IMG/VR virus record: IMGVR_UViG_3300020159_001932
Location: 62,001-126,000 of that record
From: a virus
Strand: one strand, 5' to 3'
DNA: 64,000 nucleotides
The notes beneath the pieces were generated by a model. It had not been told where the DNA came from and did not search any database. It saw only the letters and a program-made list of their open reading frames with translations. Below, one piece after another: positions 1 through 64,000 of the stretch. The position numbers and the translations under genes are program-made. Numbering within the stretch: position 1 is the first letter of the stretch; the number at the start of each line of letters is the position of its first letter.

Positions 1-227
1 TTAAGTCCTGCTAAAGTTGTTAATCCATTAACGGTTAACGAACCGTGATTAGTCTGTGCCCCCCAGACAGTAGCAGTTGTACCTACTATTAAGTTTTTAG
101 CAATTGCGGCACCGCCGTTGACCTGTAAAGTAGACGTTTGTCCTGTTGATGATGATACAAACGCTGTTCCTTCTGTCAGCGCACCAGACCTAACTACGAA
201 GTCTTTGGTTATTGATGTTAGTGCCAT
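1..227 (-). CDS. Partial tail-fibre-type repeat protein (3' end outside window)
   Basis: An open frame starts with ATG at 227 and runs off the left edge without a stop, giving about 75 visible residues. The start follows a purine-rich AGGAAA stretch. The visible part is Ser/Thr-rich and contains one copy of the Gly-rich repeat (LQVNGGAAIAKNLIVG) that recurs in the next genes on this strand and in the fibre gene at 54773-56626. In T4-like phages of aquatic bacteria such repeats are typical of fibre or other exposed virion proteins. The specific role cannot be told from the fragment. Confidence 0.6.
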   Translation of the reverse strand, partial: MALTSITKDFVVRSGALTEGTAFVSSSTGQTSTLQVNGGAAIAKNLIVGTTATVWGAQTNHGSLTVNGLTTLAGL

Positions 228-244
228 TTAAGTGTTTTCCTGTT

Positions 245-1444
245 TTATGCTCGCATTGTTGTTCTGAAAATTTGAAGTGTCATAGTACTATTGTAATAAG
301 GTGTAAAATATAATCTCGCTATATCGTCTCCTTGTACATCGGCTGCAAATTCTCCTAATTCTCCGTTACTTGAAAGTACAGCATATTCTGTAGCGTAAAT
401 AGTTTGAGCATTGTCTACCATTAACAGTATTTCAATAGTTTCAAACTGTGCCCCAGGTCCTGTACCTTCTTGTATTTGTATCAGATACTTTGCTGATCTA
501 TAATCATCAACAGAGTAAGCGTCTACTACAATCGTTGCCGTGGTATTTACCAAAATTTTGGAAGAATCCATGATAGCATCTGCTATCTGAACACTTTCAG
601 AATTAATTCTACCACCAACTCCTAGTCCTCCAGTAATAATTACTGCTCCTGTACTACTAGATGTAGAACTAGTTGTGTTTGTAAAATAAACTACGTGGTT
701 TGTACTGCTTCCTCTACCTGTTACACTTTGTAAAGTAGAAGTATTTGAAATAATAATTGATACTGTACCGGTAATAAGCCCTTGTGTGGCAGTAACACTA
801 ATATCAGGACCTGCTATAAAAGAATCTACAAGCGTTGATGTAGTAATTACAGGGATACCCGCACTATAAATTGTTCCACCTAGCCACAAATCTTGACCAA
901 TACTTACCCCACCGTTAACAATCAAAGCACCGGTTCCTAGACCAGTTGCAGTAGTATTATTTGAAATATATATTGCATTGGTTGTAGAATTTCCATTATC
1001 TGTAACTGTTTGTAAAGTAGCAGTATTCCAGATTGTTACTGTTTGTAGACTACCTACAGTTGATGTTGTAATTGCTGTACCGGTGCCAGCAATAAAAATT
1101 GGAGGCGTGATATACTGAGCCAAGGTAGCAGTTGTAATTATTATAGCATTGTTGATTGTAGAAGTGTCTGAGACATAAAGAGCTCCGCCAATCCAAACAT
1201 CTTTTCCAAATCCTGCTCCTCCAACTACTTGCAATGCTCCAGTTACGGTAGATATTGCGTTTGTGCTTGAAGTGACTACTATAGAATTTGTAGCTGTTAA
1301 ATTCTTTAGTGTAAGGTTTTCTAGCTCGGAGGTCTCTGAGACTTTAATCCACGCATAACCAGTCCATTGATAGGTTGTTGTACCTACTGTAAAGTTGGTT
1401 CCTGTATTTGTACCTTGTGGGTAAATTGGAAAAATTGATGCCAT
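245..1444 (-). CDS. Tail-fibre / virion structural protein with Gly-rich beta repeats
   Basis: A 399-residue protein. The N-terminus (MASIFPIYPQGTNTG) is followed by a Tyr-Trp-rich stretch and then at least three copies of a repeat with consensus TGALxVxGGxGIGxDLxIGG, alternating with Ser/Thr-rich linkers. The last ~100 residues form a distinct domain (DDYRSAKYLIQIQEG onward), which resembles a C-terminal domain I recall from marine T4-like virion proteins. It lies in a run of four fibre-type genes, 10 nt downstream of the next gene on this strand. A trimeric beta-structured fibre is inferred from composition and repeats; no enzymatic motif is visible. Confidence 0.65.
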   Translation of the reverse strand: MASIFPIYPQGTNTGTNFTVGTTTYQWTGYAWIKVSETSELENLTLKNLTATNSIVVTSSTNAISTVTGALQVVGGAGFGKDVWIGGALYVSDTSTINNAIIITTATLAQYITPPIFIAGTGTAITTSTVGSLQTVTIWNTATLQTVTDNGNSTTNAIYISNNTTATGLGTGALIVNGGVSIGQDLWLGGTIYSAGIPVITTSTLVDSFIAGPDISVTATQGLITGTVSIIISNTSTLQSVTGRGSSTNHVVYFTNTTSSTSSSTGAVIITGGLGVGGRINSESVQIADAIMDSSKILVNTTATIVVDAYSVDDYRSAKYLIQIQEGTGPGAQFETIEILLMVDNAQTIYATEYAVLSSNGELGEFAADVQGDDIARLYFTPYYNSTMTLQIFRTTMRA

Positions 1445-1453
1445 ATTCTACTC

Positions 1454-2734
1454 TTATAATCCTGTAAATTGAACCCAGACTTTATTTGTGCCATCTAATA
1501 TATATTGGAATGTGGCTCCTTGACTTGGATCTATCCAAAAGTCCCCTAATCTTGGACTCACAGGAGGAGTTCCAATTTGAAGGGTTGACCTTGGGGTATA
1601 TAATAAATTACTTTCTTCGGCAATACCTTCGCGACTATAAATGCTTTGGCTTGCTGTTATTGTTTGTACAAATAATTCTTTATAATTTGAGCTATAATAA
1701 AAATCAGGATCTTCAACAAGATCGCTGTAACTATTAGTTGACGTGCTCAAAATAATATAGTGGTTTGCATTTGTTGCTGAACTAACAAATACTTTACTAG
1801 AATAAGTCGAAGTAGTTACTGCAACATCGGCAAAATTTGCCCATGTGGCCGTACTACCATTTGATACTAGAACTGTATTTGTATTTCCTATGTCAATAAA
1901 TGCTGTTTGGTTTGCCGATGTTTGATAAGGTATACTACCTAATTTTCCTTTTTCAATATTGGTTGCTGTAGTAGCAAGTCCTATAAAATTATTAGCATAG
2001 GAATTTAAAAAGTAAGAATCTCTACGAACGTTTCCGCCAATTACCATATCATCTATGGATCCGGTTAAACTAGGTTGTATGATAATTGTTCCGCCCGCTG
2101 TAGGTCTAATATCTACATTTGCGGCCTGTGGGCTTAATACTACCTCTCCTAACCCATCAACAGTTAGTTCGCCTTTAATTAAAACGTCAGATTGTGCAAA
2201 AATTGCTGAATTAAATGTTGAAGTTGAACCAACAAATAATGTTGACCCAATATTTAAATTCTTACCAATGCCAACGCCGCCGGCTACTACCAATGCACCA
2301 GTTGCAGTATTTAGAGAAACTTCGGTGCTGGTAATTTGTAGAGTATATACTGTTGCTGTCGTGGCAGTAAAAATATTAGTTATAAAATCGCCGCCAACAA
2401 ATAAGTTACCACTTATGCCAACGCCACCTTCTACAACTAATGCTCCGGTGTTAGTACTTGTTGTAGCAACACTTCCTTGAACTACAATACTTGTGTTTGT
2501 GCCAGTGGCAATAAGAACAATGTTTTTATTTTGATTACTCCAAACAGTACTAGTATTAAATTCTAAATTACCTAAACTACTTGAATAAGTTGTAACTAAT
2601 TTATCACTTGTAACAATTGTAAAGCCGGTACTAGTCGATGGCGACGGCGGTAATTGAGGTTGTGCTCCTTTTAGGTCAATAAATTGACCACTTCCTCCTC
2701 GTCTTAATGTTGATCCGCTTAATAATCCTGGCAT
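1454..2734 (-). CDS. Tail-fibre / virion structural protein with Gly-rich repeats
   Basis: A 426-residue protein opening MPGLLSGSTLRRGGSG. It has two clear copies of the TGALVVxGGVGI repeat in the first half and a long Ser/Thr/Asn-rich remainder. The C-terminus contains a PRLGDFWIDPSQG motif like the FWxDP/FWYD motifs in the fibre genes at 54773 and 56628, suggesting shared modules between the two fibre loci. It sits 11 nt after the small gene at 2746-3129. Repeat content and neighbours support a virion fibre role; the exact position on the particle is unknown. Confidence 0.6.
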   Translation of the reverse strand: MPGLLSGSTLRRGGSGQFIDLKGAQPQLPPSPSTSTGFTIVTSDKLVTTYSSSLGNLEFNTSTVWSNQNKNIVLIATGTNTSIVVQGSVATTSTNTGALVVEGGVGISGNLFVGGDFITNIFTATTATVYTLQITSTEVSLNTATGALVVAGGVGIGKNLNIGSTLFVGSTSTFNSAIFAQSDVLIKGELTVDGLGEVVLSPQAANVDIRPTAGGTIIIQPSLTGSIDDMVIGGNVRRDSYFLNSYANNFIGLATTATNIEKGKLGSIPYQTSANQTAFIDIGNTNTVLVSNGSTATWANFADVAVTTSTYSSKVFVSSATNANHYIILSTSTNSYSDLVEDPDFYYSSNYKELFVQTITASQSIYSREGIAEESNLLYTPRSTLQIGTPPVSPRLGDFWIDPSQGATFQYILDGTNKVWVQFTGL

Positions 2735-2745
2735 TACAGTTCCTA

Positions 2746-3129
2746 TTATGAGTTAGCTGTTTGAAGGATACTCATTACCAATTGCATGGTACCTGAAGTA
2801 TCTGCATACACCCGAACACTATCTAATTCTTCAATAATCATTTTTCCGCTGAGAGGAGTTCCTGCGTCATTTGGCGGAATAGCAAAATCTTTAACTAGTA
2901 GACTAGGAGTAAGACCCGGTTGGCCTCCAAATCCTTGTGCATCCGGTAGAATAGTCTTGTATCTAAAATGTTCAAAACTTACTGTATGCGTTTCTGTTGT
3001 AAGGTTTGCTACCTGTGCCATTAATACAATTGCGGTCACACCAATTGGTGCCGTGTATACAGATGCTGTTGTATTTGTAGTTAGTACTGCTGTTTTTGTT
3101 AAAAACTTGTTTAATGGTAACTGTGCCAT
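2746..3129 (-). CDS. Small conserved virion protein, function unknown
   Basis: A 127-residue protein (MAQLPLNKFLTKTAVL) with predicted all-beta character: alternating hydrophobic and Thr residues, no Cys, no membrane segment. It lies between the giant fibre gene and a repeat fibre gene, 12 nt downstream of the former. Position suggests a fibre-attachment or adaptor subunit, which is inference only. Confidence 0.5.
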   Translation of the reverse strand: MAQLPLNKFLTKTAVLTTNTTASVYTAPIGVTAIVLMAQVANLTTETHTVSFEHFRYKTILPDAQGFGGQPGLTPSLLVKDFAIPPNDAGTPLSGKMIIEELDSVRVYADTSGTMQLVMSILQTANS

Positions 3130-3141
3130 TTTGTATCCCTA

Positions 3142-6100
3142 TTATGTAATTGCTAAAATAAACGGTGTCATATTTGCATATAACGACTGAACAAAAGTAC
3201 GTCCGCTTAGTACTCCAGTTGCTTGACTAATAACCAATCCTGGACCAATACGGAAGTCGCCGTTTTGGTCAGTTGAAGTAAAGAAGACCTTACCACTATT
3301 TAATTGAACTGTTTCTTTACTTTGTACTGGATCAGCAACACCCCGCTGAGGAAGCGCACCGTAGTTTGTGCCAGCACCAACATATTCAAACAGATAACCA
3401 GATGCGCTAATATAACTACGTTGATAGAAATTTACAGTCGATCCGTCGGGGAATAAGTCTGGTCTATTAACCGCTTCTCCAAGTTGAACAATGTGATATG
3501 TACCAGGTCTGGACCAATAACTTAACCCGCTGAAAACCATATTATAATTTCCACCAGATTGTAAATCATAGATAAGCTGTTGCAGTATTAATTTAATATC
3601 TCTAATACATTTATCTTGATTATAGCTACCTAGACCCCCTGCTAAATTTAATGTAACATAAGCTGCAACTTCTTTTGAAATAAAATTAATGTTATTTTCT
3701 ATTAGTGTTACTGCACTACCAGCACCTTCTGGAATAGTACCAGAAGTTGTTATTGCATTTTGAGGCACTACGGTTTTTGCAACAGATATATTTGGCGCAT
3801 TAATGATATTAATCATTTGAGTAAATCTCAGGTCAATAAACGCTTGAGAATTGCTTCCTCCAGCTACGGTAAAATTAATTACCTGTGTTGCTGTATTTCC
3901 AGCAGTCGGAGTTACTGCAATATTTCCAATAACATCATCAACAACAGATTTTAAATAATTTAATGTAGTAACGTGCGCGGCTACTTGACTTGTTGCAGGC
4001 CCTTCAAAGAATGGATCTGCATTTGCACTTAAAATATTAGTATTAGGTGCGTAAGGACCTTCGGCTATTTGGCTAGTCTGTACTGTGTAATAACTATTTC
4101 CGCAGAAATACAATGTAAAAAATGTTGGATTTGTAACATCACCGCCACCACTGGTTAGTGCTTGATTTAAACTAATACTATTATAGTTTACATCTGTTAC
4201 CACTGTTCCTGTAGCAGCATACCATACTCCGTTATCGTCATATTCTCTGCCAAACTGGTCTCTAATTCTTAATGTATTTCCAATATAGACATCGGTGGTG
4301 TTAATATTGGTTAGATTAATTGTTCCTGTAGTTAACGTACTTGTGCTTGGAAATACGTTTAAGAATCCAGGAAAGTTTTGTTCGTTTAAGTGCCCCTCGG
4401 GCGGAACCACTTCCATAACTTGCCCGATATGAGGTCTGTTTTCGCTGTCAGGGACAAATATTTCCACACTACCGCCGTTGTTAGGCCAGTATCCATTAGG
4501 ATAAAACTGATCAAGGTAGGCGCTGCCTGGAACATTAGGACTAAATGGATATGCTCTAAAACTTGGGTTGAAAACAGTACCACTAAATGACCTAGGACCA
4601 TATCCCTTTGCAACTAACGACAAGTCACCAAAGTTACAGTTAGAGTTAGTAATAGAAGCAATACCACCGTTATCGCAAAGAACACCAATACTACAGAAAA
4701 TTGTAAACACAGATACTAACTGAGAGTATCCGTTGTTTGTAACTTTAACTCCTATGCCGCCTTGATTTAATTGGGTATAAGCATCAAAAACAAATGATTG
4801 AATAGGTGAACGATCACTAATTACTGCACCATCAATTAATGCACCTCCCATTGCTCCAATAGGATCAACTTTTCTTTCATTCCACGTATTGGTATCTAAT
4901 CCCAGATCTAAACATAATTCTTCAACTTGGTTATCTTGTAAAGGATAAATCAATGTATCACCAAAGTATAATGTAGAATTATCTCCAAATCCTACAGTAG
5001 GTTTGTCTAATCCTACTTTAAATATTCCTTCGCTGACTTCTTCAACAGATGTAACCTTAGTTGCAATAGTAACACTTGATCCATTAATGCCGTTTAATGC
5101 AAACAATCCTCCGCCTGCGTATACCGGTGGAGCAACACTAGGCCCTCTTTCAATGATATTTGTTATAATACCAAAATTGCGTGATATAGCCTGCTGGGGC
5201 ATATAGTCGCCCCCGTACTGATAGAAAGGATTAATAATCTGTGTTGAAACTGTTCCGGTTATTGTTGTTACTGGTGTATTTGCAATTACCTGCAATGCTA
5301 GATCTCTTGCATAATTGATTGCGGCTGTAGTTGTACTTTCTTGCCCGGCAACATAATTATATCCCTGGTTCCAATAAGAGAGTCCTGCCTCAATTGACTT
5401 TTGATTTCCGCCTAACAATATATCCTGACTTACAGCATCAATAATTAATCCTGTGTCTCTGTAGCAAAGTTCTTGATTGTAGTTAAAACTATTAGGATTA
5501 TAAGTTTGATCAAGATACGTGATAGTTTCTTCTATCATGAATTTACGGTTTGCCTTTAATATACTATGGGCATATCTTGTTGGCTTTGAAACAGACATTG
5601 TTAAACTAACAGGAACAAGATCTGATGCCACGCCGGGTCCATTTGCAATAATATTTGTAAGAGTGTTAACAATATTAATTAAATTTTGTGCATTTAAACT
5701 GTCGCTAACAGGCAAGTTTGTTACAGGACGTACTCTTGTTTGTAGTGGATAATATGTTTGTCCTTGTACTAATGTGCTGGCTAAATTTGCCAGGAATGTA
5801 AAAGCGTCAACTGTTGCTGTTGTTTCAGATGGTATAACAGTTTCTGCTCCAATATTTGAATAGTAGCAAAGTCCCGACTGAATGCTTTGTCTGTTTCCAC
5901 CGTATAATAAATCAAAACAAATACTTTGAATTATATAACCAACATCTCTGGCACATGTACTTGTTGAATAAGTAAACCCCGGATTTGTAGCATTTACAAA
6001 TGCAACAACTTCATCGGCCATATAATTTGTATTGGCCAACAAGAGATTAACTGTATTTTTTACACTAGGTAGATTAGACTCTTGCCCGGTATCTGGAACA

Positions 6101-9100
6101 ATTAAATCTGTCCACCCATTTGTTTTTCCATTTAAGATGGTTAATATATTTCCAAATTCAGAACGAATTGTATCAATTTCTGCAGATGATGCATAGTTAC
6201 TAGATGTTGTTTGTATTCCATTGGTGTATCTAGTTATCCCCACTAGTGCATCTGTTGCTGTTGTAATATTTTGAACAACTTTAACACTTAGATCCCGTAG
6301 ATAGGTAATGGCATTAATTGTTGGGCCAAGCTGTTCTTTAATGGCACCAACATAATTTCCTTGATTGAAATATTGTATTCCTGAAAATGTTGCCTGAGAA
6401 TTAGTTGGTGTTGGAAATAACAAATCTGTAGCAATACTGTCAATGATAATACCTGTGTCCCTACGACATTTAATTTGATTATATGGAAGAGACTTTGGAG
6501 GATCGCATAAAAAGTAATTAATATGTTTAATAACACTTTCTTGTATAAAACTTCTGTTTGCTTGTAATAACACCTCTGCACTTACAAATGCGGCATCAGG
6601 ACCGGGTCCTTTAAATAATTCAGGTGCTGCATCTGGGCCATTTAATATTATATCTGTTGTAATATTGAATAACTTTTTAATCGAGGAGGTTGTTATTTCT
6701 CCGCCGGTTAGTACAGTATTAATAACTTGTGTACCTACAGGAATATTTGCCGGTGGTACTAAGATTGGGCACGTATCGTTTTGTACAATTAACTGCGATA
6801 GATAACTTATGTAATCAATAGCACCTATAGTCTGAACTTCTTGGCCGGCAATTACACTAGTTACACCTCTATAGTATGCTTTTCCGCTTTCAATACTTTT
6901 TTCGTTGCCACCAAATGCCATATCGTAGGCCATGTTTTCTACGAGTATTCCTGCATCTCTATAGCATAGCTGTCTGTTATAATTAAAAGTGTTCAATGTT
7001 TGATTTAAAAAGGCAATTACTTCAGACTGAATAAAAGTTCTGTTAGCCATTAAGATATCATAAGAATTTAAAACTCCAGTTGATGTATTTGTAGCTAAAT
7101 TAATTGGCACACGTTCGCCTACAACAGACGGACCATTACGAATAATATTAGTAATTGTATCAATGTTATGTTGTAATGTTTCAATTTCAAAATTTGTGCC
7201 TGCGTTATATCCAACATATACCTGAGGAACACTAAGTTGGTAAGGACTTAGAATTTGATCTCCTCTTACAATCGACGGTACAATACTCTTAATAAAATTG
7301 TAAGCAGCAGTAGTAGCAGGAATTTCATTTGGAGATCCTAGAGTAGATGTACTATTATTATCGTAATAATATACACCACTCTTTATACTTTGTAAATTTC
7401 CGCCATGTAGTAAATCATAGGCCACACTTTCTAAAATATATCCTACATCTCTACGACACTTGGTCTGACTATAACCGTATACAAATGTATCGTTGATATA
7501 TGCAATAAGTTCAGATTGTATAAATGCTCGGTTGGCATGTATAATTGCAGCAGCATTTCTTACATTTTCAGAACTTGATTCTGCTAACCCTAATGGAGTT
7601 TTTTCTTCAACAACACCTGGGCCGCCTGAAATAATACTTGTAATGTAATCAATATTACCTTGTGCAACTAGTGCTTCTTGAATTGTTCCAGGTGTAACAC
7701 TACTAGTATCTTGAGGAGTTGCGCCAAACGGTGCTGGTACTTCGATGCCCTGCACTACATAATATAATAATTCTTTTAAGTAATTGTAGGCCGCTGTAGT
7801 TTGTACAGTTTGACCAGATATTGCGGTATTGCCTGTATATCCGTAATAATAGACTCCACTTTGTACAGCTTGCCTATTTCCTCCGTATAACAAATCAATA
7901 CTAATCGAGTCTAGCATGTAACCAACATCTCTTGCACATTTTTCTTGGTCGTAGACAAACCCAAGAGTCTTTGTCGATTCAACAAATGCAATAACTTCTG
8001 CTTTTAAATAATTTCTATTTGCTTGTAACAAATTGTAAGCATTTATTACATTGGTAATTGTACTTGCAGTTAGAGAATTAGGAACAATTATATCAGTTAC
8101 ACCTGCTGTGCCGGATGACAAAATATTTGTTATTACAGAAAAATCTGTAGATAAAGTTGTTGCCTCAGCAGATGTGGCAGCAGGCAAAGATATATTTTGT
8201 GTTACTGTGCTTTGATATCTTAACCCTGTTACATCATTTTGCACAATTTTTTGTGCAAGACTATTTAAATAATTAATTGCATTTGTGGTTGTAGTAATCT
8301 CGCTACCAATTGTTCCAACATAGTTGTCTTGGTTCCAATATTGAATACCTGCAAATGCTGACTGACTTCTTCCGCCAAATAATACGTCTTGTGCAACAGC
8401 ATCAACAATTAGTCCTGTATCTCTACTACACTTGGCCTGGTCGTATGAATAAAGAGGAACCAAGTTATTAGAATCAATGTAATTAATAGTATTATCTTTA
8501 ATTGTCTCAATATTTGAAATTATTGCATTGTAGGCAGCTACGGTATTAACGTTAGTACTTGGTAATCCATTTGAAATTACTTGATCTGTTACACCTACTG
8601 TACCTGTATTTAAAATTCCAAGAATTATATCAAAGTTATTTCCAACTATTGTACCTTGGCCAGCACCACCAGCGCCGGTCGCTAATGTTACTGCTGAATT
8701 TTTAACAAATGTAATAGCTGCAATGGTTGCAGTAATTTCATTTGGAATATCTCCAGTATATGTACCTTGATTCCAATATTGTAATCCAGCAAATGTGCTA
8801 TCGCTGGTACTATCTTGCAACATATCTTGTGCAATAGCATCAACAATTAATCCTGTGTCCCTGTAACACTTAATTTGATTATATGAAAAAGATCCGCTAT
8901 TAAATGTTGCATCAACCCAGGCAACTGTCTGGCTTTGAATAAATGGTTTATTTGCTAGTAACAAAGTTCTAGCATTAAAAAACCCTTGTGTTTGTTTACC
9001 AGCATTAATACTTTGACCAATACTAATAGAGCCCGATTGTACATTTACAACAATACTAGCAGTATTTGATCCCCAAGAACTTAAACCTATTGCTAAAGGA

Positions 9101-10557
9101 ATTTGAACAGTTTGGTTAGGAAGGAACATTGTTCCATCTCGGAGCCAAGGTCCACTTTGATTTGTACAGTTTTGAATATATGGTGATTGGAATAAGTCAA
9201 TTCTGTTGTCGCCAGTCTGTGGAGGGAAGGCAGCACAATATGCTCCTCTATTAAATCCTTCAGTGTATTGACCTTCTAATCTGCCGCTACGGCCATTTAA
9301 GAAATTCATGTAATTTAAATAACAACCGCTGTTTACATGAAATAAATCTTGTGTTTTGTTTATAGGTTCAATAAATGTAGTACGAATATCACTGCCACGC
9401 ACACTGGTGTAGGGTTTCATAACCAGAGGATTGTCTTCTAAGTATCTTCCTGCACTTACTAATATTTGTGTACCTGGCTGATAATACGGACTATTCATTG
9501 CACCACCAATTGTACGGCATGCTCGACTAGCATCCATTGCACGGCCATCGTTGGTGTCGTTGCCGTCCATGGTTACATACAAAGTATTTGTAACCACTGG
9601 TGCAGTTCCTATAGGATTTTGGCCTCTTACACGAATATCACCAAATACATCTGTCATTCCGCCGCCGGGTGCAATCGTTAAATTGCTTGCAGTACTGCCT
9701 AAAAATTTAGAATATATTTTGTTTAAATATGCATCAGCCCAAGCATAGTCTTGTCCACCAATAGATCCTGTGTTATCCCCAGCAGAGTAAATATTTCCGC
9801 CAACATTAATGTCAGCGCCAATACCAGCTCCTCCTGTTACTACTAATGCACCATTGTCAATAGAAGTAGAATTGGTGCTATCTTCTATGGCAACTGCACC
9901 GCCAATATTAACATCACCTAATACTCCAGCTCCTCCTTCAACGGTAAGTGCTCCTGTAGTTGGACTTGATGATACCTCACTGGATAATATTGCTATTCTG
10001 TCTGTTGAAATTTTTCCAGTGTAGGGGTTATATCGCAGGCCTCCAACATCTAAGTTTTCATCAAAGGGATCTGCATAAAGTTGTGCTCCTTGCAAGACCA
10101 AACCTTCTGCATCTGTAAACAATGGATAGAATTCTTGATCTTCATTTGTTTCTAGAACAGCAATGTTTGAGGAGGTAGTAGCGGTGTTTGCCGCAGCGAT
10201 TCGACCATAAATGAATCCACCTACTGCAAGATCTTTTTCAATGCCCACACCGCCATCAAAATATGCTTGTGCTAGTCTACGTTGTGCAGTAGTACTGAAT
10301 AAACTCTGATCAATTGGATATAAAGGATCGCTGCCAGAGGGATTGCTAATGTTTCCGACGTTGGCGCTGTTACTTCTTACAAGAACAACTACCCCTGTAC
10401 TACCAACAACACCAAGATTTCCAACTGCTCCAACAAAGTTAGATTGTATTAATGTAAGAGTATTAGCTTGTGTAAACCTGGTAATTCCAAGTGGGGACGA
10501 TACTGAACCGCTTTGCGGTGCAACTGCTCTTGTTCCCGATTGTCTTGTTCCAGCCAT
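3142..10557 (-). CDS. Giant tail-fibre protein (2471 aa) with nine CxRD modules
   Basis: One uninterrupted 2471-residue frame. The N-terminal ~270 residues carry the Gly-rich repeat (two full copies, one partial) seen in neighbouring fibre genes. Around residues 320-480 is a region resembling the start of a pectin-lyase-like beta-helix (YVTMDGNDTNDG, then CRTIGGA). From about 560 to 1730 come eight modules of roughly 145-170 residues, each marked by a YxxxxCxRDxG motif followed by a GGN/Q-rich and Tyr-rich stretch. Around 1900-2000 there is a second Gly/Asn-rich beta-helix-like part, and a ninth CxRD motif lies near 2316. The C-terminus (TDQNGDFRIGPG) is of a type common in aquatic T4-like fibre proteins. 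A receptor-binding or long-fibre role is inferred. Confidence 0.7.
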   Translation of the reverse strand: MAGTRQSGTRAVAPQSGSVSSPLGITRFTQANTLTLIQSNFVGAVGNLGVVGSTGVVVLVRSNSANVGNISNPSGSDPLYPIDQSLFSTTAQRRLAQAYFDGGVGIEKDLAVGGFIYGRIAAANTATTSSNIAVLETNEDQEFYPLFTDAEGLVLQGAQLYADPFDENLDVGGLRYNPYTGKISTDRIAILSSEVSSSPTTGALTVEGGAGVLGDVNIGGAVAIEDSTNSTSIDNGALVVTGGAGIGADINVGGNIYSAGDNTGSIGGQDYAWADAYLNKIYSKFLGSTASNLTIAPGGGMTDVFGDIRVRGQNPIGTAPVVTNTLYVTMDGNDTNDGRAMDASRACRTIGGAMNSPYYQPGTQILVSAGRYLEDNPLVMKPYTSVRGSDIRTTFIEPINKTQDLFHVNSGCYLNYMNFLNGRSGRLEGQYTEGFNRGAYCAAFPPQTGDNRIDLFQSPYIQNCTNQSGPWLRDGTMFLPNQTVQIPLAIGLSSWGSNTASIVVNVQSGSISIGQSINAGKQTQGFFNARTLLLANKPFIQSQTVAWVDATFNSGSFSYNQIKCYRDTGLIVDAIAQDMLQDSTSDSTFAGLQYWNQGTYTGDIPNEITATIAAITFVKNSAVTLATGAGGAGQGTIVGNNFDIILGILNTGTVGVTDQVISNGLPSTNVNTVAAYNAIISNIETIKDNTINYIDSNNLVPLYSYDQAKCSRDTGLIVDAVAQDVLFGGRSQSAFAGIQYWNQDNYVGTIGSEITTTTNAINYLNSLAQKIVQNDVTGLRYQSTVTQNISLPAATSAEATTLSTDFSVITNILSSGTAGVTDIIVPNSLTASTITNVINAYNLLQANRNYLKAEVIAFVESTKTLGFVYDQEKCARDVGYMLDSISIDLLYGGNRQAVQSGVYYYGYTGNTAISGQTVQTTAAYNYLKELLYYVVQGIEVPAPFGATPQDTSSVTPGTIQEALVAQGNIDYITSIISGGPGVVEEKTPLGLAESSSENVRNAAAIIHANRAFIQSELIAYINDTFVYGYSQTKCRRDVGYILESVAYDLLHGGNLQSIKSGVYYYDNNSTSTLGSPNEIPATTAAYNFIKSIVPSIVRGDQILSPYQLSVPQVYVGYNAGTNFEIETLQHNIDTITNIIRNGPSVVGERVPINLATNTSTGVLNSYDILMANRTFIQSEVIAFLNQTLNTFNYNRQLCYRDAGILVENMAYDMAFGGNEKSIESGKAYYRGVTSVIAGQEVQTIGAIDYISYLSQLIVQNDTCPILVPPANIPVGTQVINTVLTGGEITTSSIKKLFNITTDIILNGPDAAPELFKGPGPDAAFVSAEVLLQANRSFIQESVIKHINYFLCDPPKSLPYNQIKCRRDTGIIIDSIATDLLFPTPTNSQATFSGIQYFNQGNYVGAIKEQLGPTINAITYLRDLSVKVVQNITTATDALVGITRYTNGIQTTSSNYASSAEIDTIRSEFGNILTILNGKTNGWTDLIVPDTGQESNLPSVKNTVNLLLANTNYMADEVVAFVNATNPGFTYSTSTCARDVGYIIQSICFDLLYGGNRQSIQSGLCYYSNIGAETVIPSETTATVDAFTFLANLASTLVQGQTYYPLQTRVRPVTNLPVSDSLNAQNLINIVNTLTNIIANGPGVASDLVPVSLTMSVSKPTRYAHSILKANRKFMIEETITYLDQTYNPNSFNYNQELCYRDTGLIIDAVSQDILLGGNQKSIEAGLSYWNQGYNYVAGQESTTTAAINYARDLALQVIANTPVTTITGTVSTQIINPFYQYGGDYMPQQAISRNFGIITNIIERGPSVAPPVYAGGGLFALNGINGSSVTIATKVTSVEEVSEGIFKVGLDKPTVGFGDNSTLYFGDTLIYPLQDNQVEELCLDLGLDTNTWNERKVDPIGAMGGALIDGAVISDRSPIQSFVFDAYTQLNQGGIGVKVTNNGYSQLVSVFTIFCSIGVLCDNGGIASITNSNCNFGDLSLVAKGYGPRSFSGTVFNPSFRAYPFSPNVPGSAYLDQFYPNGYWPNNGGSVEIFVPDSENRPHIGQVMEVVPPEGHLNEQNFPGFLNVFPSTSTLTTGTINLTNINTTDVYIGNTLRIRDQFGREYDDNGVWYAATGTVVTDVNYNSISLNQALTSGGGDVTNPTFFTLYFCGNSYYTVQTSQIAEGPYAPNTNILSANADPFFEGPATSQVAAHVTTLNYLKSVVDDVIGNIAVTPTAGNTATQVINFTVAGGSNSQAFIDLRFTQMINIINAPNISVAKTVVPQNAITTSGTIPEGAGSAVTLIENNINFISKEVAAYVTLNLAGGLGSYNQDKCIRDIKLILQQLIYDLQSGGNYNMVFSGLSYWSRPGTYHIVQLGEAVNRPDLFPDGSTVNFYQRSYISASGYLFEYVGAGTNYGALPQRGVADPVQSKETVQLNSGKVFFTSTDQNGDFRIGPGLVISQATGVLSGRTFVQSLYANMTPFILAIT
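5330..8900 (-). repeat. Eight tandem protein-coding modules inside the giant fibre gene
   Basis: Eight copies of a module begin near 8870, 8435, 7940, 7460, 6965, 6465, 5955 and 5465 (position of the CxRD codons); the spacing is about 435-515 nt. Each encodes YxxxxCxRDxGxxxxxxxxDxL, then usually GGNxxSxxxG and a YY or YW pair. Copies differ at many positions, so this is an old amplification, not a recent exact repeat. A ninth, isolated copy lies near 3610. Confidence 0.75.
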
Positions 10558-10575
10558 TATCTTATTCCTTTAGGG

Positions 10576-10584
10576 TATTTATTC
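10576..10584 (-). promoter_or_regulatory. Late-promoter-like element (GAATAAATA)
   Basis: On the minus strand the sequence reads GAATAAATACCC, 19 nt upstream of the giant fibre ATG. It differs at one position from the T4 late consensus TATAAATA and has no -35 box, as expected for gp55-dependent promoters. Confidence 0.45.
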
Positions 10585-10587
10585 GTT

Positions 10588-11097
10588 TTAGTATATGTAT
10601 AATTCAACTGAGCTAATCTTCGGAGTTGTCTTATGTGGCCAAGCTGGATGACTTTGAAATCTTAATACTACTCCAAATGTAGGGTCTTGCACCATTGATC
10701 TATCTAAGTTAGTTACATTCCATTTATCAATACTACTTCCATATACTTTTTCTGGGTGTACCTCTAAATTGGCTCGATTATCTCCGATAAGAGTTTCATT
10801 CAGGCATAGTTGTACAGTCTCATCTGTAATTCTTCCGCCGCGGTTTATTAAAACTTTGCATTCAATTCCCGATATAGTATCAGGTAGATTTTCAAAATTA
10901 AATCCTGATGCTCGTAAAAAATAAGTTTTCATTTTAATATCATTACGAGGTTGTCGTGCAATATGCAACAACGGTGACGATGTAGATATAGAAGTCCCGG
11001 ACAATATTAACGAAACATCTGCGCTATTCCACGTAATGTGCGATTCATCTTCTGCATATTGTTCAAGTATAGATGGGGATGTCCAATTGGTGCTCAT
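10588..11097 (-). CDS. Virion structural protein, unknown role
   Basis: A 169-residue protein if started at the ATG at 11097 (MSTNWTSPSILEQYAEDE). A longer reading from a TTG at 11136 would overlap the terminator hairpin of the preceding gene, so the ATG is preferred. The sequence is beta-rich with many hydrophobic/Ser alternations and ends KISSVELYIY. It lies between the capsid region and the giant fibre, so it is probably a virion component. No motif identifies it further. The GTAAATAC element just upstream of the ATG could be a late promoter with a very short leader. Confidence 0.5.
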   Translation of the reverse strand: MSTNWTSPSILEQYAEDESHITWNSADVSLILSGTSISTSSPLLHIARQPRNDIKMKTYFLRASGFNFENLPDTISGIECKVLINRGGRITDETVQLCLNETLIGDNRANLEVHPEKVYGSSIDKWNVTNLDRSMVQDPTFGVVLRFQSHPAWPHKTTPKISSVELYIY

Positions 11098-11135
11098 CCT
11101 GTATTTACCAGATATTATTATCTGTGCATAAAACA

Positions 11136-11158
11136 AAAAGGACTCCTAAGAGTCCCTT
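11136..11158 (-). terminator. Rho-independent terminator
   Basis: On the minus strand a GGACTC/GAGTCC six-base stem with TTAG loop is flanked by AAAG and followed by TTTTT. It lies 20 nt after the stop of the gene at 11178-11846. Confidence 0.75.
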
Positions 11159-11177
11159 TGCTTAATTTAATTTAAAA

Positions 11178-11846
11178 TTAAACGTTGGCAATTGTAACAA
11201 TTCCTGTAGCAGGACTTGTAATATTCCAACCAACACTTTGATTGTTGTTATATAAGAAACTACCGCTTGCTGTAGATTGTGTAATAATTGCACGGCGTGC
11301 TGTTAGTTTTGTAACATAGTATGTGCTACCGTTTCCGTCTGTAGCAACTAGGTTCATTTCACCAGCAGCCAATGTACTTGTGTTAACAAGTTTACATTGG
11401 CCAATACCGTCTGATGTTCTAACTAGATAACGCTTACTAGCTTCTTGTTTAACAATATCAGCAATAAGTGCGCTACCACCTGGCAAATATGCTCTTGTGT
11501 TTAAACCATTTTGAAGAGTAGTAGTCATTGTATAGGTAAATGTAGCCACTGTACCAGTTGTTCCGCCTGTAACAGTTGCAGTAGGCGTGCTTGTATAACC
11601 ACTACCACCGTCTGTTAATGTTACTGTTGCAACATTACCTAAATTATTTGTTGTTACATTACCAGTTGCAGTTTGTCCTCCTGCAATTTGTGGCGCTGTA
11701 AATGTTAAACTAATTGTTGTACTAGTTGTATAAAGTGTACCAGTATTGTTGTTAGCAATAGTAGCAACACTTTCACCACCTACGCCTTCGCCTGTAATTG
11801 CTACGTTTGTGTTAGCAAAAAATTTCTTTTTAATTGGACGTCCCAT
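11178..11846 (-). CDS. Putative capsid-associated (decoration?) protein
   Basis: A 222-residue protein starting MGRPIKKKFFANTN, after a clear purine-rich ribosome site. It is Thr/Gly/Val-rich with a GGSGYTSTPTATVTGG motif near residues 80-95, typical of beta-sandwich phage proteins. It is a stand-alone transcription unit: the gp23 terminator lies upstream, a TTAAATA late-promoter-like box at about 11914-11922, and its own terminator after the stop. A separately promoted structural gene directly behind the major capsid gene suggests a high-copy head protein such as a decoration subunit. This is inference from position; the family is not recognised. Confidence 0.5.
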   Translation of the reverse strand: MGRPIKKKFFANTNVAITGEGVGGESVATIANNNTGTLYTTSTTISLTFTAPQIAGGQTATGNVTTNNLGNVATVTLTDGGSGYTSTPTATVTGGTTGTVATFTYTMTTTLQNGLNTRAYLPGGSALIADIVKQEASKRYLVRTSDGIGQCKLVNTSTLAAGEMNLVATDGNGSTYYVTKLTARRAIITQSTASGSFLYNNNQSVGWNITSPATGIVTIANV

Positions 11847-11910
11847 TTTGTTTCTCCTTAAAATATAATGACGTTCTAGGTCTACGCAGATGGAACTGCA
11901 TAATACTTAG

Positions 11911-11923
11911 AATAGTATTTAAC
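11911..11923 (-). promoter_or_regulatory. Late-promoter-like element (GTTAAATACTATT)
   Basis: Lies between the gp23 terminator and the gene starting at 11846; the minus-strand core TTAAATAC is close to TATAAATA. The leader would be about 60 nt. Confidence 0.4.
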
Positions 11924-11924
11924 A

Positions 11925-11948
11925 AAAAACCCGCCGAAGCGGGTTTTT
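11925..11948 (-). terminator. Strong terminator after gp23
   Basis: A perfect ten-base stem AAAAACCCGC/GCGGGTTTTT closes a TTCG tetraloop on the minus strand, the very stable C(UUCG)G type, followed by further T residues. It lies 26 nt after the gp23 stop. The symmetric A/T flanks would also allow termination from the other direction. Confidence 0.9.
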
Positions 11949-11974
11949 GTTCTGCATTTAAAGCTAGTAATGAA

Positions 11975-13162
11975 TTACTTATAGCTTGTATTATCAGAAT
12001 TGATAGACACCTTACCTAGGTAGTCGGCAGCGTTACCTAAAGAAGACGCTGTGTTTGTTAACTCGACGTAACCGTAACGAGTTAAGAAGCCAACTACTGG
12101 CTCGAATGTTGCTGGGTCTAGAACAACACCAGAGCTCATTAGAGGAATGTATGGGCAATAGAACGCAGCAGCGTCTGCTTCGCTAGAACCTTTGTATCCA
12201 ATTAGAACTTGGTTGTCTTCGATTGTTTGTGAACCACTGTCTGGTAGATAAGCATCAACATAAATTCTCATAGCACCGTTCAATGTACCAACAAACTTGG
12301 TGTTTGTTGGAGCTTCGAATGTACCTTCTGTTGTACGAGCAAATGCGCTGGTAGTAGCAGACTGTAGAATTGTTAGAGCTTGGTTAGAAACAACAGCCCA
12401 GTTACCTGCACCACGACGTGTACGCTGAGCAATTAAGTTAGCAACACGGTTGATTTGGATAGCAAGAGCAGCGTGCTCGTCACCGACGAATGTAGCTGTA
12501 CCAGAAACTAGAGCTTGGTCATATGTTTCTTCTACTGTACCTAGAGCACGTAGGCTTGCTAGGATTTCTTGGTCAATTTCAGCAGTAATTTCTTGTGCTA
12601 GAGCAGCCATGATTTCTGCTTCGATGTCAATACCTTGTTGGGCTTGTGCATCTTGAGCAGCTTCAAAAGTCCAACGAGCAGATAGCTTGCGGCTCTTTGC
12701 TTCAACTGGGCTCTTCAAGATTTGAATGCTCATACGCTTACCTGGTTGACCTTCTAAAGTAGAAGTAGCAGCAGCACGTGGTGTTGTTGCATTGTCGTTA
12801 CCAGAATATGCCTGGGCAATCTTGAATGGGCTTAGTGCCTCTTCACCTGCTACAACTTCGTTACTGGAATCAGCATAACGAACACGTAGAGTATGAATTT
12901 GACCAACTGGACCTGTCATTGGCTGAACACCAATAATTTCGTTGGCAATAACTGTCGGCATAACACGACGAATTACTGGAAGAATAACACGGTTAAGTGT
13001 TGCAACGTTTCCTGCGCTTGTTGCACCTGCTGTGGCACTTTCACCCAAGTACTTGCGTGTGTTTTCTAGGCATACTGCCATAGAACTGCGACGGGTACCG
13101 GCTAGGCCTTCAAGCAGAGCCTCTTTGGTCTCTGACCATCTTTCATTTAATAGTTGTGACAT
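11975..13162 (-). CDS. 23: Major capsid protein, gp23-like
   Basis: A 395-residue protein with the T4 gp23 signature in its first third: NVATLNRVILPVIRRVMP followed by IANEIIGVQPMTGPVGQI. It assembles the icosahedral/prolate head and is matured by the gp21 protease. Several LxE motifs in the first 45 residues (LLEG, CLEN, LGES) are possible prohead-protease cleavage sites. It is clearly shorter than T4 gp23 (521 aa), consistent with loss of peripheral or insertion segments. A good ribosome site (AAGGAG) precedes the ATG. It follows scaffold gp22 by 17 nt and ends at a strong terminator, matching high expression. Confidence 0.95.
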   Translation of the reverse strand: MSQLLNERWSETKEALLEGLAGTRRSSMAVCLENTRKYLGESATAGATSAGNVATLNRVILPVIRRVMPTVIANEIIGVQPMTGPVGQIHTLRVRYADSSNEVVAGEEALSPFKIAQAYSGNDNATTPRAAATSTLEGQPGKRMSIQILKSPVEAKSRKLSARWTFEAAQDAQAQQGIDIEAEIMAALAQEITAEIDQEILASLRALGTVEETYDQALVSGTATFVGDEHAALAIQINRVANLIAQRTRRGAGNWAVVSNQALTILQSATTSAFARTTEGTFEAPTNTKFVGTLNGAMRIYVDAYLPDSGSQTIEDNQVLIGYKGSSEADAAAFYCPYIPLMSSGVVLDPATFEPVVGFLTRYGYVELTNTASSLGNAADYLGKVSINSDNTSYK

Positions 13163-13179
13163 TTATTGTCTCCTTGAAA

Positions 13180-14274
13180 TTATTTTGTAAGACCCGCCAA
13201 CTTGCGGATATCTACAATATTGTCTAAGCCTACCTCGGGCTTGCTTTCACGATTTCCTGTTATTTCTGCACCTTCTGATAACATTGCTTTTTTAGGAGCA
13301 ACAGATTTTCTTTGGCCTTCCATAACTGCTGGTAGGTACTTGTCGAAAGCCTCATTTAGTTTCCTAGTCTGAACAGACTCAAGAAGTTCTTTCATGATCT
13401 CTCTTTTACTAGCATCTAACGGTGCTAGCAACTCGCCCATAACTGCCTTACGTTCCATCAAGTCTTTTGTTACTCGAATTTCGCGCTGGGTAGATTCTAC
13501 TAGAGATTCTTTTTCTGCTACGGCTTGTTTTGCTTCTGCAAGTTCTTGCTCTTTCTTAGAAATAATCTTTAACAATTTACTTGTTTCAGACTTTTCATTT
13601 AGATAAGAACCGGCAAACTCTTGTGCAAATGCTTCATAAATTTTGCGACCAAAGTCGTTGTTACGGGCACTGTCAATATCTTCTTTCAATTGCTTGATTT
13701 CAGTTGTTAACTTATTTGTGACTGTATTTTCAACTACCTTAGAGGCATGTTTGATAAAGTTTTGCTTAATATCTTCAAACTTGCTTTTTGCTTCGCGAAC
13801 TAACTTGACTTTTGTTTCTGCTAGGTCCTTCTTGTCAACAGCAAATTCATTGATTTCTTTTGCTAGAGCGTGAACCACAAATTGCTCTAACTTGCTAAAG
13901 TTCTCGGAAACTTTTTTACGGTCACCTTGGAACTCAACTAATTCTTTACCTAATTGATTAATAACAAACCCTTCTAACTTCTTAGCATCTTCAGAAATAC
14001 GTTGTGTATATCTTGCTTTTGCTTCGGCTAGTGCCTGTTTGTCGTTATACAATTCGGACATCTCAGCAACCAATCTGTCGCTTAACATCTTGTCGATTGC
14101 TTCAACCATAAGACTCTTATCATGAGTATATTTTTGAGCAAACTCTTCACGAAGTTCTGCGGTGATTTGGTCGCGATTCTCTTGAATCTTAGCAGCAAGG
14201 GCGGCTTCGACAACATTTTTTGTCTCTTCCGTCATTACGCCTGACTCAACTAATTGTTTGAATGCGTCCAACAT
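13180..14274 (-). CDS. 22: Prohead scaffold protein, gp22-like
   Basis: A 364-residue, highly charged, almost Gly- and Pro-free protein with heptad-like Leu/Ala spacing across most of its length, indicating extended coiled coil. Position between the prohead protease and gp23 is the T4 order (21-22-23). The scaffold forms the inner core around which gp23 assembles and is degraded at maturation. It is longer than T4 gp22 (269 aa). The C-terminus (GLDNIVDIRKLAGLTK) is short and basic, a plausible capsid-binding tail. Confidence 0.85.
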   Translation of the reverse strand: MLDAFKQLVESGVMTEETKNVVEAALAAKIQENRDQITAELREEFAQKYTHDKSLMVEAIDKMLSDRLVAEMSELYNDKQALAEAKARYTQRISEDAKKLEGFVINQLGKELVEFQGDRKKVSENFSKLEQFVVHALAKEINEFAVDKKDLAETKVKLVREAKSKFEDIKQNFIKHASKVVENTVTNKLTTEIKQLKEDIDSARNNDFGRKIYEAFAQEFAGSYLNEKSETSKLLKIISKKEQELAEAKQAVAEKESLVESTQREIRVTKDLMERKAVMGELLAPLDASKREIMKELLESVQTRKLNEAFDKYLPAVMEGQRKSVAPKKAMLSEGAEITGNRESKPEVGLDNIVDIRKLAGLTK

Positions 14275-14290
14275 TTATTTCTCCTCGGGC

Positions 14291-14923
14291 TTATTTTAGA
14301 CCTTTAATAACATTAAGGAGTGCTTCCTTAAGGTATTTCTGGGCCTTTGGATCTTCTTTAACTTCTTGTGCAACACGGAATGCTCTTGAACCGCCACGAG
14401 CATTCATTAAATGCTCGTAAACTGGTGTAGGATACGCACCGGGCGCACTTGGTTGAGCAACTACGTCTACTGTAATAATCTCAAAATCGGATACATGGCC
14501 GTTCATGTCGTTTACGTTGCCGCTACCACGAGAACTTACACCAAGTTTTACACCACTTTCAAGCATAGTACGTACTAAATTGCCCATTGGAGTAGGTAAA
14601 ATTTTCATTTTACCATATCCATTAGGACCTTCCATCCACATCTGAGTAATCATATGTGACACACGGTCCAAATTCACTTTGAGATCATCAGGATGATCGA
14701 CTTCTCCAAGAACACTATAACCATTTTGAATTTGATCATTAAGTGTTTTCACAGCACGTTCAATTTCGTCTACAGGGTAGACACGTTGATTGGCGTTGCG
14801 AATACCACCTTGAATAGCAATACCCTTCAGGTGAAGTGTTTTGCCATCCTTGTCGTCAGACTCGAGTACTACTCCAGCCTGATCAAAACTTAGGTGTTCT
14901 CTTAAATAAGAAATTTGTCTCAT
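14291..14923 (-). CDS. 21: Prohead maturation protease, gp21-like
   Basis: A 210-residue serine protease of the phage prohead type. A His lies in GEVDHP (about residue 77) and a Ser in GVSSRGSG (about 130), the spacing and context expected for the catalytic residues. A further conserved block DFEIITVDVVAQPSAPGA follows. The enzyme cleaves scaffold, core proteins and the gp23 propeptide after L/IxE motifs before DNA packaging. It starts 14 nt after the acidic core gene. Confidence 0.92.
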   Translation of the reverse strand: MRQISYLREHLSFDQAGVVLESDDKDGKTLHLKGIAIQGGIRNANQRVYPVDEIERAVKTLNDQIQNGYSVLGEVDHPDDLKVNLDRVSHMITQMWMEGPNGYGKMKILPTPMGNLVRTMLESGVKLGVSSRGSGNVNDMNGHVSDFEIITVDVVAQPSAPGAYPTPVYEHLMNARGGSRAFRVAQEVKEDPKAQKYLKEALLNVIKGLK

Positions 14924-14936
14924 CCAGTTTCTCTAA

Positions 14937-15944
14937 TTAACTATTTTGCGGTAAGAATTGACGCTTTGTAGCTGGATCAATACTTGTCTGACCAGCTTTG
15001 TCACCTGTACCAGCACCTACTGGGCCTGGACCGGAACCTTTCTTCTCAGCACCGTGACCGCCGGCAACTTTGCTTAATGTCTTAACGCCAGACTTTTTAC
15101 CGTCAACGTTTTGTAGACCACTAGCAAACTTTTCACCAGACTCAGGGTTAATACCCTTCATGTGCTTGGCTGGGCTTGTACCTGTGTTAGTACCAGCGGC
15201 TGTTTTTTGGTCGCCTAGAATGTTGTGTGCTGTTGCACCAGTTGTTGGCTTACCTTTGCCAGAACTGATTGGGCTTCTTGTGTTAGTACCGGAAGGCATT
15301 GCGTCACCAGTATTTGCACCAGCGATACCACCTTCGGCAGCACCTCGCTTATCAGCACCGTGACCGTCACTTACTTTTTCACTGTACTCACGTAAACGGC
15401 GACCTTCAAATGCTGGTTTACCCATCATTTCGTCTCCGCCCATTTCGTCATCACCAGCTGAAAACTCGTCGTCTCCATCTGCACCACCGCCTTGTGCTTG
15501 CTCTAATTCAGCAAACGCGGCTTCTAATTCTTGAATAGCATTCTTGATATCAAAAATTGCTTTGTCTTCTTGGTCTTCGGGTTCTTCTTCATCACCCATA
15601 TCGCCCATTCCAACATCACTGCCTAGATCGTCTGTGGCATCACCACCTAGATCATCTTCTTCGTCGTCACCGTCCATCATGTAAGAATCTTCTAGATCCA
15701 TACTTTCGTCGGCTTCTTCGTCAGCAGATTCGTCCATTTCCTCTTCGTCGGATTCGGCGGACTCTTCCATTTCTTCTTCATCGGACTCTTCAGATTCGTC
15801 CATTTCTTCCTCATCTTCTTCTGCGATAAGGTTTTCGTAAATTTCTCTAGACTTCTCAACAACGATTTCGTGGAAAAGTTCATTGGCTTTATCCATTTCT
15901 TCGTTTACAAGTAAGTCCAACAATTGTTCAAATTTGGTAGACAT
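14937..15944 (-). CDS. Acidic prohead core protein (gp67-like position)
   Basis: A 335-residue protein in three parts. The first ~35 residues form an amphipathic helix (FEQLLDLLVNEEMDKANELF). Residues ~40-160 are extremely acidic, with repeated DEEEMDES-type units. The rest is a Gly/Lys/Thr-rich tail containing two related DGHGADKRG/GGHGAEKKG motifs. T4 encodes the acidic core protein gp67 between portal and protease; position, acidity and N-terminal helix match, but this protein is far longer than gp67 (80 aa). It probably belongs to the scaffold core; homology to gp67 is tentative. It is preceded by a hairpin-rich 183-nt leader. Confidence 0.6.
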   Translation of the reverse strand: MSTKFEQLLDLLVNEEMDKANELFHEIVVEKSREIYENLIAEEDEEEMDESEESDEEEMEESAESDEEEMDESADEEADESMDLEDSYMMDGDDEEDDLGGDATDDLGSDVGMGDMGDEEEPEDQEDKAIFDIKNAIQELEAAFAELEQAQGGGADGDDEFSAGDDEMGGDEMMGKPAFEGRRLREYSEKVSDGHGADKRGAAEGGIAGANTGDAMPSGTNTRSPISSGKGKPTTGATAHNILGDQKTAAGTNTGTSPAKHMKGINPESGEKFASGLQNVDGKKSGVKTLSKVAGGHGAEKKGSGPGPVGAGTGDKAGQTSIDPATKRQFLPQNS

Positions 15945-16127
15945 GTAATTAATTCTCCTTAATTGGTAGCGGCAAGGCTGTGCGTGTATTTACAGCATAG
16001 ATAATTTTTGCACTAGAAATAGGCCTAAAACGAGTCGTTTTAGACAAAATGACGCAGAGTTTCCTCTGGATTTGATATTTTTTGTTAAAAATATTTAGTT
16101 TTTAACAAAAAAAGTTATCTAACATGT
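15945..16127 (-). promoter_or_regulatory. Hairpin-rich leader of the prohead-core operon
   Basis: This non-coding stretch holds three inverted repeats. 16081-16109 is an 11-bp A/T stem with a 7-base loop. 16055-16068 is a CAGAG/CTCTG stem closing a GAAA tetraloop on the minus strand. 16025-16043 is an 8-bp stem, CTAAAACG/CGTTTTAG. A late-promoter-like TGTAAATAC lies at 15986-15994, and a GGAG ribosome site just before the ATG at 15944. The first repeat may help to end the gp20 transcript; the rest may set expression of core, protease, scaffold and capsid. Confidence 0.5.
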
Positions 16128-16373
16128 TTATGCAGGTGCTGCTTCGGGTGGCGGTGCAGCGTACATTTTTCTAACTAGACCAAGTTCTTCACGTTTTTCT
16201 TTATCGTGAGCTTCGGCAGCCTTACGTATGTTGTTGATCATACCTAAGGTCAAACGAGTTTTACGAAGATCACTACTTTTTAAGACGCTGGTATCATGTT
16301 TACTAATGTACCTATTATCGTCTTGAGGATCTCTATGATCACGATTAAAATAAATGAATTCTCTTAATATCAT
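16128..16373 (-). CDS. Small conserved prohead-region protein
   Basis: An 81-residue basic protein between portal and acidic core gene. A central segment (KTRLTLGMINNIRKAAEAHD) is predicted helical, ending in VRKMYAAPPPEAAPA. As I recall, aquatic T4-like phages carry similar small proteins directly after gp20, so a head-core role (gp67/gp68 position) is likely, but no function is shown by the sequence. Confidence 0.6.
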   Translation of the reverse strand: MILREFIYFNRDHRDPQDDNRYISKHDTSVLKSSDLRKTRLTLGMINNIRKAAEAHDKEKREELGLVRKMYAAPPPEAAPA

Positions 16374-16377
16374 AGTT

Positions 16378-16387
16378 CTATTTATTC
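16378..16387 (-). promoter_or_regulatory. Late-promoter-like element (GAATAAATAG)
   Basis: Lies in the 15-nt gap between the gp20 stop and the small core gene; the minus-strand core AATAAATA differs by one base from the T4 late consensus. The leader would be very short. Confidence 0.35.
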
Positions 16388-16388
16388 T

Positions 16389-18119
16389 TTATGCAGGAGG
16401 AGCAGGCGGTGTACTTTCTGGAGCACCTGCTGAATCTGCAGGTTGACCTTCCCCGCCGGCGGGTGGTGGAGGAGGAGCTGTGGAACTTAGAGAACTCATG
16501 TCTCCTGCAATATTATTTGCAGTTATTCCTTCGCCCCTAAGTTCGCTACTGGCGCTTAGGTATTGATCCTCATCAACATTTTCTTCTTTCCATAAGCGTT
16601 CGTTTTCTGCAACTTCTTCTGTGGTCATTCCTAAGAAACGCTTTAATGCAAATCGTTTACTCATAAACGGAACTGCAACCATGGTATTAAATGTGTTTAC
16701 ACGAGCTGTATCCATTTCTGCCTGGCGATAACTAGCAAAGTTTTGAGGAGGATTAAATTTAATTTCAAAAACATTACTGTCTACGTTAATGCCTTGTGTG
16801 TGTAGATACAGTTTAAATTCTGTATCAAACGGATCGTTCAGTAAACTTTGTAGTCGTTCGCAGTATTTGTTAAATCTAAGTTCTTGGATGAATGCTGTTC
16901 CAACTCGACCATCATTGAAGTTAGATCCTCCGTCGTCGGAACCAGTAGGTAGATAACTGCTAGGTATGCGTAGAGCCCTAAACAACTTATTAGTAAAATA
17001 TCTAAGATCATCAATTTCTCCCAAGTTTTGACCACCTTGTAGGATCTCAACTTTAGATCCTCGGCCTTCTGCTGTCTGTGGGAAGAAGTAATCTTCATTG
17101 ATACTTAATGGGTTATATGCAGCATCAACTACACTTTGAGCACCACCTGTTACACTAGGAATACGGCGCTGATTTACTTCATTTTTAACACGCTCAACGA
17201 AACTCATAGCCAAGTGACTTGGCATATTACCAACGTCAATATAAAACACTCTGCGCTCTGGAGCACGTTGAATACGGTAAATTAAGATAGCATCTTCAAG
17301 CAATTCTTTTTGTTTGAATACTTTAAAGATACTTTCCATTAAACTATTACCAAATGGGTAATTGTTATCTAATCCTTCACTCATTGAGATATGAATTACA
17401 TGGCGAGCATCGATGGCATATTGATTTTGATTTTGTGTAAACCTACTGCTATTTGCAGTTGTAGGAAACGAACCAACCATGCCACGTGATCCGCCTGCAC
17501 CACCTTGGCCAGTACCATAACTGCCACCAAATTGACTGCCACCACCGTGCTGATTACTAGGTTGAATAGCTGTAGTTGCCAGCGTTTCTAAATTAGGATT
17601 AAAATCTCTAATGTGGTATTGTTCAGGTTTTTTGCCTTCACTTTCGTTGACAATAATTTTATCAACTTTAGCCGGATCTATATACATCCAAGCCTGTGTT
17701 TCTGGATCTCTTACAAAGAAACTATCGCCATACTTAAAAGCATTACGAACAATTTTAAACATACGAATTTTAAATTTGTTCAACTTGGTCCATTGCTGGA
17801 GATATTTTTTAATAATTTTAATTTCAGTACTGGTTGCTTGATCTTTAAAAAATACCTGGAATGGTGTTCCATTTTCTTCGTTGGCCTGTGTACAAAATTC
17901 TGCTAGGATATCAAATGCGGCATTTACTTCACTGTCAGTATCCATGGTGTCATATTGACCATATCGTTCTAAACGATTAGGATGACCAGCATATATGTCT
18001 GGTAGATAACTGCTATAGTTTGTACGACTTGGGTTTGAACCCATAGATGTACTACTGCCACTAACAGGGCTTAATTTTCCCGAAGTGTTAACTGGAGTAA
18101 AGTATTTTTTCCAAGACAT
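16389..18119 (-). CDS. 20: Portal vertex protein, gp20-like
   Basis: A 576-residue portal protein. Typical segments are DTDSEVNAAFDILAEFCTQ near residue 60, VIHISMSEGLDNNYPFGNS (about 245) and DRVGTAFIQELRF-like NDGRVGTAFIQELRFNKYCE (about 405). Twelve copies form the ring at the unique head vertex through which DNA is packaged and to which the tail neck binds. It is slightly longer than T4 gp20 (524 aa) because of a Gly/Ser-rich insert near residue 195-225 and a Pro/Ala/Gly-rich C-terminal tail of ~35 residues. It starts 11 nt after the tape-measure candidate, with which it is probably cotranscribed. Confidence 0.93.
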   Translation of the reverse strand: MSWKKYFTPVNTSGKLSPVSGSSTSMGSNPSRTNYSSYLPDIYAGHPNRLERYGQYDTMDTDSEVNAAFDILAEFCTQANEENGTPFQVFFKDQATSTEIKIIKKYLQQWTKLNKFKIRMFKIVRNAFKYGDSFFVRDPETQAWMYIDPAKVDKIIVNESEGKKPEQYHIRDFNPNLETLATTAIQPSNQHGGGSQFGGSYGTGQGGAGGSRGMVGSFPTTANSSRFTQNQNQYAIDARHVIHISMSEGLDNNYPFGNSLMESIFKVFKQKELLEDAILIYRIQRAPERRVFYIDVGNMPSHLAMSFVERVKNEVNQRRIPSVTGGAQSVVDAAYNPLSINEDYFFPQTAEGRGSKVEILQGGQNLGEIDDLRYFTNKLFRALRIPSSYLPTGSDDGGSNFNDGRVGTAFIQELRFNKYCERLQSLLNDPFDTEFKLYLHTQGINVDSNVFEIKFNPPQNFASYRQAEMDTARVNTFNTMVAVPFMSKRFALKRFLGMTTEEVAENERLWKEENVDEDQYLSASSELRGEGITANNIAGDMSSLSSTAPPPPPAGGEGQPADSAGAPESTPPAPPA

Positions 18120-18130
18120 ATATGTTTATA

Positions 18131-20602
18131 TTAGGCAAATAAATTGCCATTTAATCCTTTAGTAGCATCAATATTTCTCTTAGTATTGTCAGCAGTGTCC
18201 TTCATATACTTAAGAATTTCTTTCATTGTAGTATTTAATGTTGTTAACTCTAAACTACTTTTTTCCTGGCCGCCTGTATTGCTAGAAACTAACCTAGCTG
18301 TAGCCGCTCCTACATCCTTTATTGCCGAGCCAATTCCTTCTAATACACCAGGACCTTTCATTACTTCTTTTAGTCTTTCTGCTTTGGCAATATCAACTGT
18401 GTTTACAGCTTTACCAAATGCTACAATACCATTTGAATAAGAATTTAATGCTGGTCCAATTTGAGCCAACTGAGGTAGTAGCGGACTTAACTCTGTTATA
18501 GAATCTTTGATTGCAGCAATTGGGCCACCGCCAGAGAAGAAATTAGTAATCTTAGCACCAATTGCTCCTAGACCAGCAACTACACTACCCGCAGTAAATG
18601 CTACCATAGCTATACCAAGTGCGCCAATGCCGGCAGCTACAGCAATCAAATTGACTCCATCTATGTTTGCAATTTCTGTTAAACCTTTGGCAAATACTGG
18701 CAAACTTAAACCAATTAATGCTATAGCGGCTGCAATGCCTGCACCTAACAAAGCAATTACACCTGCAACTGCGCCTGCGCCGATTAACATAGGAACAGCA
18801 ATAGGTGCAAGACTTGCTAGTCCCCTACCTAATGCTTTGATAAATCCAACAAACCCTCCGCCACCTGCGCCACCTGCAGCGCCACCTGCGCCGCCCAATG
18901 GACCCATTGGTGGAGTTGGTGCTCCGCCACCACCCATTAATCTTCCAGCACCACCAAGTACCGCACCGGCAGCGCCGCCGACTGCTCCTGCTCCACTTCT
19001 TAATATTGCCGCAGCATTGGCCATACGCTGTGCCGCAAGCCAGGCTACAAGAGCAACTACAATACCTTTGACAACTGTACCAGCAGTTCCGAATTGTTCA
19101 AAAAATAAATTGAATTTTTTAAGACCTTCTGCAAGGAACCCAGCTAATGATCCCATCCAACTAGCCACTTTGGACACTGCTGTTAATAAAGGACTAAACA
19201 CATTCCATAGTTCTGCGCCAAGTTCTTTAAATCCTCGCATAGCTTCACTCATGTCGTTGGCTTCTGACTCTTCACGTGCTTTGCGCTTTTCTTCAATAGC
19301 AGCCCTTTGTTTTTCAACATCCTCCATGGTTTCAATACCTTGCTGTGCATTTCTATTTGCTGTTCCAAAAATTGCACCCATGGTACCACTGAATGAACCG
19401 CCCTGCATAATAAGAGCTTTACCAGTATCACCTAAATCTTTCTTTGTTTGGTTTGCAGCTAGTCCTAGTTCGCCACCAGCACGTTTAACATCTGCAACAC
19501 CTTTACTAGCATCACCAACTGCATCAGCCATCTTTCTATTAGCAGCAGCCATCTTTGGTGCTACTGCTTCAAACTCTTGTGCGGCCTTGGTAATAGGTGG
19601 CAATCCTAACAAGCGACTCTGCAATGCTTCTGTTGCACCTTTACCGCCTTTGGCCATAGCTTCTGCCATGGCTATTTGTGCTTTTTCCCTGCCTTTTTCA
19701 TCTAAGGTTAATAGATAAGCCTGATAGGCTTGGTTAGCACTAGCTTCTTTAAGTGCTTGTTCTTGTTGTTCTCTGCTCTTTCCTGTTATTTGTGCAAGTT
19801 CGTCTAACTCGTTTAGATAATTTCCTGCGGCAGCACTCAATGCCTTGGTATCTTTCATTTCCTGTGCATTACGTCCACCAGTCATTGCAATATAATTTGC
19901 AAGTCCGCTGTTGACATCTGCCGTGGTATAACCTAGCGCCATTAGTTCTTTACCAACTGGACTTTGAATTAATTCTTTGCCTACCGCACTAAATGCTCGA
20001 GCACCTTCGTCTGCGGTTCCGCCCATTTTGGCAAATGCCTCACCATTATCTTTCATCACCTTAGAAAATTCTTCTAAAGTAAGATAACTGTTGGCAGCTG
20101 CCATTCTCATCTGTGTAAGACTACCACTAAAGTTAATACCAGATGCTGATAACTTTTGATATATAGCAAAATTTTCTTCCTGGAATGCCATTAATCTAGA
20201 CATTCCAGAAATTAATATTCCTACAGTTCCACTAAACTGTTGACCAATTCCTGCTAAAAGAGCACTCGATGTTTGGGTGCCATTCATCAAACTTAGAATA
20301 CTTTGATTTAATAAATTAAATCTGTTTTGTGTAGCTTGGGCCGACTGAAGTATTTGTTCTCTAGCACGATCGCGAGCTTCTCGTTCGCGTTGTATTGCAG
20401 CAGTATCTTCTTCAACTGCGGCAGTAGCGGCAGCAATAGTTGCAGGATCAACACCAGCAGCCCCAGCAATACCGGCAGCGCCAGAGACAGATCCGCCATT
20501 AGCTTTTACAGCTTCTAATAATTTTAAGAGCGTGGCTTCGCTGGCGGCGTTGTTTAATAAAACATTTTCCGAACCAATTTGTCCTGTTACTTGTTCTGCC
20601 AT
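18131..20602 (-). CDS. Probable tail tape-measure protein
   Basis: An 823-residue protein. The N-terminal half is helical and Ala/Gln/Glu-rich with long charged stretches. A hydrophobic helix lies at about 505-525 and a second strongly hydrophobic Ala/Gly/Ile region at about 585-690. The region 530-580 is Gly/Pro-rich. Long helices plus internal hydrophobic segments are characteristic of tape-measure proteins, which set tail length and enter the host membrane. The gp26-like gene with a frameshift signal starts 85 nt away on the other strand, which supports a tail-assembly role. T4 gp29 (590 aa) would be the counterpart, but I cannot show homology. Confidence 0.6.
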   Translation of the reverse strand: MAEQVTGQIGSENVLLNNAASEATLLKLLEAVKANGGSVSGAAGIAGAAGVDPATIAAATAAVEEDTAAIQREREARDRAREQILQSAQATQNRFNLLNQSILSLMNGTQTSSALLAGIGQQFSGTVGILISGMSRLMAFQEENFAIYQKLSASGINFSGSLTQMRMAAANSYLTLEEFSKVMKDNGEAFAKMGGTADEGARAFSAVGKELIQSPVGKELMALGYTTADVNSGLANYIAMTGGRNAQEMKDTKALSAAAGNYLNELDELAQITGKSREQQEQALKEASANQAYQAYLLTLDEKGREKAQIAMAEAMAKGGKGATEALQSRLLGLPPITKAAQEFEAVAPKMAAANRKMADAVGDASKGVADVKRAGGELGLAANQTKKDLGDTGKALIMQGGSFSGTMGAIFGTANRNAQQGIETMEDVEKQRAAIEEKRKAREESEANDMSEAMRGFKELGAELWNVFSPLLTAVSKVASWMGSLAGFLAEGLKKFNLFFEQFGTAGTVVKGIVVALVAWLAAQRMANAAAILRSGAGAVGGAAGAVLGGAGRLMGGGGAPTPPMGPLGGAGGAAGGAGGGGFVGFIKALGRGLASLAPIAVPMLIGAGAVAGVIALLGAGIAAAIALIGLSLPVFAKGLTEIANIDGVNLIAVAAGIGALGIAMVAFTAGSVVAGLGAIGAKITNFFSGGGPIAAIKDSITELSPLLPQLAQIGPALNSYSNGIVAFGKAVNTVDIAKAERLKEVMKGPGVLEGIGSAIKDVGAATARLVSSNTGGQEKSSLELTTLNTTMKEILKYMKDTADNTKRNIDATKGLNGNLFA

Positions 20603-20626
20603 TGTTTTCCCATGGTTCTATGCGTA

Positions 20627-20634
20627 TATAAATA
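20627..20634 (+). promoter_or_regulatory. T4-type late promoter TATAAATA
   Basis: An exact match to the T4 late -10 consensus on the plus strand, 53 nt before the gp26-like ATG, in the short divergent gap. There is no -35 element. The gene is preceded by a CGGAGA ribosome site. Confidence 0.8.
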
Positions 20635-20687
20635 CTCTAAAGAAGATTGTCCAACATCTTTAAGTTATTTATCGGAGATAAAACTAT

Positions 20688-21545
20688 ATGAATTCAAGTC
20701 CAAATCCACTGAGCATGTTTATGCGGCAGCCAAAAATTTACATTAAACTACCCAGCGGAGGTGAGTTTTGGCCTGATGGTACTTTAGATATTCCTGAAAA
20801 TGGAGAATTTCCTGTTTATTCAATGACGGCAAAAGACGAACTAATGCTGAAAGTTCCAGATGCGTTAATGAACGGACAGGCCATAGTTGATGTAATTCAG
20901 CATTGTGTACCAAATATTAAAAACGCATGGGCAACTCCTACTATTGATTTAGACGTGATACTAATTGCAATTAGATTGGCTACCTATGGCGAAATGATGA
21001 CTACTCCTGTTAAATTTACCGATACCTTAGAATTAGAATATCAACTTGATCTTCGAATCGTAATGGATCAACTTATGTCTCAGATTGGGTGGGATCCGGT
21101 TGTGCCTGTTAACGACCATTTAACAATTTTTGTTAGGCCGTTAACATACAAACAACTTAGTTTTGCAGCATTACAGACATTTGAAACTCAAAAAATTATG
21201 CAGGTTGTTAACGACGAAAAAACATCCGAAGAACAAAAAATAAAATTATTCAAAGAAAGTTTTAAGAAATTATCCGATGCAACATTGGGTACCATTGGAG
21301 ACAGTATATCTAGTATTGAAAGCGTTGGCGGTAGTACAGACAATCCTGAACATATCAAAGAGTTTGTAGAAAACATTGACAAAGAAATCTTTAATAAAGT
21401 ACAAAAACATTTAGAAATGTTACGAGATAGAAATACTGTAAAACCAATGATTATACAAGTAACTGATGAAATGCGTGAGCAAGGAGTAACAGGAGATACT
21501 GTTGAAGTTCCTATTACATTCGATCCATCAACTTTTTTCGTATAA
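20688..21545 (+). CDS. 26: Baseplate hub / tail-assembly protein, gp26-like
   Basis: A 285-residue protein with the T4-type baseplate family pattern: LPSGGEFWPDGTL near the N-terminus, YSMTAKDELMLKVPDALMNG, then IDLDVILIAIRLATYGE. These match the family of T4 gp26, needed for hub assembly. The C-terminal third is helical and charged. The last codons, ACT TTT TTC GTA TAA, contain a slippery heptamer that would move ribosomes into the -1 frame and fuse the protein to the next ORF. Together with the adjacent tape-measure candidate, this makes it a probable tail-assembly chaperone analogue. The 0-frame product and a 359-residue fusion are both expected. Confidence 0.75.
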   Translation: MNSSPNPLSMFMRQPKIYIKLPSGGEFWPDGTLDIPENGEFPVYSMTAKDELMLKVPDALMNGQAIVDVIQHCVPNIKNAWATPTIDLDVILIAIRLATYGEMMTTPVKFTDTLELEYQLDLRIVMDQLMSQIGWDPVVPVNDHLTIFVRPLTYKQLSFAALQTFETQKIMQVVNDEKTSEEQKIKLFKESFKKLSDATLGTIGDSISSIESVGGSTDNPEHIKEFVENIDKEIFNKVQKHLEMLRDRNTVKPMIIQVTDEMREQGVTGDTVEVPITFDPSTFFV

Positions 21546-21616
21546 GGCTTTTGACACTAGACATTGAAGGCATCAATGCTTTAGTTTCAGATTACGATCA
21601 AGAGTCAAAAGCCTTA
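21533..21616 (+). promoter_or_regulatory. Programmed -1 frameshift signal
   Basis: T TTT TTC at 21533-21539 is in the correct register of the gp26-like frame for a -1 slip. Three nt later starts a perfect 13-bp inverted repeat: 21543-21555 (TAAGGCTTTTGAC) pairs with 21604-21616 (GTCAAAAGCCTTA). The loop contains a nested CATTGA/TCAATG hairpin. The -1 frame stays open through the junction into the 71-residue ORF, which has no ATG. Confidence 0.75.
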
Positions 21617-21766
21617 AAAGATGAAATTTTTAAAATTTGTTGGTATATGAGAGGTACCCCTATTTCAGAAGGGTACTTACTTTCTTTTGAAGATAGACAG
21701 ATTATTGCAAAAATTATTGAAAAGAATTTAGAAATAACAAAAGAAAGTGGATTACCGTTCTTTTAA
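21539..21766 (+). CDS. -1 frame extension of the gp26-like gene (gp51-like position)
   Basis: A short ORF whose only usual initiator is a TTG at 21551 buried inside the 13-bp stem. Entered by -1 frameshifting at 21539 it adds 75 residues (RIRLLTLDIEGINALVSDYD...). The body is acidic and helical with a KICWYMRGTP motif and ends in ESGLPFF. Aquatic T4-like phages carry a similar small protein beside gp26; its lack of a good start fits expression as a fusion. In T4 the hub-assembly factor gp51 cooperates with gp26; equivalence is inferred from position only. It overlaps the convergent gene's stop by four bases. Confidence 0.7.
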   Translation, partial: RIRLLTLDIEGINALVSDYDQESKALKDEIFKICWYMRGTPISEGYLLSFEDRQIIAKIIEKNLEITKESGLPFF

Positions 21767-22593
21767 ATTATCATTCCTAAAAACCGACTTTCAAATCTAA
21801 CAATCTTGCCTTCGTTAGTGCCAGTTGCCATTCTTTCATTATCAGCATCCAACTCGGCTTGAGTAGGTGCCGCCGGAGCTGCATTTGGATTACCAGGTTT
21901 GGCTTTGTTTGTTTTACTTACAGGAGCATTGGCCATTGTATTAGGTTTATTGCCGCTTAGTTGATTGGCCATATTAGCCATTGCTCCACTATCTGCTGTT
22001 CCTGCTGCTGGTGCTTGACCTGCCGGTGTCGCTGGCTGTTTTTCTGCGGTCTTTTTAGCAATTGTAGCATCAACTGTTTTCTTAACACTCTGTAAATCTC
22101 GTGTTCTTAATGCAGGAATAAGTTTGTTAATTTGTCCTACTCCAACTTTACTTGCTTGATCAGCAGCCGGTGTTGCCGGTGGCTCGCTACCAGCAGGCGC
22201 TGGTGCTCCGCCAGTTGTTGGTGCTGGTGTTGTCGTTCCACTAGCTGTCGGTGCTGCGGCTGTTGGTGCTGCGGCTGTTGGTGCTGCGCCAGACGTTGGT
22301 GCCGGTGCACCTCCGCCTATACTTGCAGGATCTGTTAATGATGGTGTACTTGCAGTTCCGCTAGGTGTAGGTGCAGGAGTAGTTGTTCCTCCGCTGGCAT
22401 CCGTTGATGGAACGTCGTCACCGGCGACTGTAGCTTTTCCGGCGGCAAACCCTTTTTTCATTCTTTCCCAGGCACCAGGAATTGCTCCAGCAACTGCGCC
22501 AACACCTTGGGCAACTGCGCCAACTCCCTTTCCAAGGAAAGAACCTACGCCTTCGTTATTTTGCTCTTCCGCAAGTAATTCATTAATCTTCAT
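21763..22593 (-). CDS. Low-complexity protein, candidate internal head protein
   Basis: A 276-residue protein, about half Pro/Ala/Thr/Gly low complexity. The N-terminus MKINELLAEEQ resembles the capsid-targeting peptide of T4 internal proteins (MKTYQEFIAE) and contains an LAE site that the gp21 protease could cut. A Gly/Val-rich helix (VGSFLGKGVGAVAQGVGAVA) follows. A ~35-residue charged module starting SKVGVGQINKLIPALR is shared with the next gene, as is the ending xxRFLGxxI. An injected or packaged protein is an inference. Confidence 0.5.
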   Translation of the reverse strand: MKINELLAEEQNNEGVGSFLGKGVGAVAQGVGAVAGAIPGAWERMKKGFAAGKATVAGDDVPSTDASGGTTTPAPTPSGTASTPSLTDPASIGGGAPAPTSGAAPTAAAPTAAAPTASGTTTPAPTTGGAPAPAGSEPPATPAADQASKVGVGQINKLIPALRTRDLQSVKKTVDATIAKKTAEKQPATPAGQAPAAGTADSGAMANMANQLSGNKPNTMANAPVSKTNKAKPGNPNAAPAAPTQAELDADNERMATGTNEGKIVRFESRFLGMII

Positions 22594-22616
22594 TTTAGAT
22601 AATTCCTTATTATATA

Positions 22617-24899
22617 TTAAATTTCTTTTCCTAAAAACTTGCTGTAAAAGCCTTGATATTTACCTTCAGCAGTCGGCTGTTTTCCAGATTGCCGTTTTGA
22701 CAACGTTGCGTCGACATTTTTTTGCACACTTTTAAGATCTCTAACTCTTAGTGTCGGAATAACTTTATTAATTTGTCCTACTCCAACTTTACTTTGCTTT
22801 TCTGCTTCTGGAGTTGGTGGAGGTTCTGCTCCAGGCGGTGCAGTTGTTCCACCAGGTGTAGGTGTCTCACCAGGTGCAGGTGCAGTTGTTCCACCAGGTG
22901 CAGGTGTAGGTGTCTCACCAGGCGCTGGTAGTTTTAAATCTGCAAAGACTTTAGTTACTGTTTCTGCAGGAACTCCTGCACTTTGTAGCACTTTAGCAAC
23001 TTCCTCGCTGTCTGTTGGGCTACCGGCTGCTGTCCATGCTTTGTTTAATGCATCAGCTGTAACTCCTCCTGCGGCTGCAGGAGCGGCATCTTTCTTTCCT
23101 CCCATCATTCCTTTGAGAGAATCCATAATGCCTTCTTTAACAGTAGGTTTTAAGACTAGACCGTGTACACGTTGTCCTTTTGATTCTTGCACTAACCACT
23201 TATGTAGCGTTGCTTGCTTGTCAACATACTTAGACTCTGCAAAACTTTCTTTTAGTCCACGAGTATTTGCAGGTTTGTTTGCCCAGTATTGTTTAGCATT
23301 TTCTGCACCTTGGGCCGCATCTGCCGCTTGCTGTTGCTGTCTTGCTGTAACAGCAGCCTGTTGATCTGGAGTCATTTGGTCCCAAGACGGTGCAGGCTCA
23401 AATGGCTTGCCAGTTAATCGGTTAATGCCAGGTGGTGTTTCACCTGGCATTCTTCCAGTTGCAGGTTCATCCATTGGCACAGCTCGCATTGGTTGTCCAT
23501 TTGGTCCAATTGGTGCAATACCTGCATCAAAGTTTTTACCTATAGTAGGTTCATCCATTGGCACAGCTCGCATTGGTTGTCCATTTGGTCCAATTGGTGC
23601 GATACTTGGATCTAATGCCCCAACTCCGGACATTCCTCCAGGTACATCTACTGGCTGGCCGCGTACTTTAATAGTTGGCTGCTCTATAGGATTGTTGCCG
23701 CCTGACATATCAGTTGCATTACCTGCACGTAGCGCATCTTTAGCAGCATTGATTTGATCAAGCGTCATTGGGCTACCGTCTGGGTTTGTGTTGGCCTTCA
23801 TTGAATCCCAACCTGAGTTTCCTCGTTTAGATCCACTGTCGCCTGGTGTTAAAGGTTCTCCATCTACACCGGTTGTTGCGCCCATTGAAACAGGCCCTTT
23901 CATATTTGCTTGATTGCTGATACCGGTTTGGCCTGTTATTGCGTGAGCCATTTCTCTGTCAACAGTGTAAGTTGATCCATCGGGTTTGGTAATTGTAACT
24001 TGTCCCCCAGGACCTTTACTAGAATCCATACTGGTAATAGTACCTTCACCGTTTGGCAATTCTTGGCCAACAGTTAAACTTGCACCAGCAAAATCGCTAG
24101 GAGTGTTTATTATCTTACTTTTTCCGTCGGTGCCAGGTGTGCTGCCGGGTGTTTGATTTGTATCATTGCTGCTGCCTGATGTCATTGCACTAACTGCTGT
24201 AGTGGCCAAGTTACCAATAACTGCGCTAGCGCCACCTAACAATGCTGGTTTAATAGCGCCCTTAAATGCCGTTTTCCAATCTTTACCTTGTAGTTTAGCA
24301 CTGGCTACAGCTACAGCACCTGCAACTACTGCACCTGTAATTGCACTAGCAACTGCGCCGCCGCCGGGAATCATACTAATAATAGGACCAACCTTGCTGA
24401 TCAATCCGCCAATACCTGCGCCAACTGCCGCAAGAATTAATTGTTGTGTTTCAGGTTTCTTAATACCAGATTTAACCCATTGCATTAAACTTTGTTTTGT
24501 AGAACTATCTACACCGGGTAAATTTTGAACTGCTGATGCTGCCTTTTCTTCAAATCCCTGGACTGCACCTGCATCTGGTGCAGGCAAACTTTTTTCCAAA
24601 TTTGCTGCTTGATCAGCAGGTAATACTTTATCAACAACCTTTGCAAGCATTCCAGGATCTTTTGGTGCAGTACCAGCACCAGAACCTGCTGCCTGTTTAA
24701 AGATATTTTGTATTTGATCAGGTGCTAGTGCAACTTCTGCAATATATCTTTCATATCCTCTTATAAAGCCCTCATCTAATTTCTTCCAATGAGGTTGCAT
24801 TTCAGGAGTTGAATATAAATTTTCAGATAGGTATTGTTTAATGATTAACTGATCATTCTCGATAATGTCTACTCGATTCAATAAGGTTCTTAGATCCAT
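22617..24899 (-). CDS. Large low-complexity virion protein, paralogue of the next gene
   Basis: A 760-residue protein. The N-terminal ~60 residues are charged and helical with a YIAE motif. Residues ~155-240 are hydrophobic Ala/Gly/Val-rich (IISMIPGGGAVASAITGAVV) and could insert in a membrane. The middle is Gly/Pro/Asp-rich with a 28-residue tandem repeat (IAPIGPNGQPMRAVPMDEP). The C-terminal SKVGVGQINKVIPTLR module and FYSKFLGKEI ending match the neighbouring gene at 21763. An exact late promoter lies 25 nt upstream, so it is probably a virion protein. Its role is unknown. Confidence 0.5.
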   Translation of the reverse strand: MDLRTLLNRVDIIENDQLIIKQYLSENLYSTPEMQPHWKKLDEGFIRGYERYIAEVALAPDQIQNIFKQAAGSGAGTAPKDPGMLAKVVDKVLPADQAANLEKSLPAPDAGAVQGFEEKAASAVQNLPGVDSSTKQSLMQWVKSGIKKPETQQLILAAVGAGIGGLISKVGPIISMIPGGGAVASAITGAVVAGAVAVASAKLQGKDWKTAFKGAIKPALLGGASAVIGNLATTAVSAMTSGSSNDTNQTPGSTPGTDGKSKIINTPSDFAGASLTVGQELPNGEGTITSMDSSKGPGGQVTITKPDGSTYTVDREMAHAITGQTGISNQANMKGPVSMGATTGVDGEPLTPGDSGSKRGNSGWDSMKANTNPDGSPMTLDQINAAKDALRAGNATDMSGGNNPIEQPTIKVRGQPVDVPGGMSGVGALDPSIAPIGPNGQPMRAVPMDEPTIGKNFDAGIAPIGPNGQPMRAVPMDEPATGRMPGETPPGINRLTGKPFEPAPSWDQMTPDQQAAVTARQQQQAADAAQGAENAKQYWANKPANTRGLKESFAESKYVDKQATLHKWLVQESKGQRVHGLVLKPTVKEGIMDSLKGMMGGKKDAAPAAAGGVTADALNKAWTAAGSPTDSEEVAKVLQSAGVPAETVTKVFADLKLPAPGETPTPAPGGTTAPAPGETPTPGGTTAPPGAEPPPTPEAEKQSKVGVGQINKVIPTLRVRDLKSVQKNVDATLSKRQSGKQPTAEGKYQGFYSKFLGKEI
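23463..23605 (-). repeat. 84-nt direct repeat (59-nt core, one mismatch)
   Basis: Copies at 23463-23521 and 23547-23605 differ only at 23517/23601 and keep the reading frame (offset 84 nt, 28 codons). The near identity at DNA level indicates a recent duplication within the 760-aa gene. Confidence 0.9.
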
Positions 24900-24923
24900 G
24901 GTGTATTCCAGAAAAGTATCTGT

Positions 24924-24931
24924 TATTTATA
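24924..24931 (-). promoter_or_regulatory. T4-type late promoter TATAAATA
   Basis: An exact consensus match on the minus strand, 25 nt upstream of the ATG at 24899. It marks the right edge of the late block. Confidence 0.75.
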
Positions 24932-25369
24932 AACGAACTGCGTTCGTTTGCTCTTTCGCTTACGCTCAGAGCATTTTTAACATCGTAGATGTTTAAATAT
25001 TATCCAGATTCTATGGTCACACTTAGCCCGTTTCCGGGCTAAAAAAATAACATTATCCGAGTTCGACAAGTCACACAGCGTTATGGCATTACAGAGGCGG
25101 TCATCCGGTACCCCGAGCCAAGTCTTTATTATGACGGCAGCTTATGTATATACGCTATCACATACATAAACCCGCAGGTTTTCCCTGCTCTTTTTGCCTA
25201 TATCTACTCTATTCAAACAATCAAACCGCAGGCATTTTGCGATCGTGGTCCTGTAAAGGATACTGATTGAGTACTCTTGACGGCGAGAGATTTCCTTCCC
25301 AGCGATCCGAGATCCTGGTTTCTGGGCACTAGATGTTTGCCAGTGCGAGCTTTTTACCGTTTAAGGAGC
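24932..25369. other. 438-nt gene-free, hairpin-rich region (possible structured RNA)
   Basis: No ORF of useful length exists on either strand. At least eight inverted repeats occur: 24931-24949 (8 bp), 24950-24972, 24979-24993 (6 bp), 25023-25042 (8 bp, TTAGCCCG/CGGGCTAA), 25142-25169 (8 bp), 25174-25188 (5 bp), 25249-25260 (TCCT/AGGA closing GTAA on the plus strand) and 25326-25346 (5 bp). The 25023 stem closes a GAAA tetraloop if read on the minus strand. Local GC is visibly higher than in flanking DNA. I found no tRNA, tmRNA, RNase P or clear group I/II intron core. Confidence 0.5.
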
Positions 25370-25798
25370 CTAAATTTTAGATTTTATGTGGGAGCCATGT
25401 ACACGGACTTGTATATGTCCGTTATAATAATCATCAGATTCTAATACTTTTTGGGTAAATTGTTCTCGAGCCTCTATATAACTGCATTCAGCCTTTGATT
25501 TACAATAAAAAAGTATTTCTCTTTTGAAATTTTCTTTGCCTAGTGATGTGATATCTGCTGTTAAGTTAGGACTGGACCCGTAATATTCCTGCCAGTCGCT
25601 GTCGATTTTGCTTCGAATCTTCTTTTTCTTTTTTGTGCCGTTCTTTAACTTTACAGTCTTGTAGGTCGTTTTACTAAATTTTGCTAACTTTTTGCCTATG
25701 TATTTTTTATTATTGATTAAATTTGTAATGATGTAGACAAATCCTACGCAATCATCTGGTAGTTGTTTAACTTCTTCATTGTTGTATGTCCACGTCAT
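25370..25798 (-). CDS. GIY-YIG nuclease (Seg-like)
   Basis: A 142-residue protein with the GIY-YIG motif: VGFVYIITNLINNKKYIGKK at about 18-37, a basic Lys-rich loop, SDWQEYYGSS near 70, a FKREIL strand-helix block near 93, and a Glu in YIEAREQ near 107, the usual metal-binding position. Only the catalytic domain is present, without an evident DNA-binding tail. T4 Seg endonucleases are free-standing members of this family; similar genes occur in aquatic T4-like phages. It begins 23 nt inside the 3' end of the next gene and is followed by the hairpin-rich region. Homing activity is not proven. Confidence 0.8.
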   Translation of the reverse strand: MTWTYNNEEVKQLPDDCVGFVYIITNLINNKKYIGKKLAKFSKTTYKTVKLKNGTKKKKKIRSKIDSDWQEYYGSSPNLTADITSLGKENFKREILFYCKSKAECSYIEAREQFTQKVLESDDYYNGHIQVRVHGSHIKSKI

Positions 25799-26093
25799 TA
25801 GTTTTTTTTCTAAGATTTGTACCGAGGCCGCTAGTATTTCTATATTTTTGTTTTTTCATTTCTTTACCAAGGGCTTTTTTAATCAGTTTGTCTTCGTTGT
25901 ACGCATCTCTTACTGCTTGTTTGAGTTCTTTTTCAAGTTTGGCTATTTCTTTAATAGACTTACGAACACCTATAGACGAATCAAGACCTAAGTTTTTAAC
26001 AAATATAATATGGTAGTTATGTAAACTTACATGTGCGTCTACATATTTTGAATAAAGTTCTTTATATCGTTCTAAACTTTTATTATTCGACAT
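25776..26093 (-). CDS. Small basic protein of unknown function, downstream of gp46
   Basis: A 105-residue protein started at the ATG at 26093 (MSNNKSLERYKELYSK), which overlaps the gp46 stop by 11 nt, a typical translational-coupling arrangement. A longer reading upstream would lie mostly inside gp46. The sequence is helical and charged with a basic C-terminus (KEMKKQKYRNTSGLG), compatible with nucleic-acid or protein binding. Its place after gp47-gp46 suggests a part in recombination or repair, but no family is recognised. Confidence 0.55.
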   Translation of the reverse strand: MSNNKSLERYKELYSKYVDAHVSLHNYHIIFVKNLGLDSSIGVRKSIKEIAKLEKELKQAVRDAYNEDKLIKKALGKEMKKQKYRNTSGLGTNLRKKTNDVDIQQ

Positions 26094-27864
26094 AGTCTGC
26101 ATTGTTACTATAGCTGGTAAATCCGTTTTCTTTGACCACATGAAGTACACTATTCACTCGTCCCATAAGTTCATCCTTGTGAGAAATCAGGTAAATGTTT
26201 TTATTTCTTTCGCGGGCCATCTTTTTAAGTACCGCCAGTGCGCTTTCAACTCCGGCAGAGTCCATGCCAGCATCAACAAGTTCGTCAATAAACAATAAAT
26301 TAATGCTTTGATACAGTCCTTCCCAGACATCACGGAAGGCAAAACTCATAGATAATATCAATCTATTGCGTTCTCCGCGACTTAAATTATCAAAGTCGAG
26401 GTCTTGTCCAAGTTGAGTAATTTGTACAGTAAGGTCATTTTGAAAAATAACTTGATGCGGTAGTCCTAGCTTATCAATATAATAGGTTAATCGCTTGTTT
26501 AGATAAGTTAAATTTTGATCTATGATTTTTTTTCTTATAAAACTATCTTTATTAGTCAATAACTTGTATAAAAATTCTTGATGATCTTTTAGTTTGGTTA
26601 ATGCATTAATTTTAGTCCAGCTAATTTCTTGAATAGCGGTCTTTTTTAATTCTTCAATCTGTTCGGCATATGGATTAATTTCAACAGCCTTTGCTTCTAA
26701 ACTTTTTTCTAAACTATCTAAATTATTTTTATGTCCAAGTGCTTCGGCTTCGGTTTCGTAGAATGTTGTAGGTTTTCTAGGTAACTCGCCTATTTCTTTG
26801 ATATCGTTGAGTATTTTATTAAGATCAGTTGTTACCTTGTCTAAATAATTATTAGATTCTTCTAAGTTTGTAATTGCAACAGCAGTCATTTCTTCATGTT
26901 TATGGTCATGAAGTTGTTGGTCACAGGCGTGACATGTTTTATTTTCTAGACTCTCAAGATCTTTTATATATTTGTTAACAGTCTTCTGTGCTTGAATTAC
27001 AGCACTCTCAAGTGTAGCCTTCTGCTTATTAAGATCCCTAAGCGTTTTATCATTGGATACCCATAGTTGTAAAGCAACATGTGCCGCTAATTCAGCAGTT
27101 ATATCTACTGATTCAAGATTAACAATGGCTCTTCCTAGATTTTCTAATTCAGTTTGTTGTTTATTTTCCCAGGCACTACTTTTTAGTTGTAAGCTATCGA
27201 TACTTTTTTGAACATTTTCATTGGCAGTTTTGATAGCAGCAATTTTAAGTTCTTCTTCTTGGATAGAATCTTTTGTTTCTTTAATTAGACTTTTAAGTGC
27301 TTCTGCCTTTACACTTAGTATGGTAATTCCTAACAATTGCTCAATAACTTCTCGCTGTTCTGCAGCCTTCATACTAAGAAAAGGTTCAGTATAGGTATTA
27401 AGAGCAACAAGATGTTTGAACATTGTATGACTCATTTCAAGCATTTCTTCAATACTTTTTTGAGTTTCTCTGCTATCACCTTGGCTGTCATCGTCAGTTT
27501 CTTCGGTCTTTAATGGGTTATCATTAATAAAAAGTTTAAGTACATTAGGCTTACGACCCCTTTCTATGCGATATTTGTTCCCACCCTTTTCAAATTCAAC
27601 GGTTACAAGCATACCCTTGCCGTTAATTTTATTGATTAGATTTTCTTTGCGTATGTTAGTCAGAGCTTGGCCATATAAAGCATAACTCAATGCATTGATC
27701 ATTGTAGTTTTTCCGGTGCCATTGCGACTTCCGGTGTCGTCGCCACCAAGGTCGTGGTTAGATCCAAGAACAAGTGTTAGATGTTCTTTATCAAACCCTA
27801 CAGCTTGAGTCTGTGCGCCCACACTCATAAAGTTTTTTACGGTGATATTTTTTAATTTAAACAT
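26083..27864 (-). CDS. 46: Recombination endonuclease subunit gp46 (Rad50/SbcC-like)
   Basis: A 593-residue SMC/Rad50-type ATPase. Walker A GSRNGTGKTT lies at about 45-54, long coiled-coil arms surround a zinc-hook CHAC at about 309-312, then the ABC signature LSRGERNR near 493 and Walker B LLFIDE near 522. With gp47 it resects double-strand ends to prime recombination-dependent replication. Length is close to T4 gp46 (560). Its ATG overlaps the gp47 stop (TAATG), so the two are translationally coupled. Confidence 0.95.
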   Translation of the reverse strand: MFKLKNITVKNFMSVGAQTQAVGFDKEHLTLVLGSNHDLGGDDTGSRNGTGKTTMINALSYALYGQALTNIRKENLINKINGKGMLVTVEFEKGGNKYRIERGRKPNVLKLFINDNPLKTEETDDDSQGDSRETQKSIEEMLEMSHTMFKHLVALNTYTEPFLSMKAAEQREVIEQLLGITILSVKAEALKSLIKETKDSIQEEELKIAAIKTANENVQKSIDSLQLKSSAWENKQQTELENLGRAIVNLESVDITAELAAHVALQLWVSNDKTLRDLNKQKATLESAVIQAQKTVNKYIKDLESLENKTCHACDQQLHDHKHEEMTAVAITNLEESNNYLDKVTTDLNKILNDIKEIGELPRKPTTFYETEAEALGHKNNLDSLEKSLEAKAVEINPYAEQIEELKKTAIQEISWTKINALTKLKDHQEFLYKLLTNKDSFIRKKIIDQNLTYLNKRLTYYIDKLGLPHQVIFQNDLTVQITQLGQDLDFDNLSRGERNRLILSMSFAFRDVWEGLYQSINLLFIDELVDAGMDSAGVESALAVLKKMARERNKNIYLISHKDELMGRVNSVLHVVKENGFTSYSNNADYVE

Positions 27865-28877
27865 TATAGGTTATTATAAATTTCTAATAATGTGTTTTTG
27901 TCAAACTGCTCAGACTCAACATTAACTAATTCTTGTGCAACAATCTGATCAACACTTTCAAATTTAGCATCGGGGTTATCGTCAATTGTGCCGTCTATGT
28001 TTGTTTTATCTTGTATGAGACTAATTTCTCTAATATCAAATTCATTGATAAATGTTTCTTTGATAAAGTTAGCTTCTTCGTAGCTAATATCAATATCAAG
28101 ATTGACCTTAAAGTGCATCTTATTTTTCATGATGCTGTCTTTTTTATCAATTAACTCTGAGAGTTTAATAGATCGATATTTAGGACAATCGGGCCAATTA
28201 ATAAAGTTTGGTTCCCCGCCCCAGTCTAAAGTCATCATTCCGCGATCATCATCCCACGCATCTGAAAAATTATGTGGAAATGCATTGCCTATGTACACAA
28301 CATTAGTATTTTTTTGCCTTTTATGAAAGTGTCCACTAAAAATGTAATCAGGCCCATTGAAATCTTCAGCACGTAGCTCTCCGTGATCCGGCATTTGAAC
28401 CATTGCATTCATAAAAAATTTGGGCAATTCAAAATGTCCAAAGATGTATTTGCTCTTGACATCTTTCATAGTTTTCCATTCGTCACCTACCAACCACGGT
28501 ACTAAGGTCACATCACCTATGGTAGTTACTTTTTCGACCACAGTGACGCCTGGAATATGTCTGCCAAATGCTGAACTATGAATATCACGCTTGTCTTTGT
28601 AAAACAGATCGTGATTACCCGGAAACCAAAAGAACTGTTCAAATGCAGCACCTAGCTTTTCCAGGCATCGAAGGCTTGTATCTAGTGTAATTAAGTTAAG
28701 ACTGTTACGGTTATGACTCCAGTCTCCGAGGAAGATTGAAGTTTCGCAACCTTCTTTTTTTGCTTCGTCAATAAACCAGTCTACAAACTCTTCGCAATCT
28801 TTTAAATGAGTAGTTGAGTTTGATTTAAGTCCAAAATGAATGTCAGTAAAACACGCGACCTTTTTAAATAAGGGCAT
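27864..28877 (-). CDS. 47: Recombination endonuclease subunit gp47 (Mre11/SbcD-like)
   Basis: A 337-residue metallophosphoesterase with the family motifs in order: FTDIHFG (about 9-15), LGDWSHN (about 45), FPGNHD (about 92), GHFELP and SGHFHKR (about 182). It is the nuclease partner of gp46. The gene follows the sigma-factor gene by 46 nt. A TTGACT - 17 nt - TAAAGT sigma70-like promoter lies upstream and a GGAG ribosome site precedes the ATG. Confidence 0.95.
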   Translation of the reverse strand: MPLFKKVACFTDIHFGLKSNSTTHLKDCEEFVDWFIDEAKKEGCETSIFLGDWSHNRNSLNLITLDTSLRCLEKLGAAFEQFFWFPGNHDLFYKDKRDIHSSAFGRHIPGVTVVEKVTTIGDVTLVPWLVGDEWKTMKDVKSKYIFGHFELPKFFMNAMVQMPDHGELRAEDFNGPDYIFSGHFHKRQKNTNVVYIGNAFPHNFSDAWDDDRGMMTLDWGGEPNFINWPDCPKYRSIKLSELIDKKDSIMKNKMHFKVNLDIDISYEEANFIKETFINEFDIREISLIQDKTNIDGTIDDNPDAKFESVDQIVAQELVNVESEQFDKNTLLEIYNNL

Positions 28878-28897
28878 CTAATTATTCTCCTATAATA

Positions 28898-28926
28898 ACT
28901 TTAACAGTTTTAGAGATAAAAGTCAA
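28898..28926 (-). promoter_or_regulatory. Possible sigma70 promoter for gp47-gp46
   Basis: Minus strand TTGACT (28921-28926), spacer 17, TAAAGT (28898-28903). The -35 box matches five of six and the -10 four of six consensus bases. Confidence 0.45.
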
Positions 28927-29840
28927 GCTCCTGCTTCGCTGTCTTCGTCAAGTTCTTCTTCCAGACTAACTTCTTCACTTTTAGGCATTCGCATGTTCTT
29001 GTACAATTCTGCCTGTCGTGCAATCTCTTCTGCGTATTCTTGGCTGTTTTGCCGTGTTAGGCTAGGAGTTAATCCGGCTTCTTCTAAGAGGTCATCGCGG
29101 ATGTTTTGACTTTTCTTTTCAATATTAAGAATGCGAGTAAATGAATTTGTAACCGCTGCGGTGTAATATGCAAACGGGTTTTCAGATTTACTTTCGTCAA
29201 ACTGTAGACCAATTTGACTTAGCTGTAGAATAGCCTGGCCCTTCATTTCTTCAATGTAGGTATATCCTCTCCAATTGCTACGTTGTGCATAACGTTCGCT
29301 TAGTTTGATAAACATTCTTCCTAGGTTTTCTGTAATTCGCCCGTGATCTTTGCTAAAATGTCCAGTTTCAATTGGACCTTTCCAGTGACTTTTACCTACG
29401 CAAACTAACTGATCATTTTCATCAAACTTCCAATGCTGGAAGGGCGGAAAGTTAATTTTATCGTGTGCATCAGCAGTGCTCTTAACCGTTTTTTTCCTGC
29501 CGGGTGCCTGCGGAATATGATCAAATGTCATTATTCTTATAACAATATCTTCTTTAGAAATTGTAGTATATACAGGAGTACATTCTGCAAGTTTAATTTT
29601 TTTGTCGCCGCTATTTCTTGCCAATGCAAATGCCTGCATTCCTAAACGTTTGGCCCGATTTCGTTTTGCCTCTGCAACCGTACGAATATTAACTTTGTCT
29701 AATGTTGGTAAAATAATATCGTACTGCTGATACTCAGGGTTTGTAAAACTTGAATATGAACATTTGCTTCGGTGTATTTCTGCTAACAGGTCTCGATTGT
29801 TTAAATATTTGGTTTTTCTTACTGTCGGAAAAAGAGTCAT
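28923..29840 (-). CDS. 55: Late-transcription sigma factor, gp55-like, with long N-terminal extension
   Basis: A 305-residue protein from the ATG at 29840 (MTLFPTVRKTKYLNNRD), chosen because it follows an AAGGA ribosome site; the 12 residues further upstream overlap the promoter. Residues ~172-265 match the gp55/sigma region 2 core: RMFIKLSERYAQRSNWRGYT, then GLQFDESKSENPFAYYTAAV and FTRILNIEKKSQNIRDD. It would direct RNA polymerase to TATAAATA late promoters. T4 gp55 has 185 residues; the first ~170 residues here have no T4 gp55 counterpart. The C-terminus is acidic (SLEEELDEDSEAGA), where a sliding-clamp contact could lie. Confidence 0.8.
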   Translation of the reverse strand: MTLFPTVRKTKYLNNRDLLAEIHRSKCSYSSFTNPEYQQYDIILPTLDKVNIRTVAEAKRNRAKRLGMQAFALARNSGDKKIKLAECTPVYTTISKEDIVIRIMTFDHIPQAPGRKKTVKSTADAHDKINFPPFQHWKFDENDQLVCVGKSHWKGPIETGHFSKDHGRITENLGRMFIKLSERYAQRSNWRGYTYIEEMKGQAILQLSQIGLQFDESKSENPFAYYTAAVTNSFTRILNIEKKSQNIRDDLLEEAGLTPSLTRQNSQEYAEEIARQAELYKNMRMPKSEEVSLEEELDEDSEAGA

Positions 29841-29864
29841 CTTATTATTGTTATCCTTTGAGTT

Positions 29865-29892
29865 AGTATAACACATGTATACACTGTGTCAA
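29865..29892 (-). promoter_or_regulatory. Sigma70 promoter of the sigma-factor gene
   Basis: Minus strand: perfect -35 TTGACA (29887-29892), 16-nt spacer, TATACT (29865-29870, five of six). It lies 25 nt upstream of the chosen ATG, so the late sigma factor can be made by unmodified host polymerase. Confidence 0.8.
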
Positions 29893-29922
29893 CCATATTA
29901 AGTTAGCATTTTATTTATTGGG

Positions 29923-29933
29923 TAAATAGTAGA
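29923..29933 (+). promoter_or_regulatory. Late-promoter-like element (GGTAAATAGT)
   Basis: Lies about 15-20 nt before the tail-tube-cap gene in the divergent gap; the core GTAAATAG differs from TATAAATA by one base plus flank. An AGAGGAAAG ribosome site follows. Confidence 0.4.
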
Positions 29934-29946
29934 TAGAGGAAAGAAA

Positions 29947-30846
29947 ATGGCAGATCCAACCAACCCACCAACTAACCCGATTGCGTCTGCAATCGCAAGT
30001 CAAAACAAAATGAAGAATCCTGTGATTTTAGGAGAAGGTCTGCCTCCACTAACTGAGGCCTCAAAAGCATATGTAGCTGTAAATTCTCGAATGGCAGATC
30101 TTTCAAGGGGACCGGTAAGAGACCTTGGCAATATTGAATTTGGTGCAACACCTCAGCAAACAACTGCTGCTACAACAGTTGATGTTAGAAGTTTGCCCGG
30201 AAATTCTGTTGTAACAAATTCTGACAAGGATATGCGAGTTAAAATTCGTGTGCCATCAAATTATATCACACCGTTAACAGAAGGATCTTCGGATAAAGAG
30301 TTGTCGGGATTAAGGTTTGGAGGGATTATTTTTCCTTATACACCGCAGATATCATATGAGCACAAAGCCGAGTATACTACCCAACAACCGTTGCACAGTA
30401 ACTATGCAATAAATTTTTATAAAAACAGTTCGATAAGTGACATTACTATTACTGGAAAATTTACAGTTCAAAATGAAAAAGAAGGATTGATATACCTTGC
30501 AACTGTTAGATTACTAAGAGCACTTACCAAAATGCGTTGGGGTGGAAAAATTGGAGACCCAGATAGCGGTGCACCACCGCCTGTTTGTAGATTAGACGGT
30601 TATGGAGAATTTCTTTTTAAGAATGTTCCTGTGGTTATCCACTCATTTAAAAATGATCTATCAGACGACGTGGACTTTTTCACAGTTGGCAAAGATGGAA
30701 ATGGGCCGTTTGGTCTAAACAGTGTTCCTACTAGGTCGACTATATCAGTGACCTGTAAAGTAGCATACAGCAGAGCAGAAATGCAAGAAATTTCTGTTAC
30801 CAAATATTTAGATCCAAAAGCTCTAAGAGGTAAAGGATACTTATAA
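29947..30846 (+). CDS. 48: Baseplate tail-tube-cap protein, gp48/gp54-like
   Basis: A 299-residue protein. A disordered N-terminal ~110 residues precede a conserved part: GIIFPYTPQISYEHKAEYTT, HSNYAINFYKNSSISDITIT, a KMRWGG block and GYGEFLFKNVPVVIHSF. This pattern is that of T4-like gp48 proteins, which cap the baseplate and nucleate the tail tube. It begins the long plus-strand baseplate operon and is coupled (TAATG) to gp53. Confidence 0.7.
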   Translation: MADPTNPPTNPIASAIASQNKMKNPVILGEGLPPLTEASKAYVAVNSRMADLSRGPVRDLGNIEFGATPQQTTAATTVDVRSLPGNSVVTNSDKDMRVKIRVPSNYITPLTEGSSDKELSGLRFGGIIFPYTPQISYEHKAEYTTQQPLHSNYAINFYKNSSISDITITGKFTVQNEKEGLIYLATVRLLRALTKMRWGGKIGDPDSGAPPPVCRLDGYGEFLFKNVPVVIHSFKNDLSDDVDFFTVGKDGNGPFGLNSVPTRSTISVTCKVAYSRAEMQEISVTKYLDPKALRGKGYL

Positions 30847-31145
30847 TGTCTGAGTACAAAAGAACTAGTCCGTATTATATAACACAACAAGGAACATCAT
30901 ATCTTGATGTAATGACATGGCGAACTGTTCCTGCAGAAGTGGACGATATCTTGTTCACGGTTACCGCAAGTTATGAAAACAGGCCTGATTTATTAGCATT
31001 TGATCTTTACAACGATGTTGATCTATGGTGGGTATTCTCAGCAAGAAACCCGTCTATATTAAAAGATCCTGTGTTTGATTTAAAACCAGGTATAAAAATT
31101 TATCTTCCTAAATTAACCTCAATGAAGAAAACCTTAGGAATTTAA
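30846..31145 (+). CDS. 53: Baseplate wedge protein, gp53-like
   Basis: A 99-residue protein with YENRPDLLAFDLYNDVDLWW and a C-terminal GIKIYLPKL segment, the compact pattern of the gp53 wedge family (T4 gp53 is 196 aa). Such proteins clamp the wedge at the hub periphery. Overlaps the previous stop and is followed after one base by the hub candidate. Confidence 0.75.
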   Translation: MSEYKRTSPYYITQQGTSYLDVMTWRTVPAEVDDILFTVTASYENRPDLLAFDLYNDVDLWWVFSARNPSILKDPVFDLKPGIKIYLPKLTSMKKTLGI

Positions 31146-31146
31146 T

Positions 31147-34100
31147 ATGTCTAATACTCCTATTGAAAGAAGAACAACAACATCAAATAACACACCTGTA
31201 ACATCTAATAAAGATACAGGGCCTGGAGTTAATGTTCTTCACAAATACAGATCCTTTACCTATAATTTTACACTTGCGGCACTAAGAAAAGCCGAAGCGT
31301 TTGATCCTAAAACTTATAGAGATAGCACATTAGATTTAGTTATTTTAAAATCTGGTGGCAAAGGCCCTGCTAGTATTACTCCTAACGTGGTTCCTGTGGA
31401 CCGAGAAGAAGAAGTTAAAAAAGAAACTGTCAAGACTGAAACCAAGGGAATATTTTTTAAGAAAACTGTAACAACTGTAACGACATCTACAGAAACAGTG
31501 CCTTACAAAGATTATACTGGTTCTGCATTGGTACAAGGGTTTAATGAAAATAGTCCCGGTCGGTTTGATATGTTTATGGACAATATTGAAATTGAAACAT
31601 TAATGACTGCCGGCGGCGCCCAAGGAGTTTCTCAACCAACTACTCTTACATTTGATGTAGTAGAGCCATACAGTATCAACGGGTTTGTTCAAGCGTTACA
31701 TGTTGCATCAATTGCCGCAGGTTATCCAACTTATACCCAAGCAGTATTCGTTTTAAAGATGGAGTTTTGCGGATATCCCGACGGCGATTCTTTTTCACCT
31801 CCGGTAATTGAACCCAAAGGAACACGATATTTTCCAATAACATTAACTGGATTAGAAGTAACCATCGACGAAAAAGGAACAAAATATCAAGTTAAGGCCA
31901 TTGCTGCAAATGAAAGAGGATTCGGCAATCCTAGTGAAATAAAAAAATCTGTAAAAATATCTGGCGGAGATGTAAAATCTATTTTGACTAATTTAGCAGA
32001 TGGTGTAACTAAACAGGCAAGAGAAGAAAATGCCGAGATTAAAAAAAATAAAGCAGATGCTAATCAACACGATATATACAAAGTTAAATTTCCTTCATGG
32101 GTTGAAGGGAAGGGCTGGGATAACGCCGCGGTTAATAAGATTGGACAAGCAAAGGTAACTGAACTTCTTAAAGATAATGCGCTATACAAATTTCCCGATC
32201 CTGGAGAAGAAAGAAAGCCCACAGCTAACCAGCCTAAAGGACAGCAAACTCCAACTCCTCAACAAAACGCAAAACAACCTGAATCTTTTAAATTGGAACC
32301 AACCAATCCTGTTGCACAGTTTTCAGAAGGGAAAAATATACACGAGTGTATTACGGCAATTATAAAAGATAGTAAGTATGTAAGAGATATTGTTGAAAAA
32401 TTAAGTTCCCCGTCTGAATGGCGTAATGTAGTCGATGACAACGACATGGTCAATTATTTTATGGTCAAGCTAGAAGTTGAAAATCAAGAAGCAATTGATT
32501 TAGATAAAAAGCGTCCATATCAAATTTTTACCTATGTAGTGACTCCTTATAAAATTCTGTACACACGCATTCCTAATTACGGTAGCGAACAGATTGATAT
32601 AGAAAAATTAACAAAGTTGTGTCAACGTCAGTATAATTACATCTATACAGGTAATAACTTAGACATAATAAACTTTAAATTAAATTTTAATACTCTATTC
32701 TTTGAAGCGTTACCTACATCTTTAGGTAATACTAAATCACCGCCTTCAAGAGAGGCCGCTGCGCCTGGCAATAATAGTTCAGTTCAACGAAATCCTCCTA
32801 AACTACAAGATTTAGAAAATAGAGGACTCCCAGCAGCCCCTGTGCAGTCAACAGCAAGAGATACATCCGTTGATAGAGACGCCGGAAATCAAACACAACG
32901 AGATCCTTATTACGCAATGGCCAAGTCTATGCATAGTGCCATTACAGATTCAAAAGCTAGTATGTTAACTGGCGAGGTAGATATCCTAGGTGATCCTTTT
33001 TACTTAGTTACTGGCGGAATAGGAAATTATAATCCAGAACCAGAGAGCAAGGAAAATAATAGGACCACCAAAGATGGCGAAGCTACTTTTAACTACGGTG
33101 AAGTATTAATTAGAATCAATTTTAGAAACCCAATTGATATACAACCCCTTAAAAATGGCGGAACAATGTTTTTTGATCCTAAGTTAGTTCCTTTTAGCGG
33201 AGTTTACAGAGTTACAAAAGCAAAATCAACATTTAAAGATGGCATGTTCCGTCAAGCCCTGGAGGTTATTAGACAACCTGGACAACCTGCTCCTGAAGAA
33301 GTTCCTAACAACGATGGAAAAAATGCTCCTTCTAATCCTAGTGAAAGAGTAGATAGTCTACCTGAAATGAGAGATACAGTAAAAGCAGATGTTACTCCTG
33401 CCGCAGTTGATGCGCCTGGTCAACGTCCAGATACAATAAACTTACTTGAACAACAATCAAGGTCGTTGCCAAGTCCTGGTCTGCCTGGGCAATTAAGTAA
33501 CTTTACAGCAGCAACTGGCGGTCTTGGCGGAACTATTCCAGTAGCATCTGTTAGTGGTGCAGTAACAAATCCATTGTCGGGTATAACTCGATTAGCAACA
33601 CAGGCATATGGAGGAGTTGTTCCCGGAGGATTGAATCAATCAGCTGGGGGAATTCGATTGCAGGCCCGTGCCGCTGTGGGTTTAAGAAATCAAGTGTTGA
33701 GCCCTGCAGGATTAATTACACAAATTGGTCAATCTGTTTCTAAATCTTTTGGACTAACTGGTGCAGCCGGGTCATTGGTAAATCAAGTAGTAGGAATTGC
33801 AACAGAAAAAATTAGACGTTCAAGTGTTCTAGGATCAGGAATTGGCGCCGGTGCCACGGTGCAGTTTGTGACCAATACTCTAAGTAAAGACAGTACAATT
33901 GGTCAGCAAAATCAATTTTTTGCAGAACCGGTTACAGCAATTCCTACAACAGGACTAGCACAAGGGCTAGATAGAAATACATTAGCAGCAGTCGCAGGAT
34001 TGGGCAGTGGCGGTTCCTTAGTTAATAATATTGGTGACAAAGTATTGGCAGTAACTCAAGGAAATAAAACAGATCCTAATGCAATTGCTAATCAATACGG

Positions 34101-34719
34101 CATTAATCAAAGTCAGCTATCTGGTTTATCACCAAACTTACAGAGCAAACTTATTGACCAGACATCGGCAATAGCAGGAAAAGTTCCAGCAGACACCGAC
34201 CTTGGCGTTGCAACCTCGCAAGGAGTTTATGTTAAAGGGTTTGGTGCTGAAGGACTACAAAATATGCCTGCTACGGCTCCATACTCAACTGCTCCGTTGC
34301 CGGCACCGGACAGTGGTTTCTTAAATAGAATTTCTGCTTCTGGCGGCCCACGTGCTCTAGCAAGTGCATTTGGTGTTAACGATGTTTCACAAATTTCACA
34401 AAATCAAATTTCGTCAGAAACTATTCAAGATGCAGTTTCGTCAACACCACCAACATATCAGAGCCCAACAAACACTACATACGGAAATAAAAATATAGCA
34501 GATACTGTCGCTAGCGGTCTTAAGTATCTCACAGCTAATAATCAACTTGCAAGTCTTACAGGTCTAGCAGGAACAAGAGAAGGACAATTACTAGCTCTAC
34601 AAAATAGATATCCCGGTAGCCCTATAAACATTGTAGGAGACCTAGGAACATCCGCAGCATCAAAGTTTGGTAGCAAGACATCAGGCAAAAGTCCGCTTGA
34701 TAAAATAATGATAAGGTAA
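31147..34719 (+). CDS. Large baseplate hub protein, gp27-like candidate
   Basis: A 1190-residue protein. The first ~270 residues are beta-rich (FDMFMDNIEIETLMTAGG; RYFPITLTGLEVTIDEKGTK) as in tail-hub proteins. Around 460-530 lies a FTYVVTPYKILYTRIPNYGS block and near 680 a compact PLKNGGTMFFDPKLVPFSGV domain. The last ~450 residues are Ser/Gly/Ala/Gln-rich low complexity with helical segments. Its place directly before the gp5 spike is that of gp27 in many contractile tails, where the hub trimer carries the spike. Homology to T4 gp27 (391 aa) cannot be shown by eye. Confidence 0.55.
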   Translation: MSNTPIERRTTTSNNTPVTSNKDTGPGVNVLHKYRSFTYNFTLAALRKAEAFDPKTYRDSTLDLVILKSGGKGPASITPNVVPVDREEEVKKETVKTETKGIFFKKTVTTVTTSTETVPYKDYTGSALVQGFNENSPGRFDMFMDNIEIETLMTAGGAQGVSQPTTLTFDVVEPYSINGFVQALHVASIAAGYPTYTQAVFVLKMEFCGYPDGDSFSPPVIEPKGTRYFPITLTGLEVTIDEKGTKYQVKAIAANERGFGNPSEIKKSVKISGGDVKSILTNLADGVTKQAREENAEIKKNKADANQHDIYKVKFPSWVEGKGWDNAAVNKIGQAKVTELLKDNALYKFPDPGEERKPTANQPKGQQTPTPQQNAKQPESFKLEPTNPVAQFSEGKNIHECITAIIKDSKYVRDIVEKLSSPSEWRNVVDDNDMVNYFMVKLEVENQEAIDLDKKRPYQIFTYVVTPYKILYTRIPNYGSEQIDIEKLTKLCQRQYNYIYTGNNLDIINFKLNFNTLFFEALPTSLGNTKSPPSREAAAPGNNSSVQRNPPKLQDLENRGLPAAPVQSTARDTSVDRDAGNQTQRDPYYAMAKSMHSAITDSKASMLTGEVDILGDPFYLVTGGIGNYNPEPESKENNRTTKDGEATFNYGEVLIRINFRNPIDIQPLKNGGTMFFDPKLVPFSGVYRVTKAKSTFKDGMFRQALEVIRQPGQPAPEEVPNNDGKNAPSNPSERVDSLPEMRDTVKADVTPAAVDAPGQRPDTINLLEQQSRSLPSPGLPGQLSNFTAATGGLGGTIPVASVSGAVTNPLSGITRLATQAYGGVVPGGLNQSAGGIRLQARAAVGLRNQVLSPAGLITQIGQSVSKSFGLTGAAGSLVNQVVGIATEKIRRSSVLGSGIGAGATVQFVTNTLSKDSTIGQQNQFFAEPVTAIPTTGLAQGLDRNTLAAVAGLGSGGSLVNNIGDKVLAVTQGNKTDPNAIANQYGINQSQLSGLSPNLQSKLIDQTSAIAGKVPADTDLGVATSQGVYVKGFGAEGLQNMPATAPYSTAPLPAPDSGFLNRISASGGPRALASAFGVNDVSQISQNQISSETIQDAVSSTPPTYQSPTNTTYGNKNIADTVASGLKYLTANNQLASLTGLAGTREGQLLALQNRYPGSPINIVGDLGTSAASKFGSKTSGKSPLDKIMIR

Positions 34720-34724
34720 TATAG

Positions 34725-37022
34725 ATGGGAATAGAAACAAGACAACGAGGTAAGTTGCCCAGCCCTGGGCCTTTTCTTGCTGAAATTACAAATCATTTAG
34801 ATCCAACGTACATGGGATCTTTAGAAGTATCCTTAATTAAAAATTTACAAAATTCTATTGATAATCAAGAAGATACTTATATTGTAAGGTATCTAAGTCC
34901 GTTCTACGGAGTAACGTCAATTCGTTACGAAGGGAATAACAGCAGCAGTTTTAATGATGTACAAAAATCTTATGGATGGTGGGCTGTCCCTCCGGACGTC
35001 GGAACTGTTGTAATGGTAATTTTTATTGACGGAGATCCTAATCAGGGATATTGGATGGGATGTGTACAAGATCAGTTTCAAAATCACATGGTCCCAGGAA
35101 TTGCCGCCAGTCAGGTAACAGCAGCAACACAAGAACAAAAATTAAGATATGGAACAACAAATCTTCCTGTAGCTGAATTTTTAAAAGGAACACAAACATT
35201 AAACAATCCAAATGTTGATAAAATTCCTAAACCTGTACACCCGTTTGCAGATAGATTAGTTCAGCAAGGATTATTATTAGATACAGTTAGAGGAATAACC
35301 TCAAGTAGCGCAAGGAGAGAAGTACCTAGCGGTGTGTTTGGAATTAGCACACCTGGTCCCCTTGATACAAGCCCTGGCGCAAAAACAGGACAAATAGGAT
35401 ATTCAACAAAGCGTACAGCACCAGTTAGCAGACTCGGCGGAAGTACGTTTGTCATGGATGATGGGGACATTAACGGACAAAATGAACTTGTTAGAATTAG
35501 AACAAGAACAGGCCATCAGATATTATTACACAATAGTCAAGATTTGATTTATATAGCTAATAGCGCAGGTACAGCATGGGTTGAATTAACCAGTAATGGA
35601 AAAATTGATATTTTTGCACAAGATTCAATTTCGATACATTCAGAACAGGATTTTAATTTTAGAGCAGACAGAGATATTAATATTGAAGCAGGACGTAACG
35701 TTAATTTGCGTTCAGTAAAAAATATGGAAACCAACATCGGAGGATATCATTTCCTTTCAATAGATGATTACAGTAAAACTTCTGTTAGAAATGATTTTCA
35801 TCTAGCAATTGGCGAAACTGCAAAAATTACATCAATAGGTGATTTTCATTTAAACGTTGGAAAAGATATTAAGGCATCTGCGGTCAGTGATGTTAACTTA
35901 ATTGGTGGAACAGGTGTTAAACTGGGCTCAGGAGGAGTCTTTAGTATAGATTCAAATGGTAATCTTATTATGGTTGGTTCAGCAATTCATATGAACGGTC
36001 CAGCAGCTCAACCGCCTGATCTTGCTGAAACCGCAGAAACACCTCCGTTACTTTCTATCTATTCTCTACCTAACAGGGATGTAAAATACGGCTGGGGTCC
36101 TGACAAGTTCTATAACACTGGAACTATTAGAACAATCATGCAACGTGTTCCTACACACGAACCTTGGGCACAACACGAGAATATTAATCCTCCAAAATTT
36201 ACACCTGAAGCTACAGATGTTACCTTGCAAACTTCTCCAGGGTCTGACAGGACTTCTGCAGGAATTCCTCCAAGCCCTAATGCAGGAGTTCAAGCCCCTG
36301 CTAACCAACCTGAAATTGTTCCAGGAACTTGTTCGCCAGAATATGCCACGGATATTAATGCCGCTAGAAGCCAAACAGGAATTGCAGCAATTAAAGCAGC
36401 CTGTGCTAAATTTGGATTAACAAATCCTAATGCTATTGCATCCTTGTTAGGTATTGCAGGCGGCGAAACTAGATGGCAGGTAGTTGAAGAAAACTTTAAC
36501 TACTCCGCAGCAAGATTATTAGAAGTATTTCCTGCCGTATTTAAGGGAGACCAAGAATTAGCTCAAAAATGGGCAGGCAACCCTGGCGGCCAGTTCCCTG
36601 AATTTATATATGGTTATCAGACAGCCAAGGGCAAAGGACTAGGCAATACTCAACCAGGTGATGGTGCAAAATTTATTGGCAGAGGTTATATTCAAATAAC
36701 CGGAAGAGGAAATTACCAAGTATACAAAGATCTAACAGGACATGATTTGATCAATAATCCTCAATTATTAAACGATCCGGCTATTGCCGCCGAAGTTAGT
36801 GTTAAGTACATGCTCCGTAGGTGCAAAGTTGATCCAAACGATCCTGGATACTTTGAAGCAGCAATGAGGGCAGTGGGCGCAAATAATGTGGCAAACGTAA
36901 AAGCTAGAAAGCGAGGATATTACGAATGCTTCCTGGGACAGTTAAAATCAAATGTTGTTCAAACAGGCACCGGCGGCATTCTCACCGACAGTCAAGGAAA
37001 CCCGGTTAAAACAGGACAATAA
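34725..37022 (+). CDS. 5: Baseplate hub spike with C-terminal GH19-like lysozyme, gp5-like
   Basis: A 765-residue modular spike. Residues ~15-130 form the OB-fold (YLSPFYGVTSIRYEGN; DVGTVVMVIFIDGDPNQGYW). Residues ~235-430 are the beta-helix region with repeated NFRADRDINIEAGRNVNLRS-type strands. After a Pro-rich linker, residues ~555-725 resemble a GH19 chitinase/lysozyme fold: IAGGETRWQ with a candidate catalytic Glu, and FIGRGYIQITGRGNYQ. It would pierce the outer membrane and cut peptidoglycan. In T4 gp5 the lysozyme is a different family and sits between OB-fold and beta-helix, so this is a different architecture. Confidence 0.82.
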   Translation: MGIETRQRGKLPSPGPFLAEITNHLDPTYMGSLEVSLIKNLQNSIDNQEDTYIVRYLSPFYGVTSIRYEGNNSSSFNDVQKSYGWWAVPPDVGTVVMVIFIDGDPNQGYWMGCVQDQFQNHMVPGIAASQVTAATQEQKLRYGTTNLPVAEFLKGTQTLNNPNVDKIPKPVHPFADRLVQQGLLLDTVRGITSSSARREVPSGVFGISTPGPLDTSPGAKTGQIGYSTKRTAPVSRLGGSTFVMDDGDINGQNELVRIRTRTGHQILLHNSQDLIYIANSAGTAWVELTSNGKIDIFAQDSISIHSEQDFNFRADRDINIEAGRNVNLRSVKNMETNIGGYHFLSIDDYSKTSVRNDFHLAIGETAKITSIGDFHLNVGKDIKASAVSDVNLIGGTGVKLGSGGVFSIDSNGNLIMVGSAIHMNGPAAQPPDLAETAETPPLLSIYSLPNRDVKYGWGPDKFYNTGTIRTIMQRVPTHEPWAQHENINPPKFTPEATDVTLQTSPGSDRTSAGIPPSPNAGVQAPANQPEIVPGTCSPEYATDINAARSQTGIAAIKAACAKFGLTNPNAIASLLGIAGGETRWQVVEENFNYSAARLLEVFPAVFKGDQELAQKWAGNPGGQFPEFIYGYQTAKGKGLGNTQPGDGAKFIGRGYIQITGRGNYQVYKDLTGHDLINNPQLLNDPAIAAEVSVKYMLRRCKVDPNDPGYFEAAMRAVGANNVANVKARKRGYYECFLGQLKSNVVQTGTGGILTDSQGNPVKTGQ

Positions 37023-37026
37023 ATAG
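37017..37026 (+). promoter_or_regulatory. Late-promoter-like element (CAATAAATAG)
   Basis: AATAAATA one base from the late consensus, across the gp5 stop and just before gp25. The leader would be only a few bases, so it may be fortuitous. Confidence 0.25.
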
Positions 37027-37030
37027 TATT

Positions 37031-37468
37031 ATGCCTTATAAGTCTCTTGAAATTACCAACGCCAACGCAGTTGTTGAACAACCTAAAAAAGTTAGTAACT
37101 TTTACGTAGGGTTTAGTAGCTTGAATCCTGAAAACACAAGTTCTAAGTTGTATGATCTGGAATTAATTAAACAAGATATTTTAAATCAATTTAATACAAG
37201 AAAAGGCGAACGTGTAATGAATCCTTTATTTGGTAGTATTATCTGGGACCTGCTCATGGAACCGTTAACACCCGATGTCAAGGAAGCATTAAATGACGAT
37301 ATCACTGCAATATGTAATAGTGACCCTCGTGTAACTCCTACAAATATTACTCTTACAGAATATCCAACAGGTTATATTGTTGAAGCAACATTGGTATTAA
37401 ACGGAACAGATCAGGTAAGCAATATGATTTTAACTTTTGATCAGAAAGCAGGATTAAATGTGCAATAA
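37031..37468 (+). CDS. 25: Baseplate wedge protein, gp25-like
   Basis: A 145-residue protein of the gp25 family: DILNQFNTRKGERVMNPLFG followed by IWDLLMEPLTPDVKEAL. In contractile systems gp25 organises the core wedge bundle with gp6 and initiates sheath assembly. Size is close to T4 gp25 (132). It lies between the spike and gp6, as in many contractile tail clusters. Confidence 0.9.
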   Translation: MPYKSLEITNANAVVEQPKKVSNFYVGFSSLNPENTSSKLYDLELIKQDILNQFNTRKGERVMNPLFGSIIWDLLMEPLTPDVKEALNDDITAICNSDPRVTPTNITLTEYPTGYIVEATLVLNGTDQVSNMILTFDQKAGLNVQ

Positions 37469-37514
37469 TATACCTGGTTTATACATCAAATAAATATTGG
37501 TATAAAATAATATT

Positions 37515-40500
37515 ATGACTATTCCTTCAACAAACACCAAACTACTAGTTACAGAAGACTGGACAAAGATATACCAGTCTTTTCAAAATGCTGACTTTCA
37601 AAGCTACGACTTTAATACTATTCGTAGGGTATTAATTTCTTATCTTCAAGAAAATTATCCTGAAGATTTTAATGATTTTATTGATAGTAGTGAATATATT
37701 GCTCTAGTTGATCTAATAGCATTTTTAGGACAAAATCTAAGTTTTCGTATTGATCTAAATGCCCGCGAAAATTTCTTAGAAACAGCTCAGCGTCGAGATA
37801 GTATTTTAAGATTAGCGCAGTTGATTAGTTATGTTCCTAAACGTAATGTTGCATCACAAGGATTGTTAAAAATAACTGCATTATCTACAACAGAAAGTGT
37901 TTTAGATTCTACAGGAGTTAATTTAGCAAATACTACAATTTCTTGGAATGACTCTACCAATGTAAATTGGTACGAGCAATTTACTAGTATTTTAAATGCC
38001 GCAATGCCGGGGTCTACAATTTTTGGAAAACCCAATGACCGTGCAACAATTAATGGAGTATTAACTGAACAGTACTATATCAATAGTTCAAATACAGATG
38101 TTCCTGTATATAATTTCTTAAAAAATATCAACGGTACTTCTATGTCCTTTGAGATAGTCCCTGCATCTTTCAGCGGAGAATCTTATATCTATGAAATGCC
38201 GCCAAAGCCAGCATCATCAGTGAGCCTATTATATCAAAATGATAATAAAGGTTCTAGCAGTGCAAATACAGGATTCTTTGCAATGTTCAAACAAGGAACA
38301 TTAGGATTATCAAGTTTTACAATTTCAAATCCTGTTCCAAATGAAATTATTGGAATTAACATTAGCAGTATAAACAATTCTGACGTATGGTTATGGCAGC
38401 TAGATGTTAATGGAGAGTATCCAGGCAGTACTTGGACAAAAGTTCCAGCATTGGCTGGTAATAATGTTATCTATAATAGCCTTAATAAAAATTTAAGAAA
38501 TATGTATAGTGTCACTTCAAGAGACAGTGATCAAATTGATTTAAATTTTGCTGATGGTAGTTTTGGTAACTTGCCTAACGGATCATTTGTTTTATTTTAT
38601 AGACAAAGTAACGGTCTTAGGTATTCTATCAAACCTGAACAATTATCAGGTGTGGTAGTTACGATTCCTTATCTAGGAAAGAATGGACAAAATCATAGCC
38701 TAACACTTACACTAGGTTTACAATATACAATAAGCAATAGCTCAGAATCTGAAACTAATGCAAGTATTCAGAGAAATGCGCCGCAAACTTACTATACACA
38801 AAATCGTATGGTTACCGGAGAAGATTACAATATATCTCCTCTAACACTTACAACCAATATATTAAAAGTTAAAAGCATCAATAGAGTTAGCAGTGGAGTT
38901 AGCAAATATTTTGAACTAAGTGATGTAAGCTCAAAATACAGTTCTACAAACATCTTTGGTACAGACGGGTTGTTGTATAAACTTTCAAACGAATATAATT
39001 TTAGTTTTGCATATCAAAGTAGAAATGATATTTTTTCTGTAATTAAACAACAATTAGAGCTCATCATTGACTCAGATGAATTTGCGACTTTTTATATTGA
39101 CAACTATAGAAAACTTAGTCCCGTAGAGTTGAATCGAAATGAAGATGGTTCTTACAATACATCGGCACCGTCTTTCAGATGGAACCTAACAAATCTAGTA
39201 GCAGGTCAAGGCCGCGGATATTTTTATGCCACAGACATATTATATGATGTTGATACTCCGCAGAGTGTTGGATCGTTTACAAGTGGGATATTAAAAAACA
39301 TAACCACTGGTTCATTAATTAAGTTTGTTCCTCCGCTATCTAAAACTGGAAAACAACAATATTTTCTTACCAACGGAAAAATTGTTCCGTCAAAGACTGA
39401 TAAAACAGTTGATTATGTTTGGGCAACAGTTACACAAATTATCGGCGATGGATCAAATTATGGAATAGGAAATCTCAGCGACGGTACTGGACCTGTTATT
39501 TTAGGAAATAGAATAGGCGATGGCTCAATACCTGTAGAAATTATTCCTACATTCAAAACAAATTTAGACTATACATTTGAAAATGATTTAGTCGATCTTT
39601 GTCTGTCTCAAAGAAACTTTGGTTTAAGATTTGACTCTGACTTGAGAGACTGGGTAATTGTTGAATCTACAAATATCAATTTGGTTGATCCATTTAGTTT
39701 GACCAACGAAGGGGATGTGTCAGATAACAATCTTGATACTAGTTGGATGATTGCATTTACATGGACAGGATCGCAATATAATGTGAGATACAGAGTAAAA
39801 AACTATATCTTCCAAAGCGAGAAACAAACTGGCTTCTTTATTGATAAAAGTGATGTAAATTTTGATTACAAAAATAACACTGTTATTAAAGATAAAATAA
39901 ATGTTCTTTCTATTAATACAAAAACAGGAACCCATGAACCTTTAGGAATTGATTATTCTTGGCAAGTAAATGGTCCTATTACAGAACTTGATGGATATGT
40001 TGATCCTACAAGAGTAGATATTAGTTTCTATGCACACCAAGATTCTGGAACAATAGGTCAACTTATTGATCCTGATTCTTTTGAAAATATTGTAGGAGGC
40101 ACTAAAAACGGAACCTCTGATGGTGTGGTAATGTTTAAAATCACATCAGATGGAATGGGAATTACTCCTGTTGATACAGAATTATATCTTGTATTTGACA
40201 CAGAAAATGCTGCCCGACAATATTTCTCTAATGTGCTAGATGTAGAATACTTATATTATTTCCTTGACTCTAATTCAGTTAAGGTTGTTGACAGTTCAAA
40301 TGAATTTGTTTATCAACCAGAATATGTTGCATACTCAGGAAGAAAAGATTTAAGTTTTCATTATCTACATAACAGCGGCGAAGATAGAAGGATAGACCCG
40401 AGTAAAAGCAACATTATAGATGTTTATATGTTAACCTCGGATTATGATTCTCAATTTAGAAACTGGTTACTAACTGGAGCCGGGGATCAACCTAAAGCGC

Positions 40501-40970
40501 CGTCAAGTCAGGCGTTGGAAAGTAGTTATGATGGTATATTAGATCCAATAAAAACTATCAGTGACGAAATTGTTTACCAGCCCGTGAAGTATAAAGTACT
40601 GTTTGGACATTCTGCAGATATTAATCTTAGAGCAACTTTTAAAGCAGTAAAAAATTCATCAAGTACTGTAAGCGATAATGATATAAGATCTAGAATACTC
40701 CAGGGAATTAACGATTTCTTTGCCTTAGAAAATTGGGATTTTGGAAAAAGTTTTTATTTCAGCGAACTATCAACTTACATAATGAATTTATTGACACCAG
40801 ATATTACTAACTTTGTTATAGTACCTACAGTCAACAACTTTGGTAGTTTATATGAAGTAGCTTGTCAAAGCAATGAAATTTTTATCAGTGGTGCTCTTGC
40901 AACAGACATTGAGGTAATAGATTCTATTACTGCATCGAGATTGAATACTACCTTGCTTAGTGTTGGATAA
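37515..40970 (+). CDS. 6: Baseplate wedge protein, gp6-like
   Basis: A 1151-residue protein, nearly twice T4 gp6 (660 aa). The N-terminal 130 residues are diagnostic: RRVLISYLQENYPEDFNDFI, ALVDLIAFLGQNLSFRIDLN and ETAQRRDSILRLAQLISYVP. The C-terminal part carries YKVLFGHSADINLRATFKAV followed by a LLTPDITNFVIVPTVNNFGS segment, where gp6 family proteins dimerise. The middle is extended beta-rich sequence absent from T4. AATAAATATTGG and TATAAAATA stretches in the 46-nt gap upstream could be a weak late promoter. Confidence 0.88.
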   Translation: MTIPSTNTKLLVTEDWTKIYQSFQNADFQSYDFNTIRRVLISYLQENYPEDFNDFIDSSEYIALVDLIAFLGQNLSFRIDLNARENFLETAQRRDSILRLAQLISYVPKRNVASQGLLKITALSTTESVLDSTGVNLANTTISWNDSTNVNWYEQFTSILNAAMPGSTIFGKPNDRATINGVLTEQYYINSSNTDVPVYNFLKNINGTSMSFEIVPASFSGESYIYEMPPKPASSVSLLYQNDNKGSSSANTGFFAMFKQGTLGLSSFTISNPVPNEIIGINISSINNSDVWLWQLDVNGEYPGSTWTKVPALAGNNVIYNSLNKNLRNMYSVTSRDSDQIDLNFADGSFGNLPNGSFVLFYRQSNGLRYSIKPEQLSGVVVTIPYLGKNGQNHSLTLTLGLQYTISNSSESETNASIQRNAPQTYYTQNRMVTGEDYNISPLTLTTNILKVKSINRVSSGVSKYFELSDVSSKYSSTNIFGTDGLLYKLSNEYNFSFAYQSRNDIFSVIKQQLELIIDSDEFATFYIDNYRKLSPVELNRNEDGSYNTSAPSFRWNLTNLVAGQGRGYFYATDILYDVDTPQSVGSFTSGILKNITTGSLIKFVPPLSKTGKQQYFLTNGKIVPSKTDKTVDYVWATVTQIIGDGSNYGIGNLSDGTGPVILGNRIGDGSIPVEIIPTFKTNLDYTFENDLVDLCLSQRNFGLRFDSDLRDWVIVESTNINLVDPFSLTNEGDVSDNNLDTSWMIAFTWTGSQYNVRYRVKNYIFQSEKQTGFFIDKSDVNFDYKNNTVIKDKINVLSINTKTGTHEPLGIDYSWQVNGPITELDGYVDPTRVDISFYAHQDSGTIGQLIDPDSFENIVGGTKNGTSDGVVMFKITSDGMGITPVDTELYLVFDTENAARQYFSNVLDVEYLYYFLDSNSVKVVDSSNEFVYQPEYVAYSGRKDLSFHYLHNSGEDRRIDPSKSNIIDVYMLTSDYDSQFRNWLLTGAGDQPKAPSSQALESSYDGILDPIKTISDEIVYQPVKYKVLFGHSADINLRATFKAVKNSSSTVSDNDIRSRILQGINDFFALENWDFGKSFYFSELSTYIMNLLTPDITNFVIVPTVNNFGSLYEVACQSNEIFISGALATDIEVIDSITASRLNTTLLSVG

Positions 40971-40975
40971 GAAAA

Positions 40976-43900
40976 ATGGCAACAAATAAAATTAATTCAG
41001 TAACATTATTACCAGAGTTTCTACGCACAGAAAGAAATTCTAAATTCTTATCAAGTACAATTGATCAGTTAATTCAGCCGCCCCAATTAGAACGTATTAA
41101 TGGTTATGTAGGGTCTACCCAGACTCCTACATATAATTCTACAGCAGATATCTATCTCTCAAATGGCACACCATATCAATTAGATCCAGCATTAATATTG
41201 AGAGACAATCTTAATAATATAACTGATACTCAAGGATATGATGATCTTATCAACGAAATTTCTGTTAAAGGTGGCTATACAAATAATTTAGATAGACTAT
41301 TTAGATCCGAGGTACTATCCTATAATCCTCACATTGATTGGGATAAGCTAGTAAATTATCAGAATTATTTTTGGGTGCCTGAAGGACCTGAGTTAATTGA
41401 TATTGTTTCAGGCACATCTACAGTAATAAATCAAGTATCGGCAACAGTTGAAGTTTTAACGCCAACAGGAACAACATCTACTATTTTATCCAATGGTATG
41501 CTTGTATGTTTTAATAGTCCAAGTGACCCTGAAGAATTTTATGATAAAACATTTTATGTAGAAGGTGTAGGATCTTCAATTAAATTAGTACCTTTTAAAC
41601 CTCTATTAGTATCTGAGAGCTTTTTAAACACCTACCCTGATGGGTGGGATTCTCATGAGTTTGATAATTTCCCTTTTGACAACGATAGAGAAATTCCAAT
41701 AATTCCTGAGTACGTGACTATTAATAGGGCAAGTAACGATTCAAATTCGTGGTCTAGATATAATAGATGGGTGCATAAAGATGTTATTAGACTAAGTGCC
41801 CAGATAAACGGTCGAGCGCCAACATATATTAGCAAGGCTCGAGCACAACGACCTATCGTTGAATTTGTACCTAATATTAAACTTCTTAATTTTGGATCAA
41901 TTGGAATTGAGCCAGTTGATATTTTTGATAAAGAAATAGAAGATATTTCTACCATTAATAATTCTACGTCAACAATATATCTTGACGGTATTGAACTTGA
42001 AGAAGGTCATAGAATTATTTTTTCTGTTGCTGAAGATCCTGCTGTGGTAGGAAAAATCTATGAGGTAAAATTTGTCAATGTAGGATCTACAAGAAGACTA
42101 ACATTAATTCCTTCGTATGACACCACTCCGCCAACAGATGCTACTGTTGTTGTATTGTTAGGAGTTGAAAATAACGGCACAGAGTGGTGGTATAATGGAA
42201 TTGAGTGGGTGTATGGTCAGCAAAGAATTTCTATTAATCAGGCACCTTTATTTGATTTGTATGACGTTGAAGAAAATAGTTACGGCAATAAAGATTTTTA
42301 TCTAAGCGATTTTGCAGGAAATAAAATTTTTAGTTATGCTATTGGCACAGGAACACCGGATCCTTATCTAGGGTTTCCAATCAAATATAAAAATTCAACG
42401 GTAATTGGCGGAATTGTTTTTGAAAATAATCTTTCAACGGATTCAATTGTATTGTCTCAACTTGGAGAGTCAACATACACTATTTTATCAAATGTAGGGT
42501 ATGTTAAAATTGGAAATGAATTCAAAAATGCGTGGGTAAATGCGGTTGAATATCCAATTCCTGTACTTAGTTCTACGGCCACTGGCTTTACAAACTACTA
42601 TGAAGAACCTCTAAGTTTAACAAATAATCCATTAAATGGAGTAATATCTGAATTTACAATTAGTGAATTAACTGATCATGTTGACTCTATGGTCAAGCGT
42701 ATGCAATCAGAAATAGCATACGATCCATTGACTAATAAATTAAGAGATCAAGCAGATTATACAAAATACGGTATAAAGTTAATATCTAATATTAATCCAA
42801 TCTCTTTTGCTCAAATGTTTGTTGGCAAGAAAGAACATAGCGTTGTTGATTCCATTATTAAATCTGCAAACAAGTATAATAAATTTAAATTATCATTTTT
42901 AAATGGATTGAATTCTGTAACAGAACAATTAACCCCGGCTGCTGCTGTAGATGAAATTTTGTTAAATTTGAATAAGAGTACAACAGGACAGGCTCCTTAT
43001 TACTATTCCGATATGTTGCCATATGGGACAGCCGAGGTCAATAAAGTATGGACAGTTACCAATCCTACAAACGTATTGTTTCCTTTACTATCTGAATTTG
43101 ATTTGACTACTTTAAGTACAACATCTGTGTTGGTATACTTAAATGGCCTTCAGTTGATTCATGGTATTGATTATGTTTTTAATAAAATAGAATCTACAGT
43201 TGAGTTATTGGTAGAACTTTCTATTGATGATGTAGTACTAGTTAAAGAGTTTCAAGACACTACCGCTTGTTACGTTCCTCCTACTCCTACAAAATTAGGA
43301 TTATACCCAAAGTATATTCCTAGCATTTATTACGACGATACCTATGCATCAGGATCTGTTAAAGTTATTCAAGGGCATGATGGTAGTATAACACTTGCCT
43401 ACAATGATTATAGAGATGCTATAATTTTAGAATTAGAAAAAAGAATTTTTAATAATATAAAGTCTGAATACAGGCCTGAGTTATTAGACATCAACAGTGT
43501 AATCCCTGGAATATTTAGAGAGACAGAATATAATATACACGAAGTTAATGGTATCTTAGAAAGCGACTTTGTAAGATGGTCTACAGAATATGTAATTGAT
43601 TATGCAGATAACCAATATTTTGATCCAGACGATTCAAGAACATGGAACTTTGCCGAAACATATAATTCCTTTCTGGATGAAAAATTATTTGGATCATGGA
43701 GACTGATTTTTAAACAGTTCTATGATACTGATCGCCCTCATACACACCCTTGGGAAATGATAGGGTATTCAATCAAACCAGATTGGTGGGAAGGCACCTA
43801 CGGTCAGGCTCCTTACACATCAAGTAATGTTGTGTGGGCAGATATGGAAATGGGTTATGATACTAACTCTGATACTATTAATGACAAATATGCACGCCCT

Positions 43901-46900
43901 GGATTGAGCAATGTATTGCCAGTTGATAGTTTTGGAAACTTAATTGATCCTACTGTTTTAATTTCTGGAATTACAGATTCAAATAAAAGAAGACCGTGGC
44001 AAGTAGGAGATTTAGGTCCTGCAGAAACAGCTTGGAGACGTAGTAGTTATTATCCTTTTGCTGTTCAAAGGTTATTAGCACTGACAAAGCCTGCGTCGTA
44101 TTCTTCATTGATGTTTGATGTTAGCCGTGTTAAGAAAAATATTTCTAATCAATGGGTCTACGGCAACGACGAAACATTTTTAAAATTTAAGAATTTATAT
44201 ATCAACGGTGAAAATAATAATTTAACCAGCGGGTATAGCGTATTTGTTTCAGAGACTGGTGAGCAGAGATCTGTTGATTATTTAAAAACACTTCGACAAG
44301 ATTTATCCTATGCATCTTACAATCTATTTTTTAAGGTAGGCGGATTTATTGATAAAGATAGCATACAAGTTATCATTGATGCGTATGCTCCTTCGAGTAC
44401 AAGTCCCGGGGCTATACTGCCGACCCAAAATTATCAATTGAGACTGAATTCAGGCAATCCTATAAAATCTATAGGCATTACTGGATTAATAATTCAAAAA
44501 GTTAATAACGAATATGTTATAAAAGGATATGATACTCAGCACCCGTTCTTTACATGTTTAACCCCAATAAGAAATTTAAACACTACATCGTTTACAGTTG
44601 GAGGAGAAACTGAATCTTATGTTGTATGGGAAGAAAGTGGCACACGTGGTGCAACTGGCCTATCGGCACAAGATACAATATCTGCTAGTGCTGCTCCAAC
44701 AGGCAACTTCTATCAGAAAGGTCAGAATGTATTTTATGGAAATAATTTTTATAAAGTAACAGTTGCACATCGGGCAGGTAGTTCTTTTAATCCTGCGTAT
44801 TTTCAACTACTTCCTAAGATTCCTACAATAGGAGGTGTTACTGTTCAAACAGCAGCATCCTTTAATAAAACTGAAACATTGATACCCTACGGTGTATCTT
44901 ATTCAAATGTACAGGATGTGTATGATCTAATTATTGGATACGGACAATGGTTAACAAAGCAAGGATTTATATTTGACGATTACAATGAAGACCTTGAATC
45001 TGTAATGGATTGGTCAATGACCGCCAAAGAATTTTTATACTGGACAACACAAAACTGGGCGTCAGGTAGTATTATTACACTTAGTCCGTTTGCCGATCGA
45101 CTAGTTTATAAATCTACAGATTCTGTAGTTAACAATGTATTTGACGAGTTTTATGACTATAGTATTTTGCGGGCTGATGGAACTCCATTCCCAAAAGAAA
45201 GTTTATCAATATCTCGACTTGACGGTACTTGCTTAATTTCGACATTTCCTAATACAGACGGAATTTACAATGCTAGATTAAATCTTGTTAGAAAAGAACA
45301 TGCTATAATTTTTGATAATGAAACAATCTTTGGTGACACAGTTTATAATGTTGAAACAGGCGACCGTCAACGAAGAATTAAATTAGTTGGTTTTAGAACC
45401 GCAGGGTGGAACGGCGACTATTTTAGTCCAGGATTTGTTTATGATACTGCTATTGTAAAAGAATGGGAAAGATATCAATCTTATAATGCAGGCAGCACAG
45501 TTCGATTTGGTGGCAATTATTATTCTGCATTAAAAAATGTACCAGGGTCAGATAAATTTGAATTTACAAAATGGAATTTATTAAGAAATAAACCAACATC
45601 AGGACTACTTCCAAACTTTGATTATAAAATTAAACAGTTTGAAGATTTCTATAGTACAGATTCTGACAACTTTGATGAAGCTCAACAGCAATTATCTCAG
45701 CATCTTGTTGGATATACACCTCGCGTATATTTTAATAATGTGTTCAGTGATCCAATTGCACAATTTAAATTTTATCAAGGCTACATTAAAGACAAAGGTT
45801 CCAATTTAGCAATTTCAAAATTATCAAAAGCATCTCTAGAGACACTTAAAGGAGACATTAGTTATAATGAAGAATGGGCGTTTAGGGTTGGAAATTTTGG
45901 ATCTTTCCCTACCTACGAAGAAATAGAATTTCCATTAGTTGAAGGAACATTTAGAGAAAATCCTCAAATTATACATTTTGTAAATAGTGTTCCAAACAAC
46001 TCAGAAAATACATTATTAAATTATGTTGTTCCGAGCAATCTAACAATTTCTCCTAATAACTACAATTCTGAAAATACATTTTTAACAACATCTACGGATC
46101 TAAAACTATTATTGCATTCTGGTTATGTTAGAATAGACGATGTAACAGCTACAGCATACAACGAAAATAGTTTATTAGATATTGCAAATAGTAATCAACT
46201 AAAAGATGGTAATACTATATGGTTAGGATTTAAGGAAGACGGAGGCTGGGATGTATTTAGATATACCTATGTTCCTGCGGCAATAATCGGAGTTTATGTA
46301 AGTGCCCCTGTAGAGGATATTACGTTCACTACACAATACCCTCATGGATTATCTATTGGAGAACTCATAGGTGTAAATCAGTTTAATGAACAAGTTAATG
46401 GGATTTACAGAGTTAAGGCAATTCCTAGTGCAAAACAATTTACTGTTGCAAGTATGCTTTCTTCAATTGAAAATGCTCCGTTAGAATCTCCCGGTCAGTT
46501 ATTTGTTTTTTCTAGCGTAAGATTTTCTGATTTTGATGTACTACCAAGCGACAAGGTGATCAATAGATTACCTTACGGAACAAAATTTTGGGTTGATGCA
46601 ACCGAGGCACATGGATGGGAAGTTTATCAAAAGACTGACAACTACAATTCTACATCTTATTTTAATGCCGGCCTTCCACTTGCACCTGGTCTAGGAAAAA
46701 GTATAAGCAAGAGAAAAGGCAGCGACATCGTTGTAGTAGGAGCTCCTAATAACTATAGGGGAACACAATACGGTGTTGTATGGGTATACGACAAAACAGA
46801 AACAGGCGAATTAAAACCTGTTGTTAGATATCGACTTGGCGGAGAATTTAGCGATCAACTAACTGGGTTTGGTAATGTTATTGTTTATGATGATTTTACT

Positions 46901-49900
46901 TTTACAAGTTCTACGTATGGTCTAGTTTTTGTTGGAGCTCCTTTGGCGTACTCGTTACAGGGCGTTGTTAAAGTTAGTTCAATAAATTCTAAAATACTTA
47001 CAGAAGGTACTAGTACCTACATTAGTAGCCCCGACACGACACTGACTAACTTTGGATCTAGTATTTTTGTAGAAAGAAATACTTCTACTAAAACAGTGTT
47101 AGTTGGTGCGGACAATGCAGTATATTCCTACGTTGTAAAAGATTTGAATGGTACTATATCTGTATCCCAGCCAAACAGATTACTATCTACTTCTACATAT
47201 TCTATAAGTGGAGCCGATAATGGTTCTTATATAGCAATAGGCGGAAAGCAAAAAGTCTACATCTTTAACAAGGCGCTAAACTTAATTGATACACTAACAT
47301 CTAGGTACGCTAGTTTTGGAAAAACTGTAGCCATGTCTCAAAATGGAGACTATCTATTTGTTAGTATACCAGAAATTATAAATGTAGATGAATCTCTTGG
47401 GCAGGTACTAGTATATAAAAATATAAACGGAAAATTTATATACAATCAAACATTAGAAAATCCTGTCCAAGGATTGGGAATGACCTTTGGAAAAGCCATG
47501 GATATTACTGTCAATGCAGATACATTAGTAATATCTGCATTAGGAGTTAACCATACATTCCCTACTACCTTTGATAAAGGTACTACAATATTTGATGCCG
47601 GGGTTACAGACTTCACAGGAACAGAAGCAAACTCTGGTGCAGTATATGTGTACTGTAGAGAAAATGAACGGTTTATATTGAGCCAGGAAGTAACCGATCC
47701 GTTTGTCTCACAAAATTATGGAACTAACTACGGCACAAGCATTGTTGTTGACGACAACTCGGTTCTTGTTGGTTGTCCTTCCTTGGACAATCCAAATATT
47801 AAATCTGGGTTCTTTAAATTTGATAAAATTGATACAACAACATGTAGCCTTAAAAAAATAAGATATCAAGAAGATCAAGTTGATTTAGCCCCTGTACAAA
47901 AAATAGTTTTAATTGATACAGAAAAAGAGCAGGTTATTGACTATCTTGATGTTGTTGATCCTTTAAAAGGACGTATTGCAGGAATTGCAGAACAAGAATT
48001 AACATATAAGTTAATAAATGATCCTGCAATATATTCTATTGGCATAGCAGGTGTTAACGTAGACACCGCTAAAAACTGGATGGACGAAAAAGTTGGAGAG
48101 TTGTGGTGGGATCTAAGTACCGCAAAGTACATTTGGTATGAACAAAGCACTCTTGATTATAGAAAAAACAACTGGGGTCGATTATTCCCGGGTGCAACAA
48201 TTGATGTCTACGAATGGGTTAGAACACCGTTACTACCAACAGAATGGTCTGCTATTGCAGATACTCCAGCAGGATTAACAAGTAATGTTAGTGGACAGCC
48301 AAAATTTGCAGATAATAGTGTAATTTCAGTAAAGCAAATTTATGATAATGTAACAAATAGTTTTAGTAATGTCTATTACTATTGGGTTAAGAATAAAGTC
48401 TTAGTTCCCGATGTTGCAGGCAGAAGAATTAGTTGCTACGAGGTAGGGTCAATTATTGCTGATCCTACAGCCTATGGATTAAAATTTGCATCTATAATTT
48501 CTAAAGATGCAGTATCATTGAGTAATATAGGTTCTATTCCAGTTGATGATAAAATCAGTTTAAATATTTCTAGAAATCTATCAGTTAATAGTCTAACTCC
48601 GTTAAAACATACTGAGTGGTTATTATTGCAAGAAAACTCTGCTAATAATATGCCTCCAATGTTACTAGAAAAGAAAATGATAGACAGTATACTAGGCCAT
48701 GACAGAGATGGCAGAGTAGTGCCTGATATATTCTTAACAGACAGAACAAAGTACGGTATTGGAGTCCGACCTCAACAAACAATGTTTAAAAACAGAGTTG
48801 AGGCATTGCGAAATGTAGTTGAATTTGCAAATAGTATCTTAATCACTGAACCTATTACTGGTAATTATAGTTTTAAAAATTTAAACAAACAAGAAGAAAT
48901 TCCTGATCGCTTTACAAATGAATACGACGATGTTGTTGAAGACAACAGCATGTTAGAAGATATTAATACATCTACATTTGTCCGTGCTATCATTAATTGC
49001 ACAGTGAGTGGGTCTGGCGAAATTAGTGATGTATCTATTGCAAATCCAGGAGCAGGGTACGGTACTTTAAACCCTGTTTATAGTTCATCTGGAACATTAA
49101 TAGGTTACCAAGGACCTACCTTTACAGACTTTAATTATGATACCTTATTCGATAGCGGTACCACAACATTTAATATTGGAGGGGCTACCTCATTTTTAGG
49201 AAGTTTGCCAAGCCCATATGGAAAAGATCTAAAAATTACCACAGTGGTAAACGAGCAAGGTAGTATAATTTCTGCTAGTGTGCTTCATGCAGGCAAAGGT
49301 TACAAGTATGGATTTAAATTAATTGCTAGACCACATACAATCATAGTAGAAAGTGATGATACATACAACGGTAAGTGGACTCGCTATGAATTTGATTACA
49401 TAACATACAAGTGGAATAGAGCACATACACAAAGTTTCAATACCACATTATATTGGGACTATGTAGATTGGGTGTCAACTGAATACAATAAATTTAAAGT
49501 GTATTCTTCAGTTATAGGAAGTCCTTATGAACTATCTGAATTAGATTCAGCCGAGGGTGAATATGTTAAGATTAATAACTCCGGAGATGGTAGATACATT
49601 GTAATAGAAAAAGGACCAAACGATATTGAAGGTACTTACGGTAATGGATATAATTTAGTTTACAAAGAAAAAGGAACTGTTCAGATTAAAAATAGTATCT
49701 GGGACACATCAAATAGTAATCTCAACTGGGATAAAGGAAACACCTATGATGAAACATTATGGGACCAAACACCCGACCTTGAAATACAATATATATTTGA
49801 TGCGTTAAAGTACGATATCTTTATTAATAAACTAAAGGTAAACTGGAATTTATTATTCTTTACGTCTGTAAGATATGCATTAACCGAACAAAAGATATTG

Positions 49901-52897
49901 GATTGGGCATTTAAAACTTCTTTTATTACAGTTGTAAACAATGCAGGAAACCTAGGACAGCCTCCTGTTTATAAGATTCAAGATAGTATTCACTATGAAA
50001 ATTATATCAATGAGGTCAAGCCATACCATACACAAGTTAGAAATTTTGTAACAAATCACTCTATACTCGAACCTAGTAACACTGAAGTCAGCGAACTTGA
50101 TAGGACTGCTTCGATTAAATTAAAATTTGACAGAATTACATCTGTACAAGAAACTGAAGATTTTGTTGTTAATGATTTGTTTGTTGCAAGTGGTGTTGAT
50201 AACGAATTCATATTAAGTTGGGTTCCTGATGCTAACAAATTAAAAATTACTGTTAAGATTGACAAGATTCGTGTGTTGAGTAGCAAATACACCATTGTTT
50301 ATTATTCAGAACCTTTTAACGGATATAATAAAAAGTTTGCAAAATTAGTATTTTTAGATGAACTTCCTATAGATGCAAATAAAGTTATATCTATTGAATA
50401 TAAGAAAAGTGCTGAAGTATTAAATGCAACAGACCGAGTATTAAGTTATTATACCGCTACTAGTGGAATGGTAGGACTCGATCTAGGGATGTTAATGTAC
50501 GGTATTGATTACCCCGGTCCTCGTATAGGGGGACAGTACGAGGGCATTGGATTTACTACTCCTTATGGTGGTACATACCCGTCAAGCTACATTTCTGCTG
50601 GAACTTGGACCAATGGAATATTAAGTACGGCACTTGGTATCAATCCTGAAGAAAGAATAATTGATGGTGGCATTGGATTCTTGTCTCCTTCATCTGGGTT
50701 TGCTCCAGAAGAAGTTGTTCCTGGATTTGCTATTGATAGCCTAGGAATTAGTGTATATACACAAGGTCCTGCTCCAGCCCCAACGGTATACAGTGAAAAC
50801 TTTTCACTAACCAGCGGCAACGGTCTTTTAAGATATCCACTTCCTATATTGCCTCCTACTATAGCAAGCATGACTGTTATTTTTAATGGTGTTTACTTTA
50901 ACTATACCGAAGGATTATTGAACCCTGGAACGTCTGTGTATTCTATAGATTGGGAAAATCTAGAATTATTAGTTCCTGATCAAGATGTCAGCGGAGATGT
51001 GGGATACACTATCATTGGTGTTGGCGGCAGCGAAACTAATGTAGGATTAATTGACTATGAAGTTAATTATACATCTAATACTTCTACAGCAGTAGTAGAG
51101 AGTTTTATTGCTTACAATGTTGTGCAAGACGCCTTTGTATCTGTTAATGGAACAGCAATAACTACATCTACTTCAGTTTATTATGATTTGACATATGACA
51201 ATGTAACTGGAAAAGCTGTTGTAACGGTTCGTAATCTTACCAATTATCAAAATGCAATACAGGTATGGTTCTTTGGAGAAACAAAGGATCTGTTTAATAA
51301 AGTAAGAGATCAAAGTTTTGTTTACAACGGATCTACAACTACATTTACTTTGTTGTATCCTCCTGAAATTGAAGGGCCTGATTCAACTCATGTAATAGTT
51401 GATTTGATTTCTAATGGTGTCTCGAGAAGGTTATTACCGTCTGACGACAATTTGCCTGGAATATACGATTACATTGTAACGGATAATCAAATAACAATTT
51501 ACCCGTCAGCTAGCTTAACTGTCAATGATACAATTAAAGTAATTACATTTTCAAACCATGATAGCATGGCTATTCGTGTAGATAAATTTGTAGGAGTTCC
51601 TAATAGACGATTTGTCTTAGACCGTCCTGTTTTAAATGACAAATACATTTGGGTAACTATAAACAAGTTTAACGGAATTGGAGTACCACCGACTACAGTT
51701 GGATTAATTAACGGAATAGATTTTACTTTATTTGAAGATGATATAACCGTTCAACTTGGTGATGATTGGCCAGTAACAGTTGACGACATTGTTGAAATAA
51801 GAACAATGGTTGCTCCTACACATCCTACTAATATTCTCGGATATAGAATTTTTAATGATATGTTAGGTGGAACTACATTTACAAGATTAAGTCTTGAAAA
51901 TTCTACAAAACTAACACAAATTCTTCTTGCATCAGATGCAGAAATACATGTCGAAGATGCAAGTGTGTTTACTCCTCCGACTGTTCTTTCTAATATTCCC
52001 GGCGTTGCTCTTATCGACGGCGAAAGAATTGAGTTTTTTGAAATTGATGGAAATATTTTAAAACAACTAACACGCGGTACTATGGGTACAGGACCTGCTG
52101 ATTATGTTAATGCTGGTACACGAGTTTTTGATCAAGGTACAGAGCAAATTATTCCTAGTCCAGAAAATACGTTTATTCAAAATACGTTTACCAACACACT
52201 AACAAATGTGTATCCAATTAGTTTAGTAGATCTTGAAATTACATTCCCTGACTCCGATGACCTTGTTAGATGCGATGGAATACAGTTCTCCAGTGATGAA
52301 AGTATTTCATTGATTGATCAAGTTGAAGTGTATTATGGCGGTTACCAATTAAGAAAATCAGGAAAATACTTCCTTGATACATCTGTTTCATATGACGGTA
52401 TTGATGTAAATTCAATAGTTAATAGTGTAAGTACAGTAGATGATTTAGCAACATATGCACCTAATGTAGGAGATGCATTCTTAGTTACCTCAACAAATAA
52501 AGTATGGGTCTACACAGGAACAAGATCTGTTTCAACCTCAACAATAGGATGGATTTATTCTGGTGTAACATATCTTCCACCAGAATTTTCAATTACTACT
52601 TCTAGTGGAACTAACCTATTAGTATTAAATACTGCAACAATTGATATTGTAGATGGTATTCAAGTTACACTAATAAAGAAAGATACAACAGTTGAAGACT
52701 CTTGGAATACAGTTATTTCCACAGGAACAACATTATCATTAATTGATAGTACAACACCGGTTGCTGAATTCTTAAAAACTTCGCCAACAATATTACCAAA
52801 AGAATATTTTAATCAAAGTCAAGATAACGTTCTTAGAAATGAATCTGGACAACCGTTGCTCGATGAAGCAAGTAAAATTTTAACAGGAAATTTTTAA
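40976..52897 (+). CDS. Giant 3973-aa baseplate/tail protein with beta-propeller-like region
   Basis: A single 11.9-kb frame. The N-terminus (TLLPEFLRTERNSKFLSSTI; DQLIQPPQLERINGYVGS) and a later KPYHTQVRNF motif (about residue 3010) resemble large structural proteins found after gp6 in aquatic T4-like phages. Residues ~1900-2290 show repeated VxVGAP...GxVxVY units, as in FG-GAP/integrin-alpha beta-propellers. Other parts are Tyr/Trp/Asn-rich beta sequence, with a PGAGYG motif near 2690. Position after gp6 suggests it fills the gp7/gp8-gp10 place at the baseplate rim. No signal peptide or enzyme motif is seen. Confidence 0.6.
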   Translation: MATNKINSVTLLPEFLRTERNSKFLSSTIDQLIQPPQLERINGYVGSTQTPTYNSTADIYLSNGTPYQLDPALILRDNLNNITDTQGYDDLINEISVKGGYTNNLDRLFRSEVLSYNPHIDWDKLVNYQNYFWVPEGPELIDIVSGTSTVINQVSATVEVLTPTGTTSTILSNGMLVCFNSPSDPEEFYDKTFYVEGVGSSIKLVPFKPLLVSESFLNTYPDGWDSHEFDNFPFDNDREIPIIPEYVTINRASNDSNSWSRYNRWVHKDVIRLSAQINGRAPTYISKARAQRPIVEFVPNIKLLNFGSIGIEPVDIFDKEIEDISTINNSTSTIYLDGIELEEGHRIIFSVAEDPAVVGKIYEVKFVNVGSTRRLTLIPSYDTTPPTDATVVVLLGVENNGTEWWYNGIEWVYGQQRISINQAPLFDLYDVEENSYGNKDFYLSDFAGNKIFSYAIGTGTPDPYLGFPIKYKNSTVIGGIVFENNLSTDSIVLSQLGESTYTILSNVGYVKIGNEFKNAWVNAVEYPIPVLSSTATGFTNYYEEPLSLTNNPLNGVISEFTISELTDHVDSMVKRMQSEIAYDPLTNKLRDQADYTKYGIKLISNINPISFAQMFVGKKEHSVVDSIIKSANKYNKFKLSFLNGLNSVTEQLTPAAAVDEILLNLNKSTTGQAPYYYSDMLPYGTAEVNKVWTVTNPTNVLFPLLSEFDLTTLSTTSVLVYLNGLQLIHGIDYVFNKIESTVELLVELSIDDVVLVKEFQDTTACYVPPTPTKLGLYPKYIPSIYYDDTYASGSVKVIQGHDGSITLAYNDYRDAIILELEKRIFNNIKSEYRPELLDINSVIPGIFRETEYNIHEVNGILESDFVRWSTEYVIDYADNQYFDPDDSRTWNFAETYNSFLDEKLFGSWRLIFKQFYDTDRPHTHPWEMIGYSIKPDWWEGTYGQAPYTSSNVVWADMEMGYDTNSDTINDKYARPGLSNVLPVDSFGNLIDPTVLISGITDSNKRRPWQVGDLGPAETAWRRSSYYPFAVQRLLALTKPASYSSLMFDVSRVKKNISNQWVYGNDETFLKFKNLYINGENNNLTSGYSVFVSETGEQRSVDYLKTLRQDLSYASYNLFFKVGGFIDKDSIQVIIDAYAPSSTSPGAILPTQNYQLRLNSGNPIKSIGITGLIIQKVNNEYVIKGYDTQHPFFTCLTPIRNLNTTSFTVGGETESYVVWEESGTRGATGLSAQDTISASAAPTGNFYQKGQNVFYGNNFYKVTVAHRAGSSFNPAYFQLLPKIPTIGGVTVQTAASFNKTETLIPYGVSYSNVQDVYDLIIGYGQWLTKQGFIFDDYNEDLESVMDWSMTAKEFLYWTTQNWASGSIITLSPFADRLVYKSTDSVVNNVFDEFYDYSILRADGTPFPKESLSISRLDGTCLISTFPNTDGIYNARLNLVRKEHAIIFDNETIFGDTVYNVETGDRQRRIKLVGFRTAGWNGDYFSPGFVYDTAIVKEWERYQSYNAGSTVRFGGNYYSALKNVPGSDKFEFTKWNLLRNKPTSGLLPNFDYKIKQFEDFYSTDSDNFDEAQQQLSQHLVGYTPRVYFNNVFSDPIAQFKFYQGYIKDKGSNLAISKLSKASLETLKGDISYNEEWAFRVGNFGSFPTYEEIEFPLVEGTFRENPQIIHFVNSVPNNSENTLLNYVVPSNLTISPNNYNSENTFLTTSTDLKLLLHSGYVRIDDVTATAYNENSLLDIANSNQLKDGNTIWLGFKEDGGWDVFRYTYVPAAIIGVYVSAPVEDITFTTQYPHGLSIGELIGVNQFNEQVNGIYRVKAIPSAKQFTVASMLSSIENAPLESPGQLFVFSSVRFSDFDVLPSDKVINRLPYGTKFWVDATEAHGWEVYQKTDNYNSTSYFNAGLPLAPGLGKSISKRKGSDIVVVGAPNNYRGTQYGVVWVYDKTETGELKPVVRYRLGGEFSDQLTGFGNVIVYDDFTFTSSTYGLVFVGAPLAYSLQGVVKVSSINSKILTEGTSTYISSPDTTLTNFGSSIFVERNTSTKTVLVGADNAVYSYVVKDLNGTISVSQPNRLLSTSTYSISGADNGSYIAIGGKQKVYIFNKALNLIDTLTSRYASFGKTVAMSQNGDYLFVSIPEIINVDESLGQVLVYKNINGKFIYNQTLENPVQGLGMTFGKAMDITVNADTLVISALGVNHTFPTTFDKGTTIFDAGVTDFTGTEANSGAVYVYCRENERFILSQEVTDPFVSQNYGTNYGTSIVVDDNSVLVGCPSLDNPNIKSGFFKFDKIDTTTCSLKKIRYQEDQVDLAPVQKIVLIDTEKEQVIDYLDVVDPLKGRIAGIAEQELTYKLINDPAIYSIGIAGVNVDTAKNWMDEKVGELWWDLSTAKYIWYEQSTLDYRKNNWGRLFPGATIDVYEWVRTPLLPTEWSAIADTPAGLTSNVSGQPKFADNSVISVKQIYDNVTNSFSNVYYYWVKNKVLVPDVAGRRISCYEVGSIIADPTAYGLKFASIISKDAVSLSNIGSIPVDDKISLNISRNLSVNSLTPLKHTEWLLLQENSANNMPPMLLEKKMIDSILGHDRDGRVVPDIFLTDRTKYGIGVRPQQTMFKNRVEALRNVVEFANSILITEPITGNYSFKNLNKQEEIPDRFTNEYDDVVEDNSMLEDINTSTFVRAIINCTVSGSGEISDVSIANPGAGYGTLNPVYSSSGTLIGYQGPTFTDFNYDTLFDSGTTTFNIGGATSFLGSLPSPYGKDLKITTVVNEQGSIISASVLHAGKGYKYGFKLIARPHTIIVESDDTYNGKWTRYEFDYITYKWNRAHTQSFNTTLYWDYVDWVSTEYNKFKVYSSVIGSPYELSELDSAEGEYVKINNSGDGRYIVIEKGPNDIEGTYGNGYNLVYKEKGTVQIKNSIWDTSNSNLNWDKGNTYDETLWDQTPDLEIQYIFDALKYDIFINKLKVNWNLLFFTSVRYALTEQKILDWAFKTSFITVVNNAGNLGQPPVYKIQDSIHYENYINEVKPYHTQVRNFVTNHSILEPSNTEVSELDRTASIKLKFDRITSVQETEDFVVNDLFVASGVDNEFILSWVPDANKLKITVKIDKIRVLSSKYTIVYYSEPFNGYNKKFAKLVFLDELPIDANKVISIEYKKSAEVLNATDRVLSYYTATSGMVGLDLGMLMYGIDYPGPRIGGQYEGIGFTTPYGGTYPSSYISAGTWTNGILSTALGINPEERIIDGGIGFLSPSSGFAPEEVVPGFAIDSLGISVYTQGPAPAPTVYSENFSLTSGNGLLRYPLPILPPTIASMTVIFNGVYFNYTEGLLNPGTSVYSIDWENLELLVPDQDVSGDVGYTIIGVGGSETNVGLIDYEVNYTSNTSTAVVESFIAYNVVQDAFVSVNGTAITTSTSVYYDLTYDNVTGKAVVTVRNLTNYQNAIQVWFFGETKDLFNKVRDQSFVYNGSTTTFTLLYPPEIEGPDSTHVIVDLISNGVSRRLLPSDDNLPGIYDYIVTDNQITIYPSASLTVNDTIKVITFSNHDSMAIRVDKFVGVPNRRFVLDRPVLNDKYIWVTINKFNGIGVPPTTVGLINGIDFTLFEDDITVQLGDDWPVTVDDIVEIRTMVAPTHPTNILGYRIFNDMLGGTTFTRLSLENSTKLTQILLASDAEIHVEDASVFTPPTVLSNIPGVALIDGERIEFFEIDGNILKQLTRGTMGTGPADYVNAGTRVFDQGTEQIIPSPENTFIQNTFTNTLTNVYPISLVDLEITFPDSDDLVRCDGIQFSSDESISLIDQVEVYYGGYQLRKSGKYFLDTSVSYDGIDVNSIVNSVSTVDDLATYAPNVGDAFLVTSTNKVWVYTGTRSVSTSTIGWIYSGVTYLPPEFSITTSSGTNLLVLNTATIDIVDGIQVTLIKKDTTVEDSWNTVISTGTTLSLIDSTTPVAEFLKTSPTILPKEYFNQSQDNVLRNESGQPLLDEASKILTGNF

Positions 52898-52899
52898 AA

Positions 52900-54108
52900 A
52901 TGCCAAACATTAATTTAGTAGCCCAGGTATCAACCGCAACTGATCAAAATTCTTATTTTATTATGTCCGATAACGGATTGGTAAGAAGATTTAGATATGA
53001 TTATCTTAAAGAACAGATAACCGCTACAATTCCTGGAGCCAACAGAACAAATCAAAATTTATTTACTACAAGTTCTGTGAGGTTTAATAGTGTTTCTTTA
53101 TCAGACGCCGCTGCGACTGCTTCTGAAAATGAATTTTCATTTACCACTGATTTTTATCATACTGGAAATACAGCCATACAGTTAAATGACGGAATAGGTT
53201 CAATAAGATTTGGAGGGTTCGACGGCAGTGCTCAAACAATACGAGGTAGAAATATATCTCCCTGGGCACTAACCGCAGTTGCTGCTGAAAACTGGAACTA
53301 CTCAGGAAACGTTACAACAAATGCTGGTGTGTCTTGGTACATTCATCAACAGCCTGTTGGCATAAGACTTACCTCAACAAGCAGGCAACGGTTAATACAA
53401 TCGACGTCGTTACCATCATCAATTTCGTCTATCCCGCCAATTTTTCAATTATCATTGGGATCTATTGCTGTATTACCTACTAGTACATTAACAGCCTCTA
53501 ACGGAACTCCTATTACTGGATATGCTCCTGGAAGAACAGACTTAAATTTTGTTAACGCTAAAGTGCATCAATACGGAATTCCTACAACTTCACCGGATCC
53601 AGCAAACGTTACCTTACTTGGAACTAATGTCTATATCTTTGAAACTGCTAGAAACAGCACATACTCAGGTCTTAGAGATGCAATTAAAAACGATGATGTA
53701 ATTGGTCAATTTCAATTTAGGGCCATAACAAGCGATAATTCTACAACTTCAACTGGAGCATTAACAGGGTTAATAACTGTTCGTGCAACTGAAGACTTTA
53801 CAAATATAGCGCATGGGTCAGAGATATCTCTAAGCACTCAACCTCAACAAGGATATCTTGGACCAACCGATCGTCTAAGATTGTCATCAACATCAAATGT
53901 GTATGTTAGTGAGTTACATTCTTTTAGAAACAACAGCCAAGACCTTAAAATGACAATTGACGACTCTTCTATAAAAGTATTTGAAAATTTAACATTTGCA
54001 GATAATAGTGTTCAGACCGGCGCAAGTATAAGCCTTGTAGATTTAAAAACTTTAGTGGCAGACAGCACAAGTTTTGGAGATTTCCAAGCCAGAATAGCCG
54101 CTTTGTAA
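52900..54108 (+). CDS. Tail fibre / baseplate appendage protein
   Basis: A 402-residue protein starting MPNINLVAQVSTATDQN, two bases after the giant gene. The body is Ser/Thr/Asn-rich beta sequence, with no Cys. The C-terminus (MTIDDSSIKVFENLTFADNS) ends in a predicted helix DLKTLVADSTSFGDFQARIA, a plausible trimerisation element. Position between baseplate and fibre genes supports an appendage or fibre-connector role; the family is not recognised. Confidence 0.5.
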   Translation: MPNINLVAQVSTATDQNSYFIMSDNGLVRRFRYDYLKEQITATIPGANRTNQNLFTTSSVRFNSVSLSDAAATASENEFSFTTDFYHTGNTAIQLNDGIGSIRFGGFDGSAQTIRGRNISPWALTAVAAENWNYSGNVTTNAGVSWYIHQQPVGIRLTSTSRQRLIQSTSLPSSISSIPPIFQLSLGSIAVLPTSTLTASNGTPITGYAPGRTDLNFVNAKVHQYGIPTTSPDPANVTLLGTNVYIFETARNSTYSGLRDAIKNDDVIGQFQFRAITSDNSTTSTGALTGLITVRATEDFTNIAHGSEISLSTQPQQGYLGPTDRLRLSSTSNVYVSELHSFRNNSQDLKMTIDDSSIKVFENLTFADNSVQTGASISLVDLKTLVADSTSFGDFQARIAAL

Positions 54109-54112
54109 TAGG

Positions 54113-54120
54113 TATAAATA
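54113..54120 (+). promoter_or_regulatory. T4-type late promoter TATAAATA
   Basis: Exact consensus 19 nt before the ATG at 54140, in the 31-nt gap between two structural genes. It provides an internal late start for the fibre genes. Confidence 0.75.
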
Positions 54121-54139
54121 GCATATTGGAACATAAAAA

Positions 54140-54760
54140 ATGAATAGTCAACCTTTTAATAACTTAACCGACAGTGAAAGATTTGCTGTTAAAGGACATA
54201 TTAAAATATATGATCCAACTACCAACGAAATTTTTATTGATAAGCCTAATGCAATTCACTATGAAAATTTTAGTCTTGCAATGGCCAGAAGTTTAAGTAA
54301 CCAAGGGTTTGGTACTATTTCTGAAATGTGCTTTGGAAATGGCGGAACACGAGTCGATGATACAGGAATTATCACCTATCTAACTCCTAACACCGTTGAT
54401 TCTTCCGCAAGTTTATACAATCAAACATACATTAAGTCTATTGATGCCAATAGACCCGGGGATATACTTCCTGATAGAAATAATATGGAAGTTAGGCATG
54501 TTGCAGGTGCTTATTACTCTGACATATTAGTAACATGTTTATTAGATTTTGGAGAACCTAGCGGACAGGAAGCGTTTGATAATGAAACAACATCCAACGG
54601 AACATTTGTTTTTGATGAACTAGGATTAAGAGCATATAGTCCTGACGGCCCGGGGCTTGGTCCTTTGTTAACTCATGTAATTTTTCATCCTGTTCAAAAA
54701 TCATTGAATAGAATGATACAAATAGACTATACGGTACGTGTACAGAGTCTTTCAAGTTAA
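54140..54760 (+). CDS. Virion structural protein, unknown role
   Basis: A 206-residue protein with a KGHIKIYDPTTNEIFIDKPN opening segment, an NYxxMA-type YENFSLAMARSLSNQ helix and a beta-rich rest. It has its own late promoter and stands just before the two fibre genes, so a fibre-base or assembly role is likely. No catalytic motif is visible. Confidence 0.5.
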   Translation: MNSQPFNNLTDSERFAVKGHIKIYDPTTNEIFIDKPNAIHYENFSLAMARSLSNQGFGTISEMCFGNGGTRVDDTGIITYLTPNTVDSSASLYNQTYIKSIDANRPGDILPDRNNMEVRHVAGAYYSDILVTCLLDFGEPSGQEAFDNETTSNGTFVFDELGLRAYSPDGPGLGPLLTHVIFHPVQKSLNRMIQIDYTVRVQSLSS

Positions 54761-54772
54761 AGGGTGTAACCG

Positions 54773-56626
54773 ATGTCATATATTATATACACCAGTAGCG
54801 GTACAGTACTAACAACAGTAGCAACAGGTAAAGTTAATACCTCTACTACAAGTTTGACACTTGTAGGACGCGATCTTCTTAATTATGGGCGAGCTTGGAA
54901 TCAAAATTTAGTTTATCTTTTAAGTAATTTTGCAAGTCCGAATAATAAATCACCTAAAAATCCTATACTAGGACAAACATGGTACGATTCTACAAGTAAA
55001 AGATTTAAAGTCTATAAAGGGTCGTCGTTTGAAGCAGTTGGCGGCGTAGAGATAGATAATACAGAACCAGTTGGACAATTTCCAGGTGAATTTTGGTATG
55101 ATCCAGAAAGTAAAAATTTAAATTTTTTAACTGACGAAGATCAATATATAACTTTAACATCATTTCCTATTACCGATCAAAGCGGCTGGAAATATCCCTT
55201 AACACCTATATATGATACTAATACAAACACTAGACATTTAACTCTGTTAAAATCGTCTGGTGAGGTAGTTGGTGCGTTGTCAAGAGAAGATTTTATAGTT
55301 GGAAAAGACGATTCTACATCTACATTTTCAAGGGCAGGAACAGATTCATTTGTTATTGTTAATGGCCTAACATTAGTTGACGATTTAAGGTTCTCTAACG
55401 GTTTTGTTACAGGTGATTTGACAGTCGGAGGGACTGTAACTGCTCAAAAGTTAATAGTTGAATTTACTACTGTTACAACACAAATTGTAACAACCGACGA
55501 TATTATTAAAACTAGCAATGTATCAAATGCAGTGTCTACTACTACAGGTGCTCTTCAGGTAGCTGGCGGAGCCGGGTTTGGTAAAGATTTATGGATTGGC
55601 GGCAAGGTACGAATCATACAAACATTGAACGTAGGTGGAACTACAACTGTGAGCGGAAGTATTGTTCCGACTGCAACGGGAGTGTACGATCTAGGAACTC
55701 CTTCAAATAGATTTGGTACATTGTATATCAGTAGTTCAACTATAGATTTTGGCAACAGTGCTATAATATCATCATTTGGCAATCAAATAATAATTGATAA
55801 TTTAGTTTCAACAAATTCATTATTATCAAATTTAACTGCTGCAAATTTCACAGCTACCACGGCTAAGATTGTTAATGGATTGCAAGTCGGCGGTGAAATA
55901 ACTGCAACCAATGCAACCGTAACAAATAATTTAAGAGTAAACGGTGTTGCAACTGCAACTAATCTAACTGTAACAAACAACTTAAAAGTTAACGGTGCAA
56001 TTACTACTACAAATTTAACAGTAACTGGTGTAGCATCAATACCTGTGCTATCTGGATTTACTGCAACCAATGTAACAATTACAGGCAATTTAAATGTAGC
56101 AGGACATACAACTGTTGGCCCACTGGTATCGTCGGCATTTACTGCCACTACAGCAATAGTAACAGGTAACTTAACTGTATCTGGATATACAAGTGCCGGT
56201 CCATTAGTAGCAACATCATTTACTGCTACTACAGCAAGAGTAACAGGTAACTTAAACGTAGGCGGTGCAATATATTCAACTGGAAATATTACAGCGTTCT
56301 ATGGTGCTCCTTCTGATTCAAGGTTCAAAGAAAATGTGCGTAATATTGAATCTGCCCTTGCCAAGGTAAAAGAAATTAACGGTGTTACTTTTGATTGGAC
56401 ACAAGAGTTTCTAGACAATGAATACAAAAAGAGTGGATTAAATCTAAAAAAACACGACTTAGGAGTTATTGCTCAAGAAGTAGAAGCAGTTGTTCCTGAG
56501 GTAGTTGATACTCGAGATGACGGATTTAAATTTGTTAAGTATGAAAAATTGGCAGGATTATTAATTGAAGCAATTAAAGAGCTTGACACAAAGCTAGAAG
56601 ATATTAAGAAACAGATAGGAATATAA
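54773..56626 (+). CDS. Tail fibre with C-terminal S74-type intramolecular chaperone
   Basis: A 617-residue fibre. The N-terminal ~130 residues (GQTWYDSTSKRFKVYKGSSF; EFWYD) are shared with the following gene. A Gly-rich TGALQVAGGAGFGKDLWIGG repeat at about 262-281 nearly equals one in the gene at 245-1444. Tandem TxTNLTVTxNLxVxG units follow to about 505. From ~512 there is a Peptidase_S74 chaperone domain: SDSRFKENVRNIESAL, then NGVTFDW and LGVIAQEVEAVVPEVV, ending in a coiled coil. S74 domains trimerise the fibre and often cleave themselves at the Ser of the SDxR motif. Confidence 0.85.
   Translation: MSYIIYTSSGTVLTTVATGKVNTSTTSLTLVGRDLLNYGRAWNQNLVYLLSNFASPNNKSPKNPILGQTWYDSTSKRFKVYKGSSFEAVGGVEIDNTEPVGQFPGEFWYDPESKNLNFLTDEDQYITLTSFPITDQSGWKYPLTPIYDTNTNTRHLTLLKSSGEVVGALSREDFIVGKDDSTSTFSRAGTDSFVIVNGLTLVDDLRFSNGFVTGDLTVGGTVTAQKLIVEFTTVTTQIVTTDDIIKTSNVSNAVSTTTGALQVAGGAGFGKDLWIGGKVRIIQTLNVGGTTTVSGSIVPTATGVYDLGTPSNRFGTLYISSSTIDFGNSAIISSFGNQIIIDNLVSTNSLLSNLTAANFTATTAKIVNGLQVGGEITATNATVTNNLRVNGVATATNLTVTNNLKVNGAITTTNLTVTGVASIPVLSGFTATNVTITGNLNVAGHTTVGPLVSSAFTATTAIVTGNLTVSGYTSAGPLVATSFTATTARVTGNLNVGGAIYSTGNITAFYGAPSDSRFKENVRNIESALAKVKEINGVTFDWTQEFLDNEYKKSGLNLKKHDLGVIAQEVEAVVPEVVDTRDDGFKFVKYEKLAGLLIEAIKELDTKLEDIKKQIGI
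56138..56255 (+). repeat. 81-nt direct repeat in the S74 fibre gene
   Basis: 37-nt copies at 56138-56174 and 56219-56255 differ at two positions and are 27 codons apart, encoding FTATTAxVTGNL. Looser copies lie upstream to about 55890. Confidence 0.8.
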
Positions 56627-56627
56627 A

Positions 56628-57827
56628 ATGCCATATATTTTAACAAAAACCAATGGAACAATTTTAACAACGGTGCAAGATGCATCGACGGATAACTCTA
56701 CTAGCCTGACGTTTGTTGGAAGAAATTATTCAGGATATGGTCGTCCCATTGAAGAAAATTTTGTTAGATTGTTAGAAAATTTTTCCAATACTACAAAACC
56801 GAGTAAACCGGTTCAAGGACAGTTCTGGTTTGACAATACTCCTACTGTACGTAGGATGAAGATTTGTTACGACGGTGCTCGATTTAAAGATATTTCTAAT
56901 ATTCCTTATAACTCATCGCCGCCCACTGATCCTAATACTGGAGATTTATGGTGGGATTCTTTAAATAATCAAATTAAAGTCTACGATTCAGTTAATAATA
57001 TATGGATTGCAAGTCAGCCATTTGGTGGTGCAAGCAGTTCCTGGGATTTCGCTAGAATTGAAGACTCTCTGTCTATTGAAAGAGATGCAATCAGCGGCTA
57101 CCTGGGTAGTACCTTAACTGTAATATTTTCTGCTAATAGGTATAATACTCTAGCTTCACTTCCTATTAATGCTCGCTTTCCAAAGGTGGCGCCTGGTATT
57201 ACACTTCCTAATGCCAATCCTGTTACTGGCAGTTCTGCAAATTCTACATCAACTGGATTTCTACTTTGGGGAACAGCAGCTGACGCTTTAAAAACTCAGA
57301 AAGTAGACATAGCAGAAACCGTAAGTACAACTACTCAATATATAACTATTGTTTCAAATACTAACGGTTCGGAAAAATTATATACCACATCTACATTTTA
57401 CTTCGAACCGTCGACCAATGTTTTAAATGCAACGGCCTCAAGTGCTTTGTATGCCGACATTGCCGAACGTTATGAAGCAGATGCAATCTATGAGCCTGGC
57501 ACTGTTTTAATGCATGGTGGCAAAAACGAGGTTACTATTGCTATTTTACATGCTACAACAGCAGTAGCAGGAATTGTATCTACAAAACCCGCATATATGA
57601 TGAATTCTGAGGCAGGATCTGACGAAACTCACCCCTTTATTGCCTTAAAAGGCCGTGTTCCTTGCAAGATTTGTGGCCCTGTAAAGAAAGGCGACCTACT
57701 AGTTGCCAGCGGATACAAACCGGGTTATGCTACAAAGAAACAAGATTCGGATAGTTCCGATGCTGTAATAGGAAAGGCCCTACAAGATTTTGCAGGGCCT
57801 TTTGGTGTCGTTGAAGTTAAAGTCTAA
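56628..57827 (+). CDS. Tail fibre / adhesin-type protein, paralogue of the preceding fibre N-terminus
   Basis: A 399-residue protein starting one base after the previous stop. Its first ~130 residues repeat the layout of the S74 fibre (TLVGRD/TFVGRNY, GQFWFDNT, GDLWWDS), so both may attach to the same baseplate site. The last ~110 residues (AERYEADAIYEPGTVLMHGG; HATTAVAGIVSTKPAY; VPCKICGPVKKGDLLVASGY) resemble C-terminal domains of self-processing or receptor-contacting fibre tips. The gene ends convergently with thyA, overlapping it by four bases, and its 3' end holds a terminator. Confidence 0.65.
   Translation: MPYILTKTNGTILTTVQDASTDNSTSLTFVGRNYSGYGRPIEENFVRLLENFSNTTKPSKPVQGQFWFDNTPTVRRMKICYDGARFKDISNIPYNSSPPTDPNTGDLWWDSLNNQIKVYDSVNNIWIASQPFGGASSSWDFARIEDSLSIERDAISGYLGSTLTVIFSANRYNTLASLPINARFPKVAPGITLPNANPVTGSSANSTSTGFLLWGTAADALKTQKVDIAETVSTTTQYITIVSNTNGSEKLYTTSTFYFEPSTNVLNATASSALYADIAERYEADAIYEPGTVLMHGGKNEVTIAILHATTAVAGIVSTKPAYMMNSEAGSDETHPFIALKGRVPCKICGPVKKGDLLVASGYKPGYATKKQDSDSSDAVIGKALQDFAGPFGVVEVKV
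57773..57803 (+). terminator. Terminator hairpin within the end of the fibre gene
   Basis: AAAGGCCCT (57773-57781) pairs with AGGGCCTTT (57794-57802), with three extra pairs in the loop, followed by TTTT. It lies inside the last codons of 56628-57827 and is nearly symmetric, so it could stop both the fibre operon and the opposing thyA transcript. Confidence 0.65.
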
Positions 57828-58705
57828 ACAGCCATTGGTGCTTTGATAGCATCGTGGCTTTGATAACCTTCTAACTCAATATCTTCCATTTCAAAGTCTG
57901 TAATAACAGAAATTTCTGGATTTAATTTTAATGTAGGTAGTGGCAATGGCTCTCTAGCCAGTTGTTCTTTTACCTGATCAAAGTGATTAGCGTATATGTG
58001 AGCATCACCAATTGTAATAATTAAATCGCCTACTTCAAAATTACATACCTGTGCAATCATATGAGTAAACAATGCATAACTTGCAATGTTGAACGGCACT
58101 CCCAAAAACATATCTGCACTACGCTGATACATCTGACAACTTAGCTTGCCGTTGTTAACATAGAACTGTGCCATCATATGGCAAGGAGGCAATGCCATAA
58201 AGTCAAGTTCTCCAGGATTCCATGCACTAATAATATGCCGACGACTGTATGGATCTTCTTTTAAACCTGAAATCAATTCTAGTAACTGATCGTGATTTTG
58301 GAGTACAACTTTGTTAATACGGATCAAAGGTTTGCGCCATCTGCGCCATTGCACACCATAGACACGACCCAGGTCCCCAGGATGACGTTGTAGTCGTTTC
58401 TTAACCCAATATGGTGCCTGAGCATTATCAGTCCAGATGGTTTTCTTTTCGCTGAAACGACTTCCGTGCAAAATTTCTCGAAGTCGAAGTTCGTCACCGC
58501 TACCTTCAATAAACCAAAGTAGTTCACTGACAACGGCTCTCCATGCTAACTTTTTAGTTGTGATAGCAGGAAATCCGTCCTCTAAATTAAACCGCATTTG
58601 TAGACCAAAAATACTACGTGTACCAACACCAGTACGATCTGGTCTATCGTCACCATTCTCTAAAATATTTTTTAGAGAACTGAGGTAAACTTTATCTGAA
58701 TGCAT
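57824..58705 (-). CDS. thyA: Thymidylate synthase ThyA
   Basis: A 293-residue dUMP methylase using methylene-tetrahydrofolate. Key motifs in order: RTGVGTRSIFGLQMRF (about 24-39), ELLWFIEGSGD (about 66), GDLGRVYGVQWRRW (about 110), YSRRHIISAWNPGEL (about 150), catalytic Cys in LPPCHM (about 173), QRSADMFLGVPFNIASYALF, and DAHIY near 240. It supplies dTMP for phage DNA synthesis. The ATG overlaps the stop of the preceding gene (TAATG). Many related cyanophages use ThyX instead, so this gene argues for a different lineage or host. Confidence 0.95.
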   Translation of the reverse strand: MHSDKVYLSSLKNILENGDDRPDRTGVGTRSIFGLQMRFNLEDGFPAITTKKLAWRAVVSELLWFIEGSGDELRLREILHGSRFSEKKTIWTDNAQAPYWVKKRLQRHPGDLGRVYGVQWRRWRKPLIRINKVVLQNHDQLLELISGLKEDPYSRRHIISAWNPGELDFMALPPCHMMAQFYVNNGKLSCQMYQRSADMFLGVPFNIASYALFTHMIAQVCNFEVGDLIITIGDAHIYANHFDQVKEQLAREPLPLPTLKLNPEISVITDFEMEDIELEGYQSHDAIKAPMAV

Positions 58706-59298
58706 TATTCAACTTCTTCAGAGATAACTTCTTTTTTCTTACTCTTTGGAGGATCTAGTGCATCTGCCTGCTTACGCAATGCTTGTGCTTCTTTAAAAAG
58801 TTTATCTGCCTTTGAACGAAGTTGTGTTGGCGAGAGATTTTCAATTTCGCCGAGATCTTCGGCTGGTGAAGAAATAATTTCTTCAGTTTTTTTACTTGTT
58901 TTAGGATTAGGTTTAACACCTTCGCTAATAGCAAGTTGGTCAATTGTTACGCCTCTTTGTTCTGCAATTATTTGATTTAACTCGCTGAGTAATACACTTG
59001 CGTTAGGAGCAGGAGTCATAATAACACCCGAAGTTGGTACCTTCTTGAGTAATCCGTTATTATGCAAGGCATCGAGCATGGTATGGCCATCTGGGAATTT
59101 ACGAACCGCAAGAATATCTGCAAGCTCGTTAGCAGACTGTCCGCTGGTATCTTGAATAAGATTCATCATCGAATCATGCCAAGACTCGGGCAAACTGCCT
59201 GCGCCAACTACTAATGCACTACCTGAATCACCAGGTAGTGTTCTATAAACAACGGCAATTTTTGCACCATTGTTTTTCATTTTTCCTACGTGTTTCAT
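58705..59298 (-). CDS. Conserved T4-like phage protein of unknown function
   Basis: A 197-residue protein. The N-terminal ~130 residues form a compact domain (MKHVGKMKNNGAKIAVVYRT; LPESWHDSMMNLIQDTSGQ; LADILAVRKFPDGHTML), as in a family I know from aquatic T4-like phages without known function. The C-terminal 60 residues are Lys/Glu-rich and helical. It is translated from an AAGGAAAA site and coupled to thyA. Confidence 0.65.
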   Translation of the reverse strand: MKHVGKMKNNGAKIAVVYRTLPGDSGSALVVGAGSLPESWHDSMMNLIQDTSGQSANELADILAVRKFPDGHTMLDALHNNGLLKKVPTSGVIMTPAPNASVLLSELNQIIAEQRGVTIDQLAISEGVKPNPKTSKKTEEIISSPAEDLGEIENLSPTQLRSKADKLFKEAQALRKQADALDPPKSKKKEVISEEVE

Positions 59299-59310
59299 AA
59301 ATTTTCCTTT

Positions 59311-59553
59311 TTATTCTGATGCTTGTTGATCAGCATCCTGTGGTTGTGCAGGTGCCACAGCATTTAAAAAATTATTTAAACGATCAAAAACACTGCCTAC
59401 TGCGGTTAATTCTGCACCACCAAACGCACCGCGACGAGATGCTGTGTCAATAATAGCACGAATATTTTGCAAATCGTTGATATTTAATTCGGGCTGGGCA
59501 GGCGCACCATTGATATCTTGTCCTGCTACTTGTGCTTGTTCCATATTTTCCAT
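59311..59553 (-). CDS. Small conserved phage protein
   Basis: An 80-residue acidic protein from the ATG at 59553 (MENMEQAQVAGQ), preceded by AAAAGGA; an upstream ATG at 59595 would overlap the previous gene. The core NINDLQNIRAIIDTASRRGA is predicted helical and ends in a Gln/Pro-rich tail. Similar small proteins occur near this locus in aquatic T4-like phages; the role is unknown. Confidence 0.55.
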   Translation of the reverse strand: MENMEQAQVAGQDINGAPAQPELNINDLQNIRAIIDTASRRGAFGGAELTAVGSVFDRLNNFLNAVAPAQPQDADQQASE

Positions 59554-59566
59554 TTTAAAAGTCCTT

Positions 59567-59845
59567 TTATTTTTTGTGTATATGAGGGCAACCAAGTGTT
59601 AGCATAGTAATTTCTCTAGGATCTTCTAAACCAACTTCAACAACCTCTATCATTTTTTTACTCGAGTCAATTGATAGAGTTTTTTTGATTGCATACCTAC
59701 TATTTAAGTTATAGTTAATCCAGTGGTCTAACATTTTGATATCAACTAAACTAATAGTAATTTTACCAAAATGTTCAGGAATGAAGTCAAGTTTCCTTAA
59801 CTTCAACACTCCCAACGGATTAACTTCGCCTCTACTTAGAGCCAT
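59567..59845 (-). CDS. Small protein of unknown function
   Basis: A 92-residue protein (MALSRGEVNPLGVLKLRKLD) starting three bases after the VWA gene, so probably cotranscribed with it. It is mixed alpha/beta with a CPHIH near the C-terminus that could bind metal. No family recognised. Confidence 0.5.
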   Translation of the reverse strand: MALSRGEVNPLGVLKLRKLDFIPEHFGKITISLVDIKMLDHWINYNLNSRYAIKKTLSIDSSKKMIEVVEVGLEDPREITMLTLGCPHIHKK

Positions 59846-59848
59846 GAT

Positions 59849-61108
59849 TTACTTATAATGTGCAGTCTGACCAAACGGAGCAATGATACTATCGTTGCCG
59901 TGAACAATAAACAAAGTGTCACAATACTCTTCATCACCCCAACTACCACAAGGATATCCATCAGTAAACATGATAAACTTTTTAGGGTTGATATCGTTGT
60001 CTTTCATAAATTGCCAGTTGGCTTCAAAATCTGTGCCGCCGCCGCCCATGCATTTATAATCATTGATGTCCTCGGCAGTATCTCCGGTAAATTTTTGATA
60101 GTTATAAATTTCAGTATCAAAGCACCACAGATCTAATTTAAAGTCTTTGTATTCTTCCATAATACCTTTAACTTCGCTTAGGAAATCTTTGGCCATGGTA
60201 TCTGAAATACTACCAGACATGTCAATACAAACAGAAACATCAATTGTTTCTTCATTCATCATGCCAGGGAGTATAGCACCACAATGTTGAGATTTGCGGT
60301 TAGGTCTACTGAAACTAAAGTTGCTCTTAAGAATGCTCTGGATATTCATACGCAACATCTGGCGCCAATCCATTTTAGGTTCAGTGAATGATTGGATCAT
60401 ACGTGCTACTCCGGCAGGAATCCTGCCAGCACCTGCAGCCTGTGCCGCGGCAACCATAGCCTCTTTAATCTCGTCACGGATCTGTTTCTTTTCTTCAGCA
60501 GTCAGTTTAGGACGCTTACCCTTGCCTTCTCCGTCACCGTCTTGATCATCACCGTCGCCTTCGCCTTCCTCGCCGTCTAGGTGCTCATCGAGCAATTCTC
60601 CAAGATCGTTAATGTTAATTTTAACTGCCTTAGATTCAAGTTCTTCGTAGATTTCTTCGTAGCTCTTACCACGATACTTGTTGTCTTGGAAAATTTTAAT
60701 CCAATCTGGCACTTCACCAATGCGCTCATCTTTAAGAATTTGATTAGCGGCATAGTCAGCGGCAATGTTAGACAACTGAGGATCTCGGTTTTCTCGACGA
60801 CCCATGTGATCAAATACATTATGTAGGACTTCGTGTGCAAATCCAAACTCAGCCTGCTTAGGAGTGAGTTTATTTACAAAATCGTTATTGTAATAGAAAT
60901 GCCGGCCGTCTGTGGCCAAAGTACCGCACCATTCTGTAGCATCTACTAGCTTAAGACGAGTAGCCAAATTGCCAAAGAAAGGATGACGGAGCAAAAGACC
61001 AATACGAGCCGTAACAAGTTTTTCTACAATTTTGTTCTTTTCGGCTTGTGTAAAATCTCGTTTTTGGATTTTATTGCCTTTTGTAGCAGTGGTGCTCTTT
61101 GATGACAT
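59849..61108 (-). CDS. VWA-domain protein with metallopeptidase-like N-terminus (DUF2201 type)
   Basis: A 419-residue protein. An N-terminal segment has a zinc-protease-like HEVLH motif (about residue 91) within FGFAHEVLHNVFDHMGRREN. Residues ~165-215 are an acidic DGEEGEGDGDDQDGDG linker. The C-terminal von Willebrand A domain has a complete MIDAS: DMSGS near 294, the Thr in GGGTDF near 355 and Asp in FTDGYP near 382. This layout fits the DUF2201 family, usually encoded next to MoxR ATPases as their substrate adaptor. It has its own sigma70 promoter. Whether the HExxH is catalytic is unknown. Confidence 0.8.
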   Translation of the reverse strand: MSSKSTTATKGNKIQKRDFTQAEKNKIVEKLVTARIGLLLRHPFFGNLATRLKLVDATEWCGTLATDGRHFYYNNDFVNKLTPKQAEFGFAHEVLHNVFDHMGRRENRDPQLSNIAADYAANQILKDERIGEVPDWIKIFQDNKYRGKSYEEIYEELESKAVKININDLGELLDEHLDGEEGEGDGDDQDGDGEGKGKRPKLTAEEKKQIRDEIKEAMVAAAQAAGAGRIPAGVARMIQSFTEPKMDWRQMLRMNIQSILKSNFSFSRPNRKSQHCGAILPGMMNEETIDVSVCIDMSGSISDTMAKDFLSEVKGIMEEYKDFKLDLWCFDTEIYNYQKFTGDTAEDINDYKCMGGGGTDFEANWQFMKDNDINPKKFIMFTDGYPCGSWGDEEYCDTLFIVHGNDSIIAPFGQTAHYK

Positions 61109-61135
61109 AATAACTTCCTTTAGTGTATGTATTTA

Positions 61136-61164
61136 ATTATACACTCAAATTGAAAAAAGTGCAA
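61136..61164 (-). promoter_or_regulatory. Sigma70 promoter of the VWA gene
   Basis: Minus strand: TTGCAC (61159-61164), 17-nt spacer, perfect TATAAT (61136-61141), followed by TAAATACATAC. It lies 28 nt upstream of the ATG at 61108, just after the moxR terminator. Confidence 0.8.
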
Positions 61165-61167
61165 GTA

Positions 61168-61191
61168 TTAAAGGCCCCAAAGGGCCTTTAA
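61168..61191 (-). terminator. Terminator after moxR
   Basis: A ten-base stem TTAAAGGCCC/GGGCCTTTAA with a four-base loop directly after the stop codon. The T-run is interrupted, so termination may be partial. It overlaps the VWA promoter region by position only upstream. Confidence 0.65.
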
Positions 61192-62274
61192 TTAACCTTC
61201 CATTGCAGTAATAATAAACTTACCGTATTTGTCGTGGAAACGATCAAAGTTCTGCAATTTAGATGCATCAAACGGTAGTTGATAATTTGTCAACGCTACC
61301 TTTGCACCCATAACAACCAATTCGGTTGGAAAATTATCCATCATAAAGCCAAAGAAGTTATCTGCCATAGCATCCCAATCTTTGACTTTCTTCTCGTGTG
61401 CAGTCTGAAGTTCGTAGCACATAGAAACAGTCAATGAATACATCGCAGAAATTTCTTTGATATCGCACTTCTTAACCTTACCTGCCAAAATATCTTCAGG
61501 CTTGGGCATCTGTTTGGCTACTTTGCGGTGAGCCATAAACTTAACAGCGAGACCTTCACCGATAGCACCTGCAACCAAATCGGTTAGTGTGTTTTCTGGC
61601 AAGTCATCGTCTTGCAGAAGTTCACTGACAAAACTCCAAGAACGAGGAGTGGCAAATGCACGACTTGAAGATTTTGGATCAAAGTCGTACAAGTCTTGTT
61701 TGGCAAAGCCAACATAACCGACAACCTGTTCGTGAATACGATTGGTAGTAGCCCACTGGAGCCAATCTTCGTAATCAGATTTTAGTTCAATGTGAACAAA
61801 ACGGTTTGCCAACGGAGCAGGCATACGATAAGTAACACCTTTGTCGGTTTCACGGTTACCGGCAGCAACAATTGAAACACCCTTTGGAAGGATATATGTA
61901 CCAACACGACGATTCAAGATCAGCTGATAGGCAGCTGCCTGTGTAGCAGGAGCGGCAGAGTTCAACTCATCCAAGAACAGAATAGCAGTAGACTCAGGAT
62001 CAGTGGGCAATTCTGCTGGAGGAGCCCAGGTCATAGAATTTTCTGTACTGTTGTAATAAGGAATACCCTTAATGTCAGTGGGTTCCCACAAACTCAAACG
62101 AACGTCAATTACATCGCGATTTTGTTCGTCTCCAATTTGTTTGACAATATCGGATTTGCCGATACCTGGAGGACCCCACATAAAAACAGGACGCTGAATT
62201 TTGATACACTTACGAATACTACGTTTGGCTTCGTTAGGAGTAACAGTACGATTTGAAGAAATTTGCTCGGCCAT
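61192..62274 (-). CDS. MoxR-type AAA+ ATPase (CobS-like family of T4-like phages)
   Basis: A 360-residue AAA+ protein. Walker A is GPPGIGKSD (about 35-43), Walker B ILFLDELNSA (about 93-102), sensor 1 VAAGNRETD (about 143) and an arginine-finger region MPAPLANRFVHIEL (about 158). The pattern is the AAA_5/MoxR clade, which remodels protein complexes with a VWA partner; phage members are often annotated CobS. Its partner is the next gene at 59849. A near-perfect sigma70 promoter lies 61 nt upstream and a terminator follows. The target in the infected cell is unknown. Confidence 0.85.
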   Translation of the reverse strand: MAEQISSNRTVTPNEAKRSIRKCIKIQRPVFMWGPPGIGKSDIVKQIGDEQNRDVIDVRLSLWEPTDIKGIPYYNSTENSMTWAPPAELPTDPESTAILFLDELNSAAPATQAAAYQLILNRRVGTYILPKGVSIVAAGNRETDKGVTYRMPAPLANRFVHIELKSDYEDWLQWATTNRIHEQVVGYVGFAKQDLYDFDPKSSSRAFATPRSWSFVSELLQDDDLPENTLTDLVAGAIGEGLAVKFMAHRKVAKQMPKPEDILAGKVKKCDIKEISAMYSLTVSMCYELQTAHEKKVKDWDAMADNFFGFMMDNFPTELVVMGAKVALTNYQLPFDASKLQNFDRFHDKYGKFIITAMEG

Positions 62275-62334
62275 TTTGCGCTTTCAAAAATTTGAGTTTA
62301 AAAATATTGATGCGGTGCGCTTCAATATGTATTA

Positions 62335-62363
62335 ATTATACGCTTATTTTGCAGGTACGTCAA
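62335..62363 (-). promoter_or_regulatory. Sigma70 promoter of the MoxR-type ATPase gene
   Basis: Minus strand: TTGACG (62358-62363, five of six), 17-nt spacer, perfect TATAAT (62335-62340), followed by TAATACATA. The -10 and downstream bases match those of the VWA promoter. The -35 lies in the 3' end of the preceding gene. Confidence 0.85.
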
Positions 62364-62727
62364 GCGATTTTGCTTTTGCTGTGGTAAATTTTTGAATGTT
62401 GCCAGAAAACAACACAAGTTGTACAGCCATTTTATCGTCAAATACGTAAATTTCTTTTTTACAAAGATACCAAGGACAGGTAATAAAATTGTCTAATCTT
62501 AAAATTAACTGATTGGTATAATCCATTTCGGAGTCAAATCTTACACAATGGGGTTTAACATATCTTGTTAAATTGGCAAACCCTTCATCTGTTAATTTTA
62601 ATCCACCCTTGTCCTTTTTTCTAGGGTTCTGCCACCAGCTGGCAGTAAGTTTTCGAAGGCTTTTTTCGTCTAAAGGAAGCCCCGATTGTTCGGCTATATA
62701 TTTGGTTATTTCATTCTTCTTGTACAT
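62344..62727 (-). CDS. Conserved phage protein of unknown function
   Basis: A 127-residue basic protein starting MYKKNEITKYIAEQ, with a SWWQNPRKKDKGGLKLTDEG stretch that reads like a small winged-helix or adaptor segment, then FITCPWYLCKKEIYVFDDKM. I recall similar proteins in aquatic T4-like phages without function. Its start overlaps the preceding gene by 17 nt. Confidence 0.55.
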   Translation of the reverse strand: MYKKNEITKYIAEQSGLPLDEKSLRKLTASWWQNPRKKDKGGLKLTDEGFANLTRYVKPHCVRFDSEMDYTNQLILRLDNFITCPWYLCKKEIYVFDDKMAVQLVLFSGNIQKFTTAKAKSLDVPAK

Positions 62728-63010
62728 TAGTTAACTGTTCGCCTGTGGTTAACTTAAAAACAGTAAAGTCGCTGGTATTGAATGTTTTGTTTAATTTTTC
62801 GGCAAGATTAATAGCATGTCCAGAATTTGAAAAACTAACCTTTTTATATTTTGGTCCCAACTGCTGGGCTACAATACTAGTAGTTTTTAGATTAATTGGT
62901 TTGTCTTTATAAAATACTGCCCAAATAGCATCTGCCTCTAAAACTTGCTCTGTTTTATAGGTTTTTTTATTAGTTACTTCTAATAAGACATTTGGTTTAG
63001 GCCTGCTCAT
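62711..63010 (-). CDS. Small protein of unknown function
   Basis: A 99-residue protein (MSRPKPNVLLEVTNKKTYK) with a mixed alpha/beta, Lys-rich sequence and a GGAG ribosome site. A late-promoter-like ATAAATAT lies upstream. Overlap with the next gene indicates cotranscription. Confidence 0.5.
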   Translation of the reverse strand: MSRPKPNVLLEVTNKKTYKTEQVLEADAIWAVFYKDKPINLKTTSIVAQQLGPKYKKVSFSNSGHAINLAEKLNKTFNTSDFTVFKLTTGEQLTNVQEE

Positions 63011-63037
63011 ATATACGATTCTCCGAAAAGTGCGTAT

Positions 63038-63045
63038 ATATTTAT
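63038..63045 (-). promoter_or_regulatory. Late-promoter-like element (CATAAATATATA)
   Basis: The minus-strand core ATAAATAT lies 28 nt before the ATG at 63010, in a 46-nt gap. It differs by one base from TATAAATA; a role in early-region genes would be unexpected, so confidence is low. Confidence 0.3.
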
Positions 63046-63056
63046 GAAAAAACCAA

Positions 63057-63269
63057 TTAAAATGTTCCGCCGTTTAATTTGACAACAATGTCTTCCTGCA
63101 ATCCGGATGGAGAGCTTTCTCCTGCAAGTCTTGCTAGTACAACACTAAGGCTATTTTGAAGGTCCGTTACTTCTTTGATAGTTAATGTAAGATTTTTTTG
63201 GTTGGTTTTAACAGCTAGTCTTGCCTTATCTAAAAAATCTTCAATGGGTAATGTGTTTAAATTTTTCAT
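63057..63269 (-). CDS. Small protein of unknown function
   Basis: A 70-residue protein (MKNLNTLPIEDFLDKARLAV) predicted to form two helices with a short C-terminal strand. Its ATG overlaps the preceding stop by four bases (ATGA type), indicating translational coupling. Confidence 0.5.
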   Translation of the reverse strand: MKNLNTLPIEDFLDKARLAVKTNQKNLTLTIKEVTDLQNSLSVVLARLAGESSPSGLQEDIVVKLNGGTF

Positions 63270-63745
63270 ACTTTGTTAAGATTATTTAACATCGTTTTCA
63301 TTTCTTGTTCTGTTTTAAACGGACCGTGATATGGATATCGTTGTACAGTAATTAGTTTGGGACAAAAACTAGTTGCCCACCCTTTTCCTCTGAGGATAAC
63401 ATAGTATCCAGCACAATATCTACTTTTACTCTTTGGACTTTTAGCAAATAAAGGTAGCTTACTTTTAACGCTGTAAACAGGCTCGTAGGGTTTTGTTCTA
63501 CATGGATAGTCATAGATATAATAATTTTTATTATCTATATCTTTTTTAACTTTTTTAACGCCCTCTTCAAAAAGTTCTATTCCGAGTTGTGCTTTAATAT
63601 CAGTAAGATTTTTAAAACCTAAAGATTTGCCATTTTTATAAAACACATACCCTTTCTTGTTCTTTGAGATAGCACCGATCTTTTGATTATTATCAGTTAC
63701 TAACCATTCTTTATCGGGCACCAATACCTTGGCTGTGGAATTCAT
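63266..63745 (-). CDS. Conserved T4-like phage protein of unknown function
   Basis: A 159-residue basic protein, rich in Lys and Tyr. A C-terminal block YYVILRGKGWATSFCPKLIT followed by YPYHGPFKTEQEM resembles a family known from aquatic T4-like phages. Cys residues near 84 and 132 could bind metal or nucleic acid; this is speculative. Its ATG overlaps the stop of the preceding partial gene (ATGA). Confidence 0.55.
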   Translation of the reverse strand: MNSTAKVLVPDKEWLVTDNNQKIGAISKNKKGYVFYKNGKSLGFKNLTDIKAQLGIELFEEGVKKVKKDIDNKNYYIYDYPCRTKPYEPVYSVKSKLPLFAKSPKSKSRYCAGYYVILRGKGWATSFCPKLITVQRYPYHGPFKTEQEMKTMLNNLNKV

Positions 63746-64000
63746 AGTATATACCTCGCATTTAATGGTTCTGCATAACTTTGCACTTGTTCGCTTACTT
63801 TTTGCAAATCATACTCTGCACAAAATTTTAGTAATCTAATACCAACTTGCGGTATGTTTTTTTCTGCTGTAACGGCAGCAGTGATAGTTTCTTTAATTAA
63901 CAATTTAATACTGTCTGGTTGTGCAGCGAGATCGCATAAAATAACATTTCGATTGTAATCGTCTAGTACACGATGCTCTACTCCTTCGTGGTCGGTCCAA
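63742..64000 (-). CDS. Partial gene of unknown function (5' end outside window)
   Basis: An open frame enters from the right edge and ends with TGA at 63742-63744, overlapping the next ATG. The visible 85 residues (WTDHEGVEHRVLDDYNRNVI ... LNARYIL) are helical and acidic, without a recognised motif. Coupling shows it belongs to the same operon as the following small genes. Confidence 0.55.
   Translation of the reverse strand, partial: WTDHEGVEHRVLDDYNRNVILCDLAAQPDSIKLLIKETITAAVTAEKNIPQVGIRLLKFCAEYDLQKVSEQVQSYAEPLNARYIL

Follow-up and report, generated by a model that had tools for sequence, protein, structure and literature searches.

In phage lambda, one gene specifies both the tail assembly chaperone gpG and its longer form gpGT, which arises when ribosomes slip into the -1 frame near the gene end. 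The tail assembly chaperones (TACs) of Vandenendeviridae and Andersonviridae are likewise made as a short protein and a -1-slipped long one (PMC5009743, PMC12846349). In lambda, the N-terminal part binds the tape measure, and the C-terminal domain recruits the tail tube (PMC5009743). A 2016 review described this G-T frameshift as widely conserved in long-tailed phages, with T4 as the exception (PMC5009743).

T4 uses two genes to provide two such forms. Its gp26 and gp51 are both members of PF12322 and are thus paralogs with a common N-terminal part. Of the 282 positions in the profile phrog_150, gp26-type proteins fill about 1-235, whereas T4 gp51 fills 3-281, its C-terminus matching positions 227-281. 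The name 'baseplate hub' is historical for these proteins, and chaperone or cofactor roles have been proposed for both (PMC9024508). TAC genes of T4-like phages were identified by Vladimirov, Gautam and Davidson (2022, Virology 566:9-15; cited in PMC10885494 and PMC12846349). The title of that article argues for a mechanism other than frameshifting, and the sentence on the subject in the PRFect paper says likewise for 'some T4-like phages' (PMC10885494). A statement in a 2025 paper, on the other hand, credits the same authors with poly-T slip signals in T4-like TAC-N genes (PMC12846349). The 2022 title partly conflicts with frameshifting in T4-like phages, and the premise of the initial annotation that gp26-type genes had no established description must be withdrawn in light of these citations. 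A search of open papers found none that describes frameshifting in gp26 of RaK2-type phages or cyanophages.

The locus studied here lies in a window of 64,000 nucleotides, the whole stretch of viral DNA that was analysed (positions 62,001 to 126,000 of IMG/VR record IMGVR_UViG_3300020159_001932). Judged from its sequence, it is very probably a G/GT-type tail-assembly-chaperone gene, belonging to a large T4-like phage, with a programmed -1 frameshift that yields a 285-aa TAC-N and a 359-aa TAC-NC. Tail assembly chaperones made by -1 frameshifting are a kind of system that is already known. Possibly new are the wide occurrence and near invariance of the slip site, together with a clade-specific covarying stem that has a long loop.

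The short product would be encoded by a gp26-like gene on the + strand (20688-21545). In profile searches, the 285-aa protein matches PF12322 (T4_baseplate; E 9.6e-11, 42.2 bits, over the curated cut-off of 24.5) and phrog_150 (baseplate hub; E 1.8e-14), and NCBIfam supplied no useful name. An AlphaFold model of the 285-aa part alone is good (pLDDT 85, pTM 0.80). In BFVD this model matches T4-like baseplate hub assembly proteins (E 4.6e-21, TM 0.83). A fold search of the PDB returned nothing significant and no known TAC structure, so the protein has no direct structural counterpart among solved TACs. The initial assignment as gp26-like holds, but its 'hub' label sits poorly with the roles proposed for T4 gp26 and gp51 (PMC9024508), and 'assembly chaperone' describes this protein better than 'hub subunit'. 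The gene is the only PF12322 member in the 132.6-kb record, which may be incomplete, and no second full-length copy of the kind that gives T4 its separate genes 26 and 51 was found there.

The 3' end of the gp26-like frame reads ACT TTT TTC GTA TAA. The slippery heptamer T_TTT_TTC (21533-21539, + strand) is in register with the zero frame, as first reported, and the zero-frame TAA (21543-21545) starts 3 nt past its end. The -1 frame is open through this junction, again as the initial annotation had stated, and runs from the slip site to a TAA at 21764-21766. The resulting extension (21539-21766, + strand) comprises 75 codons and the stop and would form a C-terminal 'T' domain. The predicted fusion reads 20688-21539 and then 21539-21763, giving 284 + 75 = 359 aa. 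The heptamer alone is not unusual, for TTTTTTC occurs 26 times in the window against 31 expected. Because it is such a common word, the case depends on context and conservation. Another three X_XXY_YYZ sites in the window also open into long -1 extensions but were set aside. The one at 52888 precedes an ATG-led open reading frame (ORF) at 52900, and those at 36408 and 22717 fall inside genes or opposite to them, in other frames.

Comparison with relatives supplies this conservation. Homologs at 52-80% identity are carried by 80 viral contigs, which together with the window and the Rhizobiales jumbo phages Phosso and Atu_ph07 make up a clade of 83 loci; compared over 95 nt, these comprise 63 unique sequences. 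The in-frame TTTTTTC is present in every one of the 83 (63 unique), including Phosso and Atu_ph07, whereas the codon use of these genes would place it at the two phenylalanines in about 7% of sequences. The stop lies 3 nt past the heptamer in 80 of the 83 loci and 12 nt past it in the other 3. A homologous -1 ORF is found in all relatives. It is 75-77 codons long except where a contig ends, and no full-length locus has a stop within it. No member of the clade has traded the heptamer for an ATG-started small ORF. Two abutting ORFs in different frames could in principle mean that one long ORF was split by gene decay or by an indel introduced in sequencing or assembly. However, the same split, site and stop spacing recur in 63 unique sequences, mostly environmental, and the split is also found in named phages that were sequenced independently. 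A split common to relatives already refutes that reading, and its probability is negligible.

The head of the small ORF bears on a different explanation, according to which it is a separate gene translated by coupled termination-reinitiation after the gp26 stop, the heptamer being incidental. Its sole possible start near the beginning, and the first in the -1 frame, is the TTG at 21551-21553 (+ strand), which was correctly described at the outset as buried in a stem. ATG codons occur in this frame only far into the T domain. The TTG is 5 nt past the stop and has a weak AAGG 3 nt upstream, and since a TTG preceded by weak AAGG is also seen in many relatives, some independent initiation may take place. 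A separate gene would further agree with Vibrio phage K452, which has TAATG in place of the heptamer, and with the cyanophages, more than half of whose loci have an ATG near the ORF head. In 9 of the 63 unique loci of the window's clade, however, no ATG, GTG or TTG is found between the preceding -1 stop and extension codon 8. The heptamer is invariant, the TTG falls within a conserved stem, and residues upstream of it (an Arg codon and RxRLL) are conserved in the -1 frame. Among 62 gap-free unique sequences, the codon that follows the slip in the -1 frame is always CGN (Arg), with column 8 of the alignment a G in 62 of 62. Column 9 varies freely (T39 C15 G7 A1; n = 62). This column is the second codon position in the zero frame and the wobble base in the -1 frame, so the -1 frame is under selection even before any start codon is reached. 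An arginine held at this place is needed by a fusion and unexplained by independent initiation. A separate gene is therefore improbable, although it is the least improbable of the alternatives to frameshifting.

The stem that contains the TTG was initially described as 13 bp (21543-21555 with 21604-21616), starting 3 nt past the heptamer and enclosing a nested CATTGA/TCAATG hairpin. Both elements are present in the window, where the stem is perfect, but the nested hairpin is specific to this sequence and missing from the consensus structure, and only 10 bp of the stem are conserved. The conserved arms occupy 21546-21555 and 21604-21613 on the + strand and enclose a 48-nt loop. The outer three pairs (21543-21545 with 21614-21616) overlap the zero-frame stop and are found in 37, 60 and 27, respectively, of 62 relatives, so the effective spacer is 6 nt rather than 3 nt. 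Bacterial -1 sites usually have spacers in a range that includes 6 nt.

Thermodynamic and comparative evidence both point to this stem. The 95-nt stretch folds at -28.5 kcal/mol, compared to -13.6 +/- 2.9 kcal/mol in shuffles (z -5.2; 0 of 200). Across the 62 gap-free unique sequences, pairs 14-81 to 20-75 are formed without exception, and pairs 21-74, 22-73 and 23-72 in 61, 54 and 56, respectively. The 10-bp stem contains 51 double-changed cells versus 13.4 +/- 2.7 in shuffles, and shifted registers contain at most 6. RNAalifold independently finds the same 10 pairs and nothing within the loop. No Rfam family matches between 21000 and 22200 at E <= 1. The long-loop stem is common to Atu_ph07 (8831-8925) and Phosso, and in Atu_ph07 a second strong hairpin fills its loop (CTAGAACCGGAGGAAATTCCGGTTCTA).

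Programmed -1 frameshift signals consist of an in-frame X_XXY_YYZ and a stimulatory structure at about 5-9 nt. Here, an invariant T_TTT_TTC is followed by the 10-bp stem 6 nt downstream, and the retention of both site and stem in relatives rules out chance. The heptamer, the -1 ORF and the covarying stem give strong comparative support to the original proposal that the 285-aa protein and the 359-aa fusion would be a G/GT-type pair. A run of T residues at the junction might instead cause RNA polymerase to add or drop a base and generate mixed mRNAs. The run is just six T, however, and is longer in no relative except Pseudomonas phage pf16, and a covarying RNA stem at 6 nt is expected for ribosomal rather than transcriptional slippage. 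Slippage of the polymerase is thus very unlikely.

The stem is strong on its own, and together with the heptamer it might serve to regulate gp26, for example through mRNA stability or translation of the operon end, leaving the -1 product without function. Against this stands the conservation of the -1 ORF at the amino-acid level through to its end, as well as its homology, by way of the cyanophages, to the C-terminus of T4 gp51. A purely regulatory role is accordingly even harder to credit than slippage of the polymerase. Variability in the loop by -1 codon position (1.07/0.76/1.67 bits) also follows a coding pattern, and the loop lies wholly inside the T-domain coding sequence.

The relationships of the T domain were traced with profile comparisons. 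The domain from the window's clade aligns to the RaK2-type extension (hhalign 93%, E 2.9e-7), and the profile of the whole fusion aligns to that of the cyanophages across the junction (hhalign 96%, E 3.6e-9). The domain alone is too diverged to be matched directly to T4 gp51 (hhalign 2%, at a different place), and on its own it matches no PHROG profile. It is the whole fusion, by way of the cyanophages, that connects this clade to T4 gp51.

Of 19 named phages, 17 have TTTTTTC at this site: Phosso, Atu_ph07, PA5oct, RaK2, XaC1, BF, GAP32, fEgEco12, Vibrio 2.275, S-PM2, S-CAM1, P-RSM4, AS-zj, phi-Grn1, Ps15, LG08 and S13. Pseudomonas phage pf16 has TTTTTTT at the site. Vibrio phage K452 is the only relative checked that has no slippery run. 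Its junction, within 2200-2260, reads CTTTTTGCGTAATGATGG, with the ATG overlapping the stop, and this arrangement suggests that coupled reinitiation has replaced the frameshift in K452. In scans started from S-PM2 and RaK2, TTTTTTC was found in all 58 unique cyanophage and RaK2-type loci. A slip site that is nearly invariant in the same gene thus spans cyanophages, jumbo phages and several Straboviridae.

Cyanophages S-PM2 and P-RSM4 resemble the window in the distance of three nt between TTTTTTC and the stop, and in the position of the -1 ORF. Their T domain is about 60 aa in length, compared with 75 aa in the window, and a tape-measure-like gene follows in tandem, whereas its candidate in the window is divergent. 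Just downstream, S-PM2 too forms a perfect hairpin, but this is a local structure with a short loop, unlike the stem with a 48-nt loop in the window. The heptamer and the -1 domain are present in Atu_ph07, Phosso, PA5oct and the RaK2/BF/GAP32 group as in the window, and in all of these jumbo phages except Atu_ph07 the neighbouring genes are likewise arranged as portal, large structural gene and gp26. Zero-frame stops of the RaK2 group are found 3-33 nt past the heptamer, the stem of this group differs, and protein identity is only 26-33%. With the TACs of lambda and of Vandenendeviridae and Andersonviridae, the locus shares its organisation, a short chaperone and a long one predicted from -1 slipping near the gene end. 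The slip sites differ, that of the Adele group being a GTTTTT motif.

These comparisons affect the annotation of many records, in which the T domain is either missed or entered as a protein of its own, 'gp51' or hypothetical, and which can be corrected to one frameshifted product. For example, ORFs of 57-60 aa in S-PM2 (21191-21364) and P-RSM4 (2223-2405) are named 'gp51, baseplate hub assembly catalyst'. The S-PM2 'gp51' is the -1 ORF. It matches phrog_634 and phrog_150 positions 239-281 in a profile search, and positions 227-281 of phrog_150 fall in it in a genome search. By their sequences, these short 'gp51' proteins appear to be only the -1 C-terminal domain of a gp26-gp51 fusion, not the counterpart of whole T4 gp51, and their names can be corrected.

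Gene counts fit such a fusion. PF12322 occurs once in each of 25 records of the frameshift or K452 type and twice only in T4, so that no second full-length gene for a long form is found in the former. One gene with a predicted -1 frameshift in the window stands in place of two in T4, and by this count T4 gp26 is the counterpart of the 285-aa protein, and T4 gp51 that of the 359-aa fusion. The T4 gp26 end (...KEFFELL) aligns with ...STFF of the window. There, the two phenylalanines of T4 are coded TTC TTT, without a heptamer, and at the matching point gp51 reads on with no change of frame. Since relatives of T4 broadly carry the slip site, the exception is T4 with its two genes and not the superfamily. 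It is about an even call whether TTTTTTC frameshifting at gp26 is ancestral to nearly the whole T4 superfamily, with the two-gene 26/51 arrangement derived, and whether the clade of the window, Atu_ph07 and Phosso has added the undescribed covarying 10-bp stem.

In operation, most ribosomes would read the gp26-like frame to its TAA and release the 285-aa TAC-N, equivalent to T4 gp26. A minority would slip back one base at T_TTT_TTC, helped by the stem 6 nt downstream, and would decode CGT-ATA-AGG-CTT and onward to complete the 359-aa TAC-NC, equivalent to T4 gp51. If the parallel with lambda gpG and gpGT holds, the short form may coat the tape-measure protein, while the C-terminal domain of the long form may recruit tail-tube subunits. 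From the features of the locus we infer that slipping occurs, at a rate that favours the short form, and that the proteins act as chaperones on these partners.

A candidate for the tape-measure protein is encoded next to the gp26-like gene by a divergently transcribed structural gene of 823 aa (18131-20602, - strand). Its product has a weak virion structural match (phrog_14121) and weak similarity to the neighbour in Phosso. Searches of Pfam, PHROG and NCBIfam gave no tape-measure profile match for this gene, and the T4 gp29 family was not found in the record. Counterparts in the same position in PA5oct (detected by mass spectrometry), RaK2 and fEgEco12 carry the annotations structural, tape-measure-like or pb2, the latter two names being those of the syntenic RaK2 and fEgEco12 genes. 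From position, it is plausible that the 823-aa gene encodes the tape measure. Chaperones of the G/GT type have their gene beside that of the tape measure, bind tape measure and tail tube, are required as both forms in a fixed ratio, and do not remain in the finished virion. In PA5oct, the neighbours of gp26 bear a mass spectrometry note and gp26 does not, a hint that gp26 is missing from the finished virion.

Other genes in the window can be described briefly. Next to the portal region is an ORF of 335 aa (14937-15944, - strand) whose N-terminal part is long, acidic and rich in E/D, and this position suggests a scaffold-like or capsid-core protein. A 3973-aa ORF occupies 40976-52897 (+ strand), with ATG-led ORFs close behind. 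Finally, a 142-aa ORF (25370-25798, - strand) contains GFVYIITN...KKYIGKK and by eye has the look of a GIY-YIG-type nuclease.
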